Of a DNA stretch of 64,000 nucleotides, positions 1 through 64,000 are shown piece after piece. The notes beneath the pieces are model-generated. The model searched no databases and was not told where the DNA came from. It saw only the letters and a list, made by a program, of their open reading frames with translations. Every line of letters starts with the position of its first letter. The stretch's first letter is position 1. The position numbers and the translations under genes are program-made. This DNA comes from Pseudomonas sp. AL03 (lineage in GTDB: Bacteria; Pseudomonadota; Gammaproteobacteria; Pseudomonadales; Pseudomonadaceae): positions 62,001-126,000 of the forward strand of contig NZ_JASBRE010000007.1 in NCBI RefSeq assembly GCF_029960815.1. Direction: 5' to 3'.

Positions 1-291
1 TAAAGCAAGTTCGATGTCGATACGTTGCAGGCCGCGCTGGCTCAACTCTTCACGAATACGCAAAGGGCCATAACCGGAACGGGCACGGTAGGAAACAAAG
101 CTTTCGAGATAGCGGGACTCGGACAGCAGGCCTTCTTCCGTCAAACGGTCGAGTGCCGTGTCGATCATTTCAGGAAGGGCGCCGCGTTGGCGCAGTTTAC
201 GCGTCAACTCGACTCGACCGTGCTCGCGTCGCGCGAGCAGGTCCATTGCGGTTCGCCGCACCGCGACGAGTGTATCGAGTACGGCGGTCAT
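1..291 (-). CDS. recX: RecX family regulatory protein, 3'-truncated by window edge
   Basis: RecX binds RecA filaments and limits RecA activity. Reading the minus strand from the ATG at 291 gives an open frame to the left edge that begins [13 protein letters not shown] and contains the RecX-type three-helix stretch [19 protein letters not shown]. The start lies about 8 bases after the recA stop, the usual recA-recX arrangement, so the two are probably co-transcribed under the LexA box upstream of recA. About 97 codons are visible and the C-terminus lies outside the window. Identification is confident from residues and synteny. Confidence 0.9.
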
Positions 292-299
292 CGGTTCAA

Positions 300-1352
300 T
301 CAGATATCAGCGTCAGCCAGGTCATCAGCCGTCTCTTTGACCGGCGATGCTTTAACGTCCGGCGCTGGAGTCAGCAGTTTGTCGCGCAGCTGCTTCTCAA
401 GTTTCGTGGCGATTTCCGGGTTGTCCGCCAGGAACTTGGCCGAGTTGGCTTTGCCCTGACCGATCTTGGTGCCTTCGTAGGCATACCAGGCACCGGACTT
501 CTCGACGAAACCGTGCAGAACACCCAGGTCGATCATCTCGCCGTTAAGGTAGATGCCCTTGCCGTAAAGAATCTGGAACTCGGCCTGACGGAACGGCGAA
601 GCGACCTTGTTCTTCACAACCTTGACGCGGGTTTCGCTACCGACAACCTCATCACCTTCTTTCACCGCGCCAGTACGGCGGATGTCCAGACGAACCGAAG
701 CGTAGAACTTCAGCGCGTTACCACCGGTAGTGGTTTCCGGGCTGCCGAACATCACGCCGATTTTCATGCGGATCTGGTTGATGAAGATCACCAGGCAGTT
801 GGCGTTCTTGATGTTACCGGTGATTTTACGCAGCGCCTGGGACATCAGACGGGCTTGCAGGCCCACGTGCATGTCACCCATTTCGCCTTCGATTTCAGCT
901 TTTGGTACCAGAGCTGCTACGGAGTCAACGATGATCACGTCAACCGCGTTGGAACGCACCAGCATGTCGGTGATTTCCAGGGCCTGCTCGCCGGTGTCCG
1001 GTTGCGAAACCAGCAGGTCGTCGACGTTGACGCCCAGTTTGCCGGCGTATTCAGGGTCGAGGGCGTGCTCGGCATCGACGAATGCGCAGGTCGCGCCGGC
1101 TTTTTGAGCCTGGGCGATCACCGACAGTGTCAGCGTGGTTTTACCGGAGGATTCAGGACCGTAGATTTCAACGATACGGCCTTTTGGCAGACCGCCAATG
1201 CCGAGCGCAATGTCCAGACCCAGAGAGCCAGTGGAGATAGCCGGGATCGCCTGACGGTCCTGATCGCCCATACGCATTACGGCACCCTTGCCGAATTGAC
1301 GTTCGATCTGACCCAGGGCTGCAGCCAAGGCTTTCTTCTTGTTGTCGTCCAT
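300..1352 (-). CDS. recA: Recombinase RecA
   Basis: RecA catalyses strand exchange in homologous recombination and, on single-stranded DNA, triggers self-cleavage of LexA and CI-type repressors. The 350-residue product has the Walker A motif GPESSGKTT near residue 66 and the typical MAW and L1/L2 regions. I chose the ATG at 1352 (MDDNKKKAL) because GAGGA sits 6 bases upstream; a longer GTG-initiated reading has no such site. A LexA box lies upstream. This is relevant to the neighbouring tailocin, whose repressor carries a RecA-stimulated cleavage signature. Confidence 0.98.
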
Positions 1353-1392
1353 TAAAGTCCTCACGTAATCAATAAGGCCTGACGGCCAAAAC

Positions 1393-1408
1393 CTGTATAA
1401 GTAGCCAG
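1393..1408 (-). promoter_or_regulatory. LexA-binding SOS box of recA
   Basis: The 16-bp sequence CTGTATAAGTAGCCAG fits the gammaproteobacterial LexA consensus CTG-N10-CAG. It lies about 40 bases upstream of the recA start codon, where a repressor would block the promoter. SOS control of recA is standard; the exact start of transcription was not determined. Confidence 0.85.
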
Positions 1409-1435
1409 TATTATTCCACAGCGTTTCAGGATCGC

Positions 1436-1936
1436 CTACCCCTGATTTGAGATTTCTTCAGCGGTATGGCGCAGCAGCCCCTCTAGCGCGGCCTTCACCG
1501 TTTGTCGGCGGACCTCGTCACGGTTACCGGGAAAGTGCTGCACCTCGCTGAACACCTGCTCACCAACGCCCCAGGCCAGCCACACGGTGCCCACCGGCTT
1601 GCTCGGCGAACCGCCATCCGGCCCCGCCACACCGCTGACCGCCACGGCAAAACGCGCCTGGCATTTTTTCTGCGCGCCTCGGACCATGGCCTCGACCACC
1701 TCGCGACTGACCGCCCCCACCGTCGCAAACAACTCGACCGGGACATTCAATTGCTCGGTTTTCTGGGGGTTGGAGTAAGTGACATAACCGGCCTCAAACC
1801 ATGCCGAACTCCCCGGAATCCGGGTGATCGCCTCGCTGATCCCGCCGCCGGTACAGGACTCGGCGGCGGTGACATGGGCATTGAGAACCTGCAAACGCCT
1901 GCCAAGTTCAGCGGCCAGTTGGGTGATTTCTTTCAC
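1436..1936 (-). CDS. cinA: CinA C-terminal family nicotinamide-nucleotide amidase (PncC)
   Basis: This family deamidates nicotinamide mononucleotide in NAD recycling. The protein (about 166 residues) is the stand-alone CinA C-terminal domain. It has the AESCTGGG signature near residue 28, the catalytic-type serine region TYSN, and the [10 protein letters not shown] motif. I prefer the GTG at 1936 (MKEITQL) because AGGAG lies 6 bases before it; the ATG at 1942 would overlap that ribosome site. It forms the left border of the tailocin; cinA/recA on one side and mutS on the other is a known tailocin site in fluorescens-group pseudomonads. Confidence 0.9.
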
Positions 1937-2016
1937 GGTCATCTCCTGAGCAAGCGGAATGAGAACTACCGTACACGAGCGGATAACGCTTGCAAGGCGC
2001 AGGATCGATCAAAATG

Positions 2017-2535
2017 TTAGCGAGCGAGGGCTCTGATATAAGCCTGACAGGCCTGCAGGGCAATCAGAGCGCTGTCACCGGCGTCGGTGATGGTGATAAT
2101 TCGTTGAGCATGCGTCGGATCAAGTCGGGCACGCGCGGCTCCATGATCCACGCCGCCGGTGCTGGAGGCGGTTGGCACTCCACAGGCCGAGGCGGCGTCA
2201 TTGGCATCGAGGAGGACTGACAGGCGCAGATCAGCAGTGGCAAGACGATCGCGCAGGCGACCTTGATCACGTTGGGCATCGCTAAGCGCTCGGTAATGGT
2301 TTTGTTCGCTGGTCGAAAGACGCTGCTCCAGTGCTAGACGCTTGCCCTGCTCGGTCTGTTGCTGCGTCGCGGCTGCCTGGGTCAGCAGATTCAGCGCCTC
2401 GGCATGCAACCTGGCCTGTTCCGCCAGTTGCCGGCCATACCGCCAATCCTGAAACTGCCAGGCCAGCGCCGCCGAGCCACCGGCCAACACAGCCAGAAAC
2501 ACAACAACGCCAATGACGCGGTAAGACATCGGCAT
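2017..2535 (-). CDS. Inner-membrane spanin (Rz-like lysis protein)
   Basis: Rz-type spanins join the inner membrane to the outer-membrane Rz1 lipoprotein and fuse the membranes in the last step of lysis. The product has one N-terminal membrane segment (YRVIGVVVFLAVLAGGSAAL) followed by a long periplasmic coiled coil rich in Gln, Ala and Glu (about residues 30-115). The ATG at 2535 overlaps the endolysin stop as TGATG; an ATG at 2529 and one at 2553 are alternatives. A second reading frame for Rz1 is nested inside. Function is inferred from topology and position. Confidence 0.75.
   Translation of the reverse strand: MPMSYRVIGVVVFLAVLAGGSAALAWQFQDWRYGRQLAEQARLHAEALNLLTQAAATQQQTEQGKRLALEQRLSTSEQNHYRALSDAQRDQGRLRDRLATADLRLSVLLDANDAASACGVPTASSTGGVDHGAARARLDPTHAQRIITITDAGDSALIALQACQAYIRALAR
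2064..2279 (-). CDS. Rz1-like outer-membrane spanin lipoprotein, nested in Rz gene
   Basis: This 71-residue product lies wholly within the Rz-like gene in a different frame, the classic Rz/Rz1 layout. It has a short signal peptide ending in a lipobox-like LLICAC, so Cys20 would be lipid-modified. The proline-rich mature part (MTPPRPVECQPPPAPAA) is typical of Rz1 proteins. Together with the inner-membrane spanin it would complete outer-membrane disruption when the tailocin is released. Confidence 0.72.
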   Translation of the reverse strand: MPNVIKVACAIVLPLLICACQSSSMPMTPPRPVECQPPPAPAAWIMEPRVPDLIRRMLNELSPSPTPVTAL

Positions 2536-3098
2536 CAAACCGAAGGCGGGCATAACACCGCCCTCGCCCGTGCCCAGAGTTGCAAACGGTCTTGCAGCCC
2601 GTTCAGGCCGCCGTTGATGCGGCGGGTGATGCTGTTGAACTGGTCGCGGTCGGCCAGTTCGTTGAAGCCATTTTGCTCCCAGAACCACGCGGCCGACTCG
2701 GCGGCCCACTGCGGTTGCTCCAGTAGTTCTGGCAAAAACAGTAAACGATCATCACCGAAGAGTCCGAGACTGCACTGAAGGTAATTGTCGCGACCAGTGA
2801 TCTGAATCAGGCCTCGGCCACGGTACTTTTGACCGTCGCCGTCCGGCTCCGGAGTGTTACCCAACCGGGCAGCGAGGGAACCGGTATCGTATTTGCCGAG
2901 GTATCGATTACTCCCCAACTCACGCACGTACTGCAACTGCCCTGACTCGTGACCCACTTGTGCGAGGAAGGCGGCGACGCGTTTCGGGGTGTTGATGTTG
3001 CGGTGGGCCATGGCGGTGTTGAGGGCGGAAATGAAAACACCCGCTTGAGGGCGGGCGTTGGGGAAAATTTGTTGCAACTGCGCTGAAGTGAGAGACAT
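2535..3098 (-). CDS. Glycoside hydrolase family 19 endolysin
   Basis: The 187-residue protein matches the chitinase-like GH19 fold used by phage and pyocin endolysins to cut peptidoglycan glycan strands. Visible motifs are VGHESGQ, with the putative catalytic Glu near residue 50, and RGRGLIQITGRDNY around residues 93-106. It starts 3 bases after the upstream chaperone stop. There is no signal peptide, so passage through the holin is expected. It acts in producer-cell lysis rather than target killing. Confidence 0.88.
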   Translation of the reverse strand: MSLTSAQLQQIFPNARPQAGVFISALNTAMAHRNINTPKRVAAFLAQVGHESGQLQYVRELGSNRYLGKYDTGSLAARLGNTPEPDGDGQKYRGRGLIQITGRDNYLQCSLGLFGDDRLLFLPELLEQPQWAAESAAWFWEQNGFNELADRDQFNSITRRINGGLNGLQDRLQLWARARAVLCPPSV

Positions 3099-3101
3099 GG
3101 G

Positions 3102-3506
3102 TCATGTTCCATTTGCCGTTGTTTTAAACCAGACCGGCGCCAGGGGTTTGCTGAAGTCTTTTGGAAAGTTGGCTAGCGAGGGCCAGTCGCGCAGATCCTG
3201 CCGGTAATCCAGCAGTTCATGATATTGATCGCTGCTCAAAGCCAACGGAGTGCCGGCAGCTTGCTCATCGCGATCACGGTCGACCAGCCATTGGCTGGCG
3301 GCCAGTTCCTGGTTCCGCCAGGCTCGGGCAACTGTGGCTGGTTCAGGTTCTGCCTCCGGATCGTCTTCCAGCACGGCGAGCAACGGCACGCCACCACTCG
3401 CCAGCCATTGCTGGTATTCATCCCAGAAACGGTGATGCCGAGGCACGGTTGCTCCGTCAGGCAGACGAATGACAGTGGCCGGGTCTTTAGTGAGTTGATA
3501 GTGCAT
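3102..3506 (-). CDS. Tail fibre assembly chaperone 1
   Basis: Tail fibre assembly proteins help fold and trimerise the adjacent fibre. The 134-residue product begins MHYQLTKDP. The start at 3506 is fixed by a strong AAGGAGG 8 bases upstream, within the end of the fibre gene. The C-terminal half (ARAWRNQELAASQWLVDRDRDE and a following LLDYRQDLRDWP) is the common core shared with the chaperone at 6517-6942. It is paired with the fibre at 3520-4731. Confidence 0.82.
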   Translation of the reverse strand: MHYQLTKDPATVIRLPDGATVPRHHRFWDEYQQWLASGGVPLLAVLEDDPEAEPEPATVARAWRNQELAASQWLVDRDRDEQAAGTPLALSSDQYHELLDYRQDLRDWPSLANFPKDFSKPLAPVWFKTTANGT

Positions 3507-3519
3507 AGGGAAAACCTCC

Positions 3520-4731
3520 TTAAAGTTCGGCATCGGCGGTGGCGTGGATGTAATAAGTCTGAGTAACCAGCCCGATATCGGAGTTATCTACCCAGATGCC
3601 GCGAGTCGACACCCCAAGAGGTCGAGCATTAGCCGATGAAACTTCATCGCTCCCCGAACGCCATTGCCCAGCGACCCCCTTCGAAGTAGTGGTAAACAAA
3701 CTGAGACTTGGAATAGCTCTCTTCTCAACCTTGAAGGTCCACTGAGCCAAGGGCTGTGAGGCAAAGCTCGTTTGCCCCTGTTTCACTGTGGATAACAGCG
3801 CACCGTAGGGACCTGTCATGCTTCCAGGCGGCAGATCCTGGCTATAGGTTTTTTCGTAATAACGCTGACACATCATCAACTCATCGCCAGGGCTACGGAG
3901 CTCGAACGGCGTCGACACCCGCCCCTCTTCCAACTGGATCTGCGCCAGGTCTATAACCTGCAAAACATTCAACGGCAGGTCAAAGGAGAGCCGCAGAAAG
4001 TCATTGCCACTACTTCCCAACGTTTTGCCCGCCAGGGACGGTACTTGAATCGTCGAGCTGTATCGGGTCCAGGAGGTTTTGAGTTGAAAGCTGCCAACCG
4101 GCGTCACGGTATCCACACTACCGCCCGCTCCGCAATACTGCGCGACAGTCACATTGAGTTGACGCGCCGTGTCGGCCTTGGCCCAGAACGTCAGCGTCGC
4201 GGTTTTCCCCGCCAAGGTCCTGACCGACTCGATAGCCTGGGAAATTTTATGCACGCTGGCGCCAACTCCCGCAGTGATTTGCTGCCAACGCATAAAGTAA
4301 CGGGGCTCATTGGGCACCTCACCCTGACCCAGCGCAAAGCTCTGCCGGGAAATATTCACCCCGGCGTTTCCGTTCCAGTCGCAACGAAAACGGTCAGCGA
4401 TATAAGCACCGGTGTAAGGCCCCAAGTTGACTGTACCGCGCTGCCAGATATCGAAGTTGCCATTAATCAGCAGGTTTTTGCGATAAACCTGCACCGGAAA
4501 ACTCTGTTGGGGGTCGAGTTTCGCCAACTCTTTAATGGCCAGGCTCAACTGATCATTTTGATTCTCGGAAGGCATCAGTCCCGCGGCGGTGATGGCGTTG
4601 AGAATTTCCTGGGTGACGCTGTTACCCCAACTGGCTGGAATCAGGGAGCCGGGAGTTCCGGCTATCGGGTTTTCATCGGCAAATCTACCGTTGACCAGTC
4701 CTGCACTGGGGACGCTTTTTGGATAGTCCAT
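3520..4731 (-). CDS. Tail fibre protein 1, carbohydrate-binding C-terminus
   Basis: Tail fibres determine which cells the tailocin binds. This 403-residue protein opens with MDYPKSVPSAGLVNGRFADE, a roughly 50-residue module also found at the starts of the fibres at 5342-6436 and 6994-7674. After this comes a domain opening with NLLINGNFDIWQRG and rich in Trp, Tyr and beta-type sequence. It resembles the carbohydrate-binding regions of phage fibres. The C-terminus is unlike those of the other two fibres. The ligand is unknown but is probably lipopolysaccharide. Confidence 0.82.
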   Translation of the reverse strand: MDYPKSVPSAGLVNGRFADENPIAGTPGSLIPASWGNSVTQEILNAITAAGLMPSENQNDQLSLAIKELAKLDPQQSFPVQVYRKNLLINGNFDIWQRGTVNLGPYTGAYIADRFRCDWNGNAGVNISRQSFALGQGEVPNEPRYFMRWQQITAGVGASVHKISQAIESVRTLAGKTATLTFWAKADTARQLNVTVAQYCGAGGSVDTVTPVGSFQLKTSWTRYSSTIQVPSLAGKTLGSSGNDFLRLSFDLPLNVLQVIDLAQIQLEEGRVSTPFELRSPGDELMMCQRYYEKTYSQDLPPGSMTGPYGALLSTVKQGQTSFASQPLAQWTFKVEKRAIPSLSLFTTTSKGVAGQWRSGSDEVSSANARPLGVSTRGIWVDNSDIGLVTQTYYIHATADAEL

Positions 4732-4773
4732 TTGATCTACTCAAGTTGTAGGGCATAAACACAGGCAGTGCAG

Positions 4774-5334
4774 TTACTCGGTCGAGCCTGGAACCTGAGG
4801 CCAGTCGATCTCTGCAGGAAAGGTTGCTTGCCGTTCAAGGCGATTCAACTCAACGCTGTAGAGTTTCCATTCCATCAATGCCAGTTGCTCATCGTGAGTG
4901 CCGTCGCCGATATCTTCGGCATATTGAAGCGGGGCTATACGCAGGACTGCGTCACGAAGTAGCGCGTCTCGCTTGGTGAACACCTGATTCCTGACATCCG
5001 CCAATCGCGCCTGGTCATCCGACTCCCAGGTGTTATCACGCCAGACATAAAACTCACCCGGCCATGGAATCGTGGTAAAGGCGTCAGGCAGCTCCCCAAG
5101 TTCACTCCAGATCTGCTGAGCCCCGCCCTCTTTGCGATACACCAGACCGCGCCGGTCGATCACTTCGCGCGGGACATTATTGACCAGTGCCCATGTACGG
5201 CCCTGTTCCGGAGGCGGCAATTCAAATGAAAGTTCAACGGCATTACTGGGCAGTTGAATACCGATTCCCGGCGTCACGAAGAACTCCACGGGCCCCGACA
5301 AGGCGCCCGAGTTATCAATCAGATAATTAAACAT
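4774..5334 (-). CDS. Tail fibre assembly chaperone 2
   Basis: The 186-residue protein starts at MFNYLIDNSG, 7 bases after the stop of the fibre at 5342-6436; a longer upstream frame overlaps that fibre and is not credible. The C-terminal part (VRNQVFTKRDALLRDAVLRI then ALMEWKLYSVELNRL) is the typical fibre-assembly chaperone helix pair. The N-terminal part is longer than in the other two chaperones, suggesting it is matched to its own fibre. Function is inferred from family and position. Confidence 0.78.
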   Translation of the reverse strand: MFNYLIDNSGALSGPVEFFVTPGIGIQLPSNAVELSFELPPPEQGRTWALVNNVPREVIDRRGLVYRKEGGAQQIWSELGELPDAFTTIPWPGEFYVWRDNTWESDDQARLADVRNQVFTKRDALLRDAVLRIAPLQYAEDIGDGTHDEQLALMEWKLYSVELNRLERQATFPAEIDWPQVPGSTE

Positions 5335-5341
5335 GGACACC

Positions 5342-6436
5342 TCAGATAAGTTTGATGCGGCCGGGATAGGCGATGTTGCGAGGACGGGATTTGAAGAGAT
5401 AGAGCAAGGTGCCGGCAGGATCCATCTGGTAACTGGTTCCGGCCGGATAGATGGGGCCGCCATTGCTGAGCGAGCCGATATATTGTGGCTCCTCACGGGT
5501 GTCGGCACCGACGGCAGCCAGACTGTCACTCCATCGTGACCCTACTGCACCGCCGCCATTCGCCCCCATGGCATAGGAATGAGAAGTTCCGGGCTGGAAG
5601 GCACCCACTACACGCCCGGCATCCACGCCACGGCCTTCGTCCAGAACCCTTAAAAACTCCCCGCGATTTTCAGGTCCACGGAACGTCAGCGCACCGTCAC
5701 CGCTAGTCCACTTACCTTCGTTCCCGACCCGCGCGGCCTCGGTCCCGAGCATTCCCGATTGCTGGGCGTGATCCCACAACCACGGCCACTGCGCACGGTT
5801 CATGACCGAGCCGTTGAGTGCCCCATAGCCACCGGGACTGAGCAGCGTGGTCGTTTCGAAAAACGGTCGACCCAAGGGGGTATTGTCAAACCGCCCCACC
5901 GGCCACCAACTGCCAGCGCCATCACTGCGCAGATGCCACCAGTCACCACCGCCCATCAGTACGAGAAACGTATAACCGGCTGCCGAAAGATGGGTATGAA
6001 ATTTGAGTCGGTCAGTGCCGGCAGCCCGGATAACGAGGCGGTTACCGCTATTGTCTACGCGTCGAAGAATGACGTCGCGAACGCCCATGGCAACGTTGGC
6101 TGGCGGAAGAGTGATGGTGGCGGCGCCGGGGCTTGCATCAATCAACACCAGACCGAGTTCTTCCGGCGCCAGCAGCTTTGATGCCGCTAGCCGGGTGACC
6201 ACCGAACGCATCGGGCTCGTCACGCCAATGATCGCCTGGATGGCCTTGAGCAACTGGCCGTTGTCCGCCTCCAACGGCGCCATTCCGGCGCCGGCCACCA
6301 CACTCAAAATCTCTTGCGTAACAGCATTGCCCCAAACCGCTGGTATCAACGATCCGGGCGAACCGGCCACCGGGTTTTCGTCAACAAACCGTCCATTGAC
6401 CAGCCCGACACTGGGGACGCTTTTTGGATAATCCAT
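5342..6436 (-). CDS. Tail fibre protein 2, tail-collar type
   Basis: The 364-residue fibre starts MDYPKSVPSVGLVNGRFVDE, nearly the same N-terminal module as its two paralogues, which probably docks to the same baseplate site. The C-terminal half has a phage tail-collar pattern (LTFRGPENRGEFLRVLDEGR, then VVGAFQPGTSHSYAMG) seen in receptor-binding fibres. An AAGGAATG ribosome site precedes the ATG. It differs from fibres 1 and 3 beyond about residue 60, so it could give the particle another target range. Confidence 0.82.
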   Translation of the reverse strand: MDYPKSVPSVGLVNGRFVDENPVAGSPGSLIPAVWGNAVTQEILSVVAGAGMAPLEADNGQLLKAIQAIIGVTSPMRSVVTRLAASKLLAPEELGLVLIDASPGAATITLPPANVAMGVRDVILRRVDNSGNRLVIRAAGTDRLKFHTHLSAAGYTFLVLMGGGDWWHLRSDGAGSWWPVGRFDNTPLGRPFFETTTLLSPGGYGALNGSVMNRAQWPWLWDHAQQSGMLGTEAARVGNEGKWTSGDGALTFRGPENRGEFLRVLDEGRGVDAGRVVGAFQPGTSHSYAMGANGGGAVGSRWSDSLAAVGADTREEPQYIGSLSNGGPIYPAGTSYQMDPAGTLLYLFKSRPRNIAYPGRIKLI

Positions 6437-6516
6437 ATTTCATTCCTTGTCTGGAATATTCATTGGAGATACCGATAGCGCGCTTGAATCAAAGCGTTCA
6501 TACCAGCGGTATCCGT

Positions 6517-6942
6517 TCACTCGACAGTCATCCAGACTGGCTTTTTTGGACGCGAGCGTTTGGAGGGAAACTTCTTCGCCTGAGGCCACTTGCGCAGTGC
6601 CTGCAGATAAACCAGCAGCGCCTGATAGTCAGTGTCGGAAAGCGTGGTGGCCTTCATCAGTTCCAACTCGTCCCGATGTCGGTCGCGAAGCCAGACCACG
6701 CGCGCAAATTCGTTGTCGCGCCATGCCTTGGCTTCCTGCAAAAGTTGTTCTTCCGAGAGCGGCGCAAGTTCAACCAACACCGGCAGGCCCTGATCGTCAT
6801 GAGATCTATCTGTTCCCGCCTTCGGATTGGCAATCACCGCGCTATAGCATTCGTCGTCAATTTCAACGGCATCTTCGGGAAGCCTGGTGTGATAACCCGC
6901 CAGGTAGGTGTTACCGGTACTGCGGCTATAAAAACGCTTCAT
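6517..6942 (-). CDS. Tail fibre assembly chaperone 3
   Basis: The 141-residue product starts at MKRFYSRSTGNTY (ATG at 6942, with GGGGA upstream) and carries the shared chaperone core (AKAWRDNEFARVVWLRDRHR, then QALLVYLQALRKWP). It follows fibre 3. The start codon lies one base after a stop codon in another frame, and that stop would have ended a full-length fibre 3, which supports the view that fibre 3 has suffered a frameshift. Confidence 0.8.
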   Translation of the reverse strand: MKRFYSRSTGNTYLAGYHTRLPEDAVEIDDECYSAVIANPKAGTDRSHDDQGLPVLVELAPLSEEQLLQEAKAWRDNEFARVVWLRDRHRDELELMKATTLSDTDYQALLVYLQALRKWPQAKKFPSKRSRPKKPVWMTVE

Positions 6943-6993
6943 TTCAGTTCCCCACACTCAGGACAGCGATCCAGCCAGTACCACCGGAATTGC

Positions 6994-7674
6994 TCATGAC
7001 CTGAACCTGACGGCGTCAAAGTAAGTGACCAGGGGTGCTGTAGTGATATCAACAAACGGAGCGTTCCCCGAGTGCGAATAACTGGCCCATGCGCCCCGGC
7101 ACTGGTTTTTAAAGGCCAGTGGCCAAGGTTTGGATACGTAGCCGCCATTGACGCTGATAGAAACCTGTACCCACTGAATCATGAAGCCGCCCAGCCAGGC
7201 CGGAAACGCGATGTAGCCGTTTTCCGCAAAACTGTAGGAGACACCCAGACAGAGTTTTTTCGGTGTCACGATTGTGGTGTCGTCTGCTGCGGCATTGACT
7301 TGGGCTTGAGAAGCGATGCGTGCCCAGCCAAAGATCGACTCTGTCGCTTGCACCACTTTCTTTTCTATCGCCTGAAACACCCGTAGCGGCGTCATCAATC
7401 GACTGCTGCTTGCTCCTGACTCAGCTTCTTCCTTGCTCGCGAAAGAGTCGGCCTTGTTCTTCTCGACAATCACCGAGATCGCCGCTCTGAGCTGAGTGCT
7501 ATCCGCTTCAGCAGGCACAAGACCGGCGGCGGTTATGACATTGACGATTTCATCCGTGACGCTGTTGCCCCACCTCGCCGGAATCAACGACCCCGGCGTC
7601 CCCATCAACGGGTTCTCATCCACAAACTTCCCATTCACCAACCCGGCGCTGGGCACACTTTTCGGATAGTCCAT
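6994..7674 (-). CDS. Tail fibre protein 3, probably shortened by a C-terminal frameshift
   Basis: The 226-residue fibre has the shared start MDYPKSVPSAGLVNGKFVDE. Its C-terminal domain (GFMIQWVQVSISVNGGYVSK, then PWPLAFKNQCRGAWASYSHS) is like the small receptor-binding tip domain of phage gp53-type fibres. The frame ends early at VTYFDAVRFRS, where the tip strand would be expected to continue. An alternative frame reads QVMSNSGGTGWIAVLSVGN and stops one base before the next gene, as tight operon spacing would predict. A one-base loss near 7000-7030 would explain this. It is first of the three fibre genes transcribed. Confidence 0.78.
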   Translation of the reverse strand: MDYPKSVPSAGLVNGKFVDENPLMGTPGSLIPARWGNSVTDEIVNVITAAGLVPAEADSTQLRAAISVIVEKNKADSFASKEEAESGASSSRLMTPLRVFQAIEKKVVQATESIFGWARIASQAQVNAAADDTTIVTPKKLCLGVSYSFAENGYIAFPAWLGGFMIQWVQVSISVNGGYVSKPWPLAFKNQCRGAWASYSHSGNAPFVDITTAPLVTYFDAVRFRS

Positions 7675-7687
7675 CCACCTCTACTCC

Positions 7688-8287
7688 TTAGTCATAATTG
7701 ATGTGCACCTTGGTATGCGCCGGTGCGCTGCGATGGATCTGGCATTCCAGTGCAGAACCCGGGTTCATACCGAAGCGTTCGCCCCAGTAACTGGCGCCGA
7801 AACGTCGGCCCAGCAGCAGGCGGCCACCGGTGTTCAGCGTCCACATGAAATGCGCCTGCCATGTTCCGAAATGCGTCTGGCCAAACCGGGCCCGTCCCAT
7901 TCGCGGGACTTCAAGCTCGGTGATGGTGGCGTTCGGGTACCCCTGACTCTTGGCGATCTCGACGTAGTAGCTGATGGCTTGGCTGCCAACAGCGAGCAGT
8001 CGACGGCGTACGGCGAGGCGGCGGTCGTCGAACAGTGGCGTCGCGCCCAGGCACGGGTCGGGCAGGTTCATCACCCGCTCCCAATCCGGCACCAGTTCGC
8101 TGACGCCGGCGGGGTCCATTTCGTTGAGCAGGTCGGCGGCGCGGGCGTCGAGGCGGGCCAGTTCCTGGGCGACGCCTTCAAGGACTTCTTCAAGTTCCGG
8201 GACCCGCTCGGGGTCCCACGCGGGACCGCTGGGTAGCAGGCTGCGCAGTTGGGCCCGGTATTGTGCGGCGGTTCTGATCACTGCCAT
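7688..8287 (-). CDS. Baseplate wedge protein, Mu gp48/YmfQ-like (DUF2313)
   Basis: The 199-residue product resembles the Mu gp48/YmfQ family, which lies between baseplate J and the fibres and belongs to the baseplate wedge. The N-terminal part AQYRAQLRSLLPSGPAW is typical. I chose the ATG at 8287, which has GGAGG 6 bases upstream; a TTG at 8293 is also open. It overlaps the baseplate J stop by 10 bases. The C-terminus (ALECQIHRSAPAHTKVHINYD region) also fits the family. Confidence 0.82.
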   Translation of the reverse strand: MAVIRTAAQYRAQLRSLLPSGPAWDPERVPELEEVLEGVAQELARLDARAADLLNEMDPAGVSELVPDWERVMNLPDPCLGATPLFDDRRLAVRRRLLAVGSQAISYYVEIAKSQGYPNATITELEVPRMGRARFGQTHFGTWQAHFMWTLNTGGRLLLGRRFGASYWGERFGMNPGSALECQIHRSAPAHTKVHINYD

Positions 8288-9318
8288 ACGCAACCTCCGA
8301 AGGTCAGCAACTGGTTGCTCTCGGCTTCGACGTCGGCGGTAGGTGACTTGAGACCGTGATCACTTTCGCCGGTTGCGCTGCTGATGGCTTCACGGATGTG
8401 ACTTACCAGCAAAGTGTCGCCCAGGCCTCCTTCGCGGTTATGCAGATCGCGCAGTTGCGCTTCAACAGCGGCGCGTACGGCCGTGGTGTCGGGCTTCAGG
8501 TTCAGTCGGTAGGTCACCGGCACTTGTACCGGTGGCAGCACACGCAACTCGGCGGTGACCGGGCGCAGAGGTTCGATGTAGGCCTTGACTTCAGCCAGTT
8601 GCTCGGGATTGGGGACGGGTTTCGCATCGTCGTCCCGCATGATGTACAGACTGACAATGCCGGGGCCGGGATAGCTGCCGCGACACCAGGCACGGGTCAC
8701 CCCCGGACATTCAAGCGCCCAGGTTTCGTAGTCTTGCGCCGAACCGCCGTGAGGAATGATCCGGTAAGAACGAATCACCCGGGACCGCAGGGATTCCAGA
8801 CTTTCTCGAGCGATTCCGCCGGTCAACCCCGGCGCCAGCACCGTGAAGCTGTTGCCGATAATGCCCAGAATCGGCTGCACCGGAATCAGCGTCATGCCGG
8901 CGTCGGCATTCCCGAGACTGCCGGCGTCGAGGGCGGCGATGGTGGTGCTGTTCAAGCCATTGCTGGTGGTGCGGGCGGAAGTGACTTTGTAAATGCGACC
9001 GTCGTTCGATTGCAGCAGAGTATCGACGTCCAGCACAGCGCCAGCGCTGGCGGTAAAGCTGACGCTGCCACTGGCCGATTGTGCGGCTTTGCGCGGCTGG
9101 TTAAGACGCAGTGCGGCGATCCGTTCCAGGGTCGACTCATCGGCCTTGTCCGGAAGGATCTGCTCGGCGATCCAGTTCAGATAGCCATACAGACCATAGG
9201 CGGCGCCACCGAGGGTGCGGGCCAGCACTTGCGCATCGGACTGGCGCAGCGAATCGCTGGCCAGGTCGCTTTGGGTGCGCTTGATCAGCACCGGCAGCGA
9301 AGGGGTTTCAAACGGCAT
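8278..9318 (-). CDS. Baseplate J-like protein (Mu gp47 homologue)
   Basis: This 346-residue protein matches the baseplate J/gp47 family, which forms the wedge ring linking the central hub to the fibres. The characteristic block is found in the middle (GGIARESLESLRSRVIRSYR, then PHGGSAQDYETWA) and is followed by CPGVTRAWC. It overlaps the gene before it by 11 bases and the gene after it by 10, consistent with translational coupling. Confidence 0.9.
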   Translation of the reverse strand: MPFETPSLPVLIKRTQSDLASDSLRQSDAQVLARTLGGAAYGLYGYLNWIAEQILPDKADESTLERIAALRLNQPRKAAQSASGSVSFTASAGAVLDVDTLLQSNDGRIYKVTSARTTSNGLNSTTIAALDAGSLGNADAGMTLIPVQPILGIIGNSFTVLAPGLTGGIARESLESLRSRVIRSYRIIPHGGSAQDYETWALECPGVTRAWCRGSYPGPGIVSLYIMRDDDAKPVPNPEQLAEVKAYIEPLRPVTAELRVLPPVQVPVTYRLNLKPDTTAVRAAVEAQLRDLHNREGGLGDTLLVSHIREAISSATGESDHGLKSPTADVEAESNQLLTFGGCVWQ

Positions 9319-9706
9319 AGATCACCTGCCAACTGTTATCAGGGTTGATGTCCAGGCGCTCGCCGTCGGCCAGGGTCAGGACCGTGCGCAGGTTCAGGCG
9401 CTGAGCGTCGAGGCGTTCGCTGATGATGTCGATGGCGCTGCAGTGGCCGTCGTCGATCAGCCATTGCAAGGCTTCGCGGGCATAGAACTCGGCGTCCATC
9501 TGGGTCTGTCGGGTCAGCTTGACCCGCCGCAGCAGCCACAGGCGTGAGCCGATACGGTCGTCCGCGACCGTAGGAAAGGTGTCGCCCCACCAGCCGAAAC
9601 GTTCTTCGTCATCGAGGGCATCGTCATCGGCGGCGCGGCGCCAGGTGAACAGGCTGATCAGCACTGAACGGGTCAGTGCGGCGTGGAGGTTTTGGCTGAT
9701 AAACAT
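9308..9706 (-). CDS. Phage GP46 family baseplate protein
   Basis: The 132-residue protein matches Mu gp46, a small wedge component related to T4 gp25. The N-terminal stretch (ALTRSVLISLFTWRRA, then FGWWGDTFP) is characteristic. The ATG at 9706 overlaps the stop of the spike gene as TGATG; a GTG immediately before it is an equivalent alternative. Its position between the spike and baseplate J is conserved in Mu-like tails. Confidence 0.87.
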   Translation of the reverse strand: MFISQNLHAALTRSVLISLFTWRRAADDDALDDEERFGWWGDTFPTVADDRIGSRLWLLRRVKLTRQTQMDAEFYAREALQWLIDDGHCSAIDIISERLDAQRLNLRTVLTLADGERLDINPDNSWQVIYAV

Positions 9707-10215
9707 CACTGGCCTCCCGCCGGCACGCCGGTCTGGCCGTTGCCCGCCTGCACGCCGACGTGCACGTGCTTGATCTGGCTGATGCCACCGGCAATCTGAT
9801 CGCCCTGAGAGACGATCTTGCCGGTCTGGTTCAGGGTCGGTGTGTCGATATTTACGGCAGTGCTGGCGCGGATGTTCAGGGTGGTGGTTTCGATGTCGAT
9901 GATCCGTCCACGCTTGAAGTGGATCTTGTCGCCTTCGTCGGTGTAGATCGCTACTTCGCCCTGGGCCAGTGCCTTGAGGCGATAGCGGCGGTCGGCGACC
10001 ACCAGCACGATGGCGTGAGAACGATCGCCACCCAAAAACGTGGCGATACCTTCAGCACCGGCCAGCGGATTGCTGGTGAAACCGTAGGGTTCGAAGTGTT
10101 CCATGTCGTCGTTCACTTCACCGGCGGTGAGGCGCATTTGCAGGGATTGAAGCTTGGTAGCCGAGTTGGCGAGCACGACAGTGCCGCGCGCCAGGAGGCG
10201 TGTCAGTAGGCTCAT
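9706..10215 (-). CDS. Baseplate assembly protein V / spike (Mu gp45 homologue)
   Basis: Gp45/V-type proteins form the membrane-piercing needle under the tube. The 169-residue product has an N-terminal OB-like domain, the conserved GFTSNPLAGAEGIATFLGG stretch, then a short beta-helix region. It ends with an HVHVG motif like the metal-binding H-x-H apex of contractile tail spikes. The start at 10215 (MSLLTRLLARG) has AAGGTAA upstream; an upstream ATG was rejected for lack of a ribosome site. A single TGTAGGAGC-type sequence lies just upstream. Confidence 0.88.
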   Translation of the reverse strand: MSLLTRLLARGTVVLANSATKLQSLQMRLTAGEVNDDMEHFEPYGFTSNPLAGAEGIATFLGGDRSHAIVLVVADRRYRLKALAQGEVAIYTDEGDKIHFKRGRIIDIETTTLNIRASTAVNIDTPTLNQTGKIVSQGDQIAGGISQIKHVHVGVQAGNGQTGVPAGGQ

Positions 10216-10251
10216 GTGGATTACCTTGTAGGAGCGAGGCATAGCGGGGTG

Positions 10252-11292
10252 TCAGGTTTTTGGAGGCACCGGGTTCGCATCGAAGGTGTAAGGCGGCGCC
10301 ACTAGAAGTGTGGTGACCGAGCCCTGTTCGGACAGCGAGTAAGTCACCTTGGAGATCAGCATGTCGTGGTCAAAACCCAATACCTTGTCGATCACCCGCA
10401 CCAAGGTGTTGTGCTTCCACAAATCACCGTTGGATTGCCGCCAACCTTGTACCCGATAGGTCGTGGTGCCAGCCTTGCCGACGCGAACACCGCTTTCCCA
10501 ATCGGCACGCTGCTGCGCCAGTTCCGGGGTCAATTGCGCGCTTTCGTTGATCACGGTGATCCGCTTGCGCCCGATAATCGGGTCGGTGGAAACCCCGGAC
10601 ACTTCGCTCACGGCCGCACCGCTCTTCTCGTCGCCGCCCTTGTGCTGACCGATCACCCGGTACTCGGAGAACACCTGGCTGAAGTCCATCGGCGCGTTGG
10701 CCGACAGAATATTTTTGCCCAGCTCAAGCACATCACTCGCTCGCCCGCCGCTGCCCGGCCGGGCCAGTACTACCCGACCTTCAGCGTCATCGGTGGAAAA
10801 CACCCGAAACAGCGTGAGCAAGCGGTCGATCGACTGAAAGACCGTTTCCCCCGGCACGATGGTGTGGCTGCCGAGCCGCGTGGTTTCCGGGATTTCGCTG
10901 ACCACTTTCCCGGCATAGGGCGCGGCCAGCGCTTCGACGATGCTGAGTAACGATTGCTGATGCCATTGGTTGGGCGTGTTGATCGCCGCACAGTCCACCA
11001 GGTCCTGAGTCTTTGAACTGCCTTCGATACTCAGGCTGATCTGCCGCCCGTCATAGCTGATCGGCGCCTTGAACACATACCCGCTGAGCACCAGATCGCA
11101 ACCGATTCGCACTTGGCAGGGCGCACCCGGACGAATGGGTCGGTCGACCGTCTGCCCTGGCCATTGCCAGGTGATATCGAGCTTGAAAGTGCGGAACTGG
11201 CGCTCTAGGTCCGCGGTGATTTCAACGCTTTTCCAGCCGCCATACTCCAGACCGTCAACGGTCAGCAACACGCTGTTGTCGAGTTCATTCAT
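10252..11292 (-). CDS. Baseplate hub protein, Mu gp44 / late control D-like
   Basis: The 346-residue protein resembles Mu gp44 and related hub proteins that cap the tube and hold the spike. Features include an N-terminal beta domain (WKSVEITADLERQFRTFKLD) and a middle region GETVFQSIDRLLTLFRVFST that is well conserved in this family. It lies between the DNA-circulation-type protein and the spike gene, as in Mu. No enzymatic motif was seen. Confidence 0.87.
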   Translation of the reverse strand: MNELDNSVLLTVDGLEYGGWKSVEITADLERQFRTFKLDITWQWPGQTVDRPIRPGAPCQVRIGCDLVLSGYVFKAPISYDGRQISLSIEGSSKTQDLVDCAAINTPNQWHQQSLLSIVEALAAPYAGKVVSEIPETTRLGSHTIVPGETVFQSIDRLLTLFRVFSTDDAEGRVVLARPGSGGRASDVLELGKNILSANAPMDFSQVFSEYRVIGQHKGGDEKSGAAVSEVSGVSTDPIIGRKRITVINESAQLTPELAQQRADWESGVRVGKAGTTTYRVQGWRQSNGDLWKHNTLVRVIDKVLGFDHDMLISKVTYSLSEQGSVTTLLVAPPYTFDANPVPPKT

Positions 11293-11295
11293 GGT

Positions 11296-12534
11296 CTATT
11301 TCCCCAGGACTTTTACGTCGTCCAGCGGGAGAAAACCCGGATGAATAATGCCGTTGCGCTGTAGTACTTCAGCGATTCGCGTGGCGTCTCCACTTTGCTG
11401 ATAGATCACGACCAGCCCCGGAAGGCTTTGCTTGAAAGACTTGCTGACCAGTCGAACGCCGGACGACGCGACCGCTTTCAAATGCGCCCGGAGCGCCTGG
11501 CGCAGATTGCTCATCGCCAGATAGTGCGCAGGATCCGCCTTGGCCTCGGGCAGCTTGAACACTTCCTCAAGTGCCACACGCAAGGCCTCTAAATCGTCGA
11601 CCACCGGAACGTCCTGGTGCGTGGTCGGTTGCACAGCCTGATGCCCGACCGGCAGGTTGGTGACCCGCTTGACTGCCTGCGAAGCCACCGGCATCGACGC
11701 GACCCACTGGGCCATTTGCACAATCAAAGTGTCCTGCACCAGATTGGTCAGCGCCTGGGCCGCAGCGGTGGTGTCCTTGCCGGTGGTGAGCTTCGGCGCA
11801 TCGGCCTTCTTGATGGCTTCGACCTGTTGGGAGACGTTGGCAATCACGCCACGATAACCTTCACGGGCGAAGTCCTTCAGTTCGTTGATGTCGCCGATCA
11901 ATCCCTTGAATTCCGCCGCCACGTCCTTGGGCAGTTCCTTGACGGCTTTGACCAGATCGCTGATCTGCTGGTACTCATCGATCAACGGCTGAAGGTGCTG
12001 CTGAATCACCTCGTAAGCCTCCTTGATGCTGTTGCGCAGGTTGGCAATGCCGATCCGCGCAGCCTTGATCAAAGTCATCGCGTCTTCGAAACGCTTCACT
12101 GCGGAGCCCAGCAAGCTGTCGGCCGACACCAGCAATAGCTTCTGCGTACTGACCGCCGCCGTCGGAAACGGCACCGGTTGATCGGGGTAAAACTTCAGGG
12201 TAAAGGTCACCAGCCCGCCGTCCTGGCGGGTGTGAGTCATGTCGCATTCGCCGACCTTGACCTGCAGACGTCCCAGCCACGGGTGAACCAGCTCACCACT
12301 GCCCTGCTCCAGCGCCTTGAGCAGTTTGTCGCGCTGCTCCAGGCAATCGGGGCCGACGATAAATGCGGTCAGATCGTGAATCTTCGCCTGCAGGCCAAGG
12401 CCCTCGAAATACGGCAGATCGCGCTGCGGGTACTCGTGCAACTGGCCCTTTTGGCCGACCGAGTTTTTCGCCTGATCGACCCAGAACTGGACGCCGCGAA
12501 ACGACGCCGGCATCAAACGATCACGCCAGCTCAT
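11296..12534 (-). CDS. DNA circulation N-terminal domain tail protein (Mu gp43 homologue)
   Basis: The 412-residue protein starts MSWRDRLMPASFRGVQFWVD, the usual opening of the phage DNA-circulation N-terminal family, which is a tail/hub component despite its name. The rest is rich in helices. The ATG at 12534 has GGAGG upstream and overlaps the tape-measure stop by 14 bases; the longer open frame into the tape-measure gene is ignored. The order gp42-gp43-gp44-gp45 is that of Mu. Confidence 0.87.
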   Translation of the reverse strand: MSWRDRLMPASFRGVQFWVDQAKNSVGQKGQLHEYPQRDLPYFEGLGLQAKIHDLTAFIVGPDCLEQRDKLLKALEQGSGELVHPWLGRLQVKVGECDMTHTRQDGGLVTFTLKFYPDQPVPFPTAAVSTQKLLLVSADSLLGSAVKRFEDAMTLIKAARIGIANLRNSIKEAYEVIQQHLQPLIDEYQQISDLVKAVKELPKDVAAEFKGLIGDINELKDFAREGYRGVIANVSQQVEAIKKADAPKLTTGKDTTAAAQALTNLVQDTLIVQMAQWVASMPVASQAVKRVTNLPVGHQAVQPTTHQDVPVVDDLEALRVALEEVFKLPEAKADPAHYLAMSNLRQALRAHLKAVASSGVRLVSKSFKQSLPGLVVIYQQSGDATRIAEVLQRNGIIHPGFLPLDDVKVLGK

Positions 12535-14083
12535 TGGAACCTCCAAGGGACAGTGTGCGGTAGCCGATGCGCGAATTGAGCGCCAGCGCCGGTTGATTGG
12601 TTTGCGGCTGATCGGTGCGCATGCCGGCCGGCGCATTTTCGAAGCGCACGGTCAGGCCGCCTTCGAGTTGTGTGCGGCTGTTGGCGGCGCTTTGCTGAAT
12701 CAGGGCGTTGGAGTTTTGTGTCAGGGATCCAGGCTGCATCGAGGGTTTGTGCGGCAGATTACCGGGCAGCACCGACAGGCTTTGTGGTTGCTCGGTATCG
12801 GTGCCAAAAAACGCCGGCGCAAACTTACCGTTGCCTTCGGCATTGGTTTTTTCTTGAGCCTCGGTCAGGCCTTCGACCTTGCCGGTCACACTGGCGACAA
12901 GACTGCCGAAACCACCGGCAAAGAATTCCTTGATCGGCGCGACGACGCCTTGCAGCTTGTCCCACCATTGGCTGAACCATTCGGTGATCGGCTCCCAACG
13001 CTTTTTGATCTCCTCCAACGGAAACCAGTCAAACAGGCTGCGCAGCGTGCCGTACATCACCAGCGCCGGGACCTTGATGCTGTCCCAGATACCGGAAAAC
13101 AATTCGGTGACCGCGCCCCAGCCAGCGATGATCAACTCCCGCGGCGACCAGTCGAACAGGCCGTGCAGAAAGTCCATGACCGGCACCGACAGCGCTCTGA
13201 GCAAGTCCCAGATGGCCGAGAACAGGCCCGTCAACGGAGTCCAGTTGCTGATGATCAAACCCAGTGGTGACCAGGAAAAAAGCGTCTGAAAAAATCCGAT
13301 TACCGGCGTGGCCGCCGCTTTGATGACGTCCCAGATCGCCGCGAACACGGCGGTGATCGGTCCCCAATGGCTGATGATTTGTCCCAGCGGCGTGAACGCA
13401 AACATCGTCCTGAAGAACTCGACCATGGGCATCACGACCGGAGAAATCTTTTGCCAAAGCCCGGCGAAGAACGCCGAAATGGGTTTCCAGTTGGCCACAA
13501 TCAAACCGGCTGCCAAGGCGATGCCCGTGGCAATCAACACGATGGGATGGGTCTTGAGCACCCTGTTCATCAGATCGAACACTTGGGTCGCGCCGGTCAC
13601 GGCGGTTTGCATCGCCGAAAACGCAATGGCACCGGCCGCAATTCCCTCGACCAGCTTCGGGTTGTCATTGAGCAGACTGCCAAAGCCAATGAGCAGCGGC
13701 TGAAGCCCTGCCGTGACGGTCGCGACGGCAGGTTGTAACGCGGTATTAGCGGCAGCCGACACCTGCTCCATCGACCGACTGAACACATTCATGGTTTGCG
13801 CGGCGCTGGTCGGTACGCTCGGCACATCGACACCTTTGGCGGCCTCATTGACCTCGGTCAATTGGCCCTTGAACGCAGCGGAGGCCTTGATCCCGTCCAC
13901 GAAGGGCGTGATCACGCTGCCACCCTTGAACAGACCGCTGATATCCAGCTTGCCCAGCCCGGTTTGTTCAAGATGTGTTCTGAAGCCCTCGACCTTCGCT
14001 CGAAGGCCGGCGAGCCTGGGGGTCAGTTCATCGATCCCGGTCAGCCGGACCGACTTTTCATCTTCCTTTTCTATGTCTGCCAT
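12521..14083 (-). CDS. Tail tape measure protein with 41-residue repeats
   Basis: Tape measure proteins set tail length. This 520-residue product is short for the class. It contains a hydrophobic segment (IVLIATGIALAAGLIVANW) near residue 180, followed by about four and a half tandem 41-residue repeats. Each has a Trp near its start, then an F-x-x-x-W core and a terminal WSPLGLIIS-like turn (about residues 200-385). The C-terminal 100 residues are low in complexity. The ATG at 14083 overlaps the chaperone E' stop (TGATG). Confidence 0.9.
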   Translation of the reverse strand: MADIEKEDEKSVRLTGIDELTPRLAGLRAKVEGFRTHLEQTGLGKLDISGLFKGGSVITPFVDGIKASAAFKGQLTEVNEAAKGVDVPSVPTSAAQTMNVFSRSMEQVSAAANTALQPAVATVTAGLQPLLIGFGSLLNDNPKLVEGIAAGAIAFSAMQTAVTGATQVFDLMNRVLKTHPIVLIATGIALAAGLIVANWKPISAFFAGLWQKISPVVMPMVEFFRTMFAFTPLGQIISHWGPITAVFAAIWDVIKAAATPVIGFFQTLFSWSPLGLIISNWTPLTGLFSAIWDLLRALSVPVMDFLHGLFDWSPRELIIAGWGAVTELFSGIWDSIKVPALVMYGTLRSLFDWFPLEEIKKRWEPITEWFSQWWDKLQGVVAPIKEFFAGGFGSLVASVTGKVEGLTEAQEKTNAEGNGKFAPAFFGTDTEQPQSLSVLPGNLPHKPSMQPGSLTQNSNALIQQSAANSRTQLEGGLTVRFENAPAGMRTDQPQTNQPALALNSRIGYRTLSLGGSNELA

Positions 14084-14510
14084 CACTGCACCTGCTGCAT
14101 CGCATTGATCCGTTGCGCGTGCTCCAGCGATTCGCGGAGCACATCCAGTGGCCTGGCCATCATCTGTTCGGGGTCAACCTTCCAGAACCAGGCCAGGTCA
14201 TAGGCGACTGAAATCAGGTCGGTGATGGCTCCGACGCCGCACTCATGAAAAAACTCGCGACAGCCCAGCTCAGCGCGTTGAGGTCAGCCAGGTCCAACTG
14301 ATTGACCGACGACGGCGGGATGCCGGCGCAGACCGCGATGTATTTGGCCGCGACGTCCATGTCGAGGCTGACTTCTTCGCTCTTGTCGATCTTGTACGGC
14401 AGCGCCTTGATCGCTCGAACTTCCTGCACCGTTGGACGGCGCAGGTTGAGTTCGGTCAAGGGCTCGCCGTGAGCTTCGATCGCAACCTGAAGCTTCACGG
14501 CGCCAGTCAT
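14083..14510 (-). CDS. Tail assembly chaperone E-E' fusion made by -1 frameshift
   Basis: Contractile and long-tailed phages make a short chaperone E and a longer E-E' form through a conserved -1 ribosomal frameshift. Here the E frame meets T TTT TTC at 14247-14253; slipping back one base leads into FFHECGVGAITDL and on through LAWFWKVDPEQMMARPLDVL to a stop at 14083-14085. That stop overlaps the tape-measure start. The extension has no start codon or ribosome site of its own. The fusion would be about 142 residues. Frameshifting itself is inferred from the sequence. Confidence 0.75.
14214..14510 (-). CDS. Tail assembly chaperone E (Mu gp41-like)
   Basis: The 98-residue protein begins MTGAVKLQVAIEAHGEP and includes LRRPTVQEVRAIKALPY, a pattern of phage tail assembly proteins of the gp41/E family. 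It starts at 14510 with an ATGA overlap with the tube gene. It works with the longer E-E' product to load tube subunits on the tape measure. It ends ASEPSPT just past the slippery site. Confidence 0.82.
   Translation of the reverse strand: MTGAVKLQVAIEAHGEPLTELNLRRPTVQEVRAIKALPYKIDKSEEVSLDMDVAAKYIAVCAGIPPSSVNQLDLADLNALSWAVASFFMSAASEPSPT
14247..14253 (-). promoter_or_regulatory. Slippery heptamer for -1 frameshift in tail chaperone
   Basis: On the minus strand the sequence is T TTT TTC in the E reading frame (codons AGT TTT TTC), a canonical X XXY YYZ slippery site on which Phe tRNAs can re-pair one base back. It falls near the E stop, as expected for the tail-gene frameshift known from lambda, P2 and Mu. 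Confidence 0.72.
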
Positions 14511-14854
14511 TGCCAGGTCCCCTTGATGCCTTCGAATTTCAGTTCGATGGTGGCGTCGTCGCCTTTGGAGACAGGCTCTTCCACCAGGTAGGCGCCAGCC
14601 AGTACGTAGACTTTGCCGTTGCTGAATTCGCAAGTGACGGTCATGTCAGTGCCTGCGATCAGTTGCTTGAGCGGGAAGTCCGCGGTGTGCAGCGCCGTCA
14701 CTTTGAACGACGGGGAAATGTCGGTTTCCTTGTAGAAACCCGGTACGACGGTTTCCCGTTTCACAGCCATCAACGGCGCTTCGCAGCCGCCATTGATAGT
14801 CAGTTGAGCGCCGTCCACTTTGACGTAGCAGGTGCCCGCAATCAGTTGACCCAT
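14507..14854 (-). CDS. Tail tube protein
   Basis: The 115-residue protein forms the inner tube in the family that follows the sheath in Mu-like tails. It begins MGQLIAGTCYVKVDG and has a beta-rich sequence without cysteine clusters or membrane segments. The ATG at 14854 has GAAGGGAG upstream; the longer frame into the upstream gap is not used. A terminator-like hairpin lies between this gene and the sheath gene. Confidence 0.88.
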   Translation of the reverse strand: MGQLIAGTCYVKVDGAQLTINGGCEAPLMAVKRETVVPGFYKETDISPSFKVTALHTADFPLKQLIAGTDMTVTCEFSNGKVYVLAGAYLVEEPVSKGDDATIELKFEGIKGTWQ

Positions 14855-14870
14855 GGTGTTTCTCCCTTCA

Positions 14871-14896
14871 AATAAAAAGCCCACGCGTGGTGGGCT
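14871..14896 (-). terminator. Terminator-like hairpin between sheath and tube genes
   Basis: On the minus strand a 7-bp perfect stem (AGCCCAC/GTGGGCT) with a 5-base loop is followed by TTTTTATT. It lies inside the tail operon, so it may act as an attenuator that makes sheath message more abundant than downstream messages, or be passed by antitermination. Confidence 0.7.
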
Positions 14897-14921
14897 GAAA
14901 TCACACAGTCAAGGGCAGCGA

Positions 14922-16418
14922 TCAGGCTGCGTCGTCGTACTGCAGACGGAATTGGTTAAGCAGCGCGAACACGCGCAGGCCATTGATGTAATCCGGCGGG
15001 AACAGCACGTTGACCCGGCTCGGGTCCTGCACGTCGCGCTCGACGATCAGGTGCTCGGCGAACAGCTCGGCGTTTTCTACGTGGCCTTCCAGTTCGAGCT
15101 TGGCGTACTGGGCGATCAGCTCGCCGCGAATCGTGCTCGGGGTAACGATCGGCTGGCCGGCGCCGAAACGGGTGCCGTCAGAGGCCAGTTTGTGGCGACC
15201 GTATTTGCTGGTGATCACGCTTTGCAGACGACGCACGATGAAGGCCGACTGGTGCATGGTTTCGCTGTCCAGGTAGGAATTGTCTGCCTGGCCGTAGGCG
15301 TTCTTCTGATAGGTGGTAATCGAACGCTGAATGCGCACGTAGCCGCCTTCGTAGTAAGCGGTGGCGATACCGTAATTGAGCAGCGACTGACGCTCGGTCA
15401 GGGTGAAACGCTCACTGGCCGGTGCCGGGTCGAGACCTGGCAGGCTGCCGCTTTGGGTCGGGCGGCTGGCGTCGGCAGAGATGAACACTGAGGTGCGCGC
15501 AGCCAATGCCGCAGCCTGCACCCAGAACGGTTGCGGGACGCCCGGTTCCAGCGCCTGAAGGGTCATGTGCTGGTCATTACGCGCTTGGCCGGCAGCGACC
15601 AAAGTACCAATGGTGCCGCGCTTGGCGCTGTAGACATGACCGAACAATTGCTTGGCCCACGACCAACGACCGGTGCTGTCATCCATGACGGCTTGCCAGG
15701 TGTTGAGGGTCGACAGGTCCGAGAATGGCATGCAGATGAACTCGAACGGTTCATCGCCCAGCGCCGCTACCGCAGCGACCTGATCCGGCACACCGGCGCC
15801 GCCGGTCATGGCGGCGATGGCCGTGGTGAGGCCGGCCGGGGTTTCTTCGCCGTTGCTCTTGCCTAGGCGATTGAATTGCAGGCTGATGTCGTTACCGCTG
15901 TCGCCAGTCCATTTGGCGCTCAGGGTCACGATGCCTTCAACGGCAGCAGCGCTGACCGGCAGATCTGCCGAGGCGTTGATTTTCAGCGCCAGCGTGGTAG
16001 CGGCCTGAGCTGCCGTAGCGCCGTTGACGATGGCCGCTTGAACGCGAACGCCGCCGACGTACAGGTTGAGCACACCGCTTTGAGTGGCCGCGCCGGTCAG
16101 GGTCAACACGCCTTTGGCGATGCTGCCTTCAGTGTTGTGCAGCGGCAGGCACCAGATCTCGCCGATCGGGTCGGTCTTGCGCCAGGTTTCATACATCGAG
16201 GCGAGCATCGAGCCTTGGCCGCCAATGCTTTTGGCTAGCGCCACGCTGGACACCAACACCAGTTTGCCAACCTCGGCCGGCGCAATGTTGTCGTTGACCT
16301 GAGCGACGATCAAACGGCGCATGGCCGACGACGCGCTATTGGCGGCCGAATTGTCCATCTCGGCGTAAAACAGCGGAACACGAATGTCCGCGGGGATGTT
16401 GCTGAATCCGATCGCCAT
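14922..16418 (-). CDS. Contractile tail sheath protein
   Basis: The 498-residue protein begins MAIGFSNIPADIRVPLFYAE and ends with the sheath C-terminal pattern (NVLFPPDYINGLRVFALLNQ). This is the Mu gpL/pyocin-type sheath whose contraction drives the tube into the target cell. The ATG at 16418 overlaps the stop of the small gene before it (TAATG). Central residues about 120-300 form the variable outer domain. Length and motifs fit an intact gene. Confidence 0.93.
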   Translation of the reverse strand: MAIGFSNIPADIRVPLFYAEMDNSAANSASSAMRRLIVAQVNDNIAPAEVGKLVLVSSVALAKSIGGQGSMLASMYETWRKTDPIGEIWCLPLHNTEGSIAKGVLTLTGAATQSGVLNLYVGGVRVQAAIVNGATAAQAATTLALKINASADLPVSAAAVEGIVTLSAKWTGDSGNDISLQFNRLGKSNGEETPAGLTTAIAAMTGGAGVPDQVAAVAALGDEPFEFICMPFSDLSTLNTWQAVMDDSTGRWSWAKQLFGHVYSAKRGTIGTLVAAGQARNDQHMTLQALEPGVPQPFWVQAAALAARTSVFISADASRPTQSGSLPGLDPAPASERFTLTERQSLLNYGIATAYYEGGYVRIQRSITTYQKNAYGQADNSYLDSETMHQSAFIVRRLQSVITSKYGRHKLASDGTRFGAGQPIVTPSTIRGELIAQYAKLELEGHVENAELFAEHLIVERDVQDPSRVNVLFPPDYINGLRVFALLNQFRLQYDDAA

Positions 16419-16600
16419 TATTTGGCTCCCTGTGGTTTTGCCGCTTTCACGGCTTTGGTAGTGATATCGCCATCGGCCAGACGTCGACGCCACCAGGCGT
16501 TGTCCGGCACTTCACGGCCCTCGAGGGGCAACAGATCGCCCGCTTCCGGGTCGGGCACGGCACGGCCTGGGGCCGGCAGCACGGTGATGCGTTTGCTCAT
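16418..16600 (-). CDS. Small tail protein, DUF2635 family
   Basis: The 60-residue protein (MSKRITVLPAPGRAVPDPEA start, WWRRRLADGD in the middle) fits the DUF2635 family found immediately before sheath genes in Mu-like phages. Its role is unknown. It overlaps the upstream gene as ATGA and the sheath as TAATG, so all three are likely translationally coupled. Confidence 0.82.
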   Translation of the reverse strand: MSKRITVLPAPGRAVPDPEAGDLLPLEGREVPDNAWWRRRLADGDITTKAVKAAKPQGAK

Positions 16601-17181
16601 GGGGTTACGTCTCCAGAGAAAGTCAGTTCCAGGCGTCCGTCGGGGCCTGGGCGTTTCAGATTGGGGTCCGCTGGATCAATCGCATCGACCCGCACGGTGA
16701 CCCCGGTAAAGGACGACAAACCGTCCAGCTCACGTTCGTGCCAGCTCTCCGCAGGCTGACCAGGCAGATTGCGGCCGAGCTGGAACTCGGCAAAAAAGCG
16801 CAGGCGATACAGCACGCGGTTGCTGTTGATGGAAACCCGTTCGCCGCCGTCATAGGCGATGGCGTCGTAATCACTGCCGGGCTTGAAACCCACCAGCGCC
16901 CGCCACAGTTCGGCCCGCAGGTCGTGCAACAGATCCAGCGCTTTTGTAGCGTCGGTGGTGTCAAGCACCAGGGTCACTTCGAAGCGGTCGCGAATGGTCT
17001 GCCACGTAGCGTTTTGCGCCGCGTTTGCGCCCGCCAGATCGGTAATCGGCACCACGTAGGCGCAAGGAGTTGAAAGCGGGGTACTGGCTTTCAGCGTTTC
17101 GAGGTCGATGCCGGCAGCCACGCGATTGGCGAGGGTTGGGCAGTGATCACGCAGTTGGGTGATCAGTGGGGTGATCTTCAT
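16597..17181 (-). CDS. Phage tail protein, Mu gp37-like (probable tail terminator)
   Basis: The 194-residue protein begins MKITPLITQLRDHCPTLANR and belongs by position and sequence style to the Mu gp37-like proteins that precede DUF2635 and sheath genes. Such proteins are thought to cap the head-proximal end of the tube; this is inference here. The ATG at 17181 follows a hairpin terminator by about 18 bases. An upstream ORF extension through the hairpin is not used. Confidence 0.72.
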   Translation of the reverse strand: MKITPLITQLRDHCPTLANRVAAGIDLETLKASTPLSTPCAYVVPITDLAGANAAQNATWQTIRDRFEVTLVLDTTDATKALDLLHDLRAELWRALVGFKPGSDYDAIAYDGGERVSINSNRVLYRLRFFAEFQLGRNLPGQPAESWHERELDGLSSFTGVTVRVDAIDPADPNLKRPGPDGRLELTFSGDVTP

Positions 17182-17198
17182 GGTGTTTTCACCGGGCA

Positions 17199-17225
17199 AT
17201 AAAAAACCCGCTTGTTGGCGGGTTT
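17199..17225 (-). terminator. Intrinsic terminator between holin and tail genes
   Basis: The minus strand reads AAACCCGC-CAACAA-GCGGGTTT followed by further T residues, an 8-bp perfect stem with a U tract. It lies downstream of the holin gene and just upstream of the first structural gene. No clear separate tail promoter was found after it. Confidence 0.78.
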
Positions 17226-17315
17226 GAGTGAAAGGTACTGGCCTTGAGAAACCCGCGTCCTTGCGGGTCGGATGCCGGTCGGCACCGCTGCTCGCCATTC
17301 CATTGGGCTTTGTGT

Positions 17316-17663
17316 TCATTGGTCCTGGCGGGTATCTCGCGGCGGCACTTCGCAAACGCCAATCCGCTTGGCCGCCCAGCGCTCATAAAGACCAATGGCA
17401 ACGTCTGCTCCGGCCATCGCCGTAAGGCAACCGAACGCGCAAGCCGTCCAGATCGACACGCCGGCGGCATACAACAACATGATTGCCGAGACCCCGCAGA
17501 CCATGCAGGCCCCGGATCGCAAGGCCAGACGCCGCAGCAATGACCAGCCGCGGGCGCCCTCCTTGTCGGCACGCCACATTTCGCCGGACACCCCGCCCAC
17601 CAGGGCGAGGACGATGACGAGCCAGATCGGCATGTCCAGCAACGCTTGTTGCTCGTTTGTCAT
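17316..17663 (-). CDS. Phage holin
   Basis: The 115-residue protein has three hydrophobic segments (about residues 12-26, 48-66 and 72-88) and a charged tail, as in pyocin/phage holins that open the inner membrane for the endolysin. The start is fixed by AGGAGG 6 bases before ATG 17663. It is the first clear gene of the tailocin operon, unlike the endolysin and spanins, which are last, so lysis genes sit at both ends. Confidence 0.78.
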   Translation of the reverse strand: MTNEQQALLDMPIWLVIVLALVGGVSGEMWRADKEGARGWSLLRRLALRSGACMVCGVSAIMLLYAAGVSIWTACAFGCLTAMAGADVAIGLYERWAAKRIGVCEVPPRDTRQDQ

Positions 17664-17751
17664 GTCACGCCTCCTGGGGGGTGATTAATGAGTGATGTGT
17701 GTGTCTTTCAAACGGTGTCTCTTGAGTTGCCTGACGGTAGGTAGGCATTCC

Positions 17752-17778
17752 AAAAAGCCCGGCGCTTGCCGGGCTTTT
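17752..17778 (-). terminator. Strong intrinsic terminator in tailocin leader
   Basis: An 11-bp perfect inverted repeat (AAAAGCCCGGC/GCCGGGCTTTT) with a 4-base loop follows a stop codon at 17778-17780 on the minus strand. It lies about 230 bases after the predicted operon start and about 90 bases before the holin gene. Read-through or antitermination would be needed for the tail genes to be expressed from the main promoter. Confidence 0.8.
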
Positions 17779-17946
17779 CAGTAATGCGGTCCTTCGCGTT
17801 GACCTTTCGGCGCTACTGGCGCGGTACGGATCGATTCACATTGTTCTTCCGACCGCGGTCCCTGCCCGCCGGATAACTGCTTGTGGTGCTTTACGCTGCA
17901 CACCCGGGTCAGTTGCCAACCCTCTGAACCGTTGAGGCCGGTTCAT
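17778..17946 (-). pseudogene. Possible short leader gene with frameshift
   Basis: An ATG at 17946 has AAAGG about 5 bases upstream and opens MNRPQRFRG before the frame ends at 17836. A second frame, open from about 17943, continues as WQLTRVCSVKHHKQLSGGQ and ends in EGPHY at a stop abutting the terminator. Removing one T near 17918-17919 would join them into a protein of about 55 residues. I do not recognise it. It may be a broken small regulator, a leader peptide or chance. Confidence 0.35.
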
Positions 17947-18011
17947 CGCTGCCTTTGTGGTGGAACTAAAGAGCTTCGTCTCGAGCTGCTTTGTTGAGCG
18001 GCTTGAGACAA

Positions 18012-18040
18012 AGAATATGCATGGATGCATATACAGTCAA
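18012..18040 (-). promoter_or_regulatory. Main tailocin promoter with operator in the spacer
   Basis: On the minus strand TTGACT (18035-18040) and TATTCT (18012-18017) are separated by exactly 17 bases, a near-consensus sigma-70 promoter aimed at the tailocin genes. The perfect palindrome ATATGCATCCATGCATAT occupies the spacer and touches the -10 box, so a bound repressor would exclude RNA polymerase. Confidence 0.75.
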
Positions 18041-18084
18041 TGCGTAAATGCATTTATTTATGCGCTGGCAATGCGCTGGCGCAT
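18015..18084. promoter_or_regulatory. Operator array for the tailocin repressor
   Basis: Three palindromes with 2-4-base centres lie in 70 bp: 18015-18032 (8-bp perfect arms, ATGCAT core), 18039-18054 (AATGCG/TGCATT, one mismatch) and 18071-18084 (ATGCGC/GCGCAT, perfect). ATGCRY-type half-sites recur upstream of the repressor gene itself. They lie between the repressor's 3' end and the tailocin genes. Binding by the adjacent repressor is inferred. Confidence 0.68.
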
Positions 18085-18127
18085 GAACGTCCCGCAGGCA
18101 AAGTCTCTGACGGCTTTTCGGCAGGCG

Positions 18128-18154
18128 AAAAAAAACCCGCTCGGTGGCGGGTTT
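18128..18154 (-). terminator. Intrinsic terminator after repressor gene
   Basis: On the minus strand AAACCCGC-CACCGA-GCGGGTTT is followed by a long T run. It lies about 20 bases past the repressor stop and upstream of the tailocin promoter, so repressor transcription is insulated from the tail operon. Confidence 0.82.
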
Positions 18155-18172
18155 TATCTGACAACGTTGAGG

Positions 18173-18916
18173 TTAACGGGCGTACATGCCCCACCAGAAG
18201 ACGTGACCGAGGATGACAATCTGCTCTTCCTGGATTTCCTGGAAGGTGTAGTCCTCGTCCGGATGCTCATCGCGATTGAAGCTGCGCAGGCGAATCCCTG
18301 TCGGCAGGCGATAAAGCTGTTTCACCCGCAACTGACCATTGTGGTTGATGGCGTACAGGTCACCGTCGACGATGTCGCCAATTCCGCATTTGCCGGCGTT
18401 CACGCCAACCGTGGCGCCGTCGCGCAGGACCGGCAACATACTGTTGCCGCGCACCGTCACGCATTTGGCCTGGTCGAACTGAACGCCGTTGTGGCGCAGA
18501 CTCCGCTTACCGAAGCGCAGACTAGAGCGCTCGCTCTCTTCGATGACGAATCTTCCTGATCCTGCAGCCAATTCAACCTCGCGAAGAAAGGGGACGGATA
18601 CCTCGTCATCATCGACAGGCGTATCGTCGTCCCACAGACTTATGTCCTTGAGTTCCGAATGCAATTGATCGCGCCCAGTGTTGGCTGCCGGCGCGACATC
18701 CGCACGGCCCCGCAACTGGTCGGTGCTCACGGCGAAGTACTCGGCGATCTTCGAGATGTGTTTATCCGAGGGATCGACGATCTTTCCGCTGAGAATCCGC
18801 GAGAGTGTGGATTGAGGCACGCCGGTGCGACGGTGAAGCTCCGTGGGGGAGATCCCGTGCTGATCGAGCAGCGCTCTTAAGACGGTAGAAACATTGCGTT
18901 TTTGCATAACGCGCAT
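18173..18916 (-). CDS. LexA/CI-type self-cleaving repressor of the tailocin (PrtR-like)
   Basis: The 247-residue protein has an N-terminal Cro/CI helix-turn-helix (HRRTGVPQSTLSRILSGKI) and a C-terminal S24 peptidase domain. Self-cleavage parts are visible: an Ala-Gly site in ELAAGSG near residue 128, the serine in VRGNSMLP and the lysine in LRVKQLY. This is the architecture of pyocin PrtR and lambda CI, inactivated with RecA during SOS. I used the ATG at 18916; the ATG at 18907 is also possible. Operator-like TGCAT sites lie on both sides. No PrtN-type activator was found. Confidence 0.88.
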   Translation of the reverse strand: MRVMQKRNVSTVLRALLDQHGISPTELHRRTGVPQSTLSRILSGKIVDPSDKHISKIAEYFAVSTDQLRGRADVAPAANTGRDQLHSELKDISLWDDDTPVDDDEVSVPFLREVELAAGSGRFVIEESERSSLRFGKRSLRHNGVQFDQAKCVTVRGNSMLPVLRDGATVGVNAGKCGIGDIVDGDLYAINHNGQLRVKQLYRLPTGIRLRSFNRDEHPDEDYTFQEIQEEQIVILGHVFWWGMYAR

Positions 18917-18952
18917 AGTGCTTGTTCTTTCTGCAGAAGACAAATGCCAAAC

Positions 18953-18978
18953 TGCATAGACAATGCATAGGCGTGCAT
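18953..18978. promoter_or_regulatory. Operator-like TGCAT repeats upstream of repressor
   Basis: Three TGCAT/ATGCAT half-sites occur at 18953-18957, 18963-18968 and 18974-18978, giving overlapping inverted pairs TGCAT-N5-ATGCA and ATGCA-N6-TGCAT. They resemble the operator palindromes at 18015-18084 and lie 35-65 bases upstream of the repressor start, suggesting autoregulation. Confidence 0.6.
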
Positions 18979-19117
18979 ACTCAGAAGAAATGTACCGCGG
19001 GGCTTTCATGCCTGCGTCGGGTGGACTGCCCATGTTAACCTTGCGCCCATCGCGGAAAAGCCGGGCCGATGCCCCTCCTTTGCCCTACACCTTTCAACGA
19101 ATTTGCCTGATTATCCG

Positions 19118-21697
19118 ATGAATAAAGCACTCTCCGATCTGTCCTCCCACACGCCAATGATGCAGCAGTACTGGCGCCTGAAAAACCAGCACCCTGACCA
19201 GCTGATGTTCTACCGCATGGGCGACTTCTACGAGATCTTCTATGAAGACGCGAAGAAGGCCTCCAAGTTGCTGGACATCACCCTGACTGCCCGCGGGCAG
19301 TCGGCGGGTCAGGCGATTCCGATGTGTGGGATTCCTTACCACGCCGCGGAAGGCTACCTGGCGAAACTGGTGAAGCTCGGCGAGTCGGTAGTGATCTGTG
19401 AGCAAGTCGGCGACCCGGCCACCAGCAAAGGGCCGGTGGATCGTCAGGTCGTGCGGATCATCACGCCCGGCACGGTCAGTGATGAAGCCCTGCTGGATGA
19501 GCGTCGGGATAACCTGATCGCTGCCGTTCTGGGTGACGAGCGCCTGTTCGGTCTCGCCGTGCTGGACATCACCAGCGGCAACTTCACCGTGCTGGAGATC
19601 AAGGGCTGGGAGAATCTGCTGGCAGAACTGGAGCGGGTCAATCCGGTGGAGCTAATGATTCCGGATGACTGGCCCAAAGACCTGCCGGCGGAGAAACGTC
19701 GCGGGGTTCGTCGCCGGGCGCCGTGGGATTTCGAGCGCGATTCGGCGCTGAAAAGTCTTTGCCAGCAATTTTCCACCCAAGACCTCAAAGGTTTCGGCTG
19801 CGAAAACCTGACCCTGGCCATCGGCGCCGCCGGTTGCTTGCTCAGCTATGCCAAGGAAACCCAGCGCACCGCCCTGCCCCATTTGCGCAGCCTGCGGCAT
19901 GAACGCCTGGACGATACCGTGGTGCTGGACGGCGCGAGCCGCCGCAACCTCGAACTGGACACTAACCTGGCTGGCGGTCGCGACAACACGTTGCAATCGG
20001 TGGTCGATCGCTGCCAGACCGCCATGGGCAGCCGTCTGCTGACCCGCTGGCTGAACCGTCCGCTGCGGGATCTGACCGTATTGCTGGCACGCCAGACCTC
20101 GATCACCTGCCTGCTCGACGCCTACCGTTTCGAAAAGCTGCAACCGCAGCTCAAGGAAATCGGCGACATCGAGCGGATCCTGGCGCGGATCGGCCTGCGC
20201 AATGCCCGTCCTCGTGACCTGGCTCGCCTACGCGATGCGCTCGGTGCACTGCCTGAATTGCAAGTGGCGATGACTGAGCTGGAAGCTCCGCACATCATTC
20301 AACTGGCGACAACCACCAACACCTACCCGGAGCTGGCGGCACTGCTGGAAAAAGCCATCATCGACAACCCGCCCGCAGTGATCCGGGACGGTGGTGTGTT
20401 GAAAACCGGTTACGACGCCGAGTTGGACGACTTGCAATCGCTCAGCGAAAATGCCGGGCAGTTCCTGATTGACCTCGAAGCCCGTGAGAAGGCCCGCACC
20501 GGCCTGTCTCATCTGAAAGTCGGTTACAACCGCATTCACGGCTACTTCATCGAGTTGCCGAGCAAGCAGGCCGAATCAGCGCCGGCAGACTATATCCGTC
20601 GCCAGACGCTGAAAGGTGCCGAGCGCTTCATTACGCCGGAACTGAAGGCGTTCGAAGACAAGGCGCTGTCGGCGAAGAGCCGCGCCCTCGCCCGCGAGAA
20701 GATGCTCTACGAAGCGCTGCTCGAAGACCTGATCGCCCAGTTGCCACCGCTGCAGGACACCGCTGCTGCCTTGGCCGAACTGGACGTGTTGAGCAACCTC
20801 GCCGAACGCGCATTGAATCTCGACCTGAATTGCCCGCGCTTCGTCGATGAGCCGTGCATGCGCATCAGCCAGGGTCGTCACCCGGTGGTCGAGCAAGTAC
20901 TGACCACGCCGTTTGTGGCCAACGATTTGAGCCTCGACGACAACACCCGCATGCTGGTGATCACCGGTCCGAACATGGGCGGTAAATCCACCTACATGCG
21001 CCAGACCGCTTTGATCGTGTTGCTGGCGCACATCGGCAGCTTCGTGCCAGCGGCCAGTTGTGAGTTGTCTCTGGTGGACCGGATCTTTACCCGGATCGGT
21101 TCCAGCGATGACCTTGCAGGCGGGCGCTCGACCTTCATGGTCGAAATGAGTGAAACAGCGAACATTTTGCACAACGCCACCGAACGCAGCCTGGTGCTGA
21201 TGGACGAAGTCGGTCGCGGCACCAGCACCTTTGATGGCTTGTCCCTGGCGTGGGCCGCGGCTGAACGCCTCGCACACCTGCGGGCTTACACGCTGTTCGC
21301 CACCCACTACTTTGAGCTGACCGTGTTGCCGGAAGCCGAGCCGTTGGTGGCCAACGTGCACCTCAACGCCACTGAGCACAATGAGCGGATCGTGTTCCTG
21401 CACCACGTGCTACCCGGACCTGCAAGCCAGAGCTATGGCCTGGCGGTTGCACAGTTGGCCGGTGTGCCGAGCGAAGTGATCGTGCGCGCTCGCGAACACC
21501 TGGGCCGGCTGGAAGCTACCGCGCTGCCCCATGAAGTGCCGAAGCCAACCAAGGGAAAACCCGCTGCGCCGCAGCAAAGCGACATGTTCGCCAGCCTGCC
21601 GCATCCGGTACTGGATGATCTGGCCAAACTTGATCTGGACGACATGACCCCGCGTCGTGCGCTCGAAATGCTCTATACACTTAAGACACGGATCTAA
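19118..21697 (+). CDS. mutS: DNA mismatch repair protein MutS
   Basis: MutS recognises mismatches and starts repair with MutL. The 859-residue protein has the mismatch-binding motif with the stacking Phe-x-Glu ([12 protein letters not shown]) near residue 30. It also has the Walker A motif GPNMGGKST and the Walker B/signature [17 protein letters not shown] chose the ATG at 19118 ([10 protein letters not shown]) over an upstream GTG/ATG-like start. It is divergent from the tailocin and intact, so the element has not disrupted it. Confidence 0.97.
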
Positions 21698-21717
21698 CGC
21701 ACTTGCCTGCAAGCTGT

Positions 21718-21723
21718 TAGAAT
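21718..21723 (+). promoter_or_regulatory. Probable -10 box of fdxA promoter
   Basis: TAGAAT within CTGTTAGAATC follows the mutS stop by about 20 bases. The same CTGTTAGAATC string occurs before map at 57771-57780. Transcription would begin around 21731, the first base of a long hairpin. A good -35 box is not evident. Confidence 0.45.
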
Positions 21724-21730
21724 CTCGCGC

Positions 21731-21784
21731 GGTTTGGGATGCTGCTGGCTAATAGCCTGACCAGCAGACTATCGCTCCCAAACC
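21731..21784 (+). other. Nested stem-loop in the fdxA leader
   Basis: A perfect 9-bp outer stem (GGTTTGGGA at 21731-21739 with TCCCAAACC at 21776-21784) encloses a perfect 7-bp stem (CTGCTGG at 21742-21748 with CCAGCAG at 21761-21767). No T run follows, so it is not a simple mutS terminator. It coincides with the predicted 5' end of the fdxA transcript and may stabilise or regulate the message. Confidence 0.6.
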
Positions 21785-21839
21785 TGGCGACCCCAACGTG
21801 AAGGGGCTCCGCTGCCGCCGCCTGAGGAGAAAATTAGAA

Positions 21840-22163
21840 ATGACCTTCGTCGTCACCGACAACTGCATCAAGTGCAAGTACACCGACTGCGTAGAAGTCT
21901 GTCCGGTGGACTGCTTTTACGAAGGCCCGAACTTCCTGGTGATTCACCCGGATGAGTGCATCGACTGCGCACTGTGCGAACCAGAATGCCCTGCCGTGGC
22001 CATCTTCTCCGAAGATGAAGTCCCGGAAGACATGCAGGAGTTTATTCAGCTGAACGTTGAGCTGGCGGAAATCTGGCCCAACATCACCGAGAAGAAAGAA
22101 TCGTTGCCCGATGCCGAAGAGTGGGATGGCGTCAAAGGCAAGCTCAAAAACCTCGAACGCTGA
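21840..22163 (+). CDS. fdxA: Ferredoxin FdxA, 7Fe type
   Basis: This 107-residue electron carrier has two cluster-binding motifs: [17 protein letters not shown] near residues 9-25 and [12 protein letters not shown] near 40-51. The pattern indicates one 3Fe-4S and one 4Fe-4S cluster, as in the Azotobacter-type ferredoxin. AGGAGA lies upstream of the ATG. It lies between mutS and the convergent rsmZ RNA, a conserved Pseudomonas arrangement, and is followed by its own terminator. Redox partners are not known. Confidence 0.95.
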
Positions 22164-22180
22164 TTATCCCCGCGTTCTCG

Positions 22181-22205
22181 AAAAGGCCCCTTGCGGGCCT
22201 TTTTG
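22181..22205 (+). terminator. Intrinsic terminator of fdxA
   Basis: AAAAGGCCC and GGGCCTTTTT form a stem-loop with a T run about 18 bases past the fdxA stop. It lies back to back with the terminator of the convergent rsmZ gene. Confidence 0.85.
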
Positions 22206-22218
22206 CTTTTCTGCAGGC

Positions 22219-22347
22219 AAAAAAAGGGGCGGTTTGACCCGCCCACATTTTTTCCCTATTCCCTGTATTCCTTTTCATCGTCCTGATGAATCGATTCCTG
22301 CGATGTCCTTTCCCCTCATCCTTGAAGGGAGTGTCTGTCCGTTGACA
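22219..22347 (-). ncRNA. rsmZ: RsmZ regulatory small RNA
   Basis: RsmZ sequesters RsmA/CsrA-type proteins and so releases translation of secondary-metabolite and biofilm genes under GacS/GacA. The minus strand starts TGTCAACGGACAGACAC and holds about eight GGA motifs, several in loop-like settings (CAAGGATGA, AAGGACATCGC, TCAGGACGAT). It ends in GGGCGG-TTTGAC-type stem and a T run at 22219-22225. Length about 129 bases and position between fdxA and rpoS match the known Pseudomonas gene. The 5' end is inferred from the promoter. Confidence 0.9.
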
Positions 22348-22355
22348 CGGTTCAG

Positions 22356-22383
22356 ATACTAGAGAGTTCCCTACCAAGAGCAA
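22356..22383 (-). promoter_or_regulatory. rsmZ promoter
   Basis: On the minus strand TTGCTC (22378-22383) and TAGTAT (22356-22361) are 16 bases apart and place the start near 22347. A weak core promoter is expected because GacA must activate it. Confidence 0.6.
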
Positions 22384-22497
22384 TGGCCCCGGACAATTGA
22401 AACTGCCCGTTACAGGCTATTCATATAAAAAAATAAGCATATAAATCAATTGGTTAATCTTATCTCACGTAAAAATATGTACGACTGCTACTCATGG

Positions 22498-22537
22498 AGT
22501 TAGCGAACACTTACGAAAGAGTAAGCAAACACTTACA
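22498..22537 (-). promoter_or_regulatory. Tandem GacA upstream activating sites of rsmZ
   Basis: The minus strand has TGTAAGTGTTTGCTTACT at 22520-22537, close to the GacA consensus TGTAAG-N6-CTTACA, centred about 180 bases before the rsmZ start as is usual. A second copy, CGTAAGTGTTCGCTAACT at 22498-22515, differs at three positions and is spaced 22 bp away, two helical turns. Confidence 0.78.
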
Positions 22538-22627
22538 GCGAGGGACTACAAACCAGAGATGATTACGGAGGGAACTCAAAACCTGCCTTTCAGGTAATAA
22601 AAAACCCCGAACCAGTCGTAATGCTGT

Positions 22628-23087
22628 TCACTTAAGCGGAGCAGCTTTGCGGTTAACCGGATACCGGTTTTTTGACATCTTCACCGCCCTGGGCCTCGCC
22701 GGTCTGGGGCGTTTTGTTATGAAAAGCACACCGATGCTGCCGCGAAGCTCCTCCAGGCGTCTGGGTGTGTGTGACGGCGACACTGCTCCAGCCATGACGA
22801 CGAGATGGCTGGCGATGTGCCAACAGGCAAACTTAAGGCCGTCGGCACAGATATTGAGTCGGCGAGCGACCTCAACTATTGGCTCGCCTCTGAAAAGCGC
22901 CATCCCCACTACCAGCTAAAGGACCATGTCCGAAGGCAGGCGTCGACGTCGGATAGTCGCTTTGTCCGCCAGAGCGGCCGCAGCGGTGATCCAATCCTGA
23001 GGAATGTGATCGGTGAACACCCCAAGGTGTGAGAGTGGCTGTGCAGCGAAGTCCAGAACAGCGCTTAAATCTTGAGCAACAGACATA
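22628..23087 (-). pseudogene. IS4-family transposase remnant
   Basis: Reading the minus strand from ATG 23087, residues such as MSVAQDLSAVLDFAAQ, then IRRRRLPSDMV and LVVGMALFRGEPIVEVARRL are IS4 transposase N-terminal sequence. The distal part (KMSKNRYPVNRKAAPLK) is the usual IS4 C-terminus, with the stop inside the terminal repeat. The catalytic middle (about two thirds of the gene) is missing, there is a frameshift near 23040, and a TAG stop lies at 22916-22918. The product cannot be functional. Confidence 0.85.
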
Positions 23088-23121
23088 AAAAATCCGGATT
23101 CCTTATCAGATTCCGGATTTT
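23088..23121 (-). terminator. Intrinsic terminator inside the IS remnant
   Basis: A 10-bp perfect stem (AAAATCCGGA/TCCGGATTTT at 23112-23121 and 23090-23099) followed by T residues ends directly at the transposase start codon. Insertion elements often use such structures to block incoming transcripts. Here it would terminate rpoS messages that read through the split native terminator. Confidence 0.75.
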
Positions 23122-23206
23122 CCTGCTGCCTGAGGATTAGTCAACAATCCTTAAGTGAACAGCATTGCGAACCAGTCGGGGCTTTTAATGCCAGCCAGCA
23201 AATGAC

Positions 23207-24214
23207 TTATTGAAACAGCGACTCGCTCGACAGGCCATTCTTCTCGAGAATCTCCCGAAGACGCTTCAGGCCTTCAACCTGAATCTGTCTGACCCGCTCC
23301 CGGGTCAGGCCAATTTCCAGGCCTACATCTTCAAGCGTGCTGCTCTCATGACCGCGCAGCCCGAAGCGGCGTATCACCACTTCACGTTGCTTGTCGGTCA
23401 GCTCCGAGAGCCATTGATCGATGCTCTGAGACAGGTCGTCATCCTGCAACAGTTCACATGGATCGGTTGGACGGTCATCGGTAAGGGTGTCCAGCAGGGT
23501 TTTATCCGAATCCGGACCCAGCGAGACGTCGACCGAAGAAACCCGCTCGTTCAGGCCGAGCATGCGCTTGACCTCTCCCACTGGCTTTTCCAGCAGGTTG
23601 GCGATTTCTTCGGGTGAGGGTTCGTGATCGAGTTTTTGCGTTAGCTCCCGTGCGGCCCGCAGGTACACGTTGAGCTCTTTGACCACATGAATCGGCAACC
23701 GGATGGTCCGGGTCTGATTCATGATCGCGCGCTCGATGGTCTGACGAATCCACCAGGTCGCGTAGGTCGAGAAGCGGAAGCCACGTTCAGGATCGAACTT
23801 CTCTACTGCCCGGATAAGCCCGAGGTTGCCCTCTTCGATCAGGTCCAGCAGCGACAGACCACGATTGACGTAACGCCGGGCGATTTTCACCACCAGCCGC
23901 AAGTTACTTTCAATCATGCGTTTACGCCCGGCCGGATCTCCACTTTGCGACAAGCGCGCAAAATGAACTTCTTCTTCGGGGGACAGCAGAGGGGAAAAAC
24001 CAATCTCATTGAGGTACAGCTGCGTGGCATCGAGTGCACGCGTGTAGTCAATGTACTTGTGTTGCTTTAACGAGGCGGAGTGTTTGGATTTGGCACGAAC
24101 GGAAGGTGGAGCAGCCCCTTCATCATTCGACATCGAATCCGTACCGATGCCGGTCTCCATCAGGAGAACCTCATCGTCGATGTCAAACTCCGGCACTTCT
24201 TTACTGAGAGCCAT
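23207..24214 (-). CDS. rpoS: RNA polymerase stationary-phase sigma factor RpoS
   Basis: RpoS directs stationary-phase and general stress transcription. The 335-residue protein has sigma-70 region 2 ([35 protein letters not shown]), region 3, and a region 4 helix-turn-helix ([20 protein letters not shown]). AAAGGAC lies upstream of ATG 24214. It follows nlpD by about 105 bases, the usual order. Downstream, the original terminator appears split by an insertion element. Confidence 0.98.
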
Positions 24215-24319
24215 TGTTATAGTCCTTTGGTGAGTTCGACCTCAAGCTCAAGCGGCGCCTCTATCCTTGGCAACGCTGGAGCCTGTTCCCTCTACGCGAC
24301 GGAACAGGCTGGAAAGCGA

Positions 24320-25177
24320 TCAACGACGTGGCAGGAATTGCAGCGGATCTACGGGTTTACCTTGACGGCGAATCTCAAAATGCAGCTTCACCCGGTCTGT
24401 TCCCGTTGACCCCATTTCGGCAATTGTCTGTCCGACCTTGACCTGCTGCCCCTCCCGAACCAACAGCCTGCGGTTATGTCCGTAGGCACTGACGTAGGTA
24501 TCGCTGTGTTTGATGATGACTAATTCGCCGTAGCCCCTTAAGCCACTCCCGGCGTATACCACCGTCCCATCAGACGCAGCTAAAACAGGCTGTCCCAAAT
24601 CCCCGGCGATATCAATTCCTTTATTCAAACTCCCGTTTGAAGAGAATTTACCAATGAGAATGCCATTAGATGGCCATCCCCAGCCGGTCGGGGCCGGGCC
24701 TGCCGGAGGCAGTGGAGCGGGTGCCGGTTTGTTCGCGACGGACGGTACAACCCCCCCTGTGCCCGTGGTCACACCTGTTACCGGACGACGGAAGACCGTG
24801 GTTTTACTCGACGACGAAGGCGTTGAATTCGACGAACTGACCACTGCTGGCGGTGTTGAACCGGTACGGCCGTCAAAGCGAATCGTCTGACCCGGATGGA
24901 TCGTATAAGGCGCAGGAATGTTGTTGCGTGCCGCGAGGGCTTTGTAGTCCCAGCCGTAGCGAAAGGCAATGGAGAACAAGGTGTCTTTAGGTCGGACGAC
25001 GTATTGACCCGTGGTCACTGCCGGACGCTGGGCGACGCCGTTGTTGCGATCGACGACGCGTACATCACTCGACTTGTTGCTGGAGCAACCTACCAGCAAG
25101 GTGCTCAAGACAAGGCCAGTCACCAGGCGCTGAAAGCTCGTTTTACCCATTCGCTGCGCAATGACTGTGAGACTCAC
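24320..25177 (-). CDS. nlpD: Lipoprotein NlpD, LysM and M23/LytM domains
   Basis: NlpD activates the AmiC amidase during cell separation. The 285-residue product has a signal peptide ending in the lipobox LLVGC (Cys near residue 24), a LysM domain (QYVVRPKDTLFSIAFRYGWD), a Ser/Thr/Pro linker, and a LytM domain (KGIDIAGDLGQPVLAASDG). The GTG at 25177 is chosen because AAAGGGAG lies upstream; ATG 25150 is an alternative. In pseudomonads and enterics an rpoS promoter lies within nlpD. Confidence 0.93.
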   Translation of the reverse strand: MSLTVIAQRMGKTSFQRLVTGLVLSTLLVGCSSNKSSDVRVVDRNNGVAQRPAVTTGQYVVRPKDTLFSIAFRYGWDYKALAARNNIPAPYTIHPGQTIRFDGRTGSTPPAVVSSSNSTPSSSSKTTVFRRPVTGVTTGTGGVVPSVANKPAPAPLPPAGPAPTGWGWPSNGILIGKFSSNGSLNKGIDIAGDLGQPVLAASDGTVVYAGSGLRGYGELVIIKHSDTYVSAYGHNRRLLVREGQQVKVGQTIAEMGSTGTDRVKLHFEIRRQGKPVDPLQFLPRR

Positions 25178-25388
25178 CCGCCGCTCCCTTTGTGGTGGCT
25201 GAAAATGTGGATTGCCGTGTTCCGGCATGAAATGTCGCCAGTATAACGAGCCGTGCAGGCTTTACCTTTAATGAAGCGAAAGGGCTTCGCGCACACGTTT
25301 GCTGCCTGACGATGAATCCCGTTTAACTGATCGGTGCCGCTGTAAGACAGGAGCAATCGAAGAGAATTCAGCGCGCTGAAACAAATGC

Positions 25389-26802
<1,414 letters not shown>

Positions 26803-26815
<13 letters not shown>

Positions 26816-27861
26816 GGGCTGTCCGTCTGCCCCACCGGCACCAGATCAACGAGCTCGCGCACCAATACAGTGGCGAAGCATCCGGCCGGGAGGACGAATT
26901 CCAGTTGCAGAATGTCAGGCTCGGGATAATGCCACGTCAACCCACCAATGGGCAGCCGCAGGATGCGACGTTCGTGGCTCATACCGGCGTTAATCAACCA
27001 ATCACGCAAGTCCGCTTCGCGCGTGGCGATTGCCTGCTCCAGTTCATGGACAGCGCCAGTCGCCGGCGAGTCACCTTCGCCCCACTGCGGACCAGTCGGG
27101 TGCAGATCGAGAATCGTCAGACGCGGGTCGCTGCACTCGGCAACACCTGCCGGAAAGAAGCTGCGGCTGTCGGTGAAGGCCAGCAGATCACCCACCAGGG
27201 CACGCTGCCAGGTGCCATCGGCGACGCGCGCCGCCAGCACCTGATTGAATAGAAAACTGCGCGCGGTGGAGAGCAGCCGCGAACGCACGTTGCGTTGTTC
27301 TGGCAAGGCTTTGCGAGCAGCCCACGCACGGGCATCGACCACGTTACCGCCGTCAAACCCAAAACGCTGAGCGCCGAAATAATTGGGAATACCTTGCTTG
27401 GCGATCAGTTGCAGACGCTCCTCGATCGCCGCTTTGTCGCCAGCGAATTGCGTCAGTCGCAACGTGAAGCCATTGGCCGAGTGAGCACCGCGTTGCAGCT
27501 TGCGTTTGTGCCGACCGGTCTTGAGGATTTTCAGCGTATCGTTTTCCGCCGCCGACAGATCAGGATCGGCCTTGCCCGGCAGCTGCACGCTGAACCACTG
27601 GCGAGTCAGCGCCTGACGATCCTTGAGGCCCGCGTAACTGACGGTGCGCAATGGCACGCCTGCCGCCTTGGCGATCCGCCGTGCCGCTTCTTCGGTATTC
27701 AGACCGCGTTTTTCCACCCAGATCCACAGGTGCTCGCCATCGCCACTGAGGGGAATATTGAGCACTTCGTCGACCTGAAAATCTTCCGCCGTCGCTTTCA
27801 GTACCGCGGTGCCGAGGACTTGGCCATAGGCCCGCGGGCCGAGCAATTGCGCCTCGTTCAT
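26803..27861 (-). CDS. truD: tRNA pseudouridine(13) synthase TruD
   Basis: TruD makes pseudouridine 13 in tRNA-Glu. The 352-residue protein contains the catalytic motif [20 protein letters not shown] with the active Asp near residue 84, and the NYFGAQRFG motif near residue 160. It begins in an ATGA overlap with ispF, so the two are likely coupled. Confidence 0.95.
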
Positions 27862-28331
27862 GCGCGCAACAACAAGGCAACGGAGTGCACGGCAATGCCT
27901 TCTTCGCGCCCGACAAAGCCGAGCTTTTCGGTGGTGGTAGCTTTTACGTTCACTTGATCCAACTCAACTTGAAGATCCGCGGCAATCAGCGCGCGCATCG
28001 ATTCGATATGCGGGGCCATTTTCGGGGCCTGGGCGACGATGGTGTTATCGACGTTACCGACTTTCCAGCCCTTGGCGTGGATCAGTGCGACGACGTGACG
28101 CAACAGCACACGGCTGTCGGCGCCCTTGAATGTTGGGTCGGTGTCCGGGAAATGTTTGCCGATATCACCCAACGCAGCGGCGCCGAGCAAGGCATCGCTC
28201 AAGGCGTGCAGCAGGACGTCACCGTCGGAGTGAGCGAGCAGCCCGAAGCCGTGCGCAATCCGCACGCCGCCCAGAGTAATGAAATCGCCTTCAGCGAAAC
28301 GGTGCACATCATAGCCGTGGCCAATACGCAT
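27858..28331 (-). CDS. ispF: 2-C-methyl-D-erythritol 2,4-cyclodiphosphate synthase
   Basis: IspF performs the fifth step of the non-mevalonate isoprenoid pathway. The 157-residue protein has the metal-binding GHGYDVHRF near its start and the conserved [18 protein letters not shown]. The ATG at 28331 is the family start, but the bases before it are the T run of a terminator and there is no ribosome-binding sequence. ispD lies about 3 kb upstream, separated by formaldehyde genes rather than adjacent. Confidence 0.95.
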
Positions 28332-28361
28332 AAAAAAACGCCCCGATTTTTGTCAGGGCGT
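28332..28361 (-). terminator. Terminator between fghA and ispF
   Basis: On the minus strand ACGCCC pairs with GGGCGT across a 12-base loop and is followed by TTTTTTT running straight into the ispF start codon. It probably ends the adhC-fghA transcript. Confidence 0.7.
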
Positions 28362-28384
28362 GATTCTACCTGCTTTGTCGGACA

Positions 28385-29230
28385 TTAGGCGCTTAGAGCG
28401 CGCCCATGATGTTGCAAGTGGTCGGCGATGAAGCTGGCGATGAAGAAATAGCTATGGTCATAGCCGGGTTGCAAGCGCAACGTCAGCGGATGACCCGCCA
28501 GTTTGGCTGCCTGTTGCAAGGCTTCAGGCTTGAGCTGGGTGGCGAGGAAATCGTCGCGATCACCTTGGTCGACCAGCAATGGCAGCTTCTCGTTTGCCTC
28601 GGCGATCAAGGCACAGGCATCCCACTCGCGCCATTTCGATCGGTCTTCACCCAAGTAGCGGGAAAAGGCCTTCTGACCCCACGGGCAATCCATCGGATTG
28701 TTGATCGGCGAGAACGCCGACACCGACTGATAACGCCCCGGGTTACGCAACGCGCAGACCAGCGCACCGTGGCCACCCATGGAGTGACCGCTGATGCCGC
28801 GCTTGTCCGAAGCCGGGAAATGGGCTTCGACCAATGCGGGCAATTCCTGCACGACATAGTCATGCATCCGATAGTGCCTGGACCAGGGTTCCTGCGTGGC
28901 ATTCAGATAAAACCCGGCACCGAGACCGAAGTCCCAGGCGCCATCCGGATCACCCGGCACATCGGCACCGCGAGGACTGGTGTCCGGTGCAACGATGATC
29001 AGCCCCAGCTCGGCGGCCATGCGCATCGCACCGGCCTTTTGCATGAAGTTCTCGTCGGTGCAGGTCAGGCCGGACAACCAGTACAGCACGGGCAATTTGC
29101 CGCCCTGCTCCGCTTGCGGCGGCAGGTACACGGCAAACACCATGTCGCAGCCGAGTACATCGGAGCGGTGCCGGTAGCGCTTGTGCCAACCGCCAAAGCT
29201 TTTCTGACAGGAGATATTTTCCAGGCTCAT
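28385..29230 (-). CDS. fghA: S-formylglutathione hydrolase
   Basis: This esterase hydrolyses S-formylglutathione to formate and glutathione, the second step in glutathione-dependent formaldehyde removal. The 281-residue protein has the nucleophile motif [17 protein letters not shown] and [12 protein letters not shown] near residue 50. It starts 8 bases after adhC and is in the same operon, so the pathway is complete here apart from spontaneous or Gfa-assisted adduct formation. Confidence 0.93.
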
Positions 29231-29238
29231 GACCGACC

Positions 29239-30432
<1,194 letters not shown>

Positions 30433-30457
30433 TTATTGCCATACAGGGATAATCCTA

Positions 30458-31354
30458 ATGTCCGAAAACCGCTGGGAAGGTATCGACGAGTTCGTCGCTG
30501 TCGCCGAATGCAGCCAGTTCACGGCTGCCGCGGAACGCCTTGGGGTTTCGTCCTCCCACATCAGTCGACAAATTGTACGCCTTGAAGAGCGGCTGCAAAC
30601 GCGCCTGCTTTACCGCAGCACCCGCCGGGTCACTTTGACCGAGGCCGGGCAAACCTTTCTGCAACATTGCCAGCGTTTACAGGATGGTCGAGAAGAAGCA
30701 CTGCGAGCGGTGGGTGACCTGACCAGCGAACCCAAAGGCATGCTGCGCATGACCTGCGCCGTGGCGTATGGCGAACGCTTCATCGTGCCGCTGGTGACCC
30801 GTTTCATGGGGCTCTATCCGCAACTGCGAATCGACCTCGAACTGAGCAATCGTCCACTGGACCTCGTGCATGAAGGCCTGGACCTGGCAATCCGCCTCGG
30901 TCGCCTGCAGGACTCGCGGCTGGTGGCGGCACGCCTGGCGCCACGGCGCATGTACCTGTGCGCATCGCCGTCTTACCTGGAACGGTATGGTCGCCCGCAC
31001 AGCTTGTCGGAACTGAGCCGCCACAACTGCCTCATCGGCAGCTCGGACCTCTGGCAACTGGAACAGAACGGGCGGGAGTTTTCTCAGCGAGTACAGGGAA
31101 ACTGGCGCTGCAACAGTGGGCAAGCGGTTTTGGATGCGGCGTTGCAAGGGGTTGGATTGTGCCAGCTGCCGGACTACTACGTGCTGGAGCATTTTAAAAG
31201 TGGTGAGTTGGTTTCGCTGCTGGAAGCCCACCAACCGCCGAACACTGCCGTGTGGGCGCTTTATCCACAACAGCGGCATTTGTCGCCGAAGGTGCGCAAG
31301 TTGGTGGATTACTTGAAGGAAGGATTGGCCGAGCGGCCGGAGTACGCTGCCTAG
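30458..31354 (+). CDS. LysR-type transcriptional regulator
   Basis: The 298-residue protein has an N-terminal winged helix (FTAAAERLGVSSSHISRQIV) and a LysR substrate-binding domain (about residues 90-290). It is divergent from adhC across 106 bp, so it may regulate the formaldehyde operon, but many divergent LysR genes do other jobs and the inducer is unknown. Its stop overlaps the convergent ispD stop by 4 bases at the palindrome CTAG. Confidence 0.9.
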   Translation: MSENRWEGIDEFVAVAECSQFTAAAERLGVSSSHISRQIVRLEERLQTRLLYRSTRRVTLTEAGQTFLQHCQRLQDGREEALRAVGDLTSEPKGMLRMTCAVAYGERFIVPLVTRFMGLYPQLRIDLELSNRPLDLVHEGLDLAIRLGRLQDSRLVAARLAPRRMYLCASPSYLERYGRPHSLSELSRHNCLIGSSDLWQLEQNGREFSQRVQGNWRCNSGQAVLDAALQGVGLCQLPDYYVLEHFKSGELVSLLEAHQPPNTAVWALYPQQRHLSPKVRKLVDYLKEGLAERPEYAA

Positions 31355-32058
31355 CGACGGTTAGTCCAACGTTGGCGCAACCATTCGAGGTCTTCAGGGC
31401 GAGTGACCTTGAGGTTGTCGGATCGGCCTTCGATCAACCGCGGAGCCATACCTGCCCACTCCATCGCCGAAGCTTCGTCAGTGATGACCGCGTCTGCCAC
31501 CAGACTGTCGGCCAATGCCCGATGCAGCGCACCAAGGCGAAACATCTGCGGTGTATAGGCCTGCCAGATCACATTGCGATCCACGGTTTCCAGCACACGC
31601 CCGTGCTTGTCGACACGCTTGAGGGTGTCCCGTGCAGGAACACCCAACAAACCACCGACCGGATCGTCAGCCAGTTCGCTCAGTAACTTATCGAGATCAT
31701 CCCGGGCCAGATTCGGCCGTGCGGCATCGTGAACCAACACCCAATCCTCATCATCAGCGCCCAGCGCATGCAAATGCAGCAACGCACTGAGCACCGACCC
31801 GGAGCGCTCGGAGCCGCCTTCAACCCGCTGAATACGCGGATCGCAAGCACACGCCAAATTCGGCCAGTAAGGATCATCAACAGCAAGACTGACCACCAAC
31901 CCCTTCAGGGAAGGATGATCAAGGAAACAGCCGAGGCTGTGTTCGAGAATAGTGCGCCCGCCCAGTTGCAAGTATTGCTTGGGACGGTCCGCGGCCATAC
32001 GGGCACCGACGCCCGCGGCAGGAATCACGGCCCAGAAGGCCGGTAACGAGGGGTTCAT
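31351..32058 (-). CDS. ispD: 2-C-methyl-D-erythritol 4-phosphate cytidylyltransferase
   Basis: IspD makes CDP-methylerythritol, the third step of the non-mevalonate pathway. The 235-residue product has the nucleotidyltransferase motif AVIPAAGVGARMAADRPKQY and the VHDAARPNL motif near residue 109. The start overlaps the ftsB stop as ATGA. It ends the eno-ftsB-ispD transcription unit against the convergent LysR gene. Confidence 0.95.
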   Translation of the reverse strand: MNPSLPAFWAVIPAAGVGARMAADRPKQYLQLGGRTILEHSLGCFLDHPSLKGLVVSLAVDDPYWPNLACACDPRIQRVEGGSERSGSVLSALLHLHALGADDEDWVLVHDAARPNLARDDLDKLLSELADDPVGGLLGVPARDTLKRVDKHGRVLETVDRNVIWQAYTPQMFRLGALHRALADSLVADAVITDEASAMEWAGMAPRLIEGRSDNLKVTRPEDLEWLRQRWTNRR

Positions 32059-32333
32059 TGAGCCAACTGGTAAAGGGTTTCACCGTCCTTGACCATGCCC
32101 AACTCATGGCGGGCCCGTTCTTCAACGGTCTCCATGCCCTTTTTCAACTCACTGACTTCAGCGTCCATCACCCGATTGCGCTCGAGCAGCCCCTCGTTCT
32201 CCGCGTGTTGATCTGCGATCTGCTGAGTCAGTTCGGCCACTTGCGCCAGACTGCCATTACCCACCCACAGGCGGTATTGCAGGCCAGCCAGCAGCAGGAG
32301 CAAGACGAGGAACAACCAATTGGGACTGCGCAT
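32055..32333 (-). CDS. ftsB: Cell division protein FtsB
   Basis: FtsB is a small bitopic divisome protein that works with FtsL and FtsQ. The 92-residue product has one N-terminal membrane segment (LFLVLLLLLAGLQYRLWVG) and a coiled coil (residues about 30-70) rich in Glu and Leu. It lies between eno and ispD, the conserved proteobacterial order. Confidence 0.93.
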   Translation of the reverse strand: MRSPNWLFLVLLLLLAGLQYRLWVGNGSLAQVAELTQQIADQHAENEGLLERNRVMDAEVSELKKGMETVEERARHELGMVKDGETLYQLAQ

Positions 32334-32391
32334 CGAATATCAGGTATCCAGTGAAAAAAGACAGCCATGCCAAAACTTTGAAGCATCTGAT

Positions 32392-32423
32392 AGCACGAAG
32401 CCTGGAAAAACCAGGCTTGTGCT
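32392..32423 (-). other. Strong hairpin downstream of eno
   Basis: AGCACGAAGCCTGG and CCAGGCTTGTGCT form a long stem with one flaw and a 5-base A/T loop. It lies in the 172-base eno-ftsB gap. No clear T run follows on the minus strand, so it may be a processing or 3'-protecting structure rather than a terminator. A second stem at about 32470-32490 has its T run on the plus strand. Confidence 0.45.
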
Positions 32424-32505
32424 AATAAGGCATCAGATTAGTGGCAAATCCATCGCTGGAGCGATTTTTCCGACACAATCCGGTGTCTTTTTTACTATCC
32501 AGCAA

Positions 32506-36462
<3,957 letters not shown>

Positions 36463-36715
36463 TTAAAGCGGTCCGAGCCGCCGGGGAAAGCGAAGGAAGG
36501 CCGAAGCCCCCGATCACCTGCATTAATCACAGCGCACCTTTCAAAAAAACCGCCGCGTTGGGACAGACCGGAAAATGAAACACCGGTACGTTGCTCGCTA
36601 CACATTTTTTGGAATCGCCCAGCAAAGACTGCTTGGTAATCGGCAACTGCTGCAATTCAGGCGAATCCACAGAAGTTGTATCAAGAAGGGAGCGTAGTCT
36701 ACCGGAAAGCCCCTT

Positions 36716-38029
36716 TCAGCTCAAACCTTGATCTTCGTTCGGTGGCTGCCAATGCAAATTCCAATGCTCCTTTGCACTGCCGTCCAAGCCCCGCAGGTTG
36801 GCCACCGCCAGCAATTGCTCGCCTCGGTAGAGCAGCGGCAATCTGCCACGGGCGAAACCCGGCACGCCGCTTTCGTTGAGCAATCGCTTCAGATCGCGGT
36901 GGCCGCGACCGGGCAGACTCATGACCTCGCCTCCCTCACGATAGCGGATATGCAGCGGACCATCGGGGATTTGGCCGGTGAGTGTGATCACTCCGTTGTC
37001 CGGCAACACCAGCGATAGCGAGGGATCAGGCCAAGTTCCAACGGCTGGCGGCGTGCGCAACCAGCTATCGGACAACCACCAGATACGCCCTCCCGCGCGA
37101 TGCAGTTCGCCATTCGCCAGCCGCCAGATCGGGCGGGCATCGCCGGTGGCATCGCGTAAATCCTCCCAACCCGACCAATGGTCACTGTCTGGCAGTCGCG
37201 TCAGCGGCTCGAGCCAATGACTTAACGCATTACGCTGACGAGCAGCGGACAGCTTTTCCAATGCCGCCAGCTCCAGCGACGGCAACCCCAGCCAATCAAA
37301 ATCATTGGCCGTGCTGGCGTCGGTCAGGTCGATTTGCGCAAGCTCATCGAGCAATCCCTGCGCTTCACTCAGATGTGCAGCACTGCGGACCATGGTCGCC
37401 AACGCTTGCGGCCAGCGCTCGGTCAATACAGGGAAAACCTGATGCCGCAGGTAATTACGCGAGAACTGTCGGTTTTGGTTCGAAGGGTCTTCGATCCAGT
37501 TCAGCCGATGCTCGGACGCATAGGCTTCAAGTTCAGCCCGCGTGACATCGAGCAATGGCCGAAGCAACTGCCCTTTACCGAGCGGGCGCTGGCGTGGCAT
37601 CCCCGACAATCCCCTCACCCCCGCCCCACGCAACATCCGAAACAACAGGGTTTCCGCCTGATCGTCACGGTGCTGGGCGGTCATCAACACTTCATTGGCC
37701 TGAGTCGCCTCGATGAACGCGGCATATCGCGCTTCCCGAGCTGCACGCTCAAGGCTGGCGCCGGGTTGAACCTGCACGCGAACCACCTGCAGCGGCACAC
37801 CCAGAGCATCGCAGACCGACTGACAATGATCCGGCCACGCATCAGCCACAGCCTGAAGGCCGTGATGGACGTGGATGGCGTTGAGCGCCGGCAAGGATTC
37901 GGTTTTTGCGAGGTGGGCTAGAAGGTGCAGCAGAACGGTGGAGTCGAGACCACCGGAGAAGGCAATGCGCCAGGTTGTAGCGTTGCGCCAAGGGGCGAGT
38001 TGCTTGAGAAGTACTGCGCAGAGAGTCAT
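36716..38029 (-). CDS. tilS: tRNA(Ile)-lysidine synthase
   Basis: TilS attaches lysine to the wobble cytidine of tRNA-Ile so that it reads AUA. The 437-residue protein has the PP-loop ATP pyrophosphatase motif AFSGGLDSTVLLHLLA near residue 25 and the MTAQHRDDQAETLLFRMLRG motif near residue 115. The C-terminal substrate-binding domain is present. It lies between accA and pyrG; a REP pair lies just upstream. Confidence 0.94.
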   Translation of the reverse strand: MTLCAVLLKQLAPWRNATTWRIAFSGGLDSTVLLHLLAHLAKTESLPALNAIHVHHGLQAVADAWPDHCQSVCDALGVPLQVVRVQVQPGASLERAAREARYAAFIEATQANEVLMTAQHRDDQAETLLFRMLRGAGVRGLSGMPRQRPLGKGQLLRPLLDVTRAELEAYASEHRLNWIEDPSNQNRQFSRNYLRHQVFPVLTERWPQALATMVRSAAHLSEAQGLLDELAQIDLTDASTANDFDWLGLPSLELAALEKLSAARQRNALSHWLEPLTRLPDSDHWSGWEDLRDATGDARPIWRLANGELHRAGGRIWWLSDSWLRTPPAVGTWPDPSLSLVLPDNGVITLTGQIPDGPLHIRYREGGEVMSLPGRGHRDLKRLLNESGVPGFARGRLPLLYRGEQLLAVANLRGLDGSAKEHWNLHWQPPNEDQGLS

Positions 38030-38044
38030 GAACGCACCAAAACC

Positions 38045-38134
38045 TGTAGGAGCCGAGCTTGCTCGCGATAAACGATAACGCGGTCGGCCTGTTAAACCGA
38101 GGCGTCCCGATCGCGGGCAAGCCTTGCTCCTACA
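38045..38134. repeat. REP pair (REPIN-like) between accA and tilS
   Basis: TGTAGGAGCCGAGCTTGCTC at the left and GCAAGCCTTGCTCCTACA at the right are inverted REP cores around about 45 bases of spacer, with further GCGAT/ATCGC arms. It is the same repeat family as at 33828-33895. It fills most of the intergenic gap and may affect mRNA stability between accA and tilS. Confidence 0.85.
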
Positions 38135-38152
38135 TGATGCAGGAGCGATCGA

Positions 38153-39100
38153 TCAGAGACCGTAGCTCATCAGACGCTCGTAACGACGGGCCAACAGCGC
38201 CTCGTTATCGAACTTCTTCAACATCGCCAGCTGCGAGCTCAGCTCGGCACGGATCGATGCCGCCGCAGCGGCTGGATTACGGTGCGCGCCACCCAAAGGC
38301 TCGCCGATCACTTTATCCACAATACCCAGGCCTTTGAGACGCTCGGCAGTGATGCCCATGGCTTCAGCGGCGTCCGGTGCTTTCTCGGCGGTCTTCCACA
38401 GAATCGAGGCGCAACCTTCCGGCGAAATGACCGCGTAGGTCGAGTACTGCAGCATGTTCAGTTGATCGCAAACACCGATTGCCAGAGCGCCACCGGAACC
38501 ACCTTCACCGATTACGGTGGCGATGATTGGGGTTTTCAGGCGTGCCATGACGCGCAGGTTCCAGGCAATCGCTTCGCTCTGGTTGCGCTCTTCAGCGTCG
38601 ATACCCGGGTAGGCGCCCGGGGTGTCGATGAAGGTCAGGATCGGCATTTTGAAACGTTCTGCCATTTCCATCAGACGGCACGCCTTGCGGTAGCCTTCCG
38701 GACGCGGCATGCCAAAGTTGCGACGAACTTTCTCGCGCACTTCGCGGCCTTTTTGGTGACCGATGATCATCACCGGCTGGTCGTCCAGACGGGCAACGCC
38801 GCCCACGATGGCGGCGTCGTCAGAGAAGTGACGGTCGCCGTGCAATTCGTCGAACTCGGTGAAGATGTGTTCGATGTAGTCCAGGGTGTACGGGCGACGC
38901 GGGTGACGCGCCAGACGCGCGATCTGCCAGCTGGTCAGCTTGCCGAAAATGTCTTCGGTCAGCGTGCTGCTTTTGTCCTGCAGGCGGGAGATCTCATCGC
39001 CGATATTCAGCGAATTGTCATTACCGACCAAGCGCAACTCTTCGATCTTGGCTTGCAGGTCGGCGATCGGCTGTTCGAAATCTAGAAAATTCGGGTTCAT
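38153..39100 (-). CDS. accA: Acetyl-CoA carboxylase carboxyltransferase subunit alpha
   Basis: AccA pairs with AccD to transfer the carboxyl group from biotin to acetyl-CoA, the first committed step of fatty acid synthesis. The 315-residue product starts [20 protein letters not shown] and contains [19 protein letters not shown]-like and [16 protein letters not shown] motifs. The ATG at 39100 is the family start; an upstream in-frame ATG was rejected. Confidence 0.96.
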
Positions 39101-39250
39101 AGGCGTCCGTCTTGGGTCGACCTCCAAGAGAGCTTGGGTCGGCCGGTTGTCTATTCGCGCCCTACCTTAAGGGAGAGGCGCGTTCAGGTCGAGATTAAAA
39201 ATTGGGTCGAGATCAGAGCCGCACCCATTCACAAGAGCAGCACCTGACCG

Positions 39251-42200
39251 TCAACGGTATTGGAGGAAGACGTTGTCTCGCCCGAACTGGTCACGCAGGG
39301 CTTGAATCAAAGCATCCGCCGGGTCGATTCGCCAGGTCTCGCCGAACTGCAGCAAGGCTTTCGCATCGGGACTCGTATATTCCATGGTGATCGGGCACGC
39401 ACCACGGTGACGCTTGAACAGTTCACCCAGCCAGCGTAGCTGATCGCCCTTGAGGTCCTTGGTCTGCAGCTTCAAGCGCAGGCTTTCGGCCAGATTGGTG
39501 CGCGCATCTTCCATGCTCATCACCCGCTTGACCCGCAGCCGCAGCCCGCCGGAGAAATCGTCGTTACTGACTTCGCCTTCGACCACCACCATCGCGTCGG
39601 TCTGCAACAGCGATTGCGCCGAATGGAATGCTTCGGCGAACAACGAGGCTTCGATCCGCCCAGAGCGGTCGTCGAGGGTAATGAAACCCATCTTGTCGCC
39701 CTTTTTGTTCTTCATGACTCGCAGGGCGATGATCATGCCCGCGACGGTCTGGGTATCACGAGCTGGTTTCAGGTCGATGATGCGCTGACGAGCGAAACGG
39801 CGGATCTCGCCTTCATATTCGTCGATCGGGTGACCGGTCAGGTACAGGCCCAAGGTATCTTTCTCCCCTTTCAGGCGTTCCTTGAGGGTCAGTTCCTTGG
39901 CCTTGCGGTGATTGGCGTAGACGTCGGCGTCTTCTTCGACGAACAGCCCGCCAAACAGGTCGGCATGGCCACTGTCGTGGGTGCGAGCGGTTTGTTCGGC
40001 GGCCTTGATCGCCCCTTCCATCGCTGTCAGCAACACCGCACGATTTTGGTCGATGTTGGCTTGATAGGCTTTCGGTTCGTCATGGAAAAACGGCCCTAGA
40101 CGATCCAGCGCACCGCTGCGGATCAAACCGTCCAGGGTGCGTTTGTTGATACGCTTGAGATCGACACGGGCGCAGAAATCGAACAGATCCGTGAACGGAC
40201 CGTCCCGACGCGCCTCGGTGATCGCTTCCACCGGACCTTCGCCCACACCCTTGATCGCGCCGAGGCCGTAAATAATGCGGCCTTCGTCATTTACCGTGAA
40301 CTTGAACTCCGAAGTATTCACATCCGGCGCGTCGAGACGCAGCTTCATGGTGCGAATTTCTTCGATCAAGGTCACGACCTTGTCGGTGTTGTGCATGTCC
40401 GCCGACAGCACCGCGGCCATGAACGGCGCCGGGTAGTGAGTCTTCAGCCACGCCGTTTGGTAAGACACCAGACCGTAAGCAGCCGAGTGAGATTTGTTGA
40501 AGCCATAACCGGCGAATTTTTCCACCAGGTCGAAAATGTTACCGGCCAGGTCCGCGTCGATATTGTTAGCGGTGCAACCTTCAATGAAACCGCCGCGCTG
40601 CTTGGCCATTTCTTCGGGCTTTTTCTTACCCATGGCCCGGCGCAGCATGTCCGCGCCACCCAGCGTGTAGCCGGCCATGACCTGGGCAATCTGCATCACC
40701 TGTTCCTGATACAGGATGATGCCGTAAGTCGGCGCCAATACGGGTTTAAGGCCTTCGTACTGGTAGTCCGAGTGCGGGTACGCCAGTTCGGCGCGACCGT
40801 GCTTACGGTTGATAAAGTCGTCCACCATGCCCGACTGCAACGGACCCGGACGGAACAGGGCCACCAGTGCGATCAAGTCTTCCAGGCAGTCAGGCTTGAG
40901 CTTTTTGATCAGCTCTTTCATGCCTCGAGATTCAAGCTGGAACACCGCGGTGGTTTCAGCTTTTTGCAGCAACTGGTAGGTCGGCTTGTCATCCAGCGGG
41001 ATGAAAGCGATGTCCAGCGGCGGCTCATCAACCTTGGCGCGGTCGCGGTTAATCGTTTTCAGCGCCCAGTCGATGACCGTCAGGGTCCGTAGACCGAGGA
41101 AGTCGAACTTCACCAGACCGGCAGCCTCAACGTCGTCCTTGTCGAACTGGGTTACCAGACCATCACCGGCCTCGTCGCAATAGATCGGCGAAAAGTCCGT
41201 CAGTTTGGTCGGCGCAATAACCACACCACCGGCGTGCTTGCCGACGTTACGCACAACGCCTTCAAGCTTGCGGGCCATTTCCCAGATTTCTGCGGCCTCT
41301 TCATCGACCTTGATGAAGTCACGCAGGATTTCTTCCTGTTCGTAGGCTTTTTCCAGGGTCATGCCGACTTCGAACGGGATCATCTTCGACAGACGATCCG
41401 CCAGTCCGTAGGACTTGCCCTGCACCCGCGCCACGTCACGGACCACCGCTTTTGCCGCCATGGAACCGAAGGTGATGATCTGGCTTACGGCGTTGCGGCC
41501 GTATTTCTCGGCCACGTATTCGATGACCCGGTCGCGACCATCCATGCAGAAGTCGACGTCGAAGTCGGGCATCGATACCCGTTCCGGGTTAAGGAAACGT
41601 TCGAACAGCAGGTCATATTCCAGTGGATCGAGGTCGGTGATCTTCTGCACATAGGCCACCAGCGACCCGGCACCCGACCCACGACCAGGACCTACCGGCA
41701 CGCCGTTGCTCTTGGCCCACTGGATAAAGTCCATAACGATCAGAAAGTAACCGGGGAAGCCCATCTGGATGATGATATCCAGCTCGAAATTCAGCCGGTC
41801 GATATAGACCTGACGCTTGGCTTCGTAGTCTTCGGTGGTGTCCTTGGGCAACAGAACACTGAGACGTTCTTCCAGACCGTCGAAGGAAACCTTGCGGAAG
41901 TATTCATCGATGGTCATGCCATCGGGAATCGGGAAGTTGGGCAGGAAGTGCTTGCCCAGCTTCACTTCGATGTTGCAGCGCTTGGCAATTTCGACGGTGT
42001 TTTCCAGCGCCTCGGGCAAGTCACTGAACAGCTCGGCCATTTCCTCGGTGCTTTTGAGGTATTGCTGATCGCTGTAATTCTTCGAACGCCGCGGATCGTC
42101 GAGGGCACGGCCCTCACCGATGCAAACGCGGGTTTCGTGAGCCGCAAAATCTTCCTGCTTGATGAAGCGCACGTCGTTGGTCGCCACCAGTGGCGCACCG

Positions 42201-42772
42201 ATTTTCTCGGCCAGGGCCACGGCTCCGTGCAATTGTTCTTCATCGTAGGGGCGGTTGGTGCGCTGGATCTCCAGATAGAAACGGTCAGGGAACACCGCCA
42301 TCCATTCGCGGGCCAGGGTTTCGGCTTCGGCCGGGTTGCCGCCGAGCATAGCCAGGCCGATCTCGCCTTCTTTCGCCGCCGACAGCATGATCAAGCCTTC
42401 GCTGGCTTCAGCCACCCACTCGCGCTCGATGATGACCGAGCCGTTGCGCTGGCCGTCGATGAAGCCGCGGGAGATCAGTTCGGTGAGGTTGCGATAGCCC
42501 ACGGCGTTCATCGCCAGCAGGCTGATCCGGCTCAACGGGCTGTCCGGGTCCTTGTTCGACAGCCACAGGTCGGCGCCGCAGATCGGCTTGATCCCGGCGC
42601 CCATGGCCGCTTTGTAGAATTTGACCAGGGAACACATATTGTTCTGATCGGTGACCGCTACGGCAGGCATGTTCATGCCGACCAGGGTCTTGACCAGCGG
42701 TTTGATCCGCACCAGACCGTCGACCAGGGAATACTCAGTGTGCAGGCGTAGATGAACGAATGAAGCCGGCAT
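39251..42772 (-). CDS. dnaE: DNA polymerase III subunit alpha
   Basis: DnaE is the catalytic replicative polymerase subunit. The 1173-residue protein has an N-terminal PHP domain ([14 protein letters not shown]), the polymerase palm with acidic residues in [20 protein letters not shown] near residue 400, and C-terminal helix-hairpin-helix and OB domains. Length and motifs indicate an intact gene. It lies between rnhB and accA, as in other pseudomonads. Confidence 0.97.
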
Positions 42773-42810
42773 AGTGATCCTGTCTAGAAACTAGAAACGT
42801 GGAAGACAAC

Positions 42811-42834
42811 AAGGCCCGGATTGTACCGGGCCTT
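42811..42834. other. Perfect 9-bp stem between rnhB and dnaE
   Basis: AAGGCCCGG and CCGGGCCTT flank a 6-base loop. On the minus strand only a weak pyrimidine run follows (GTTGTCTTCC), so it is a poor terminator and may modulate read-through from lpxB-rnhB into dnaE. Confidence 0.5.
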
Positions 42835-42856
42835 GGCAAAAACATCAGCCTTGTGA

Positions 42857-43498
42857 CTAGCTCTCGATCAGGTTTTCCCGAGCCTCGTACGCCAGACGTA
42901 CGGGGGCAAACGAGCGGCGGTGAATCGGCGTTGGCCCCAAGCGGGCCAGCGCTTCCAGATGAACGGGCGTCGGGTAGCCTTTGTGGCCGCCGATGCCGTA
43001 ACCCGGGTAAATCAGCTCGAACGCTGCCATCTCGCGGTCGCGGCTGACCTTGGCCAGAATCGACGCTGCAGCGATGGCCGGTACCTTACCGTCGCCCTGC
43101 ACCACCGCTTCGGCGCGCATGGACAGTTTCGGGCAACGGTTGCCGTCGATCATCGCCAGTTTCGGTGTGATGTGCAGGCCTTCGACTGCGCGCTGCATGG
43201 CCAGCATCGTGGCGTGAAGGATGTTCAGCTCGTCGATTTCTTCGACTTCGGCCCGGGCGATGCACCAGCTCAGGGCCTTTTCGCAGATCTCGTCGTAGAG
43301 CTTTTCGCGGCGGGCTTCGGTGAGCTTCTTCGAGTCATTCAGACCCAGGATCGGACGGTTCGGATCGAGGATCACCGCGGCTGTCACCACCGCACCGCAG
43401 AGCGGGCCGCGACCGACTTCGTCGACGCCTGCGACCAGATCTTCAACTTCGGCGACCAGGGTGAAGTCCAGGCCCATCTGAGTGCTTGCTTTGCTCAT
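42857..43498 (-). CDS. rnhB: Ribonuclease HII
   Basis: RNase HII cuts single ribonucleotides embedded in DNA. The 213-residue product has the catalytic start [13 protein letters not shown] (Asp-Glu pair near residue 26), [11 protein letters not shown], and the [20 protein letters not shown] motif. I chose the ATG at 43498, which overlaps the lpxB stop as ATGA; MGLDF 21 bases later is also possible. Confidence 0.95.
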
Positions 43499-44625
43499 TG
43501 TGTTTTGCCGATCAGGTTCAGTACCGCGTCCGCCGCCTGATTGGAGGCGTCCAGACGTAAGGTACGGTGAATTTCATCGAAGCCGCGGGTCTGTTCTTCA
43601 CCGCCTTCGATCAGTGGCGACAGCGTCTGGGCCAAGGCCTCAACTGTCGCGTCGTCCTGCAGCAACTCGGGCACCAACAGGCGCTGCGCCAGCAGGTTCG
43701 GCAACGAGATATAGGGGCTTTTCACCATGCGCTTGAGAATCCAGAACGTCAGCGGCGCCAAGCGGTAAGCGACCACCATCGGCCGTTTGTACAACAACGC
43801 TTCAAGCGTAGCGGTCCCGGAAGCGATCAGCACAGCGTCACAGGCCGCCAGGGCCAGATGGGAGTTGCCATTGAGCAAGGTCAATGGCAAATCGCGACCG
43901 GCCAGCAATTCTTCCAGCTGCGCTCGGCGCTCAGGGCTGGCGCACGGCATGACGAAACGTACGCCGGGGCGCAAGGCCCGCAGGCGCTGGGCGGTATCGA
44001 GGAACAGCGCACCGAGACGGCCGACTTCGCCACCACGACTGCCCGGCATCAGCGCAACCAGCGGCCCGTCAGGCAAGCCGAGTTCAGCCCGCGCTGCAGC
44101 GCGATCCGCTTCAAGCGGGATAGCATCAGCCAGGGAGTGCCCGACAAACCGCACCGGCACGCCCTTCTCTTCATAAAATTTCGCTTCGAACGGGAACAAC
44201 GTCAGCATCAGGTCGCAGCCTTCGCGAATCTTCAGCACCCGCTTCTGCCGCCACGCCCAAACCGACGGGCTGACGTAATGCACGGTCTTGATCCCGGCCT
44301 GACGCAGCTTCAGTTCGATAGTGAGGTTGAAGTCCGGGGCATCGATGCCGATGAACACATCCGGCTTCTGGGCGATGAGGTCGGTGATCAACTTCCTGCG
44401 ACGAGCCATCAGCTCGCGCAATCGGCCCAACACTTCCACCAGACCCATGACAGAGAGACGCTCCATCGGGAAATACGAGGTCAGGCCTTCAGCCTGCATC
44501 AGCGGACCGCCGACACCCATGAACTCGACAGCCGGATGCTGAGCCTTGAGTGCGCGCATGAGACCCGCGCCCAGAATGTCACCGGAAGCCTCACCCGCCA
44601 CCAGCGCAATACGCAGATTAGCCAT
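43495..44625 (-). CDS. lpxB: Lipid-A-disaccharide synthase
   Basis: LpxB joins UDP-diacylglucosamine and lipid X into the lipid A disaccharide. The 376-residue glycosyltransferase begins with [20 protein letters not shown] and has [17 protein letters not shown] and [13 protein letters not shown] motifs of the family. It follows lpxA by 2 bases and overlaps rnhB. It is a peripheral inner-membrane enzyme. Confidence 0.96.
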
Positions 44626-44627
44626 GA

Positions 44628-45404
44628 TTAACGAGTGATGCCGCGGGTCGAAGACTGGATGGAATCACGGAATACCGCGACTTCCGGGAACTGGGCCGAC
44701 GGTTCGGCCAGTTCGGCGAGCGCCTGTTCGACCGTCAGCCCCTGGCGGTAAACCACCTTGTAGGCACGACGCAGCGCGTGGATCGCATCTTCGCTGAAAC
44801 CACGACGACGCATGCCTTCGAAGTTCATGCTGCGGGCTTCGGCCGGGTTGCCAAACACAGTGACGTAGGCCGGGACATCCTTGCCGATGGCGGTGCCCAT
44901 ACCGGAAAAGCTGTGGGCGCCGATATGGCAGTACTGGTGAACCAGGGTAAAACCGGACAGGATCGCCCAGTCTTCAACGTGCACATGGCCCGCCAGCGCG
45001 GTGTTGTTGACCAGGATGCAGTGGTTGCCGATGACACTGTCGTGGCCGATGTGGGCATAGGCCATGATCAGATTGTGATCGCCCAGGGTCGTTTCAGAAC
45101 GGTCCTGAATGGTCCCACGGTGAATGGTCACGCCTTCACGGATGACGTTGTGGTCACCGATGACCAGACGGGTTTCTTCACCCTTGTATTTCAGATCGGG
45201 CGTGTCCTCGCCTACCGAAGAAAACTGGTAGATGCGGTTGTGCTTACCGATTCGGGTCGGGCCTTTGAGAATCACATGCGGCCCGATCACTGTCCCCTCG
45301 CCGATTTCCACACCTGCGCCGATGATCGACCAAGGGCCGACCTCGACGCCGTCAGCCAGGATGGCCGTCGGATCGATGATTGCGCGAGGGTCAATCAAAC
45401 TCAT
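44628..45404 (-). CDS. lpxA: UDP-N-acetylglucosamine acyltransferase
   Basis: LpxA adds the first 3-hydroxyacyl chain to UDP-GlcNAc in lipid A synthesis. The 258-residue product is a left-handed beta-helix of hexapeptide repeats (for example [20 protein letters not shown]), with the catalytic-type His in the [17 protein letters not shown] segment. The helical C-terminal tail is present. It overlaps fabZ as ATGA. Confidence 0.96.
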
Positions 45405-45841
45405 AGTTTGCGTTCCGCGCAGATAATTTCAGCGGAGCAGACTGGCTTGCCATCGACCGAAGCCTGGCACTCAAACTTCCAGATCTGACGCTTGCAGCTG
45501 ATGAAGCGGGCTTCGAGGATCAACTGATCGCCTGGGGTGACGGGCTGGCGAAAACGCAGCTTGTCGGAGCCGACGAAGTAGTAAAGCGTGCCGTCGGCGG
45601 GCTTCACGTCGAGCATTTTGAAGCCAAGGATACCGGCAGCCTGAGCCATCGCTTCGATGATCAATACGCCCGGCATGATTGGATGCGCAGGGAAGTGACC
45701 ATTGAAGAACGGCTCGTTGATGCTGACATTCTTGTAGGCGCGAATGCGCTTGCCTTCCACATCCAGTTCCACGACTCGGTCCACCAGCAGGAACGGGTAA
45801 CGGTGAGGCAGGTATTCGCGAATCTCGTTGATGTCCATCAT
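45401..45841 (-). CDS. fabZ: 3-hydroxyacyl-ACP dehydratase FabZ
   Basis: FabZ dehydrates 3-hydroxyacyl-ACP in fatty acid synthesis and competes with LpxA for hydroxymyristoyl-ACP. The 146-residue product contains the active-site block [20 protein letters not shown] with catalytic His and Glu. Starts at 45841 and 45838 are adjacent ATG codons; the longer open frame upstream lacks support. It lies between lpxD and lpxA, the conserved order. Confidence 0.96.
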
Positions 45842-45949
45842 TTCGGGGGGAAGCCTATGTAAAGATTGGGAGCGCGCGACTGACGCGCACCCCTCTAGCA
45901 AATCAAGGAGGCAGTCTAGCGGCTGTGCACACTTGATATGGAAATGGTA

Positions 45950-47005
45950 TCAGCCATCTGATGAAGCATTACCGCCAGGGGTCACTTCCCCTACACGCTT
46001 TTCCAGCTGTCGCAGACGTCGCGCGATGTCATCGAGCTGACGGATACGGGCCGCGCTTTTGCGCCATTCGGCTGCTGGTTGCATCGCCGTACCGGAAGAA
46101 TAGGAACCCTTTTCGGTAATCGAGTGGGTCACCATGGTCATCCCGGTGATAAAAACGTTGTCGCAAATTTCGATATGCCCCACCAGCCCTACACCACCGG
46201 CGAGCATGCAATGCTTGCCGATTTTGGTGCTGCCGGAGATCCCCACGCACGCGGCCATGGCGGTGTGATCACCGACCTGCACGTTGTGAGCGATCTGAAT
46301 CTGGTTGTCGAGCTTCACACCGTTACCCAGCACGGTATCGGCCAGCGCACCGCGATCGATAGCGGTATTCACGCCAATCTCCACATCATCACCGACCAAT
46401 ACACCACCGATCTGGGCGATTTTCTGCCAGACACCTTTTTCGTTGGCAAAACCGAAACCTTCACCACCGAGTACGGCACCCGATTGAATCACCACCCGTT
46501 TACCGACGCGAACATCGTGGTACAGCGTGACTCGCGGCGCCAGCCAACCGCCTTCGCCAATCTCGCAGCGGGCACCGATGAAGCAGTGCGCACCAACGGT
46601 CACTCCCGCAGCAATACGCGCGCAGCTTTCGATCACCGCAAAGGCACCAATGCTCGCCGCCGGATCGACCACTGCATCCGCTGCCACAACGGCTGTCGGA
46701 TGAATACCGGCAGCGGCCTTTGGCTTGGGATCAAACAGATGGGAAACCCGCGCGTAGGCCAGATACGGATCAGGCACCACCAGCGCATTACCTGCAAAAC
46801 CTTCAGCATCAGCGGCCTTCAGCAACAGGGCTGCGGCCCGGCTGTCAGCCAGGTACTTACGGTATTGGGGGTTTGCGAGAAAGCTCAACTGAGCTGGGCC
46901 AGCCTCTTGCAAAGTGGCTAGCCCAGTAATTTCTTTCTCCGGGTCGCCACGCAATGTGGCCCCGAGGAACTCGGCCAATTGGCCGAGCTTTATAGTCGCT
47001 GTCAT
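45950..47005 (-). CDS. lpxD: UDP-3-O-(3-hydroxyacyl)glucosamine N-acyltransferase
   Basis: LpxD adds the N-linked hydroxyacyl chain in lipid A synthesis. The 351-residue protein has an N-terminal uridine-binding domain ([20 protein letters not shown]) and a hexapeptide beta-helix, with the conserved [20 protein letters not shown] segment carrying the active His near residue 245. The C-terminal tail ends in a helical segment. It starts 2 bases after skp. Confidence 0.95.
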
Positions 47006-47007
47006 GG

Positions 47008-47511
47008 TTACTTCAGCTGATTCATGCGCTCGATAACCTGGCGAGTGATGTCGTACTGAGGTTTGACATCAATCACTGCGCCACGCTCGAAGACCAGGTC
47101 AAAAGCACCTTTCTTGATGACTTCTTCCACAGCGCTGTCCAGTTTCGGCTTGAGTTGCTTCAGCATTTCACGGTCGGCAACGGCTTTGGCTTCGTTCAGT
47201 TCCTTGGACTGGAACTGGAAGTCACGGGCCTTTTGCTTGAACTCGAGTTCCAGGCGCTCACGCTCGCCTTGCTGCATCTTGTCGCCGCCAGCCATCAGAC
47301 GGTCCTGGATGCCTTTGGCACTGCTTTCCAGAGTCTTGAGTTTGGTCAGCTGAGGGCCGAACTTCTTCTCGGCATCCACAGCGTATTTCTTGGCCGCGTC
47401 GGACTCCAGCAGAGCCATCTGATAGTTCAGAACGGCGATTTTCATGTCGGCAAAAGCCGGACCTGCTACCAGTACGGTCGCCAGGAGAACCAATTGAGTC
47501 AACTTACGCAC
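47008..47511 (-). CDS. skp: Periplasmic chaperone Skp/OmpH
   Basis: Skp holds unfolded outer-membrane proteins in the periplasm before BamA inserts them. The 167-residue product has a cleavable signal peptide ([18 protein letters not shown]) and long charged helices from about residue 40 to 130 that form the tentacles of the trimer. It lies directly downstream of bamA, linking chaperone and insertase in one unit. Confidence 0.92.
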
Positions 47512-47556
47512 GATGCACTCCTACAAAATCCATTGTCGTTATCTTGGGTCAAACGC

Positions 47557-49947
47557 TTAGAACGTCTGGCCGAGGGAGAATTGGAACACTTGAGTCTCAG
47601 CTTCATCCGGTTTCTTGATCGGCATGGCCAACGCGAAGCTCAGAGGACCCAGTGCGGTAACCCAGGTCACGCCTACACCGACTGAGCTGGCCACGTTGCT
47701 CAGGCTGATGTCGTTGCACGCTGTTTGAGCGGTTGAACCGACATTCGCGTTCGTGGTTTTTTCGCACTTGGAGTCGAAGACGTTACCCACATCCCAGAAT
47801 ACCGAAGTACGCAGCGAACGCTGATCCTTGACGAATGGCAGCGGGAACAACACCTCGACACCCCCCTGGATCAGAACGTTACCACCAAACGGCAGCGGGT
47901 CCTGGTCCGGGTCAGCGAGCGTACCGGTGTTACCCGTCACAGCCGCACCGCGACTTGGGGTACTGCGAGGACCGAGGGTGCTGTCCTTGAAGCCACGAAC
48001 CGAGTTGAAACCACCAGCATAGTAGTTTTCATAGAACGGCAAGCCATCGGTAGAACCGTAACCATCGCCGTAGCCCAGCTCGGTGTGCAGGCGCATGGTG
48101 TAGTTCTCAGACAATGGCTGGAACAACTGGCCACGGTAATCAAGTTTGAAGAACGACAGGTCACTGCCAGGCGTGGTGGTTTCCAGTGTCAGGCTTTGGG
48201 AATGACCACGGGTCGCCAATACGCCTTTGTTCAGTGTGGACTCGGACCAGCCGGCCGAAGCCTTGAAGTTCAGGTAGTTGTCGCCTTCCTTGTTAACGAA
48301 GTCGAAGATCTCGTCAACGGTGTATTGACCGGTCTTGATCTTGTCTTGTTGCGCAGTCAGGCCGAAGGTCAGACGCGAAGTCTCGCTAATCGGGTAACCG
48401 ACGCTCACGCCCGCACCCAGGCTGTCCACGGCATAGCTGGCTACGTCGACGTCGAGGTCTTTGTAGTCAGTGGTGCGATAGAACGCGTTGTAACCCAGGC
48501 TTACGCCATCAGCAGTCCAGTACGGGTCGACATAACCGAAGTTATAGCGGCTCTGGTACTCACTGCGGGTCAAGCCGATGCTGACCTTGTTACCCGTACC
48601 CAGGAAGTTGTTCTGGGTGATCGAACCACCGAGGATCAGACCGGCGCTCTGGGCAAAACCGACGCTGGCGGTAATCGAACCGGAGGCCTGCTCTTCAACG
48701 CTGTAGTTCACGTCAACCTGATCGTCGACGCCCGGCACAGCCGGCGTTTCGACGTTGACTTCCTTGAAGAAGCCCAGACGCTCAAGACGAGTCTTGGATT
48801 GGTCGATCAGGTAGGTCGAAGCCCAGCCGCCTTCCATTTGACGCATTTCACGTCGCAGCACTTCGTCTTCGGACTTGGTGTTGCCGCGGAAGTTGATGCG
48901 GTTCACGTAAGCACGCTTGCCTGGATCAACGGCGAAAGTGATGTCGACCGTGTGGTCTTCATCGTGAGGCTGAGGCACGCCATTGACGTTGGCGAAGGTG
49001 TAACCCTCGTTACCCAGACGGCGGGTGATCAGCTCGGAAGTGGTGGTCATCAGCTTGCGCGAGAACACCTGGCCTTTCTGCACCAGCAGCAGGGACTTGA
49101 CCTGGTCTTCAGGGACTTTCAGGTCGCCGCTCAGCTTGACGTCACGGACGGTGTACTTCTCGCCTTCATTGACGTTGACGGTGATGTAGACGTGCTTCTT
49201 GTCCGGGGTAATAGACACCTGGGTCGAAGCGATATCCATATTGATATAGCCACGGTCCAGGTAATAGGAACGCAGGCGCTCCAGGTCACCGGAGAGTTTT
49301 TCACGAGCGTACTTGTCATCGTTCTTGAAGAACGACAGCCAGTTGGTGGTCTTGAGTTCGAACAGGTCGATCAGGTCTTCATCAGGGAAGACGGTGTTAC
49401 CCACCACGTTGATGTGCTGGATGGCAGCAACCGTGCCTTCGTTGATATTGACCTTCAGCGCAACGCGGTTACGCGGCTGCGGCACCACTTCGGTGTCGAC
49501 GGTGGCCGAGTAGCGACCCTGAGCGACGTATTGGCGCTGCAGTTCGTTACGCACACCTTCGAGGGTGGCGCGCTGGAAGATCTCGCCTTCGGACAGACCG
49601 GATTGTTTGAGGCCTTTCATCAGGTCTTCAGTGGAGATCGCCTTGTTACCCTCGATCTCGATACTGGCGACCGACGGGCGCTCGACTACCGTGATGACCA
49701 GGACGTTGCCATCTCGGCCCAGCTGGATATCTTGAAAGAAACCGGTTTTGAACAACGCACGAGTGGATTCCACCAGGCGACGATCATCCGCCTGTTCACC
49801 GACGTTCAACGGCAAAGCACCAAAGACGCTACCCGCGGAGACCCGCTGGAGGCCATTGACGCGAATATCAGAGATAGTGAAGGACTCGGCGTGAACTTCG
49901 GCGATCATCAATACGGTGAGAACCGCAGTTAGCAGCAGACGTTTCAT
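47557..49947 (-). CDS. bamA: Outer-membrane assembly factor BamA
   Basis: BamA inserts beta-barrel proteins into the outer membrane. The 796-residue product has a signal peptide (MKRLLLTAVLTVLMIAEVHA), five POTRA repeats to about residue 420, and a C-terminal barrel ending FQFSLGQTF with the terminal Phe recognition signal. The barrel has one loop pair of cysteines (KCEKTT...TACND). The ATG at 49947 is the family start. A terminator-like hairpin precedes it. Confidence 0.97.
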   Translation of the reverse strand: MKRLLLTAVLTVLMIAEVHAESFTISDIRVNGLQRVSAGSVFGALPLNVGEQADDRRLVESTRALFKTGFFQDIQLGRDGNVLVITVVERPSVASIEIEGNKAISTEDLMKGLKQSGLSEGEIFQRATLEGVRNELQRQYVAQGRYSATVDTEVVPQPRNRVALKVNINEGTVAAIQHINVVGNTVFPDEDLIDLFELKTTNWLSFFKNDDKYAREKLSGDLERLRSYYLDRGYINMDIASTQVSITPDKKHVYITVNVNEGEKYTVRDVKLSGDLKVPEDQVKSLLLVQKGQVFSRKLMTTTSELITRRLGNEGYTFANVNGVPQPHDEDHTVDITFAVDPGKRAYVNRINFRGNTKSEDEVLRREMRQMEGGWASTYLIDQSKTRLERLGFFKEVNVETPAVPGVDDQVDVNYSVEEQASGSITASVGFAQSAGLILGGSITQNNFLGTGNKVSIGLTRSEYQSRYNFGYVDPYWTADGVSLGYNAFYRTTDYKDLDVDVASYAVDSLGAGVSVGYPISETSRLTFGLTAQQDKIKTGQYTVDEIFDFVNKEGDNYLNFKASAGWSESTLNKGVLATRGHSQSLTLETTTPGSDLSFFKLDYRGQLFQPLSENYTMRLHTELGYGDGYGSTDGLPFYENYYAGGFNSVRGFKDSTLGPRSTPSRGAAVTGNTGTLADPDQDPLPFGGNVLIQGGVEVLFPLPFVKDQRSLRTSVFWDVGNVFDSKCEKTTNANVGSTAQTACNDISLSNVASSVGVGVTWVTALGPLSFALAMPIKKPDEAETQVFQFSLGQTF

Positions 49948-49971
49948 GAAGTCCTTTCTTATTCCAACTGG

Positions 49972-50001
49972 CAATAAACAAACTGCCGCAAAATGCGGCA
50001 G
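49972..50001 (-). terminator. Terminator-like hairpin between rseP and bamA
   Basis: On the minus strand CTGCCGCA-TTT-TGCGGCAG is a perfect 8-bp stem followed by TTTGTTTATT. It lies 20 bases past the rseP stop and 25 bases before bamA, so bamA either has its own promoter inside or after rseP, or depends on read-through. Confidence 0.65.
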
Positions 50002-50021
50002 ATTCGCAATTCAGCGAAGCG

Positions 50022-51374
50022 TTACAGTCGACCCAGATCATTGACCAGAGCAAGCAACATCACCCCGACCACCAAACTGATACCGATCTGTATCCCCCAA
50101 CCCTGCACCCGATCCGACAAGGGGCGACCACGCGCCCACTCGATCAGATAAAACAACAAATGCCCCCCATCCAGTACAGGAATGGGCAACAAATTCAGAA
50201 CCCCCAAGCTAATACTCAGATAAGCAAGGAAATTCAGGAAATCAGCGACACCCGACTGGGCAGAAGCGCCCGCCACTTTAGCAATGGTTATCGGTCCACT
50301 CAAGTTTTTTACCGAGAGCTCGCCGAACAACATTTTCTTGAGCGAATCGAGGGTCAGTACACTCATGGTCCAGGTGCGTCGAGCACCCTCCCCAATCGCG
50401 GCCACAGGACCGTAACTGACCTCGCGAATCATCTCTGGCGGCCAATCGACTGCTTTCACCCCTGCACCCAGATAACCACTGGGTGCCTTCTTCTCGCCGC
50501 GAGCGGCCAGCGTCACAGGGACGTCGATTTGAGCACCATCACGCTCGACGCGCAGCATGATTTTGGTATCAGGGTGCATACGGACCGTGTCCACCACCTG
50601 CTGCCAGTCATCGACCGCCTTGCCATCCAGAGCCAACAGTCGGTCACCGGTCTTCAGGCCTGCAGCCTGTGCCGGGCCTTTCGGGTCAAGTTCAGCGAGG
50701 ACCGGTGGCAGCGCCGGACGCCAAGGGCGTATGCCCAGCGAGCGAATCGGGTCCGGCTCATCGGCACCCTTGAGCCATTTATCCAACGCCAGCTCATGAG
50801 GCGAGTCCGCCGTGGAACCCTGATCACGGACCAGCAACTGCAGGGAACCGCTCTCCCCGAGACGACGGACCAGTTGCAGGTTCACCGCAGCCCAGCCGGA
50901 CGTTGGCTCGCCATCGATGGCGATGATCTCCTGGCCCGGGTTTAAACCCGCCTTGGCGGCGATACTGCCGGATTCGACTGCACCGATGATCGGGCGCACT
51001 TGCTCGCTGCCGAGCATTGCGAGCACCCAGAAAAAAATCATCGCCAATAAAAAGTTGGCAATCGGGCCAGCAGCAACGATAGCGATGCGTTGACGGACGG
51101 TTTTTCGATTAAAGGATTGATCAAGCTGATCGGCAGGCACGTCGCCTTCGCGCTCATCGAGCATTTTTACGTAACCGCCCAACGGGATCGCGGCGACGAC
51201 GAACTCAGTGCCTTTCTTGTCGTGCCAGCGCAGCAACGGCATACCGAAGCCCACGGAGAAACGCAGCACTTTGACCCCACAGCGACGCGCGACCCAAAAA
51301 TGGCCGAATTCGTGGAAGGTGACCAGCACACCCAAAGCCACCAAGGTGCCGACAATCATATAGAGCGCGCTCAT
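50022..51374 (-). CDS. rseP: RIP metalloprotease RseP
   Basis: RseP is a site-2 protease that cuts the anti-sigma factor and releases the envelope-stress sigma factor. The 450-residue membrane protein has the zinc motif HEFGH near residue 21 and the second metal-ligand motif LLPIPVLDGGHLL near residue 395. Two PDZ domains lie between (for example LNPGQEIIAIDGEPTSGWAA). Four membrane segments are visible. It lies between dxr and bamA. Confidence 0.96.
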   Translation of the reverse strand: MSALYMIVGTLVALGVLVTFHEFGHFWVARRCGVKVLRFSVGFGMPLLRWHDKKGTEFVVAAIPLGGYVKMLDEREGDVPADQLDQSFNRKTVRQRIAIVAAGPIANFLLAMIFFWVLAMLGSEQVRPIIGAVESGSIAAKAGLNPGQEIIAIDGEPTSGWAAVNLQLVRRLGESGSLQLLVRDQGSTADSPHELALDKWLKGADEPDPIRSLGIRPWRPALPPVLAELDPKGPAQAAGLKTGDRLLALDGKAVDDWQQVVDTVRMHPDTKIMLRVERDGAQIDVPVTLAARGEKKAPSGYLGAGVKAVDWPPEMIREVSYGPVAAIGEGARRTWTMSVLTLDSLKKMLFGELSVKNLSGPITIAKVAGASAQSGVADFLNFLAYLSISLGVLNLLPIPVLDGGHLLFYLIEWARGRPLSDRVQGWGIQIGISLVVGVMLLALVNDLGRL

Positions 51375-51427
51375 CTACTTTCTCCGCAATCCTATCCAGT
51401 GCTGCATGGGCCAACGTATTGCAGCAC

Positions 51428-52618
51428 TTAACGCCCGTGACGGCTCAACCATTGTTCGGCCAGAACTCGCGCTTTCGCGTCGGCCGTGAACACTGCCTCG
51501 AGATCATCAACCGTAACGACAGGTTCAAGATTCAAGACTTCTTCGATGATACTCGCGATTTCCGGGTAGCGAACCCGCCCGTCGAGAAAGGCCGCGACAG
51601 CCACTTCATTCGCCGCATTAAGCATGGCCGGCGCACTATTGCCGGACTCGGCTGCCTGACGCGCAAGGCGCAGACACGGAAATCGCTCTTCATCAGGCGC
51701 CTGGAAGTCCAGCCGCGCAATTGTGAACAGGTCCAGCGGCGCAACACCCGAGTCGATTCGCTCCGGCCAGGCCAGCGCGTTGGCGATCGGCGTGCGCATG
51801 TCAGGGTTACCTAACTGGGCCAATACCGAACCGTCGATGTAATCGACCAGCGAATGAATCACGCTTTGAGGATGAATCACCACTTCGACCTGGGACGGCT
51901 TGGCATCAAACAGCCAGCAAGCTTCGATTAACTCAAGCCCCTTGTTCATCATGCTGGCCGAATCCACCGAAATCTTGCGCCCCATGGACCAATTCGGGTG
52001 GGCACACGCTTGCTCAGGGGAAACATGCGCCAGTTCAGCCATAGGTGTCTGTCGGAACGGACCGCCAGAGGCTGTGAGTAAAATCCGACGGACCCCGACG
52101 GCACCCAGCCCACGAGCGAAATCCTGTGGCATGCACTGGAAAATTGCGTTGTGCTCGCTGTCGATCGGCAGCAACACCGAACCACTCTTGCGCACCGCCT
52201 GCATGAACAGTGCACCGGACATCACCAGTGCTTCTTTGTTGGCCAGGAGGATTTTCTTGCCGGCTTCGACCGCCGCCAGGGTCGGTCGCAAGCCCGCCGC
52301 GCCAACGATGGCGGCCATGACCGCATCGACTTCAGGATCGGAGGCAATCTGACACAACCCCTCCTCACCCACCAGCACGCGAGTCGGTAGACCTGCGGCG
52401 CGCAAGTCGTCCTGCAAGCCCCGGGCAGCACCGGCCTCAGGCACCACGGCGAACCGCGGCGTATGGCGAACACACAGCGCCAGCAGCTCGCTCAGACGAG
52501 TGAAACCGCTCAAGGCGAAAACCTGATAACGCTCGGGATGACGAGCGATGACATCGAGAGTGCTCAGACCAATCGAGCCGGTCGCCCCCAGGACAGTAAT
52601 CTGCTGAGGGCGGCTCAC
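51428..52618 (-). CDS. dxr: 1-deoxy-D-xylulose-5-phosphate reductoisomerase
   Basis: Dxr converts deoxyxylulose phosphate to methylerythritol phosphate, the first committed step of the pathway that also needs IspD and IspF in this window. The 396-residue product has the NADPH motif [18 protein letters not shown] and [12 protein letters not shown], plus the metal-binding [10 protein letters not shown] segment. I chose the GTG at 52618, overlapping the cdsA stop as GTGA; an ATG at 52633 lies inside cdsA. Confidence 0.95.
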
Positions 52619-53421
52619 GGTGCCGCCATCCACAGCAGCACAGCAAACACCGGAATCGCTGCCGTCAGGCTGTCGATACGGTCCAGCACGCCGCCGTGAC
52701 CCGGCAGCAGATTGCTGCTGTCCTTGATCCCGGACTGACGCTTGAACATGCTTTCGGTGAGATCACCTACCACCGAGATGAACACAATGATGGCAGCACC
52801 TATCAGACCTTTAAATAGCTGAGCCACCGTCCAGTCGCGGACCAGACCGACAACGACAGTGATAACCAGACTTAGCGCCAGGCCGCCGTAGACACCCTCC
52901 CAGCTTTTGCCGGGACTGACCTGCGGCGCCAACTTGCGTTTGCCAAAGGCCCGACCGGAAAAATAGGCACCGATATCAGCGCCCCAGACCAGCACCATCA
53001 CCGCCATGATCAGCCAGTTACCCAACGGTTCCTGTTTGATCTGAATCAGACCTTGCCAGGCCGGCAACAGGATCAGCAGACCGATCACCAGCTTGCAGGC
53101 AGCGCTGGCCCAATATTCGCTGGTGCGCGGATAAGTCAGCACCAGGTAGGTTGCAACGCCCCACCAAAGCACTGAAGCGCCCAACACCCAAGGCGCAAGC
53201 CCGGGCAGGATATGCATGAAAAACAGCATCAACGCGACAACAACCGCATAGGCAACACGGATCGGCTGTTCTGTGAAGCCTGCCAGGCGAGCCCACTCCC
53301 ATGCACCGAGGGTCACGACCAGCCCGATGAACAGCGCAAAACCGGCGCCCTCGAGCAGGAAAAACCCGCACAGGGCAATCGGCAGCAGGATCAGCGCGGT
53401 GATGATTCGTTGTTTAAGCAT
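52615..53421 (-). CDS. cdsA: Phosphatidate cytidylyltransferase
   Basis: CdsA makes CDP-diacylglycerol, the precursor of all phospholipids. The 268-residue protein has about eight membrane segments and the family signature [20 protein letters not shown] followed by [14 protein letters not shown] near the C-terminus. It starts at 53421 in a TAATG overlap with uppS. Confidence 0.95.
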
Positions 53422-54176
53422 TAAACCCGGGCCCCAGCCTCGACCTGCTCGCTCGTTTTACCGAAGCGGCGCTGGCGAGAAGCAAAATCGGCCAGCGCAT
53501 TACGCATGGCATCGTGTTTGAAGTCCGGCCAGAACAGGTCGGAGAAGTACAACTCGGCGTAAGCCAGTTGCCACAGCAGAAAGTTACTGATGCGGTGCTC
53601 GCCACCGGTACGGATGCACAAGTCCGGCAACGGCAAATCGCCGGTCGCCAGACAGGTTTGCAACAGTTCCGGTGTGATGTCTTCCGGACGCAGGTGTCCG
53701 GCCTGAACTTCCCGCGCCAGACGCTGTGCGGCCTGCGCGATGTCCCACTGACCGCCGTAGTTGGCGGCGATCTGTAGAACGAAGCGATTGGCGCCCGCCG
53801 TCATTGCTTCAGCTTCACGCATGGCAGCTTGAAGCTCTGGATGAAAGCGCGAACGGTCGCCAATGATGCGCAAACTGATGTTGTTTTCGTTCAGGCGCTT
53901 GGCTTCGCGGCGCAATGCCTTGAAGAACAGATCCATCAAGGCACTGACCTCGTCAGCCGGGCGCTGCCAGTTCTCGCTGGAGAAGGCGAACAGGGTCAAT
54001 ACTTCGACCTTGGCCTCGAAACACACCTCGATCACCGCACGAACTGCATCCACACCCGCTTTATGACCGGCGACACCCGGCATAAAGCGCTTTTTCGCCC
54101 AGCGATTATTACCATCCATGATGATCGCGACATGGCGCGGCACCGCGGACGGCGCAACCTGCTTGGTCTTTTCCAT
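53421..54176 (-). CDS. uppS: Undecaprenyl diphosphate synthase
   Basis: UppS (IspU) builds the C55 lipid carrier for peptidoglycan and O-antigen from farnesyl diphosphate. The 251-residue product has the catalytic start VAIIMDGNNRWAKKRFMPGV with the active Asp, and the C-terminal motif LPDLCIRTGGEHRISNFLLW. It lies 12 bases after frr and is coupled to cdsA. Confidence 0.95.
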   Translation of the reverse strand: MEKTKQVAPSAVPRHVAIIMDGNNRWAKKRFMPGVAGHKAGVDAVRAVIEVCFEAKVEVLTLFAFSSENWQRPADEVSALMDLFFKALRREAKRLNENNISLRIIGDRSRFHPELQAAMREAEAMTAGANRFVLQIAANYGGQWDIAQAAQRLAREVQAGHLRPEDITPELLQTCLATGDLPLPDLCIRTGGEHRISNFLLWQLAYAELYFSDLFWPDFKHDAMRNALADFASRQRRFGKTSEQVEAGARV

Positions 54177-54188
54177 GAAACGCGACCC

Positions 54189-54746
54189 TTATACGGCCAT
54201 CAGGTCCGCTTCTTTTGCCTTGGTGGCGGTGTCGATATCCGCCTCGGCCTTGTCGGTCAGCTTCTGGATATCCGCAGCGGCACGACGCTCTTCGTCTTCG
54301 CTGATTTCCTTGTCCTTGACCAGTTTCTTCAGCTCGCCCAAGGCATCGCGGCGGATGTTACGCACGGCCACGCGAGCGTCTTCAGCGGCGCTACGCGCCT
54401 GCTTGGTGAAGCCTTTGCGGGTTTCTTCGGTCAGCGCCGGCATGGAAATCAGCAGCAACTCACCCAGGTTGGTCGGGTTGAGGTTCAGACCAGCGCTCTG
54501 GATCGCCTTGTCGACCGCGGCGAGCATGTTGCGCTCGAACGCCACGACTTGCAGGGTGCGGGAGTCTTTTACGGTGATGTTTGCAACCTGGGTGATGGAG
54601 GTGTCGGCGCCGTAATACGGCACCATCACGCTGCCCAAAATGCTCGGGTGCGCCTTGCCAGTGCGAATCTGGCCAAATGCATGGTTCAGAGAATCCAGGG
54701 ATTTCTGCATGCGCTCTTGAGCGTCTTTCTTGATTTCGTTGATCAT
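54189..54746 (-). CDS. frr: Ribosome recycling factor
   Basis: Frr splits post-termination ribosomes with EF-G. The 185-residue product begins [20 protein letters not shown] and has the conserved [10 protein letters not shown] segment near residue 30 and [20 protein letters not shown] near the C-terminus. It overlaps pyrH as ATGA. Confidence 0.97.
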
Positions 54747-55486
54747 TGTTGGCCTTCCTCGATCAGGGTCCCTTCAGCGCCGCCATGCACGATGTTCAGC
54801 AGGGCGCCGGGCTTGTTCATGTTAAATACGCGCAACGGCATCTTGTGGTCGCGGCACAGGCAAATGGCGGTCAGATCCATCACGCCCAACTTGCGATCCA
54901 GCACTTCATCGTAAGTCAGATGATCGAACTTCTCGGCATGCGGGTCTTTGAATGGGTCAGCGGTGTAGACGCCATCGACCTTGGTCGCCTTGAGCACGAC
55001 ATCGGCATCGATTTCGATTGCACGCAGACACGCTGCCGAATCCGTGGTGAAGAACGGATTGCCAGTACCGGCCGCGAAAATCACGACTTCCTTGGCGTTC
55101 AGGTGGCGCATGGCTTTGCGGCGATCATAGTGATCCGTCACGCCAACCATGGAAATGGCCGACATCACGATGGCCGAGATATTGGCACGCTCCAGCGCAT
55201 CGCGCATGGCCAGGGCGTTCATCACAGTGGCCAGCATGCCCATGTGATCGCCAGTGACGCGATCCATGCCGGCCGCGCTCAGTGCCGCACCGCGGAACAG
55301 GTTACCGCCACCGATCACCAGACCGACCTGAACACCGATGCCGACCAATTGACCGACTTCCAGCGCCATGCGATCCAGAACTTTCGGATCGATCCCGAAC
55401 TCTTCCGAGCCCATCAGGGCCTCGCCGCTAAGCTTGAGTAGAATGCGTTTATAGCGAGCCTGATAACCACTGCCCTGCTGAGCCAT
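54743..55486 (-). CDS. pyrH: UMP kinase
   Basis: PyrH phosphorylates UMP to UDP; with PyrG in this window it feeds CTP synthesis. The 247-residue product has [14 protein letters not shown] near residue 14, [12 protein letters not shown] near residue 56 and the conserved [19 protein letters not shown]. It starts about 208 bases downstream of tsf, with a terminator between them. Confidence 0.97.
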
Positions 55487-55636
55487 TGCGAATCTCTCCT
55501 GCGGCGTATTTTAAAAATTCTGCGAGCTGTTTACAGCTGGCGTTCACTCTAGCTTGGCACTGCTTCAGCGCCATCGGAACATGGCTTTGTAAGCCAGTTC
55601 CAAAAGGAAACCAATTAAAAATTGGTACCCCATCTG

Positions 55637-55671
55637 AAAAGAGGCTGCGCGCGTAAGCGGGCAGCCTCTTC
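55637..55671 (-). terminator. Intrinsic terminator of tsf
   Basis: AAGAGGCTGC (55639-55648) and GCAGCCTCTT (55661-55670) form a 10-bp perfect stem on the minus strand with a short TTTT following. It lies about 25 bases past the tsf stop and upstream of pyrH. A second small palindrome ACCAATT/AATTGGT lies at 55610-55626. Confidence 0.75.
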
Positions 55672-55694
55672 AGGGCGACAGTTAAAAAACCGTC

Positions 55695-56558
55695 TTACTT
55701 CTTGCTGGCAGCCAGCTGAGCCGCAACTTCTTCAGCGAAGTTGTCTACTGGCTTCTCGATGCCTTCGCCCACTTGGAAACGGGTGAAGGAAACGATTTCA
55801 GCGCCGCCTTTCTTGGCCAGGTCACCAACGGTCACTTCAGGGTTCTTGACGAACTGCTGGTTGACCAGGCTGGCTTCGGCCAGGAACTTGCTGATACGAC
55901 CGGCAACCATTTTTTCAACGATTTCGGCTGGTTTGCCTTTGATCTTGTCTTCGTTGAGGCTCATGAACACAGCTTTTTCGCGTTCGATGGCTTCAGCGGA
56001 AACTTGCGATGGCAGCAGGAACTCAGGGTTGCTGGCGGCTACGTGCATCGCGATGTCTTTGGCCAGTTCAACGTCGCCGCCTTTGAGGGCTACAACAACG
56101 CCGATCTTGTTGCCGTGCAGATAAGAACCTACAACGTCGCCTTCGATACGAGCCAGGCGGCGAATGTTGACGTTCTCGCCTACTTTACCAACCAGTGTTT
56201 CGCGAGCCGGCTCTTGAGCGGCGATCAGCGGAGCTGCGTCGGTCAGTTTGTCGGCGAAGGCTTTTTCTACGCTGGCAGCAACGAAGGCTTTAAAGTCGTC
56301 TTGCAGAGCCAGGAAGTCGGTTTGCGAGTTAACTTCAATGATGACAGCAGCTTTGCCGTCTTCCTTGATGCTGATCGCGCCTTCAGCGGCAACGTTGCCA
56401 GCTTTCTTGGCAGCTTTGATGGCGCCGGAAGCACGCATGTCATCAATGGCTTTCTCGATGTCGCCGCCAGCCTTGGTTAAGGCTTTTTTGCAATCCATCA
56501 TGCCTTCGCCAGTACGCTCACGCAGTTCTTTGACCAACGCTGCAGTAATCTCTGCCAT
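55695..56558 (-). CDS. tsf: Elongation factor Ts
   Basis: EF-Ts exchanges GDP for GTP on EF-Tu. The 287-residue protein begins [20 protein letters not shown] and has the conserved [20 protein letters not shown] and [11 protein letters not shown]-like segments. The ATG at 56558 is the family start. It follows rpsB with an attenuator-like hairpin between them. Confidence 0.97.
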
Positions 56559-56695
56559 TTCAAAAATCCTCTTGGGTAGGTTTTCAACCATTCCACCCGA
56601 TCGAACGGGCGATCAATTCTTCCCGAACCACCCTTGCTGGCTGCTGCAGGCTACAAAGGCTGTAACTGCGCCGCCGACAAACGGTTTTCGAGGTG

Positions 56696-56724
56696 GCAAA
56701 AAGGGGGCCAAGCCCCCTTTTTGC
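56696..56724 (-). terminator. Attenuator-like terminator between rpsB and tsf
   Basis: GCAAAAAGGGGGC and GCCCCCTTTTTGC form a near-perfect long stem with a tiny loop, 26 bases past the rpsB stop. Partial termination here would keep S2 message above EF-Ts message, as is known for the E. coli rpsB-tsf operon. Confidence 0.82.
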
Positions 56725-56750
56725 TTACTGAGTTAACGCCAGGGCGTCAA

Positions 56751-57488
56751 TTACTCAGCGGCTGCTACCGGAGCTTCTTCAATGAACTGCTCGGTGCCGC
56801 CAGCAACGTGGTTGCGACCGCGGATTACAGCGTCAGCCATCGAACCCATGTACAGCTGGATAGCGCGGATTGCGTCATCGTTGCCTGGGATGATGTAGTC
56901 AACGCCTTCCGGGCTGCTGTTGGTATCGACTACGCCGATAACCGGGATGCCCAGCTTGTTGGCTTCGGTGATCGCGATGCGCTCGTGATCAACGTCGATA
57001 ACGAACAGTGCGTCTGGCAGACCGCCCATGTCCTTGATACCACCCAGGGAACGATCGAGCTTCTCAAGATCGCGAGTGCGCATCAGCGCTTCTTTCTTGG
57101 TCAGCTTGGTGAAAGTACCGTCTTCGGCTTGCACTTCAAGGTCACGCAGACGCTTGATGGAAGCACGGATGGTTTTGAAGTTGGTCAGCATGCCGCCCAA
57201 CCAGCGGTGATCGACGTACGGCGAACCGCAACGTGCTGCTTCTTCAGCAACGATCTTGCCAGCGGAACGCTTGGTGCCGACGAACAGAATCTTGTTTTTG
57301 CCCTGGGCCAGACGCTCTACGAAAGTCAGCGCTTCGTTGAACATTGGCAGGGTTTTTTCAAGGTTGATGATGTGGATCTTGTTACGCGCACCGAAAATGT
57401 ATTTACCCATTTTCGGGTTCCAGTAACGGGTCTGGTGACCGAAGTGCACACCGGCCTTCAGCATATCGCGCATGTTGACTTGGGACAT
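56751..57488 (-). CDS. rpsB: 30S ribosomal protein S2
   Basis: S2 joins the 30S subunit late and is needed for S1 binding. The 245-residue product begins [20 protein letters not shown] and contains the signature [16 protein letters not shown] and [26 protein letters not shown] lies upstream of the ATG. It is divergent from map. Confidence 0.98.
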
Positions 57489-57633
57489 GATAGTTCCTTA
57501 ATAAGTCGGGTTTGGCCTCCACGTATCCCAATGACCAACCAGCAGCATCAGCTGAAGGCACCCAGGTCATCGTGTCGACACGTGTGTGGATTTAGGCTTT
57601 TCAGGGGATCCCCGGAAAGCGGCGCATTTTATA
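57489..57633 (-). promoter_or_regulatory. rpsB promoter and leader, possible S2 autoregulatory site
   Basis: TATAAAAT (57626-57633, minus strand) preceded by TGTGA resembles an extended -10 box and gives a leader of about 130 bases. The leader contains GGGATACGTGGAGGCC at 57514-57529, a string I associate with the conserved proteobacterial rpsB leader bound by S2; that link is from memory. No good -35 box was seen. Confidence 0.5.
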
Positions 57634-57773
57634 TCACAAGGCTGAAAAAAACGGAACCCGGATTGTTAAATCCTGGCGCCTGCCTTGGTTCCGCCCCTTG
57701 GAATCCTCCAAGGATGCGCCATTCTATAAGGAGAAGCGATGCACAGAGGCTCAGATTTACGCTGCTCGTCTGT

Positions 57774-57779
57774 TAGAAT
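57774..57779 (+). promoter_or_regulatory. Probable -10 box of map promoter
   Basis: TAGAAT in CTGTTAGAATC lies about 83 bases before the map start and matches the string before fdxA at 21714-21724. The -35 region is weak. Confidence 0.4.
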
Positions 57780-57861
57780 CGCGTTTTTCAGGGCCGTGAA
57801 GACCGATCGCGAAACGCCCATTTCGTTTTAGAAAGCGCCATCGAGCGCAGAGAGAGCCTGT

Positions 57862-58644
57862 ATGACCGTCACCCTCAAAACCCCCGAGGACATCGCAAAA
57901 ATGCGTATCGCCGGCAAACTGGCCGCCGATGTGCTGGAAATGATTGCCGAACATGTCAAGCCGGGCATCACCACCGAAGAACTGGACCGCCTCTGCCACG
58001 ACTACATCGTCAACGAGCAGAAAGCCATCCCTGCCCCGCTCAACTACAAGGGCTTCCCGAAGTCGATCTGCACCTCGATCAATCACGTGGTCTGCCACGG
58101 TATTCCGAACGAGAAGCCATTGAAGGATGGCGATACGCTGAACATCGACGTCACCGTCATCAAGGACGGCTACCACGGCGACACCAGCCGCATGTTCCAC
58201 GTCGGCACCGTCCCGGTCTGGGCCGAGCGCCTGTCGCATGTGACTCAGGAATGCATGTACAAGGCCATCGAAATCGTCAAACCCGGCTGCCGCTTGGGCG
58301 ACATCGGTGAAGTCATTCAGAAGCACGCTGAAAAGAACGGTTTTTCCGTGGTTCGCGAATTCTGCGGTCATGGCATCGGCAAGGTGTTCCACGAAGAGCC
58401 GCAGATCCTGCACTACGGACGCGCCGGCACCGGCATGGAACTGAAAGCCGGCATGACGTTCACCATCGAGCCGATGATCAACCAGGGCAAGGCCGACACT
58501 AAGGTCTTGGGCGACGGCTGGACCGCGATCACCAAGGACCGCAAGCTGTCGGCACAGTGGGAGCACACCCTGCTGGTGACCGACACCGGTTACGAGATCT
58601 TCACCCTGCGCGCCGACGACACCATCGCGCGCGTTTCGGCCTGA
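57862..58644 (+). CDS. map: Methionine aminopeptidase, type I
   Basis: Map removes the initiator methionine from new proteins. The 260-residue enzyme shows the five metal ligands: Asp in [10 protein letters not shown] and GDTSRM, His in [15 protein letters not shown], and Glu in TIEPMINQG and WEHTLLVT. It is divergent from rpsB, so translation genes flank a shared regulatory gap, and lies 46 bases before glnD. Confidence 0.97.
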
Positions 58645-58690
58645 TCCGAGCCGCGCAGCTCCTCAGCCTTATAGACAGGAAAGCCAATCG

Positions 58691-61393
58691 ATGCCGCAGG
58701 TGGATCCCGAACTCTTCGACCGAGGCCAGTTCCAGGCTGAACTGGCCCTGAAGGCTAGCCCGATCGCGGCCTTCAAGAAGGCGATTCGCCAGGCCCGCGA
58801 GGTGCTCGACGAGCGCTTCCGCAGCGGCCGCGACATTCGCCGGTTGATCGAGGATCGCGCCTGGTTCGTCGATAACATCCTGCAAAAAGCCTGGGAACAG
58901 TTTAACTGGAGCGAAGACGCCGACATTGCACTGGTCGCGGTCGGCGGCTACGGTCGCGGTGAGTTGCACCCTTATTCCGACATCGACTTGCTGATCCTGC
59001 TGGACAGCGCCGATCACGAAATTTTCCGTGATTCCATCGAGCGTTTTCTGACGCTGTTGTGGGACATCGGCCTTGAAGTAGGTCAGAGCGTTCGCTCGGT
59101 GGACGAATGCGTCCAGGAGGCCCGCGCCGACCTGACGGTAGTCACTAACCTGATGGAAAGCCGCACCATCTGCGGCCCCGAGCGCCTGCGCCAACGTATG
59201 CTCGACGTCACTAGCACCGCGCACATGTGGCCGAGCAAGGACTTCTTCCTGGCCAAACGCGCCGAACAGAAGGCCCGTCACCACAAGTACAACGACACCG
59301 AATACAACCTGGAACCCAACGTCAAAGGCTCGCCTGGCGGCCTACGGGATATTCAGACGATTCTCTGGGTGGCCCGTCGTGAATACGGCACCCTGAACCT
59401 GCGGGCCCTGGCCGGCGAAGGTTTCCTGGTCGAGAGCGAAAACGCCCTCCTGGCCTCCTCCCAGGAATTCCTTTGGAAGGTTCGTTACGCCCTGCACATG
59501 CTCGCCGGCCGTTCCGAAGACCGCTTGCTGTTTGATCACCAGCGCACCATTGCCGGGCTGCTGGGTTTCAAAGGCGATGACGCCAAGCAAGCCATCGAAA
59601 ACTTCATGCAGCAGTATTACCGGGTGGTCATGAGCATTGCCCAGCTCAGCGACCTGATCATCCAGCATTTCGAGGAAGTCATCCTCGCGCCGGAGGACGA
59701 AGCGCCGCCGCAGCCGATCAACTCGCGATTCCAACTGCACGACGGTTACATCGAGGCACGCAACGACAATGTGTTCCGACGCACACCGTTCGCCATGCTG
59801 GAAATCTTCGTACTGATGGCCCAGCAGCCTGAAATCAAAGGCGTGCGCGCCGATACCATTCGCCTGCTGCGAGAAAATCGCCACCTGATCGATGACGACT
59901 TCCGCAACGACATCCGCAATACCAGCCTGTTTATCGAGCTGTTCAAGTGCAAGATCGGCATCCACCGCAACCTGCGACGAATGAACCGTTACGGCATCCT
60001 TGGGCGCTACTTGCCGGAGTTTGGCTTTATTGTCGGGCAGATGCAGCACGATCTGTTTCACATCTATACGGTCGATGCTCACACCCTGAACCTGATCAAA
60101 CATCTGCGTAAGTTGCAGTACACCCAGGTGTCGGAAAAATTCCCGCTGGCCAGCAAGCTCATGGGCAAACTGCCCAAACCCGAGCTGATCTACCTGGCCG
60201 GCCTGTACCACGACATCGGCAAGGGCCGGCATGGTGATCACTCGGAAATCGGTGCAGTGGATGCCGAAGCCTTTTGCCAGCGCCATCAGTTGCCGGTGTG
60301 GGACAGCCGCCTGATCGTCTGGCTGGTGCAGAACCATTTGGTGATGTCGACCACTGCCCAGCGCAAGGACTTGTCCGACCCGCAGGTGATCCACGATTTC
60401 GCGCAGATCGTCGGCGACGAAACCCACCTCGATTATCTGTACGTGCTGACCGTCGCCGACATCAACGCCACCAACCCGACGCTGTGGAACTCCTGGCGGG
60501 CCAGTCTTTTGCGCCAGCTCTACACCGAGACCAAGCGTGCCTTGCGCCGAGGCCTGGAAAACCCGGTGGACCGCGAAGAGCAGATTCGCCAGACCCAGAG
60601 CGCCGCACTGGACATTCTGGTGCGCGGCGGTACCGATCCGGACGACGTCGAGCAGTTGTGGGCGCAATTGGGCGATGACTACTTCCTGCGCCACACTGCC
60701 GGCGACGTGGCCTGGCACAGTGACGCGATCCTCCAGCAGCCGGCCGACGGCGGGCCGCTGGTGCTGATCAAGGAAACCACCCAGCGCGAATTCGAAGGCG
60801 GCACCCAGATCTTCATTTACGCACCGGACCAGCACGACTTCTTCGCTGTGACCGTGGCCGCGATGGACCAGCTCAACCTGAACATTCACGACGCCCGGGT
60901 CATCACCTCCAGCAGCCAGTTCACCCTCGACACGTACATCGTGCTCGACACCGACGGCGACTCGATTGGGGACAACCCGGCACGGGTCAAGCAAATCCGC
61001 GAAGGCCTGACCGATGCCCTGCGCAACCCGGACGATTACCCGACGATCATCCAGCGTCGGGTGCCGCGCCAGCTCAAGCATTTCGCGTTTGCGCCACAGG
61101 TGACGATCCACAACGACGCCCAGCGCCAGGTGACGGTGCTGGAGCTCAGCGCCCCGGATCGCCCCGGCCTGTTGGCGCGGATCGGCACAATCTTCCTGGA
61201 GTTCGACCTGTCGCTGCAAAACGCCAAGATCGCGACCCTCGGCGAACGCGTGGAAGACGTGTTCTTTATTACCGACGCGAACAACCAGCCGCTGTCCGAC
61301 CCGCTGCTGTGCAGCCGCTTGCAGGATGCGATCGTCAAACAGCTCAGCGTCAGCCACGAACCCGATATCAAACTGTCGCACATCAGCATCTAG
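58691..61393 (+). CDS. glnD: PII uridylyltransferase / uridylyl-removing enzyme GlnD
   Basis: GlnD senses glutamine and adds or removes UMP on PII, controlling nitrogen assimilation. The 900-residue protein has a nucleotidyltransferase motif ([20 protein letters not shown]) near residue 85, an HD hydrolase domain ([20 protein letters not shown]) near residue 505, and two C-terminal ACT domains (about residues 700 and 815, the second opening [16 protein letters not shown]). Complete; AGGAAAG lies before ATG 58691. Confidence 0.97.
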
Positions 61394-61436
61394 CCGAGCG
61401 CCAGGATTCAGCCGCTTTGAACGAGACCCCGTACCG

Positions 61437-62636
61437 ATGAACAACGCTCTGACCCAATTGCAGCCCTACCCGTTCGAGAAACTTCGCGCCCTGCTCGGCA
61501 GCGTCACGCCAAACCCGGACAAACGCGCCATCGCACTGTCCATCGGCGAGCCGAAACACCGTTCGCCAAGCTTTGTCGCCGAAGCCCTGGCCAGCAATCT
61601 GGATCAGATGGCCGTGTACCCGACCACCCTCGGCATCCCGGCCCTGCGTGAAGCCATCGCTGCGTGGTGCGAACGTCGTTTCAGCGTTCCGAAGGGCTGG
61701 CTCGACCCGGCGCGCAATGTGCTGCCGGTCAACGGTACCCGTGAAGCGCTGTTCGCCTTCACCCAGACCGTGGTCAACCGTGGCGACGACGCCCTGGTGG
61801 TCAGCCCGAACCCGTTCTATCAGATCTACGAAGGCGCGGCATTCCTTGCCGGGGCCAAGCCGCATTACCTGCCGTGCCTGGACGAAAACGGCTTCAACCC
61901 GGATTTCGATGCGGTTTCGCCAGACATCTGGAAACGCTGCCAGATCCTGTTCCTGTGCTCGCCGGGCAACCCGACCGGCGCCTTGATCCCGGTTGAAACC
62001 CTGAAAAAGCTGATCGCCCTGGCCGACCAATACGACTTCGTGATCGCCGCCGACGAGTGCTACAGCGAACTGTACTTCGACGAACAAACCCCGCCGGCCG
62101 GCTTGCTTAGCGCCTGCGTGGAACTGGGCCGCAAAGACTTCAAGCGTTGCGTGGTGTTCCACAGCCTGTCCAAGCGCTCCAATTTGCCGGGCCTGCGCTC
62201 AGGCTTCGTGGCCGGTGATGCGGACATTCTCAAAGGCTTCCTGCTGTATCGCACTTATCACGGCTGCGCGATGCCGGTTCAGACCCAACTGGCCAGCGTC
62301 TCTGCGTGGAATGACGAAGTGCACGTGCGCGCCAACCGTGCGTTGTATCGCGAGAAATACGATGCGGTGCTGGAAATCCTCAGCCCGGTGATGGATGTGC
62401 AGCGCCCTGACGGTGGTTTCTACTTATGGCCGAGCATTGGCGGTGATGATGAAGCGTTTTGCCGCGACCTGTTTGTCGAAGAGCATGTGACGGTGGTGCC
62501 AGGATCTTATTTGTCCCGTGACGTCGACGGTGCCAACCCGGGTGCCGGTCGAGTACGCATGGCGCTGGTTGCGCCGCTGGCCGAATGTGTTGAAGCCGCA
62601 GAGCGAATTCGCGCATTCATACAGCGCCGCAATTAA
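61437..62636 (+). CDS. dapC: Succinyldiaminopimelate transaminase
   Basis: This PLP enzyme makes N-succinyl-diaminopimelate for lysine and peptidoglycan. The 399-residue protein has the class I/II aminotransferase pattern: the NPFYQIYEGAA region, the LCSPGNPTGALIP motif, and the PLP lysine in FHSLSKRSNLPGLRSGF. I chose the ATG at 61437 (MNNALTQLQPYPF); the longer frame overlaps glnD. A dapC following glnD is the standard Pseudomonas order. Confidence 0.92.
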   Translation: MNNALTQLQPYPFEKLRALLGSVTPNPDKRAIALSIGEPKHRSPSFVAEALASNLDQMAVYPTTLGIPALREAIAAWCERRFSVPKGWLDPARNVLPVNGTREALFAFTQTVVNRGDDALVVSPNPFYQIYEGAAFLAGAKPHYLPCLDENGFNPDFDAVSPDIWKRCQILFLCSPGNPTGALIPVETLKKLIALADQYDFVIAADECYSELYFDEQTPPAGLLSACVELGRKDFKRCVVFHSLSKRSNLPGLRSGFVAGDADILKGFLLYRTYHGCAMPVQTQLASVSAWNDEVHVRANRALYREKYDAVLEILSPVMDVQRPDGGFYLWPSIGGDDEAFCRDLFVEEHVTVVPGSYLSRDVDGANPGAGRVRMALVAPLAECVEAAERIRAFIQRRN

Positions 62637-62664
62637 CGCGGACCTGTAGATACTCTGTTCACGG

Positions 62665-62817
62665 TCAAGCATTCGCGAGATGTTTTTCGCTCAAAAGCTT
62701 GGCCGTATTAAATTCTTCTCCAGAGCGCATGAATAGCCGCTTCGCCGGTTTGCGCCAGGCGTCACGCACTTCATTGCGACGCTTGTCGTCCGGGCTTTTC
62801 TCATGACCACGCAGCAT
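62665..62817 (-). CDS. Possible small protein or gene remnant
   Basis: In the 231-base gap between dapC and the transporter, the minus strand reads 50 codons from ATG 62817: MLRGHEKSPDDKRRNEVRDA, then a Trp/Lys/Arg-rich stretch ending SEKHLANA. Codon choice and the charged, helix-like sequence look coding, but there is no ribosome-binding site. The same frame is open a further 11 codons upstream without an ATG. I do not recognise it; it could be the 3' end of a lost gene. Confidence 0.35.
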   Translation of the reverse strand: MLRGHEKSPDDKRRNEVRDAWRKPAKRLFMRSGEEFNTAKLLSEKHLANA

Positions 62818-62867
62818 CAACGGCAAGGCACAAGGCCCGAACCCGCGGCATTAAGATGAATCATCAA

Positions 62868-64000
62868 TCAACCTCTGCGCCGCGAACCCATAAAGTAGAA
62901 AATACTCGCCAACACAATGCAAAAAGACAAAACATAGAACATTACCTGAGGTGCATATAACGATAGCGCGACACCACACAATATGGGTCCGAGCGCAGCT
63001 CCAAGATTGGACAAGTTCTGCGCCCCGTAATAAACGCCTCGCATGTCCTCCGGTGCAATGAAATCAATAAATAGGTATTCCGCTGGAATAATGATGATTT
63101 CGCCCACGGTAAAAACAATCATGGCTACTATCCAGACGGCCTGCATCTGTGCATAGCAAAAGCCCATGAGTCCAACCACAAAGAACAACATCCCCAACAT
63201 CAACATGCGGAACAGGTTGTTCTGGTTAATCCGAGAGCCGATCAGGTATTGAAGACTGATGACCACACAGGCGTTGGTGGTCACCAGGTAGTTGATAATG
63301 CGATAGGTGTTTTCCGGGTCACTCGTCACGATCAGGTATTGCGACAGATAGGCAGTGAACTGCCCGAACACGATTGCACTGAGAATTCCCCCAATCGTAA
63401 AGCAGACCAACCGGTAGTTACTCAACAAATGGACCAGCACACTGGCAAAACCGTTACCCGAACTCTCAACGCCCACAGGGCGGGGGATCCGCCCACCCAA
63501 CACCCCATACAGCACTACAAAAGCAACCCCGATCAAGGCCGCCGCCGCAAAGGGCAGACCGGGGCTGATTTTCGCGAGCAGCATGCCGAGAAAAGGGCCG
63601 ATGGCGTAACCGACGTTGGTCAGCGTGTACTTGATAGAGAACACGCCTCCCCTCTTGTCCGGCGCCACCAAGAAACCTATTCCAGATTTCACTGCGATAT
63701 CGATCACCGCATAGGACAGGTTCACCACCACGATAGCAATGATGAACGGCACCAGGCTGGTTACCTGAAAGGCCAACGCGAAGGCCAGTGCGAACACCGT
63801 GGCTGCGCCGAGCATGATCCGATAATTGGAGAACCTGTCCACCAGGAAGCCGCCATATACCCCAAGAATCGAACTGACGATTAGCGACCCGCCAACCGCG
63901 AGACCAATATCCGCTACTCCCAGACCGAAGGCCTGGGAGAAGTACACGACCAGATAGGGCAAAGCCAGTGCCCGTGCAATGGTCAAGATAAAGGTCGCCA
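62868..64000 (-). CDS. Major facilitator superfamily transporter, 5' end outside window
   Basis: The frame is open to the right edge (reading ATFILTIARALALPYLVVYF at the truncated start) and ends at 62868. About ten hydrophobic segments are visible, and the first cytoplasmic loop carries the motif-A-like GGFLVDRFSNYRIM. This marks a drug/sugar-type MFS carrier like the MdtH/YceL group. The substrate is not predictable. Base composition is a little lower in GC than its neighbours, so recent acquisition is possible. Confidence 0.85.
   Translation of the reverse strand, partial: ATFILTIARALALPYLVVYFSQAFGLGVADIGLAVGGSLIVSSILGVYGGFLVDRFSNYRIMLGAATVFALAFALAFQVTSLVPFIIAIVVVNLSYAVIDIAVKSGIGFLVAPDKRGGVFSIKYTLTNVGYAIGPFLGMLLAKISPGLPFAAAALIGVAFVVLYGVLGGRIPRPVGVESSGNGFASVLVHLLSNYRLVCFTIGGILSAIVFGQFTAYLSQYLIVTSDPENTYRIINYLVTTNACVVISLQYLIGSRINQNNLFRMLMLGMLFFVVGLMGFCYAQMQAVWIVAMIVFTVGEIIIIPAEYLFIDFIAPEDMRGVYYGAQNLSNLGAALGPILCGVALSLYAPQVMFYVLSFCIVLASIFYFMGSRRRG

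Follow-up and report, generated by a model that had tools for sequence, protein, structure and literature searches.

A candidate ordered array of tail fibre cassettes in a probable R-type tailocin of Pseudomonas sp. AL03

One fibre per tailocin is treated as typical in the part of a review drawn on here (PMC12090994), which also asks for the reason. The chromosomal mutS-cinA interval of Pseudomonas sp. AL03 (draft assembly, 98 contigs), recognized by Pfam matches to its flanking genes, raises the question of what three fibre genes with a common beginning are doing in one locus. We analysed a window of 64,000 nucleotides that includes this interval (Table 1). Sheath, tube, baseplate, repressor, endolysin, and spanins are all present by Pfam or PHROG profiles, a gene content that points to what is probably an R-type tailocin, the kind of headless contractile tail of phage origin with which bacteria kill their relatives. 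Its fibre genes form a multi-fibre array, which sits between the gp48 baseplate gene and the lysis genes. Among the scanned ORFs, some small ones excepted, there was no capsid or terminase match; the ORF at 16597-17355 matches phrog_209, labelled portal protein.

Table 1. Features of the tailocin locus and its flanks (window positions; SD, Shine-Dalgarno)
Feature	Position	Strand	Evidence and remarks
recA	300-1364	-	Pfam; chromosomal flank beside cinA
cinA	1436-1942	-	Pfam; chromosomal flank, same side as recA
Endolysin	2535-3098	-	Glyco_hydro_19 1.6e-6; phrog_181 endolysin 5.4e-72; downstream neighbour of the fibre array
Chaperone 3	3102-3506	-	Phage_tail_APC 2.5e-9; strong SD, -12.8
Fibre 3, 403 aa	3520-4731	-	ORF; docking module, CBM4-like domain 84-270, distal tip; phrog_4492 1e-116
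Docking-module repeat copy, fibre 3	4516-4731	-	Repeat family D1 4565-4731; module 72 residues
Chaperone 2	4774-5331	-	Caudo_TAP 3.3e-19; phrog_105 3.2e-37
Fibre 2, 364 aa	5342-6436	-	ORF; docking module and collar-type tip; phrog_1858 2e-53, phrog_523 tail collar 2.3e-11
Docking-module repeat copy, fibre 2	6221-6436	-	Repeat family D1 6270-6436; module 72 residues
Chaperone 1	6517-6942	-	Phage_tail_APC 1.9e-7; phrog_188 4.5e-33
Other-frame stretch coding C-terminal residues of fibre 1 relatives	6947-7009	-	tblastn, 90% to L012_1 residues 223-243
Fibre 1, 226 aa as read	6994-7674	-	ORF; docking profile; docking module 1-72, short shaft, gp53-like tip
Docking-module repeat copy, fibre 1	7459-7674	-	Repeat family D1 7508-7674; module 72 residues
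gp48-like baseplate wedge protein	7688-8275	-	Phage_Mu_Gp48 1.1e-27; phrog_203 baseplate wedge 2.2e-60; upstream neighbour of the array
Baseplate, hub, tape measure, tube, sheath genes	8278-16493	-	Pfam: Baseplate_J, GP46, Mu_Gp45, GpP, DNA_circ_N, Tail_tube, Phage_sheath; tape measure phrog_4200
PrtR-like repressor	18173-19033	-	HTH and Peptidase_S24; PrtR name by analogy with the Q8r1-96 record
mutS	19103-21697	+	Pfam; opposite chromosomal flank

Translation of the ORFs bore out the original prediction that three fibre genes here each begin MDYPKSVPS-GLVNG. Its claim that an assembly chaperone of its own comes after every fibre also held, all three chaperone matches (Phage_tail_APC, Caudo_TAP, and Phage_tail_APC) exceeding their Pfam cut-offs. 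The tip types that it proposed are less evenly founded. The gp53-like C match of fibre 1 (3.4e-5) falls just short of the Pfam cut-off, with a score of 24.7 against 24.9; the profile of its fibre type weakly resembles the R1 pyocin fibre foot (E 0.017). The "collar" label of fibre 2 is without a Pfam match and is based on PHROG matches and on a Q8r1-96 protein annotated as tail collar. For fibre 3, the carbohydrate-binding Pfam match is below its cut-off (E 0.0021), and the predicted fold of residues 84-270 matches CBM4 (Z 13.9, 2.6 A over 147 residues) in a structure model of low overall confidence (mean pLDDT 44.8), of which only the CBM-like region was used and in which residues 84-121 have pLDDT below 50. 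The model of fibre 2 is poor overall (mean pLDDT 51.2). In the phage collection, full-length matches to the fibre bodies have at most 39% identity among the matches listed, Q8r1-96 for fibre 2 excepted.

In 14 pairwise comparisons, dN/dS was 0.03-0.22 for the docking modules, 0.08-0.29 for the chaperones, and 0.065-0.31 for the fibre bodies (2 of the 14 not computable), values that are rough because several dS exceed 1. Fibres 2 and 3 and all three chaperones have open frames, and the ratios point to purifying selection on them.

The shared N-terminal module exists as predicted, but it extends over about 70 residues and not about 50. Identity of the DNA begins at the start codon and drops to background beyond about +210 nt, after which the bodies are wholly unlike, as had been claimed. 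At the protein level, 42 of the 72 module columns are invariant across the three fibres. The corresponding DNA repeat, D1, was the first repeat family listed for positions 1-14000; it is 167 nt long, the reference copy being matched by the other two at 71 and 74% identity, and all three copies have the direct orientation originally described. Searched with the module, the AL03 genome gave these three matches and no others, at E 0.001 and at 1e-6. Inverted repeat pairs in positions 1-14000 are no longer than 26 nt and no more than 85% complementary, the fibre gene ends are not inverted, and the scanned ORFs had no invertase match among the general Pfam and PHROG profiles. Between cassettes there was no excess of internal promoters (1, against a shuffle mean of 1.7) or terminators (7, against 6.1).

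We compared this array with 80 named loci. They are the best 80 among 124 matches to gp48, and the sample accordingly leans towards relatives of the window. Two loci cut by contig ends (L054 and L080) were left out of the complete-array and substitution counts, and one partial module match in L034 was dropped. Three to six fibres are carried by 50 of the 79 complete loci in this kin-leaning set, and the assumption of one or two fibres for most tailocins fails for these relatives. Among 199 evenly drawn genomes of the genus, one per species and scored by the module alone, at least 22 contain a cluster of three or more docking modules. By this measure, arrays of several fibres seem to be an exception, though a common one.

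The fibre bodies were clustered into types, of which T01 to T10 are names coined in this analysis. In the related loci, the types fall into a series of slots: a (T09, T10, or T07), b (T02), c (T01), d (T03), e (T05, T06, or T07), and f (T04 or T08). The array in the window is T07-T01-T04. Recurring type pairs stand in the majority order in 310 of 324 cases, where the maximum of 500 shuffles was 0.70; for the nine main types without T07 the count is 272 of 276 (maximum of 1000 shuffles, 0.685). At clustering thresholds from 45 to 80 the ordered fraction was 0.907-0.987, against no more than 0.703 in shuffles. The order is not absolute, because T04 comes first in L016 and L018; T07, too, is found in two slots. 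With loci treated as independent, T05 with T06 and T04 with T08 were each expected to co-occur 5.5 times in the 51 arrays with at least three fibres and never do so. These 51 loci hold 38 different arrays. Ordered fibre slots have no account among the literature matches listed, and an earlier description is possible. The idea that docking modules serve as slot addresses was rejected, since T04 and T08 share the last slot and their modules are no more alike for it (0.61-0.62).

Slot order might be fixed by a dosage effect of position, that is, by functional constraint and not by cassette exchange, a reading that we consider unlikely. It would suit so strong an order, and Shine-Dalgarno medians are indeed stronger in the first-slot types (T09, -10.25; T10, -8.3) than in the last-slot types (T04, -5.4; T08, -5.3). 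The trend is not monotonic, however, with T01 in slot c at -5.8 and T05 in slot e at -8.5, and the displaced T04 and the two positions of T07 also argue against it.

Not all three AL03 fibres may be serviceable. Fibre 1 is shorter than its six relatives that stand first in their arrays, which have 243 aa, and alignment with 13 relatives places the loss at its C-terminus. The last 21 residues of the L012 relative were recovered in another frame of the window (Table 1). In this sequence, then, fibre 1 is frameshifted in its last codons; the shift may mean a damaged tip or may be an assembly error. The original prediction did not mention this frameshift. With fibre 1 shifted, the working set of this strain is probably fibres 2 and 3, and unless the frameshift is an assembly error, the strain may field these two good fibres.

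Such damage would fit a locus with one functional fibre, probably 2 or 3, in which the others are remnants being lost; we think this rather improbable. The Shine-Dalgarno value of fibre 3, the weakest of the three (-2.4, against -8.6 and -5.4), points the same way, as does a break test on closed fibres, in which all 5 broken among 245 occurred in arrays of three or more. In that test, which had reference proteins for 15 of the 33 fibre types, no break was seen in 203 of the 208 closed fibres from arrays with at least three, nor in any of the 37 from smaller arrays, a difference that is not significant. The test flags fibre 1 and passes fibres 2 and 3, leaving more than one intact fibre frame, and the selection apparent on these two fibres and on all three chaperones likewise argues against decay.

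The fibres could instead occupy different places on one particle, for example as long and short fibres that are all required together. The range of their lengths would allow this, and some phages bear several receptor-binding proteins per particle, according to the part of PMC11414711 drawn on. We nevertheless hold it to be quite improbable, given that all three fibres have the identical type of docking module and that a single fibre stands at the same place in 21 of the 79 complete loci, including the nearest backbone relative, L056.

If the slots are kept, their contents seem not to be. For arrays of three or more, on the tailocin-backbone tree (built without L080), the numbers of changes of T01 to T10 were all within the range of 60 label shuffles (T04, 17 against 16.2; T03, the lowest, 14 against 16.9), though with 47-51 arrays such parsimony counts can say little about rare types. 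On a cinA-recA tree of 75 rows, from which five module loci with too little cinA-recA were excluded and L080 was absent, nine of the ten types were within the shuffle range, and T03 had some signal (reached by 4 of 100 shuffles). Over all 80 rows of the backbone tree, T01, T02, T03, and T05 do follow the tree (0, 0, 0, and 1 of 60 shuffles).

Docking module, body, and chaperone stay together through this turnover. When docking modules were paired with their nearest counterparts in other loci, both partners came from the same body type in 212 of 247 cases, and the nearest following gene pairs with the same fibre type in 198 of 218. On these pairings, the cassette of all three parts is what moves, as a whole. 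Two comparisons illustrate this. L017 and L020 are 91% identical until slot f, have unlike cassettes there (T08 and T04), and realign at 93% shortly ahead of the endolysin. In L040, a complete T10 cassette that L036 lacks stands between gp48 and T02. The exchange is inferred from loci of different species. Under looser clustering, T01, T03, and T08 form one family, T02 joins T10, and T05, T06, and T09 group together. These coarse families of distant relatives recur within arrays, so old duplications within arrays are possible.

It had been proposed that recombination between the docking repeats of one array could remove cassettes or swap them, though not invert them. The repeats are direct, as this would require, and exact tracts of at least 20 nt occur in 25 of 344 within-locus pairs (at least 30 nt in 2 of 344; maximum, 52). 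In one- and two-fibre loci, moreover, the module was kept while the body differed in 3 of 8 substitutions at backbone identity of at least 0.93. In arrays of three or more, by contrast, the module was kept (0.85) in 1 of 27 one-for-one substitutions at the same backbone identity, and that one is a frameshifted T08; the median exact tract of within-locus module pairs in such arrays is 13 nt. Homogenisation of docking modules was rejected for the set as a whole, similarity being 0.648 within loci and 0.643 across loci for modules of different types (mean matched difference, +0.0026 over 344 pairs), and swapping through the repeats is consequently not supported. In the window, no exact tract common to two copies is longer than 22 nt (10 and 11 nt for the other two pairs), and 1 of the 51 arrays has two fibres of one type; we regard this mechanism as very unlikely.

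Exchange between strains guided by the flanks fits the locus comparisons better than swapping via docking repeats. We lean towards the view that AL03 carries a small ordered slot array in which recombination guided by conserved neighbouring DNA exchanges or removes entire cassettes so frequently that their content bears little relation to the backbone tree, and the order is kept. On induction, the three fibre genes would be expressed together. All fibres would dock at one baseplate site, since the docking module is common to them, and the cell would release particles that differ in their fibres, which would broaden the killing spectrum. Whole cassettes would be gained, lost, or replaced, most likely through homologous recombination between strains in the conserved flanking DNA, and recombination in such flanks would keep the order while the content turns over.

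Phage Mu has a fibre, S, with an alternative S' and chaperones U and U', and switches fibres by DNA inversion. The docking region weakly resembles residues 42-78 of Mu S (E 0.039); unlike the case of Mu, the AL03 fibre repeat copies are direct. A much closer system is the mutS-cinA tailocin (ssh6 element) of P. fluorescens Q8r1-96 (EU982300; Mavrodi et al. 2009, PMC2647930, drawn on in part). It has the same site and backbone order, with three fibre-chaperone pairs (Orf21/22, 23/24, and 25/26) followed by lys and cinA. The docking module of fibre 1 matches three places in EU982300, and Orf23, the "tail collar protein", is 79.9% identical to fibre 2. In contrast to AL03, its first fibre has another length and annotation, and it carries a colicin M gene. 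The Q8r1-96 annotation is piecemeal, with Orf22 as "tail fibre protein" and Orf25 as an assembly protein.

In P. chlororaphis, an R-tailocin with three fibre genes forms three distinct complexes and has a wider range (PMC12090994). The likeness to AL03 is by description, as docking modules and slots are unmentioned in the part of that review drawn on; by analogy, a broader spectrum from multiple fibres is plausible. With the three pairs of Q8r1-96 and the three fibres of P. chlororaphis, the multi-fibre kind is already known. According to the portion of PMC12208367 used here, P. syringae tailocin fibres also have at least 60 conserved N-terminal residues before they diverge, but there is one fibre per tailocin, downstream of trpG, and recombination replaces the later part of the gene. 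The fibre locus of Pectobacterium carotovoricin passes from one species to another through homologous recombination and has conserved blocks at its flanks (PMC13195805); it differs from AL03 in having an invertase in 172 of 365 loci, and the part of that paper drawn on does not describe whole cassettes in an ordered row.

Tailocin fibres determine which bacteria die. A near-fixed order with near-random content is a clear and testable case of the rearming of a modular weapon, and the comparisons indicate that the unit exchanged in nature is the whole cassette, chaperone included. If this is true, these pseudomonads would draw on a combinatorial repertoire of antibacterial fibres whose addresses persist with neither inversion nor shuffling driven by repeats.

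On the minus strand, gp48 precedes three fibre genes, each with a chaperone gene behind it, and after these come endolysin, spanins, cinA and recA; 5' of gp48 lie the genes for baseplate, hub, tape measure, tube and sheath, a repressor and then mutS. The mutS-cinA tailocin of Pseudomonas fluorescens Q8r1-96 has the same layout, and named Pseudomonas relatives share up to 94% identity with the window in gp48 and 96% in recA, so the host is presumably a Pseudomonas. The original prediction of three fibres with a common N-terminal docking module and a chaperone each was confirmed. The module spans about 70 residues, the three copies are alike in DNA from the start codon onwards and at background level past about 210 nt, and a search of the window's own genome returned three matches.

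Features of the tailocin fibre region and one upstream open reading frame
Feature	Position	Strand	Remark
Spanins	2017-2583 and 2064-2279	minus	3' of endolysin
Endolysin	2535-3098	minus	3' of the three fibre-chaperone pairs
Chaperone 3	3102-3506		
Fibre 3	3520-4731	minus	T04
Chaperone 2	4774-5331		
Fibre 2	5342-6436	minus	T01
Chaperone 1	6517-6942		
Fibre 1	6994-7674	minus	T07
gp48, baseplate wedge gene	7688-8275	minus	directly 5' of the fibre array
ORF matching phrog_209	16597-17355	minus	5' of the sheath gene

The phrog_209 match (E 5.2e-43) carries the label portal protein; among the ORFs scanned, the tailocin cluster that holds it showed neither capsid nor terminase, and the family is perhaps mislabelled or the gene a relic. 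The Shine-Dalgarno sequence is weak ahead of fibre 3 (start 4731; -2.4) and very strong ahead of chaperone 3 (-12.8).

Published sources place three fibre-chaperone pairs at this site in Q8r1-96 (EU982300; PMC2647930), describe a P. chlororaphis tailocin whose three fibre genes are assembled in three complexes (review PMC12090994), and state that tailocin clusters may carry multiple fibre genes (review PMC10598620). The window locus thus belongs to a known kind, and the first reading is partly supported. Fibre 1 is apparently damaged in the window sequence. In an alignment with 13 others of its type, fibre 1 ends early with its final residues unaligned, and the last 21 residues of the relative in locus L012 are encoded in another frame at 6947-7009 of the window with 90% identity. 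Some relatives have intact copies. The frameshift may be an assembly error. The remainder of the gene is under constraint, so the frameshift, if real, is probably recent. A break test, with reference proteins covering 15 of 33 body types, flagged five of 247 fibres (WIN_1, the window's fibre 1, and L037_5, L041_3, L043_2 and L044_4 in relatives), all in arrays of at least three; the excess there was not significant (5/208 versus 0/37 closed fibres).

The C-terminus of fibre 1 is gp53-like, just under the Pfam cut-off, and its intact relatives also fall below that cut-off (scores 20.0-23.1); the profile of its type shows weak likeness to the R1 pyocin fibre foot (E 0.017). PHROG matches and the Q8r1-96 relative identify fibre 2 as collar-type. 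Residues 84-270 of fibre 3 are predicted, from a model of low overall confidence, to form a CBM4-like domain with putative binding function (best Z 13.9, 2.6 A over 147 residues).

A gp48 search found 124 relatives, of which the best 80 from named loci were kept; with the window they make 81 loci and 247 fibres, a set leaning to the window's kin. Among the 79 loci with the array end seen, 21 have one fibre, 8 two, 16 three, 15 four, 17 five and 2 six; the nearest locus by backbone, L056, has one. In an even draw of the genus, the docking module occurred in 66 of 199 genomes (E 1e-6), with at least three clustered modules in at least 22, own genome included, by eye among the matches listed. A second draw of nearest kin, mostly overlapping the first, had it in 5 of 24 (E 1e-20). 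Three genomes carry a lone module far from the array (G002:C11:108352, G019:C1:2887029, G182:C1:4069238), perhaps in prophages able to supply cassettes.

Fibre bodies fell into 33 types (T01 and so on) at the clustering threshold used. From gp48 to the lysis genes the common order is slot a (T09, T10 or T07), b (T02), c (T01), d (T03), e (T05, T06 or T07) and f (T04 or T08); the window array is T07-T01-T04. Majority order was kept in 310 of 324 recurring type pairs (maximum over 500 shuffles, 0.704), and in 272 of 276 for the nine main types without T07. At thresholds of 45-80 order was 0.907-0.987, against at most 0.703 when shuffled. Among the 51 arrays of at least three fibres, T05 and T06 never occur together, nor do T04 and T08 (expected 5.5 each); for the other pairs tested, exclusion was absent or weaker. 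Looser single-linkage clustering joins T01, T03 and T08; T02 and T10; and T05, T06 and T09, so some slots may stem from old duplications. T07 bodies occupy two slots (a and e in L029) with distinct docking-module lineages: module identity is 0.85 among those in the first slot, 0.73 among those in the later one and 0.67 between the two groups.

Content turns over within this order: the 51 arrays comprise 38 different ones. On a backbone tree (80 rows) built from sheath, baseplate J and gp48, the number of changes in T01-T10 presence within arrays of at least three is close to that in 60 label shuffles. The cinA-recA tree (75 rows, 47 with at least three fibres, 100 shuffles) gave the same for nine of ten types, the exception being T03 with some signal (4/100). 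Over all 80 backbone rows, T01, T02, T03 and T05 follow the tree (0, 0, 0 and 1 of 60 shuffles), which is what a multi-fibre array confined to part of the tree would give; T04, T06, T07, T08, T09 and T10 do not (at least 10 of 60). Backbone distance correlates at 0.65 with host-gene distance and at 0.15 with array content.

The unit of turnover in the set examined is the cassette of docking module, body and chaperone. The nearest module in other loci accompanies the same body type in 212 of 247 cases, and following genes go with the same type in 198 of 218. Modules are no more alike within a locus (0.648) than across loci (0.643), with a matched difference of +0.0026 in 344 pairs. Where arrays of at least three differ by one cassette at backbone identity of at least 0.93, module identity is also below 0.85 in all but one of 27 cases, which are locus pairs and not independent events; the exception is a frameshifted T08. 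Whole-cassette replacement and gain are seen in two close comparisons (L017/L020 and L040/L036). Bodies are also swapped behind a retained module, as in 3 of 8 substitutions in loci with one or two fibres. The single-fibre tailocins L070 and L073 (backbone 0.983, module 0.977, bodies of different types) are such a swap. In slot c, window fibre 2 and its L014 counterpart have modules 96% and bodies 68% identical in protein. Among T04 fibres, those of the window and L014 (403 aa) have a chaperone-like gene next, and that of L020 (400 aa) has none, with a gap of 282 nt; an ORF of at least 80 aa follows 11 of 21 T04 fibres.

We propose that the fibre genes would be co-expressed upon induction, that all fibres would use one docking site and particles would carry different fibres, and that flank-guided homologous recombination between strains would exchange cassettes. 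Exchange predicts different nearest kin for different parts of a locus, and among 28 loci tabulated the window's sheath is nearest to L056 (96%), its fibre 3 body to L014 (93%), its fibre 2 body to L055 (86%), and its fibre 1 body and chaperone to L012 (77% and 84%). In the passages covered by the literature search, no description was found of slots that keep their order while their content is near-random. This comparative pattern across relatives is of more interest than the single window locus.
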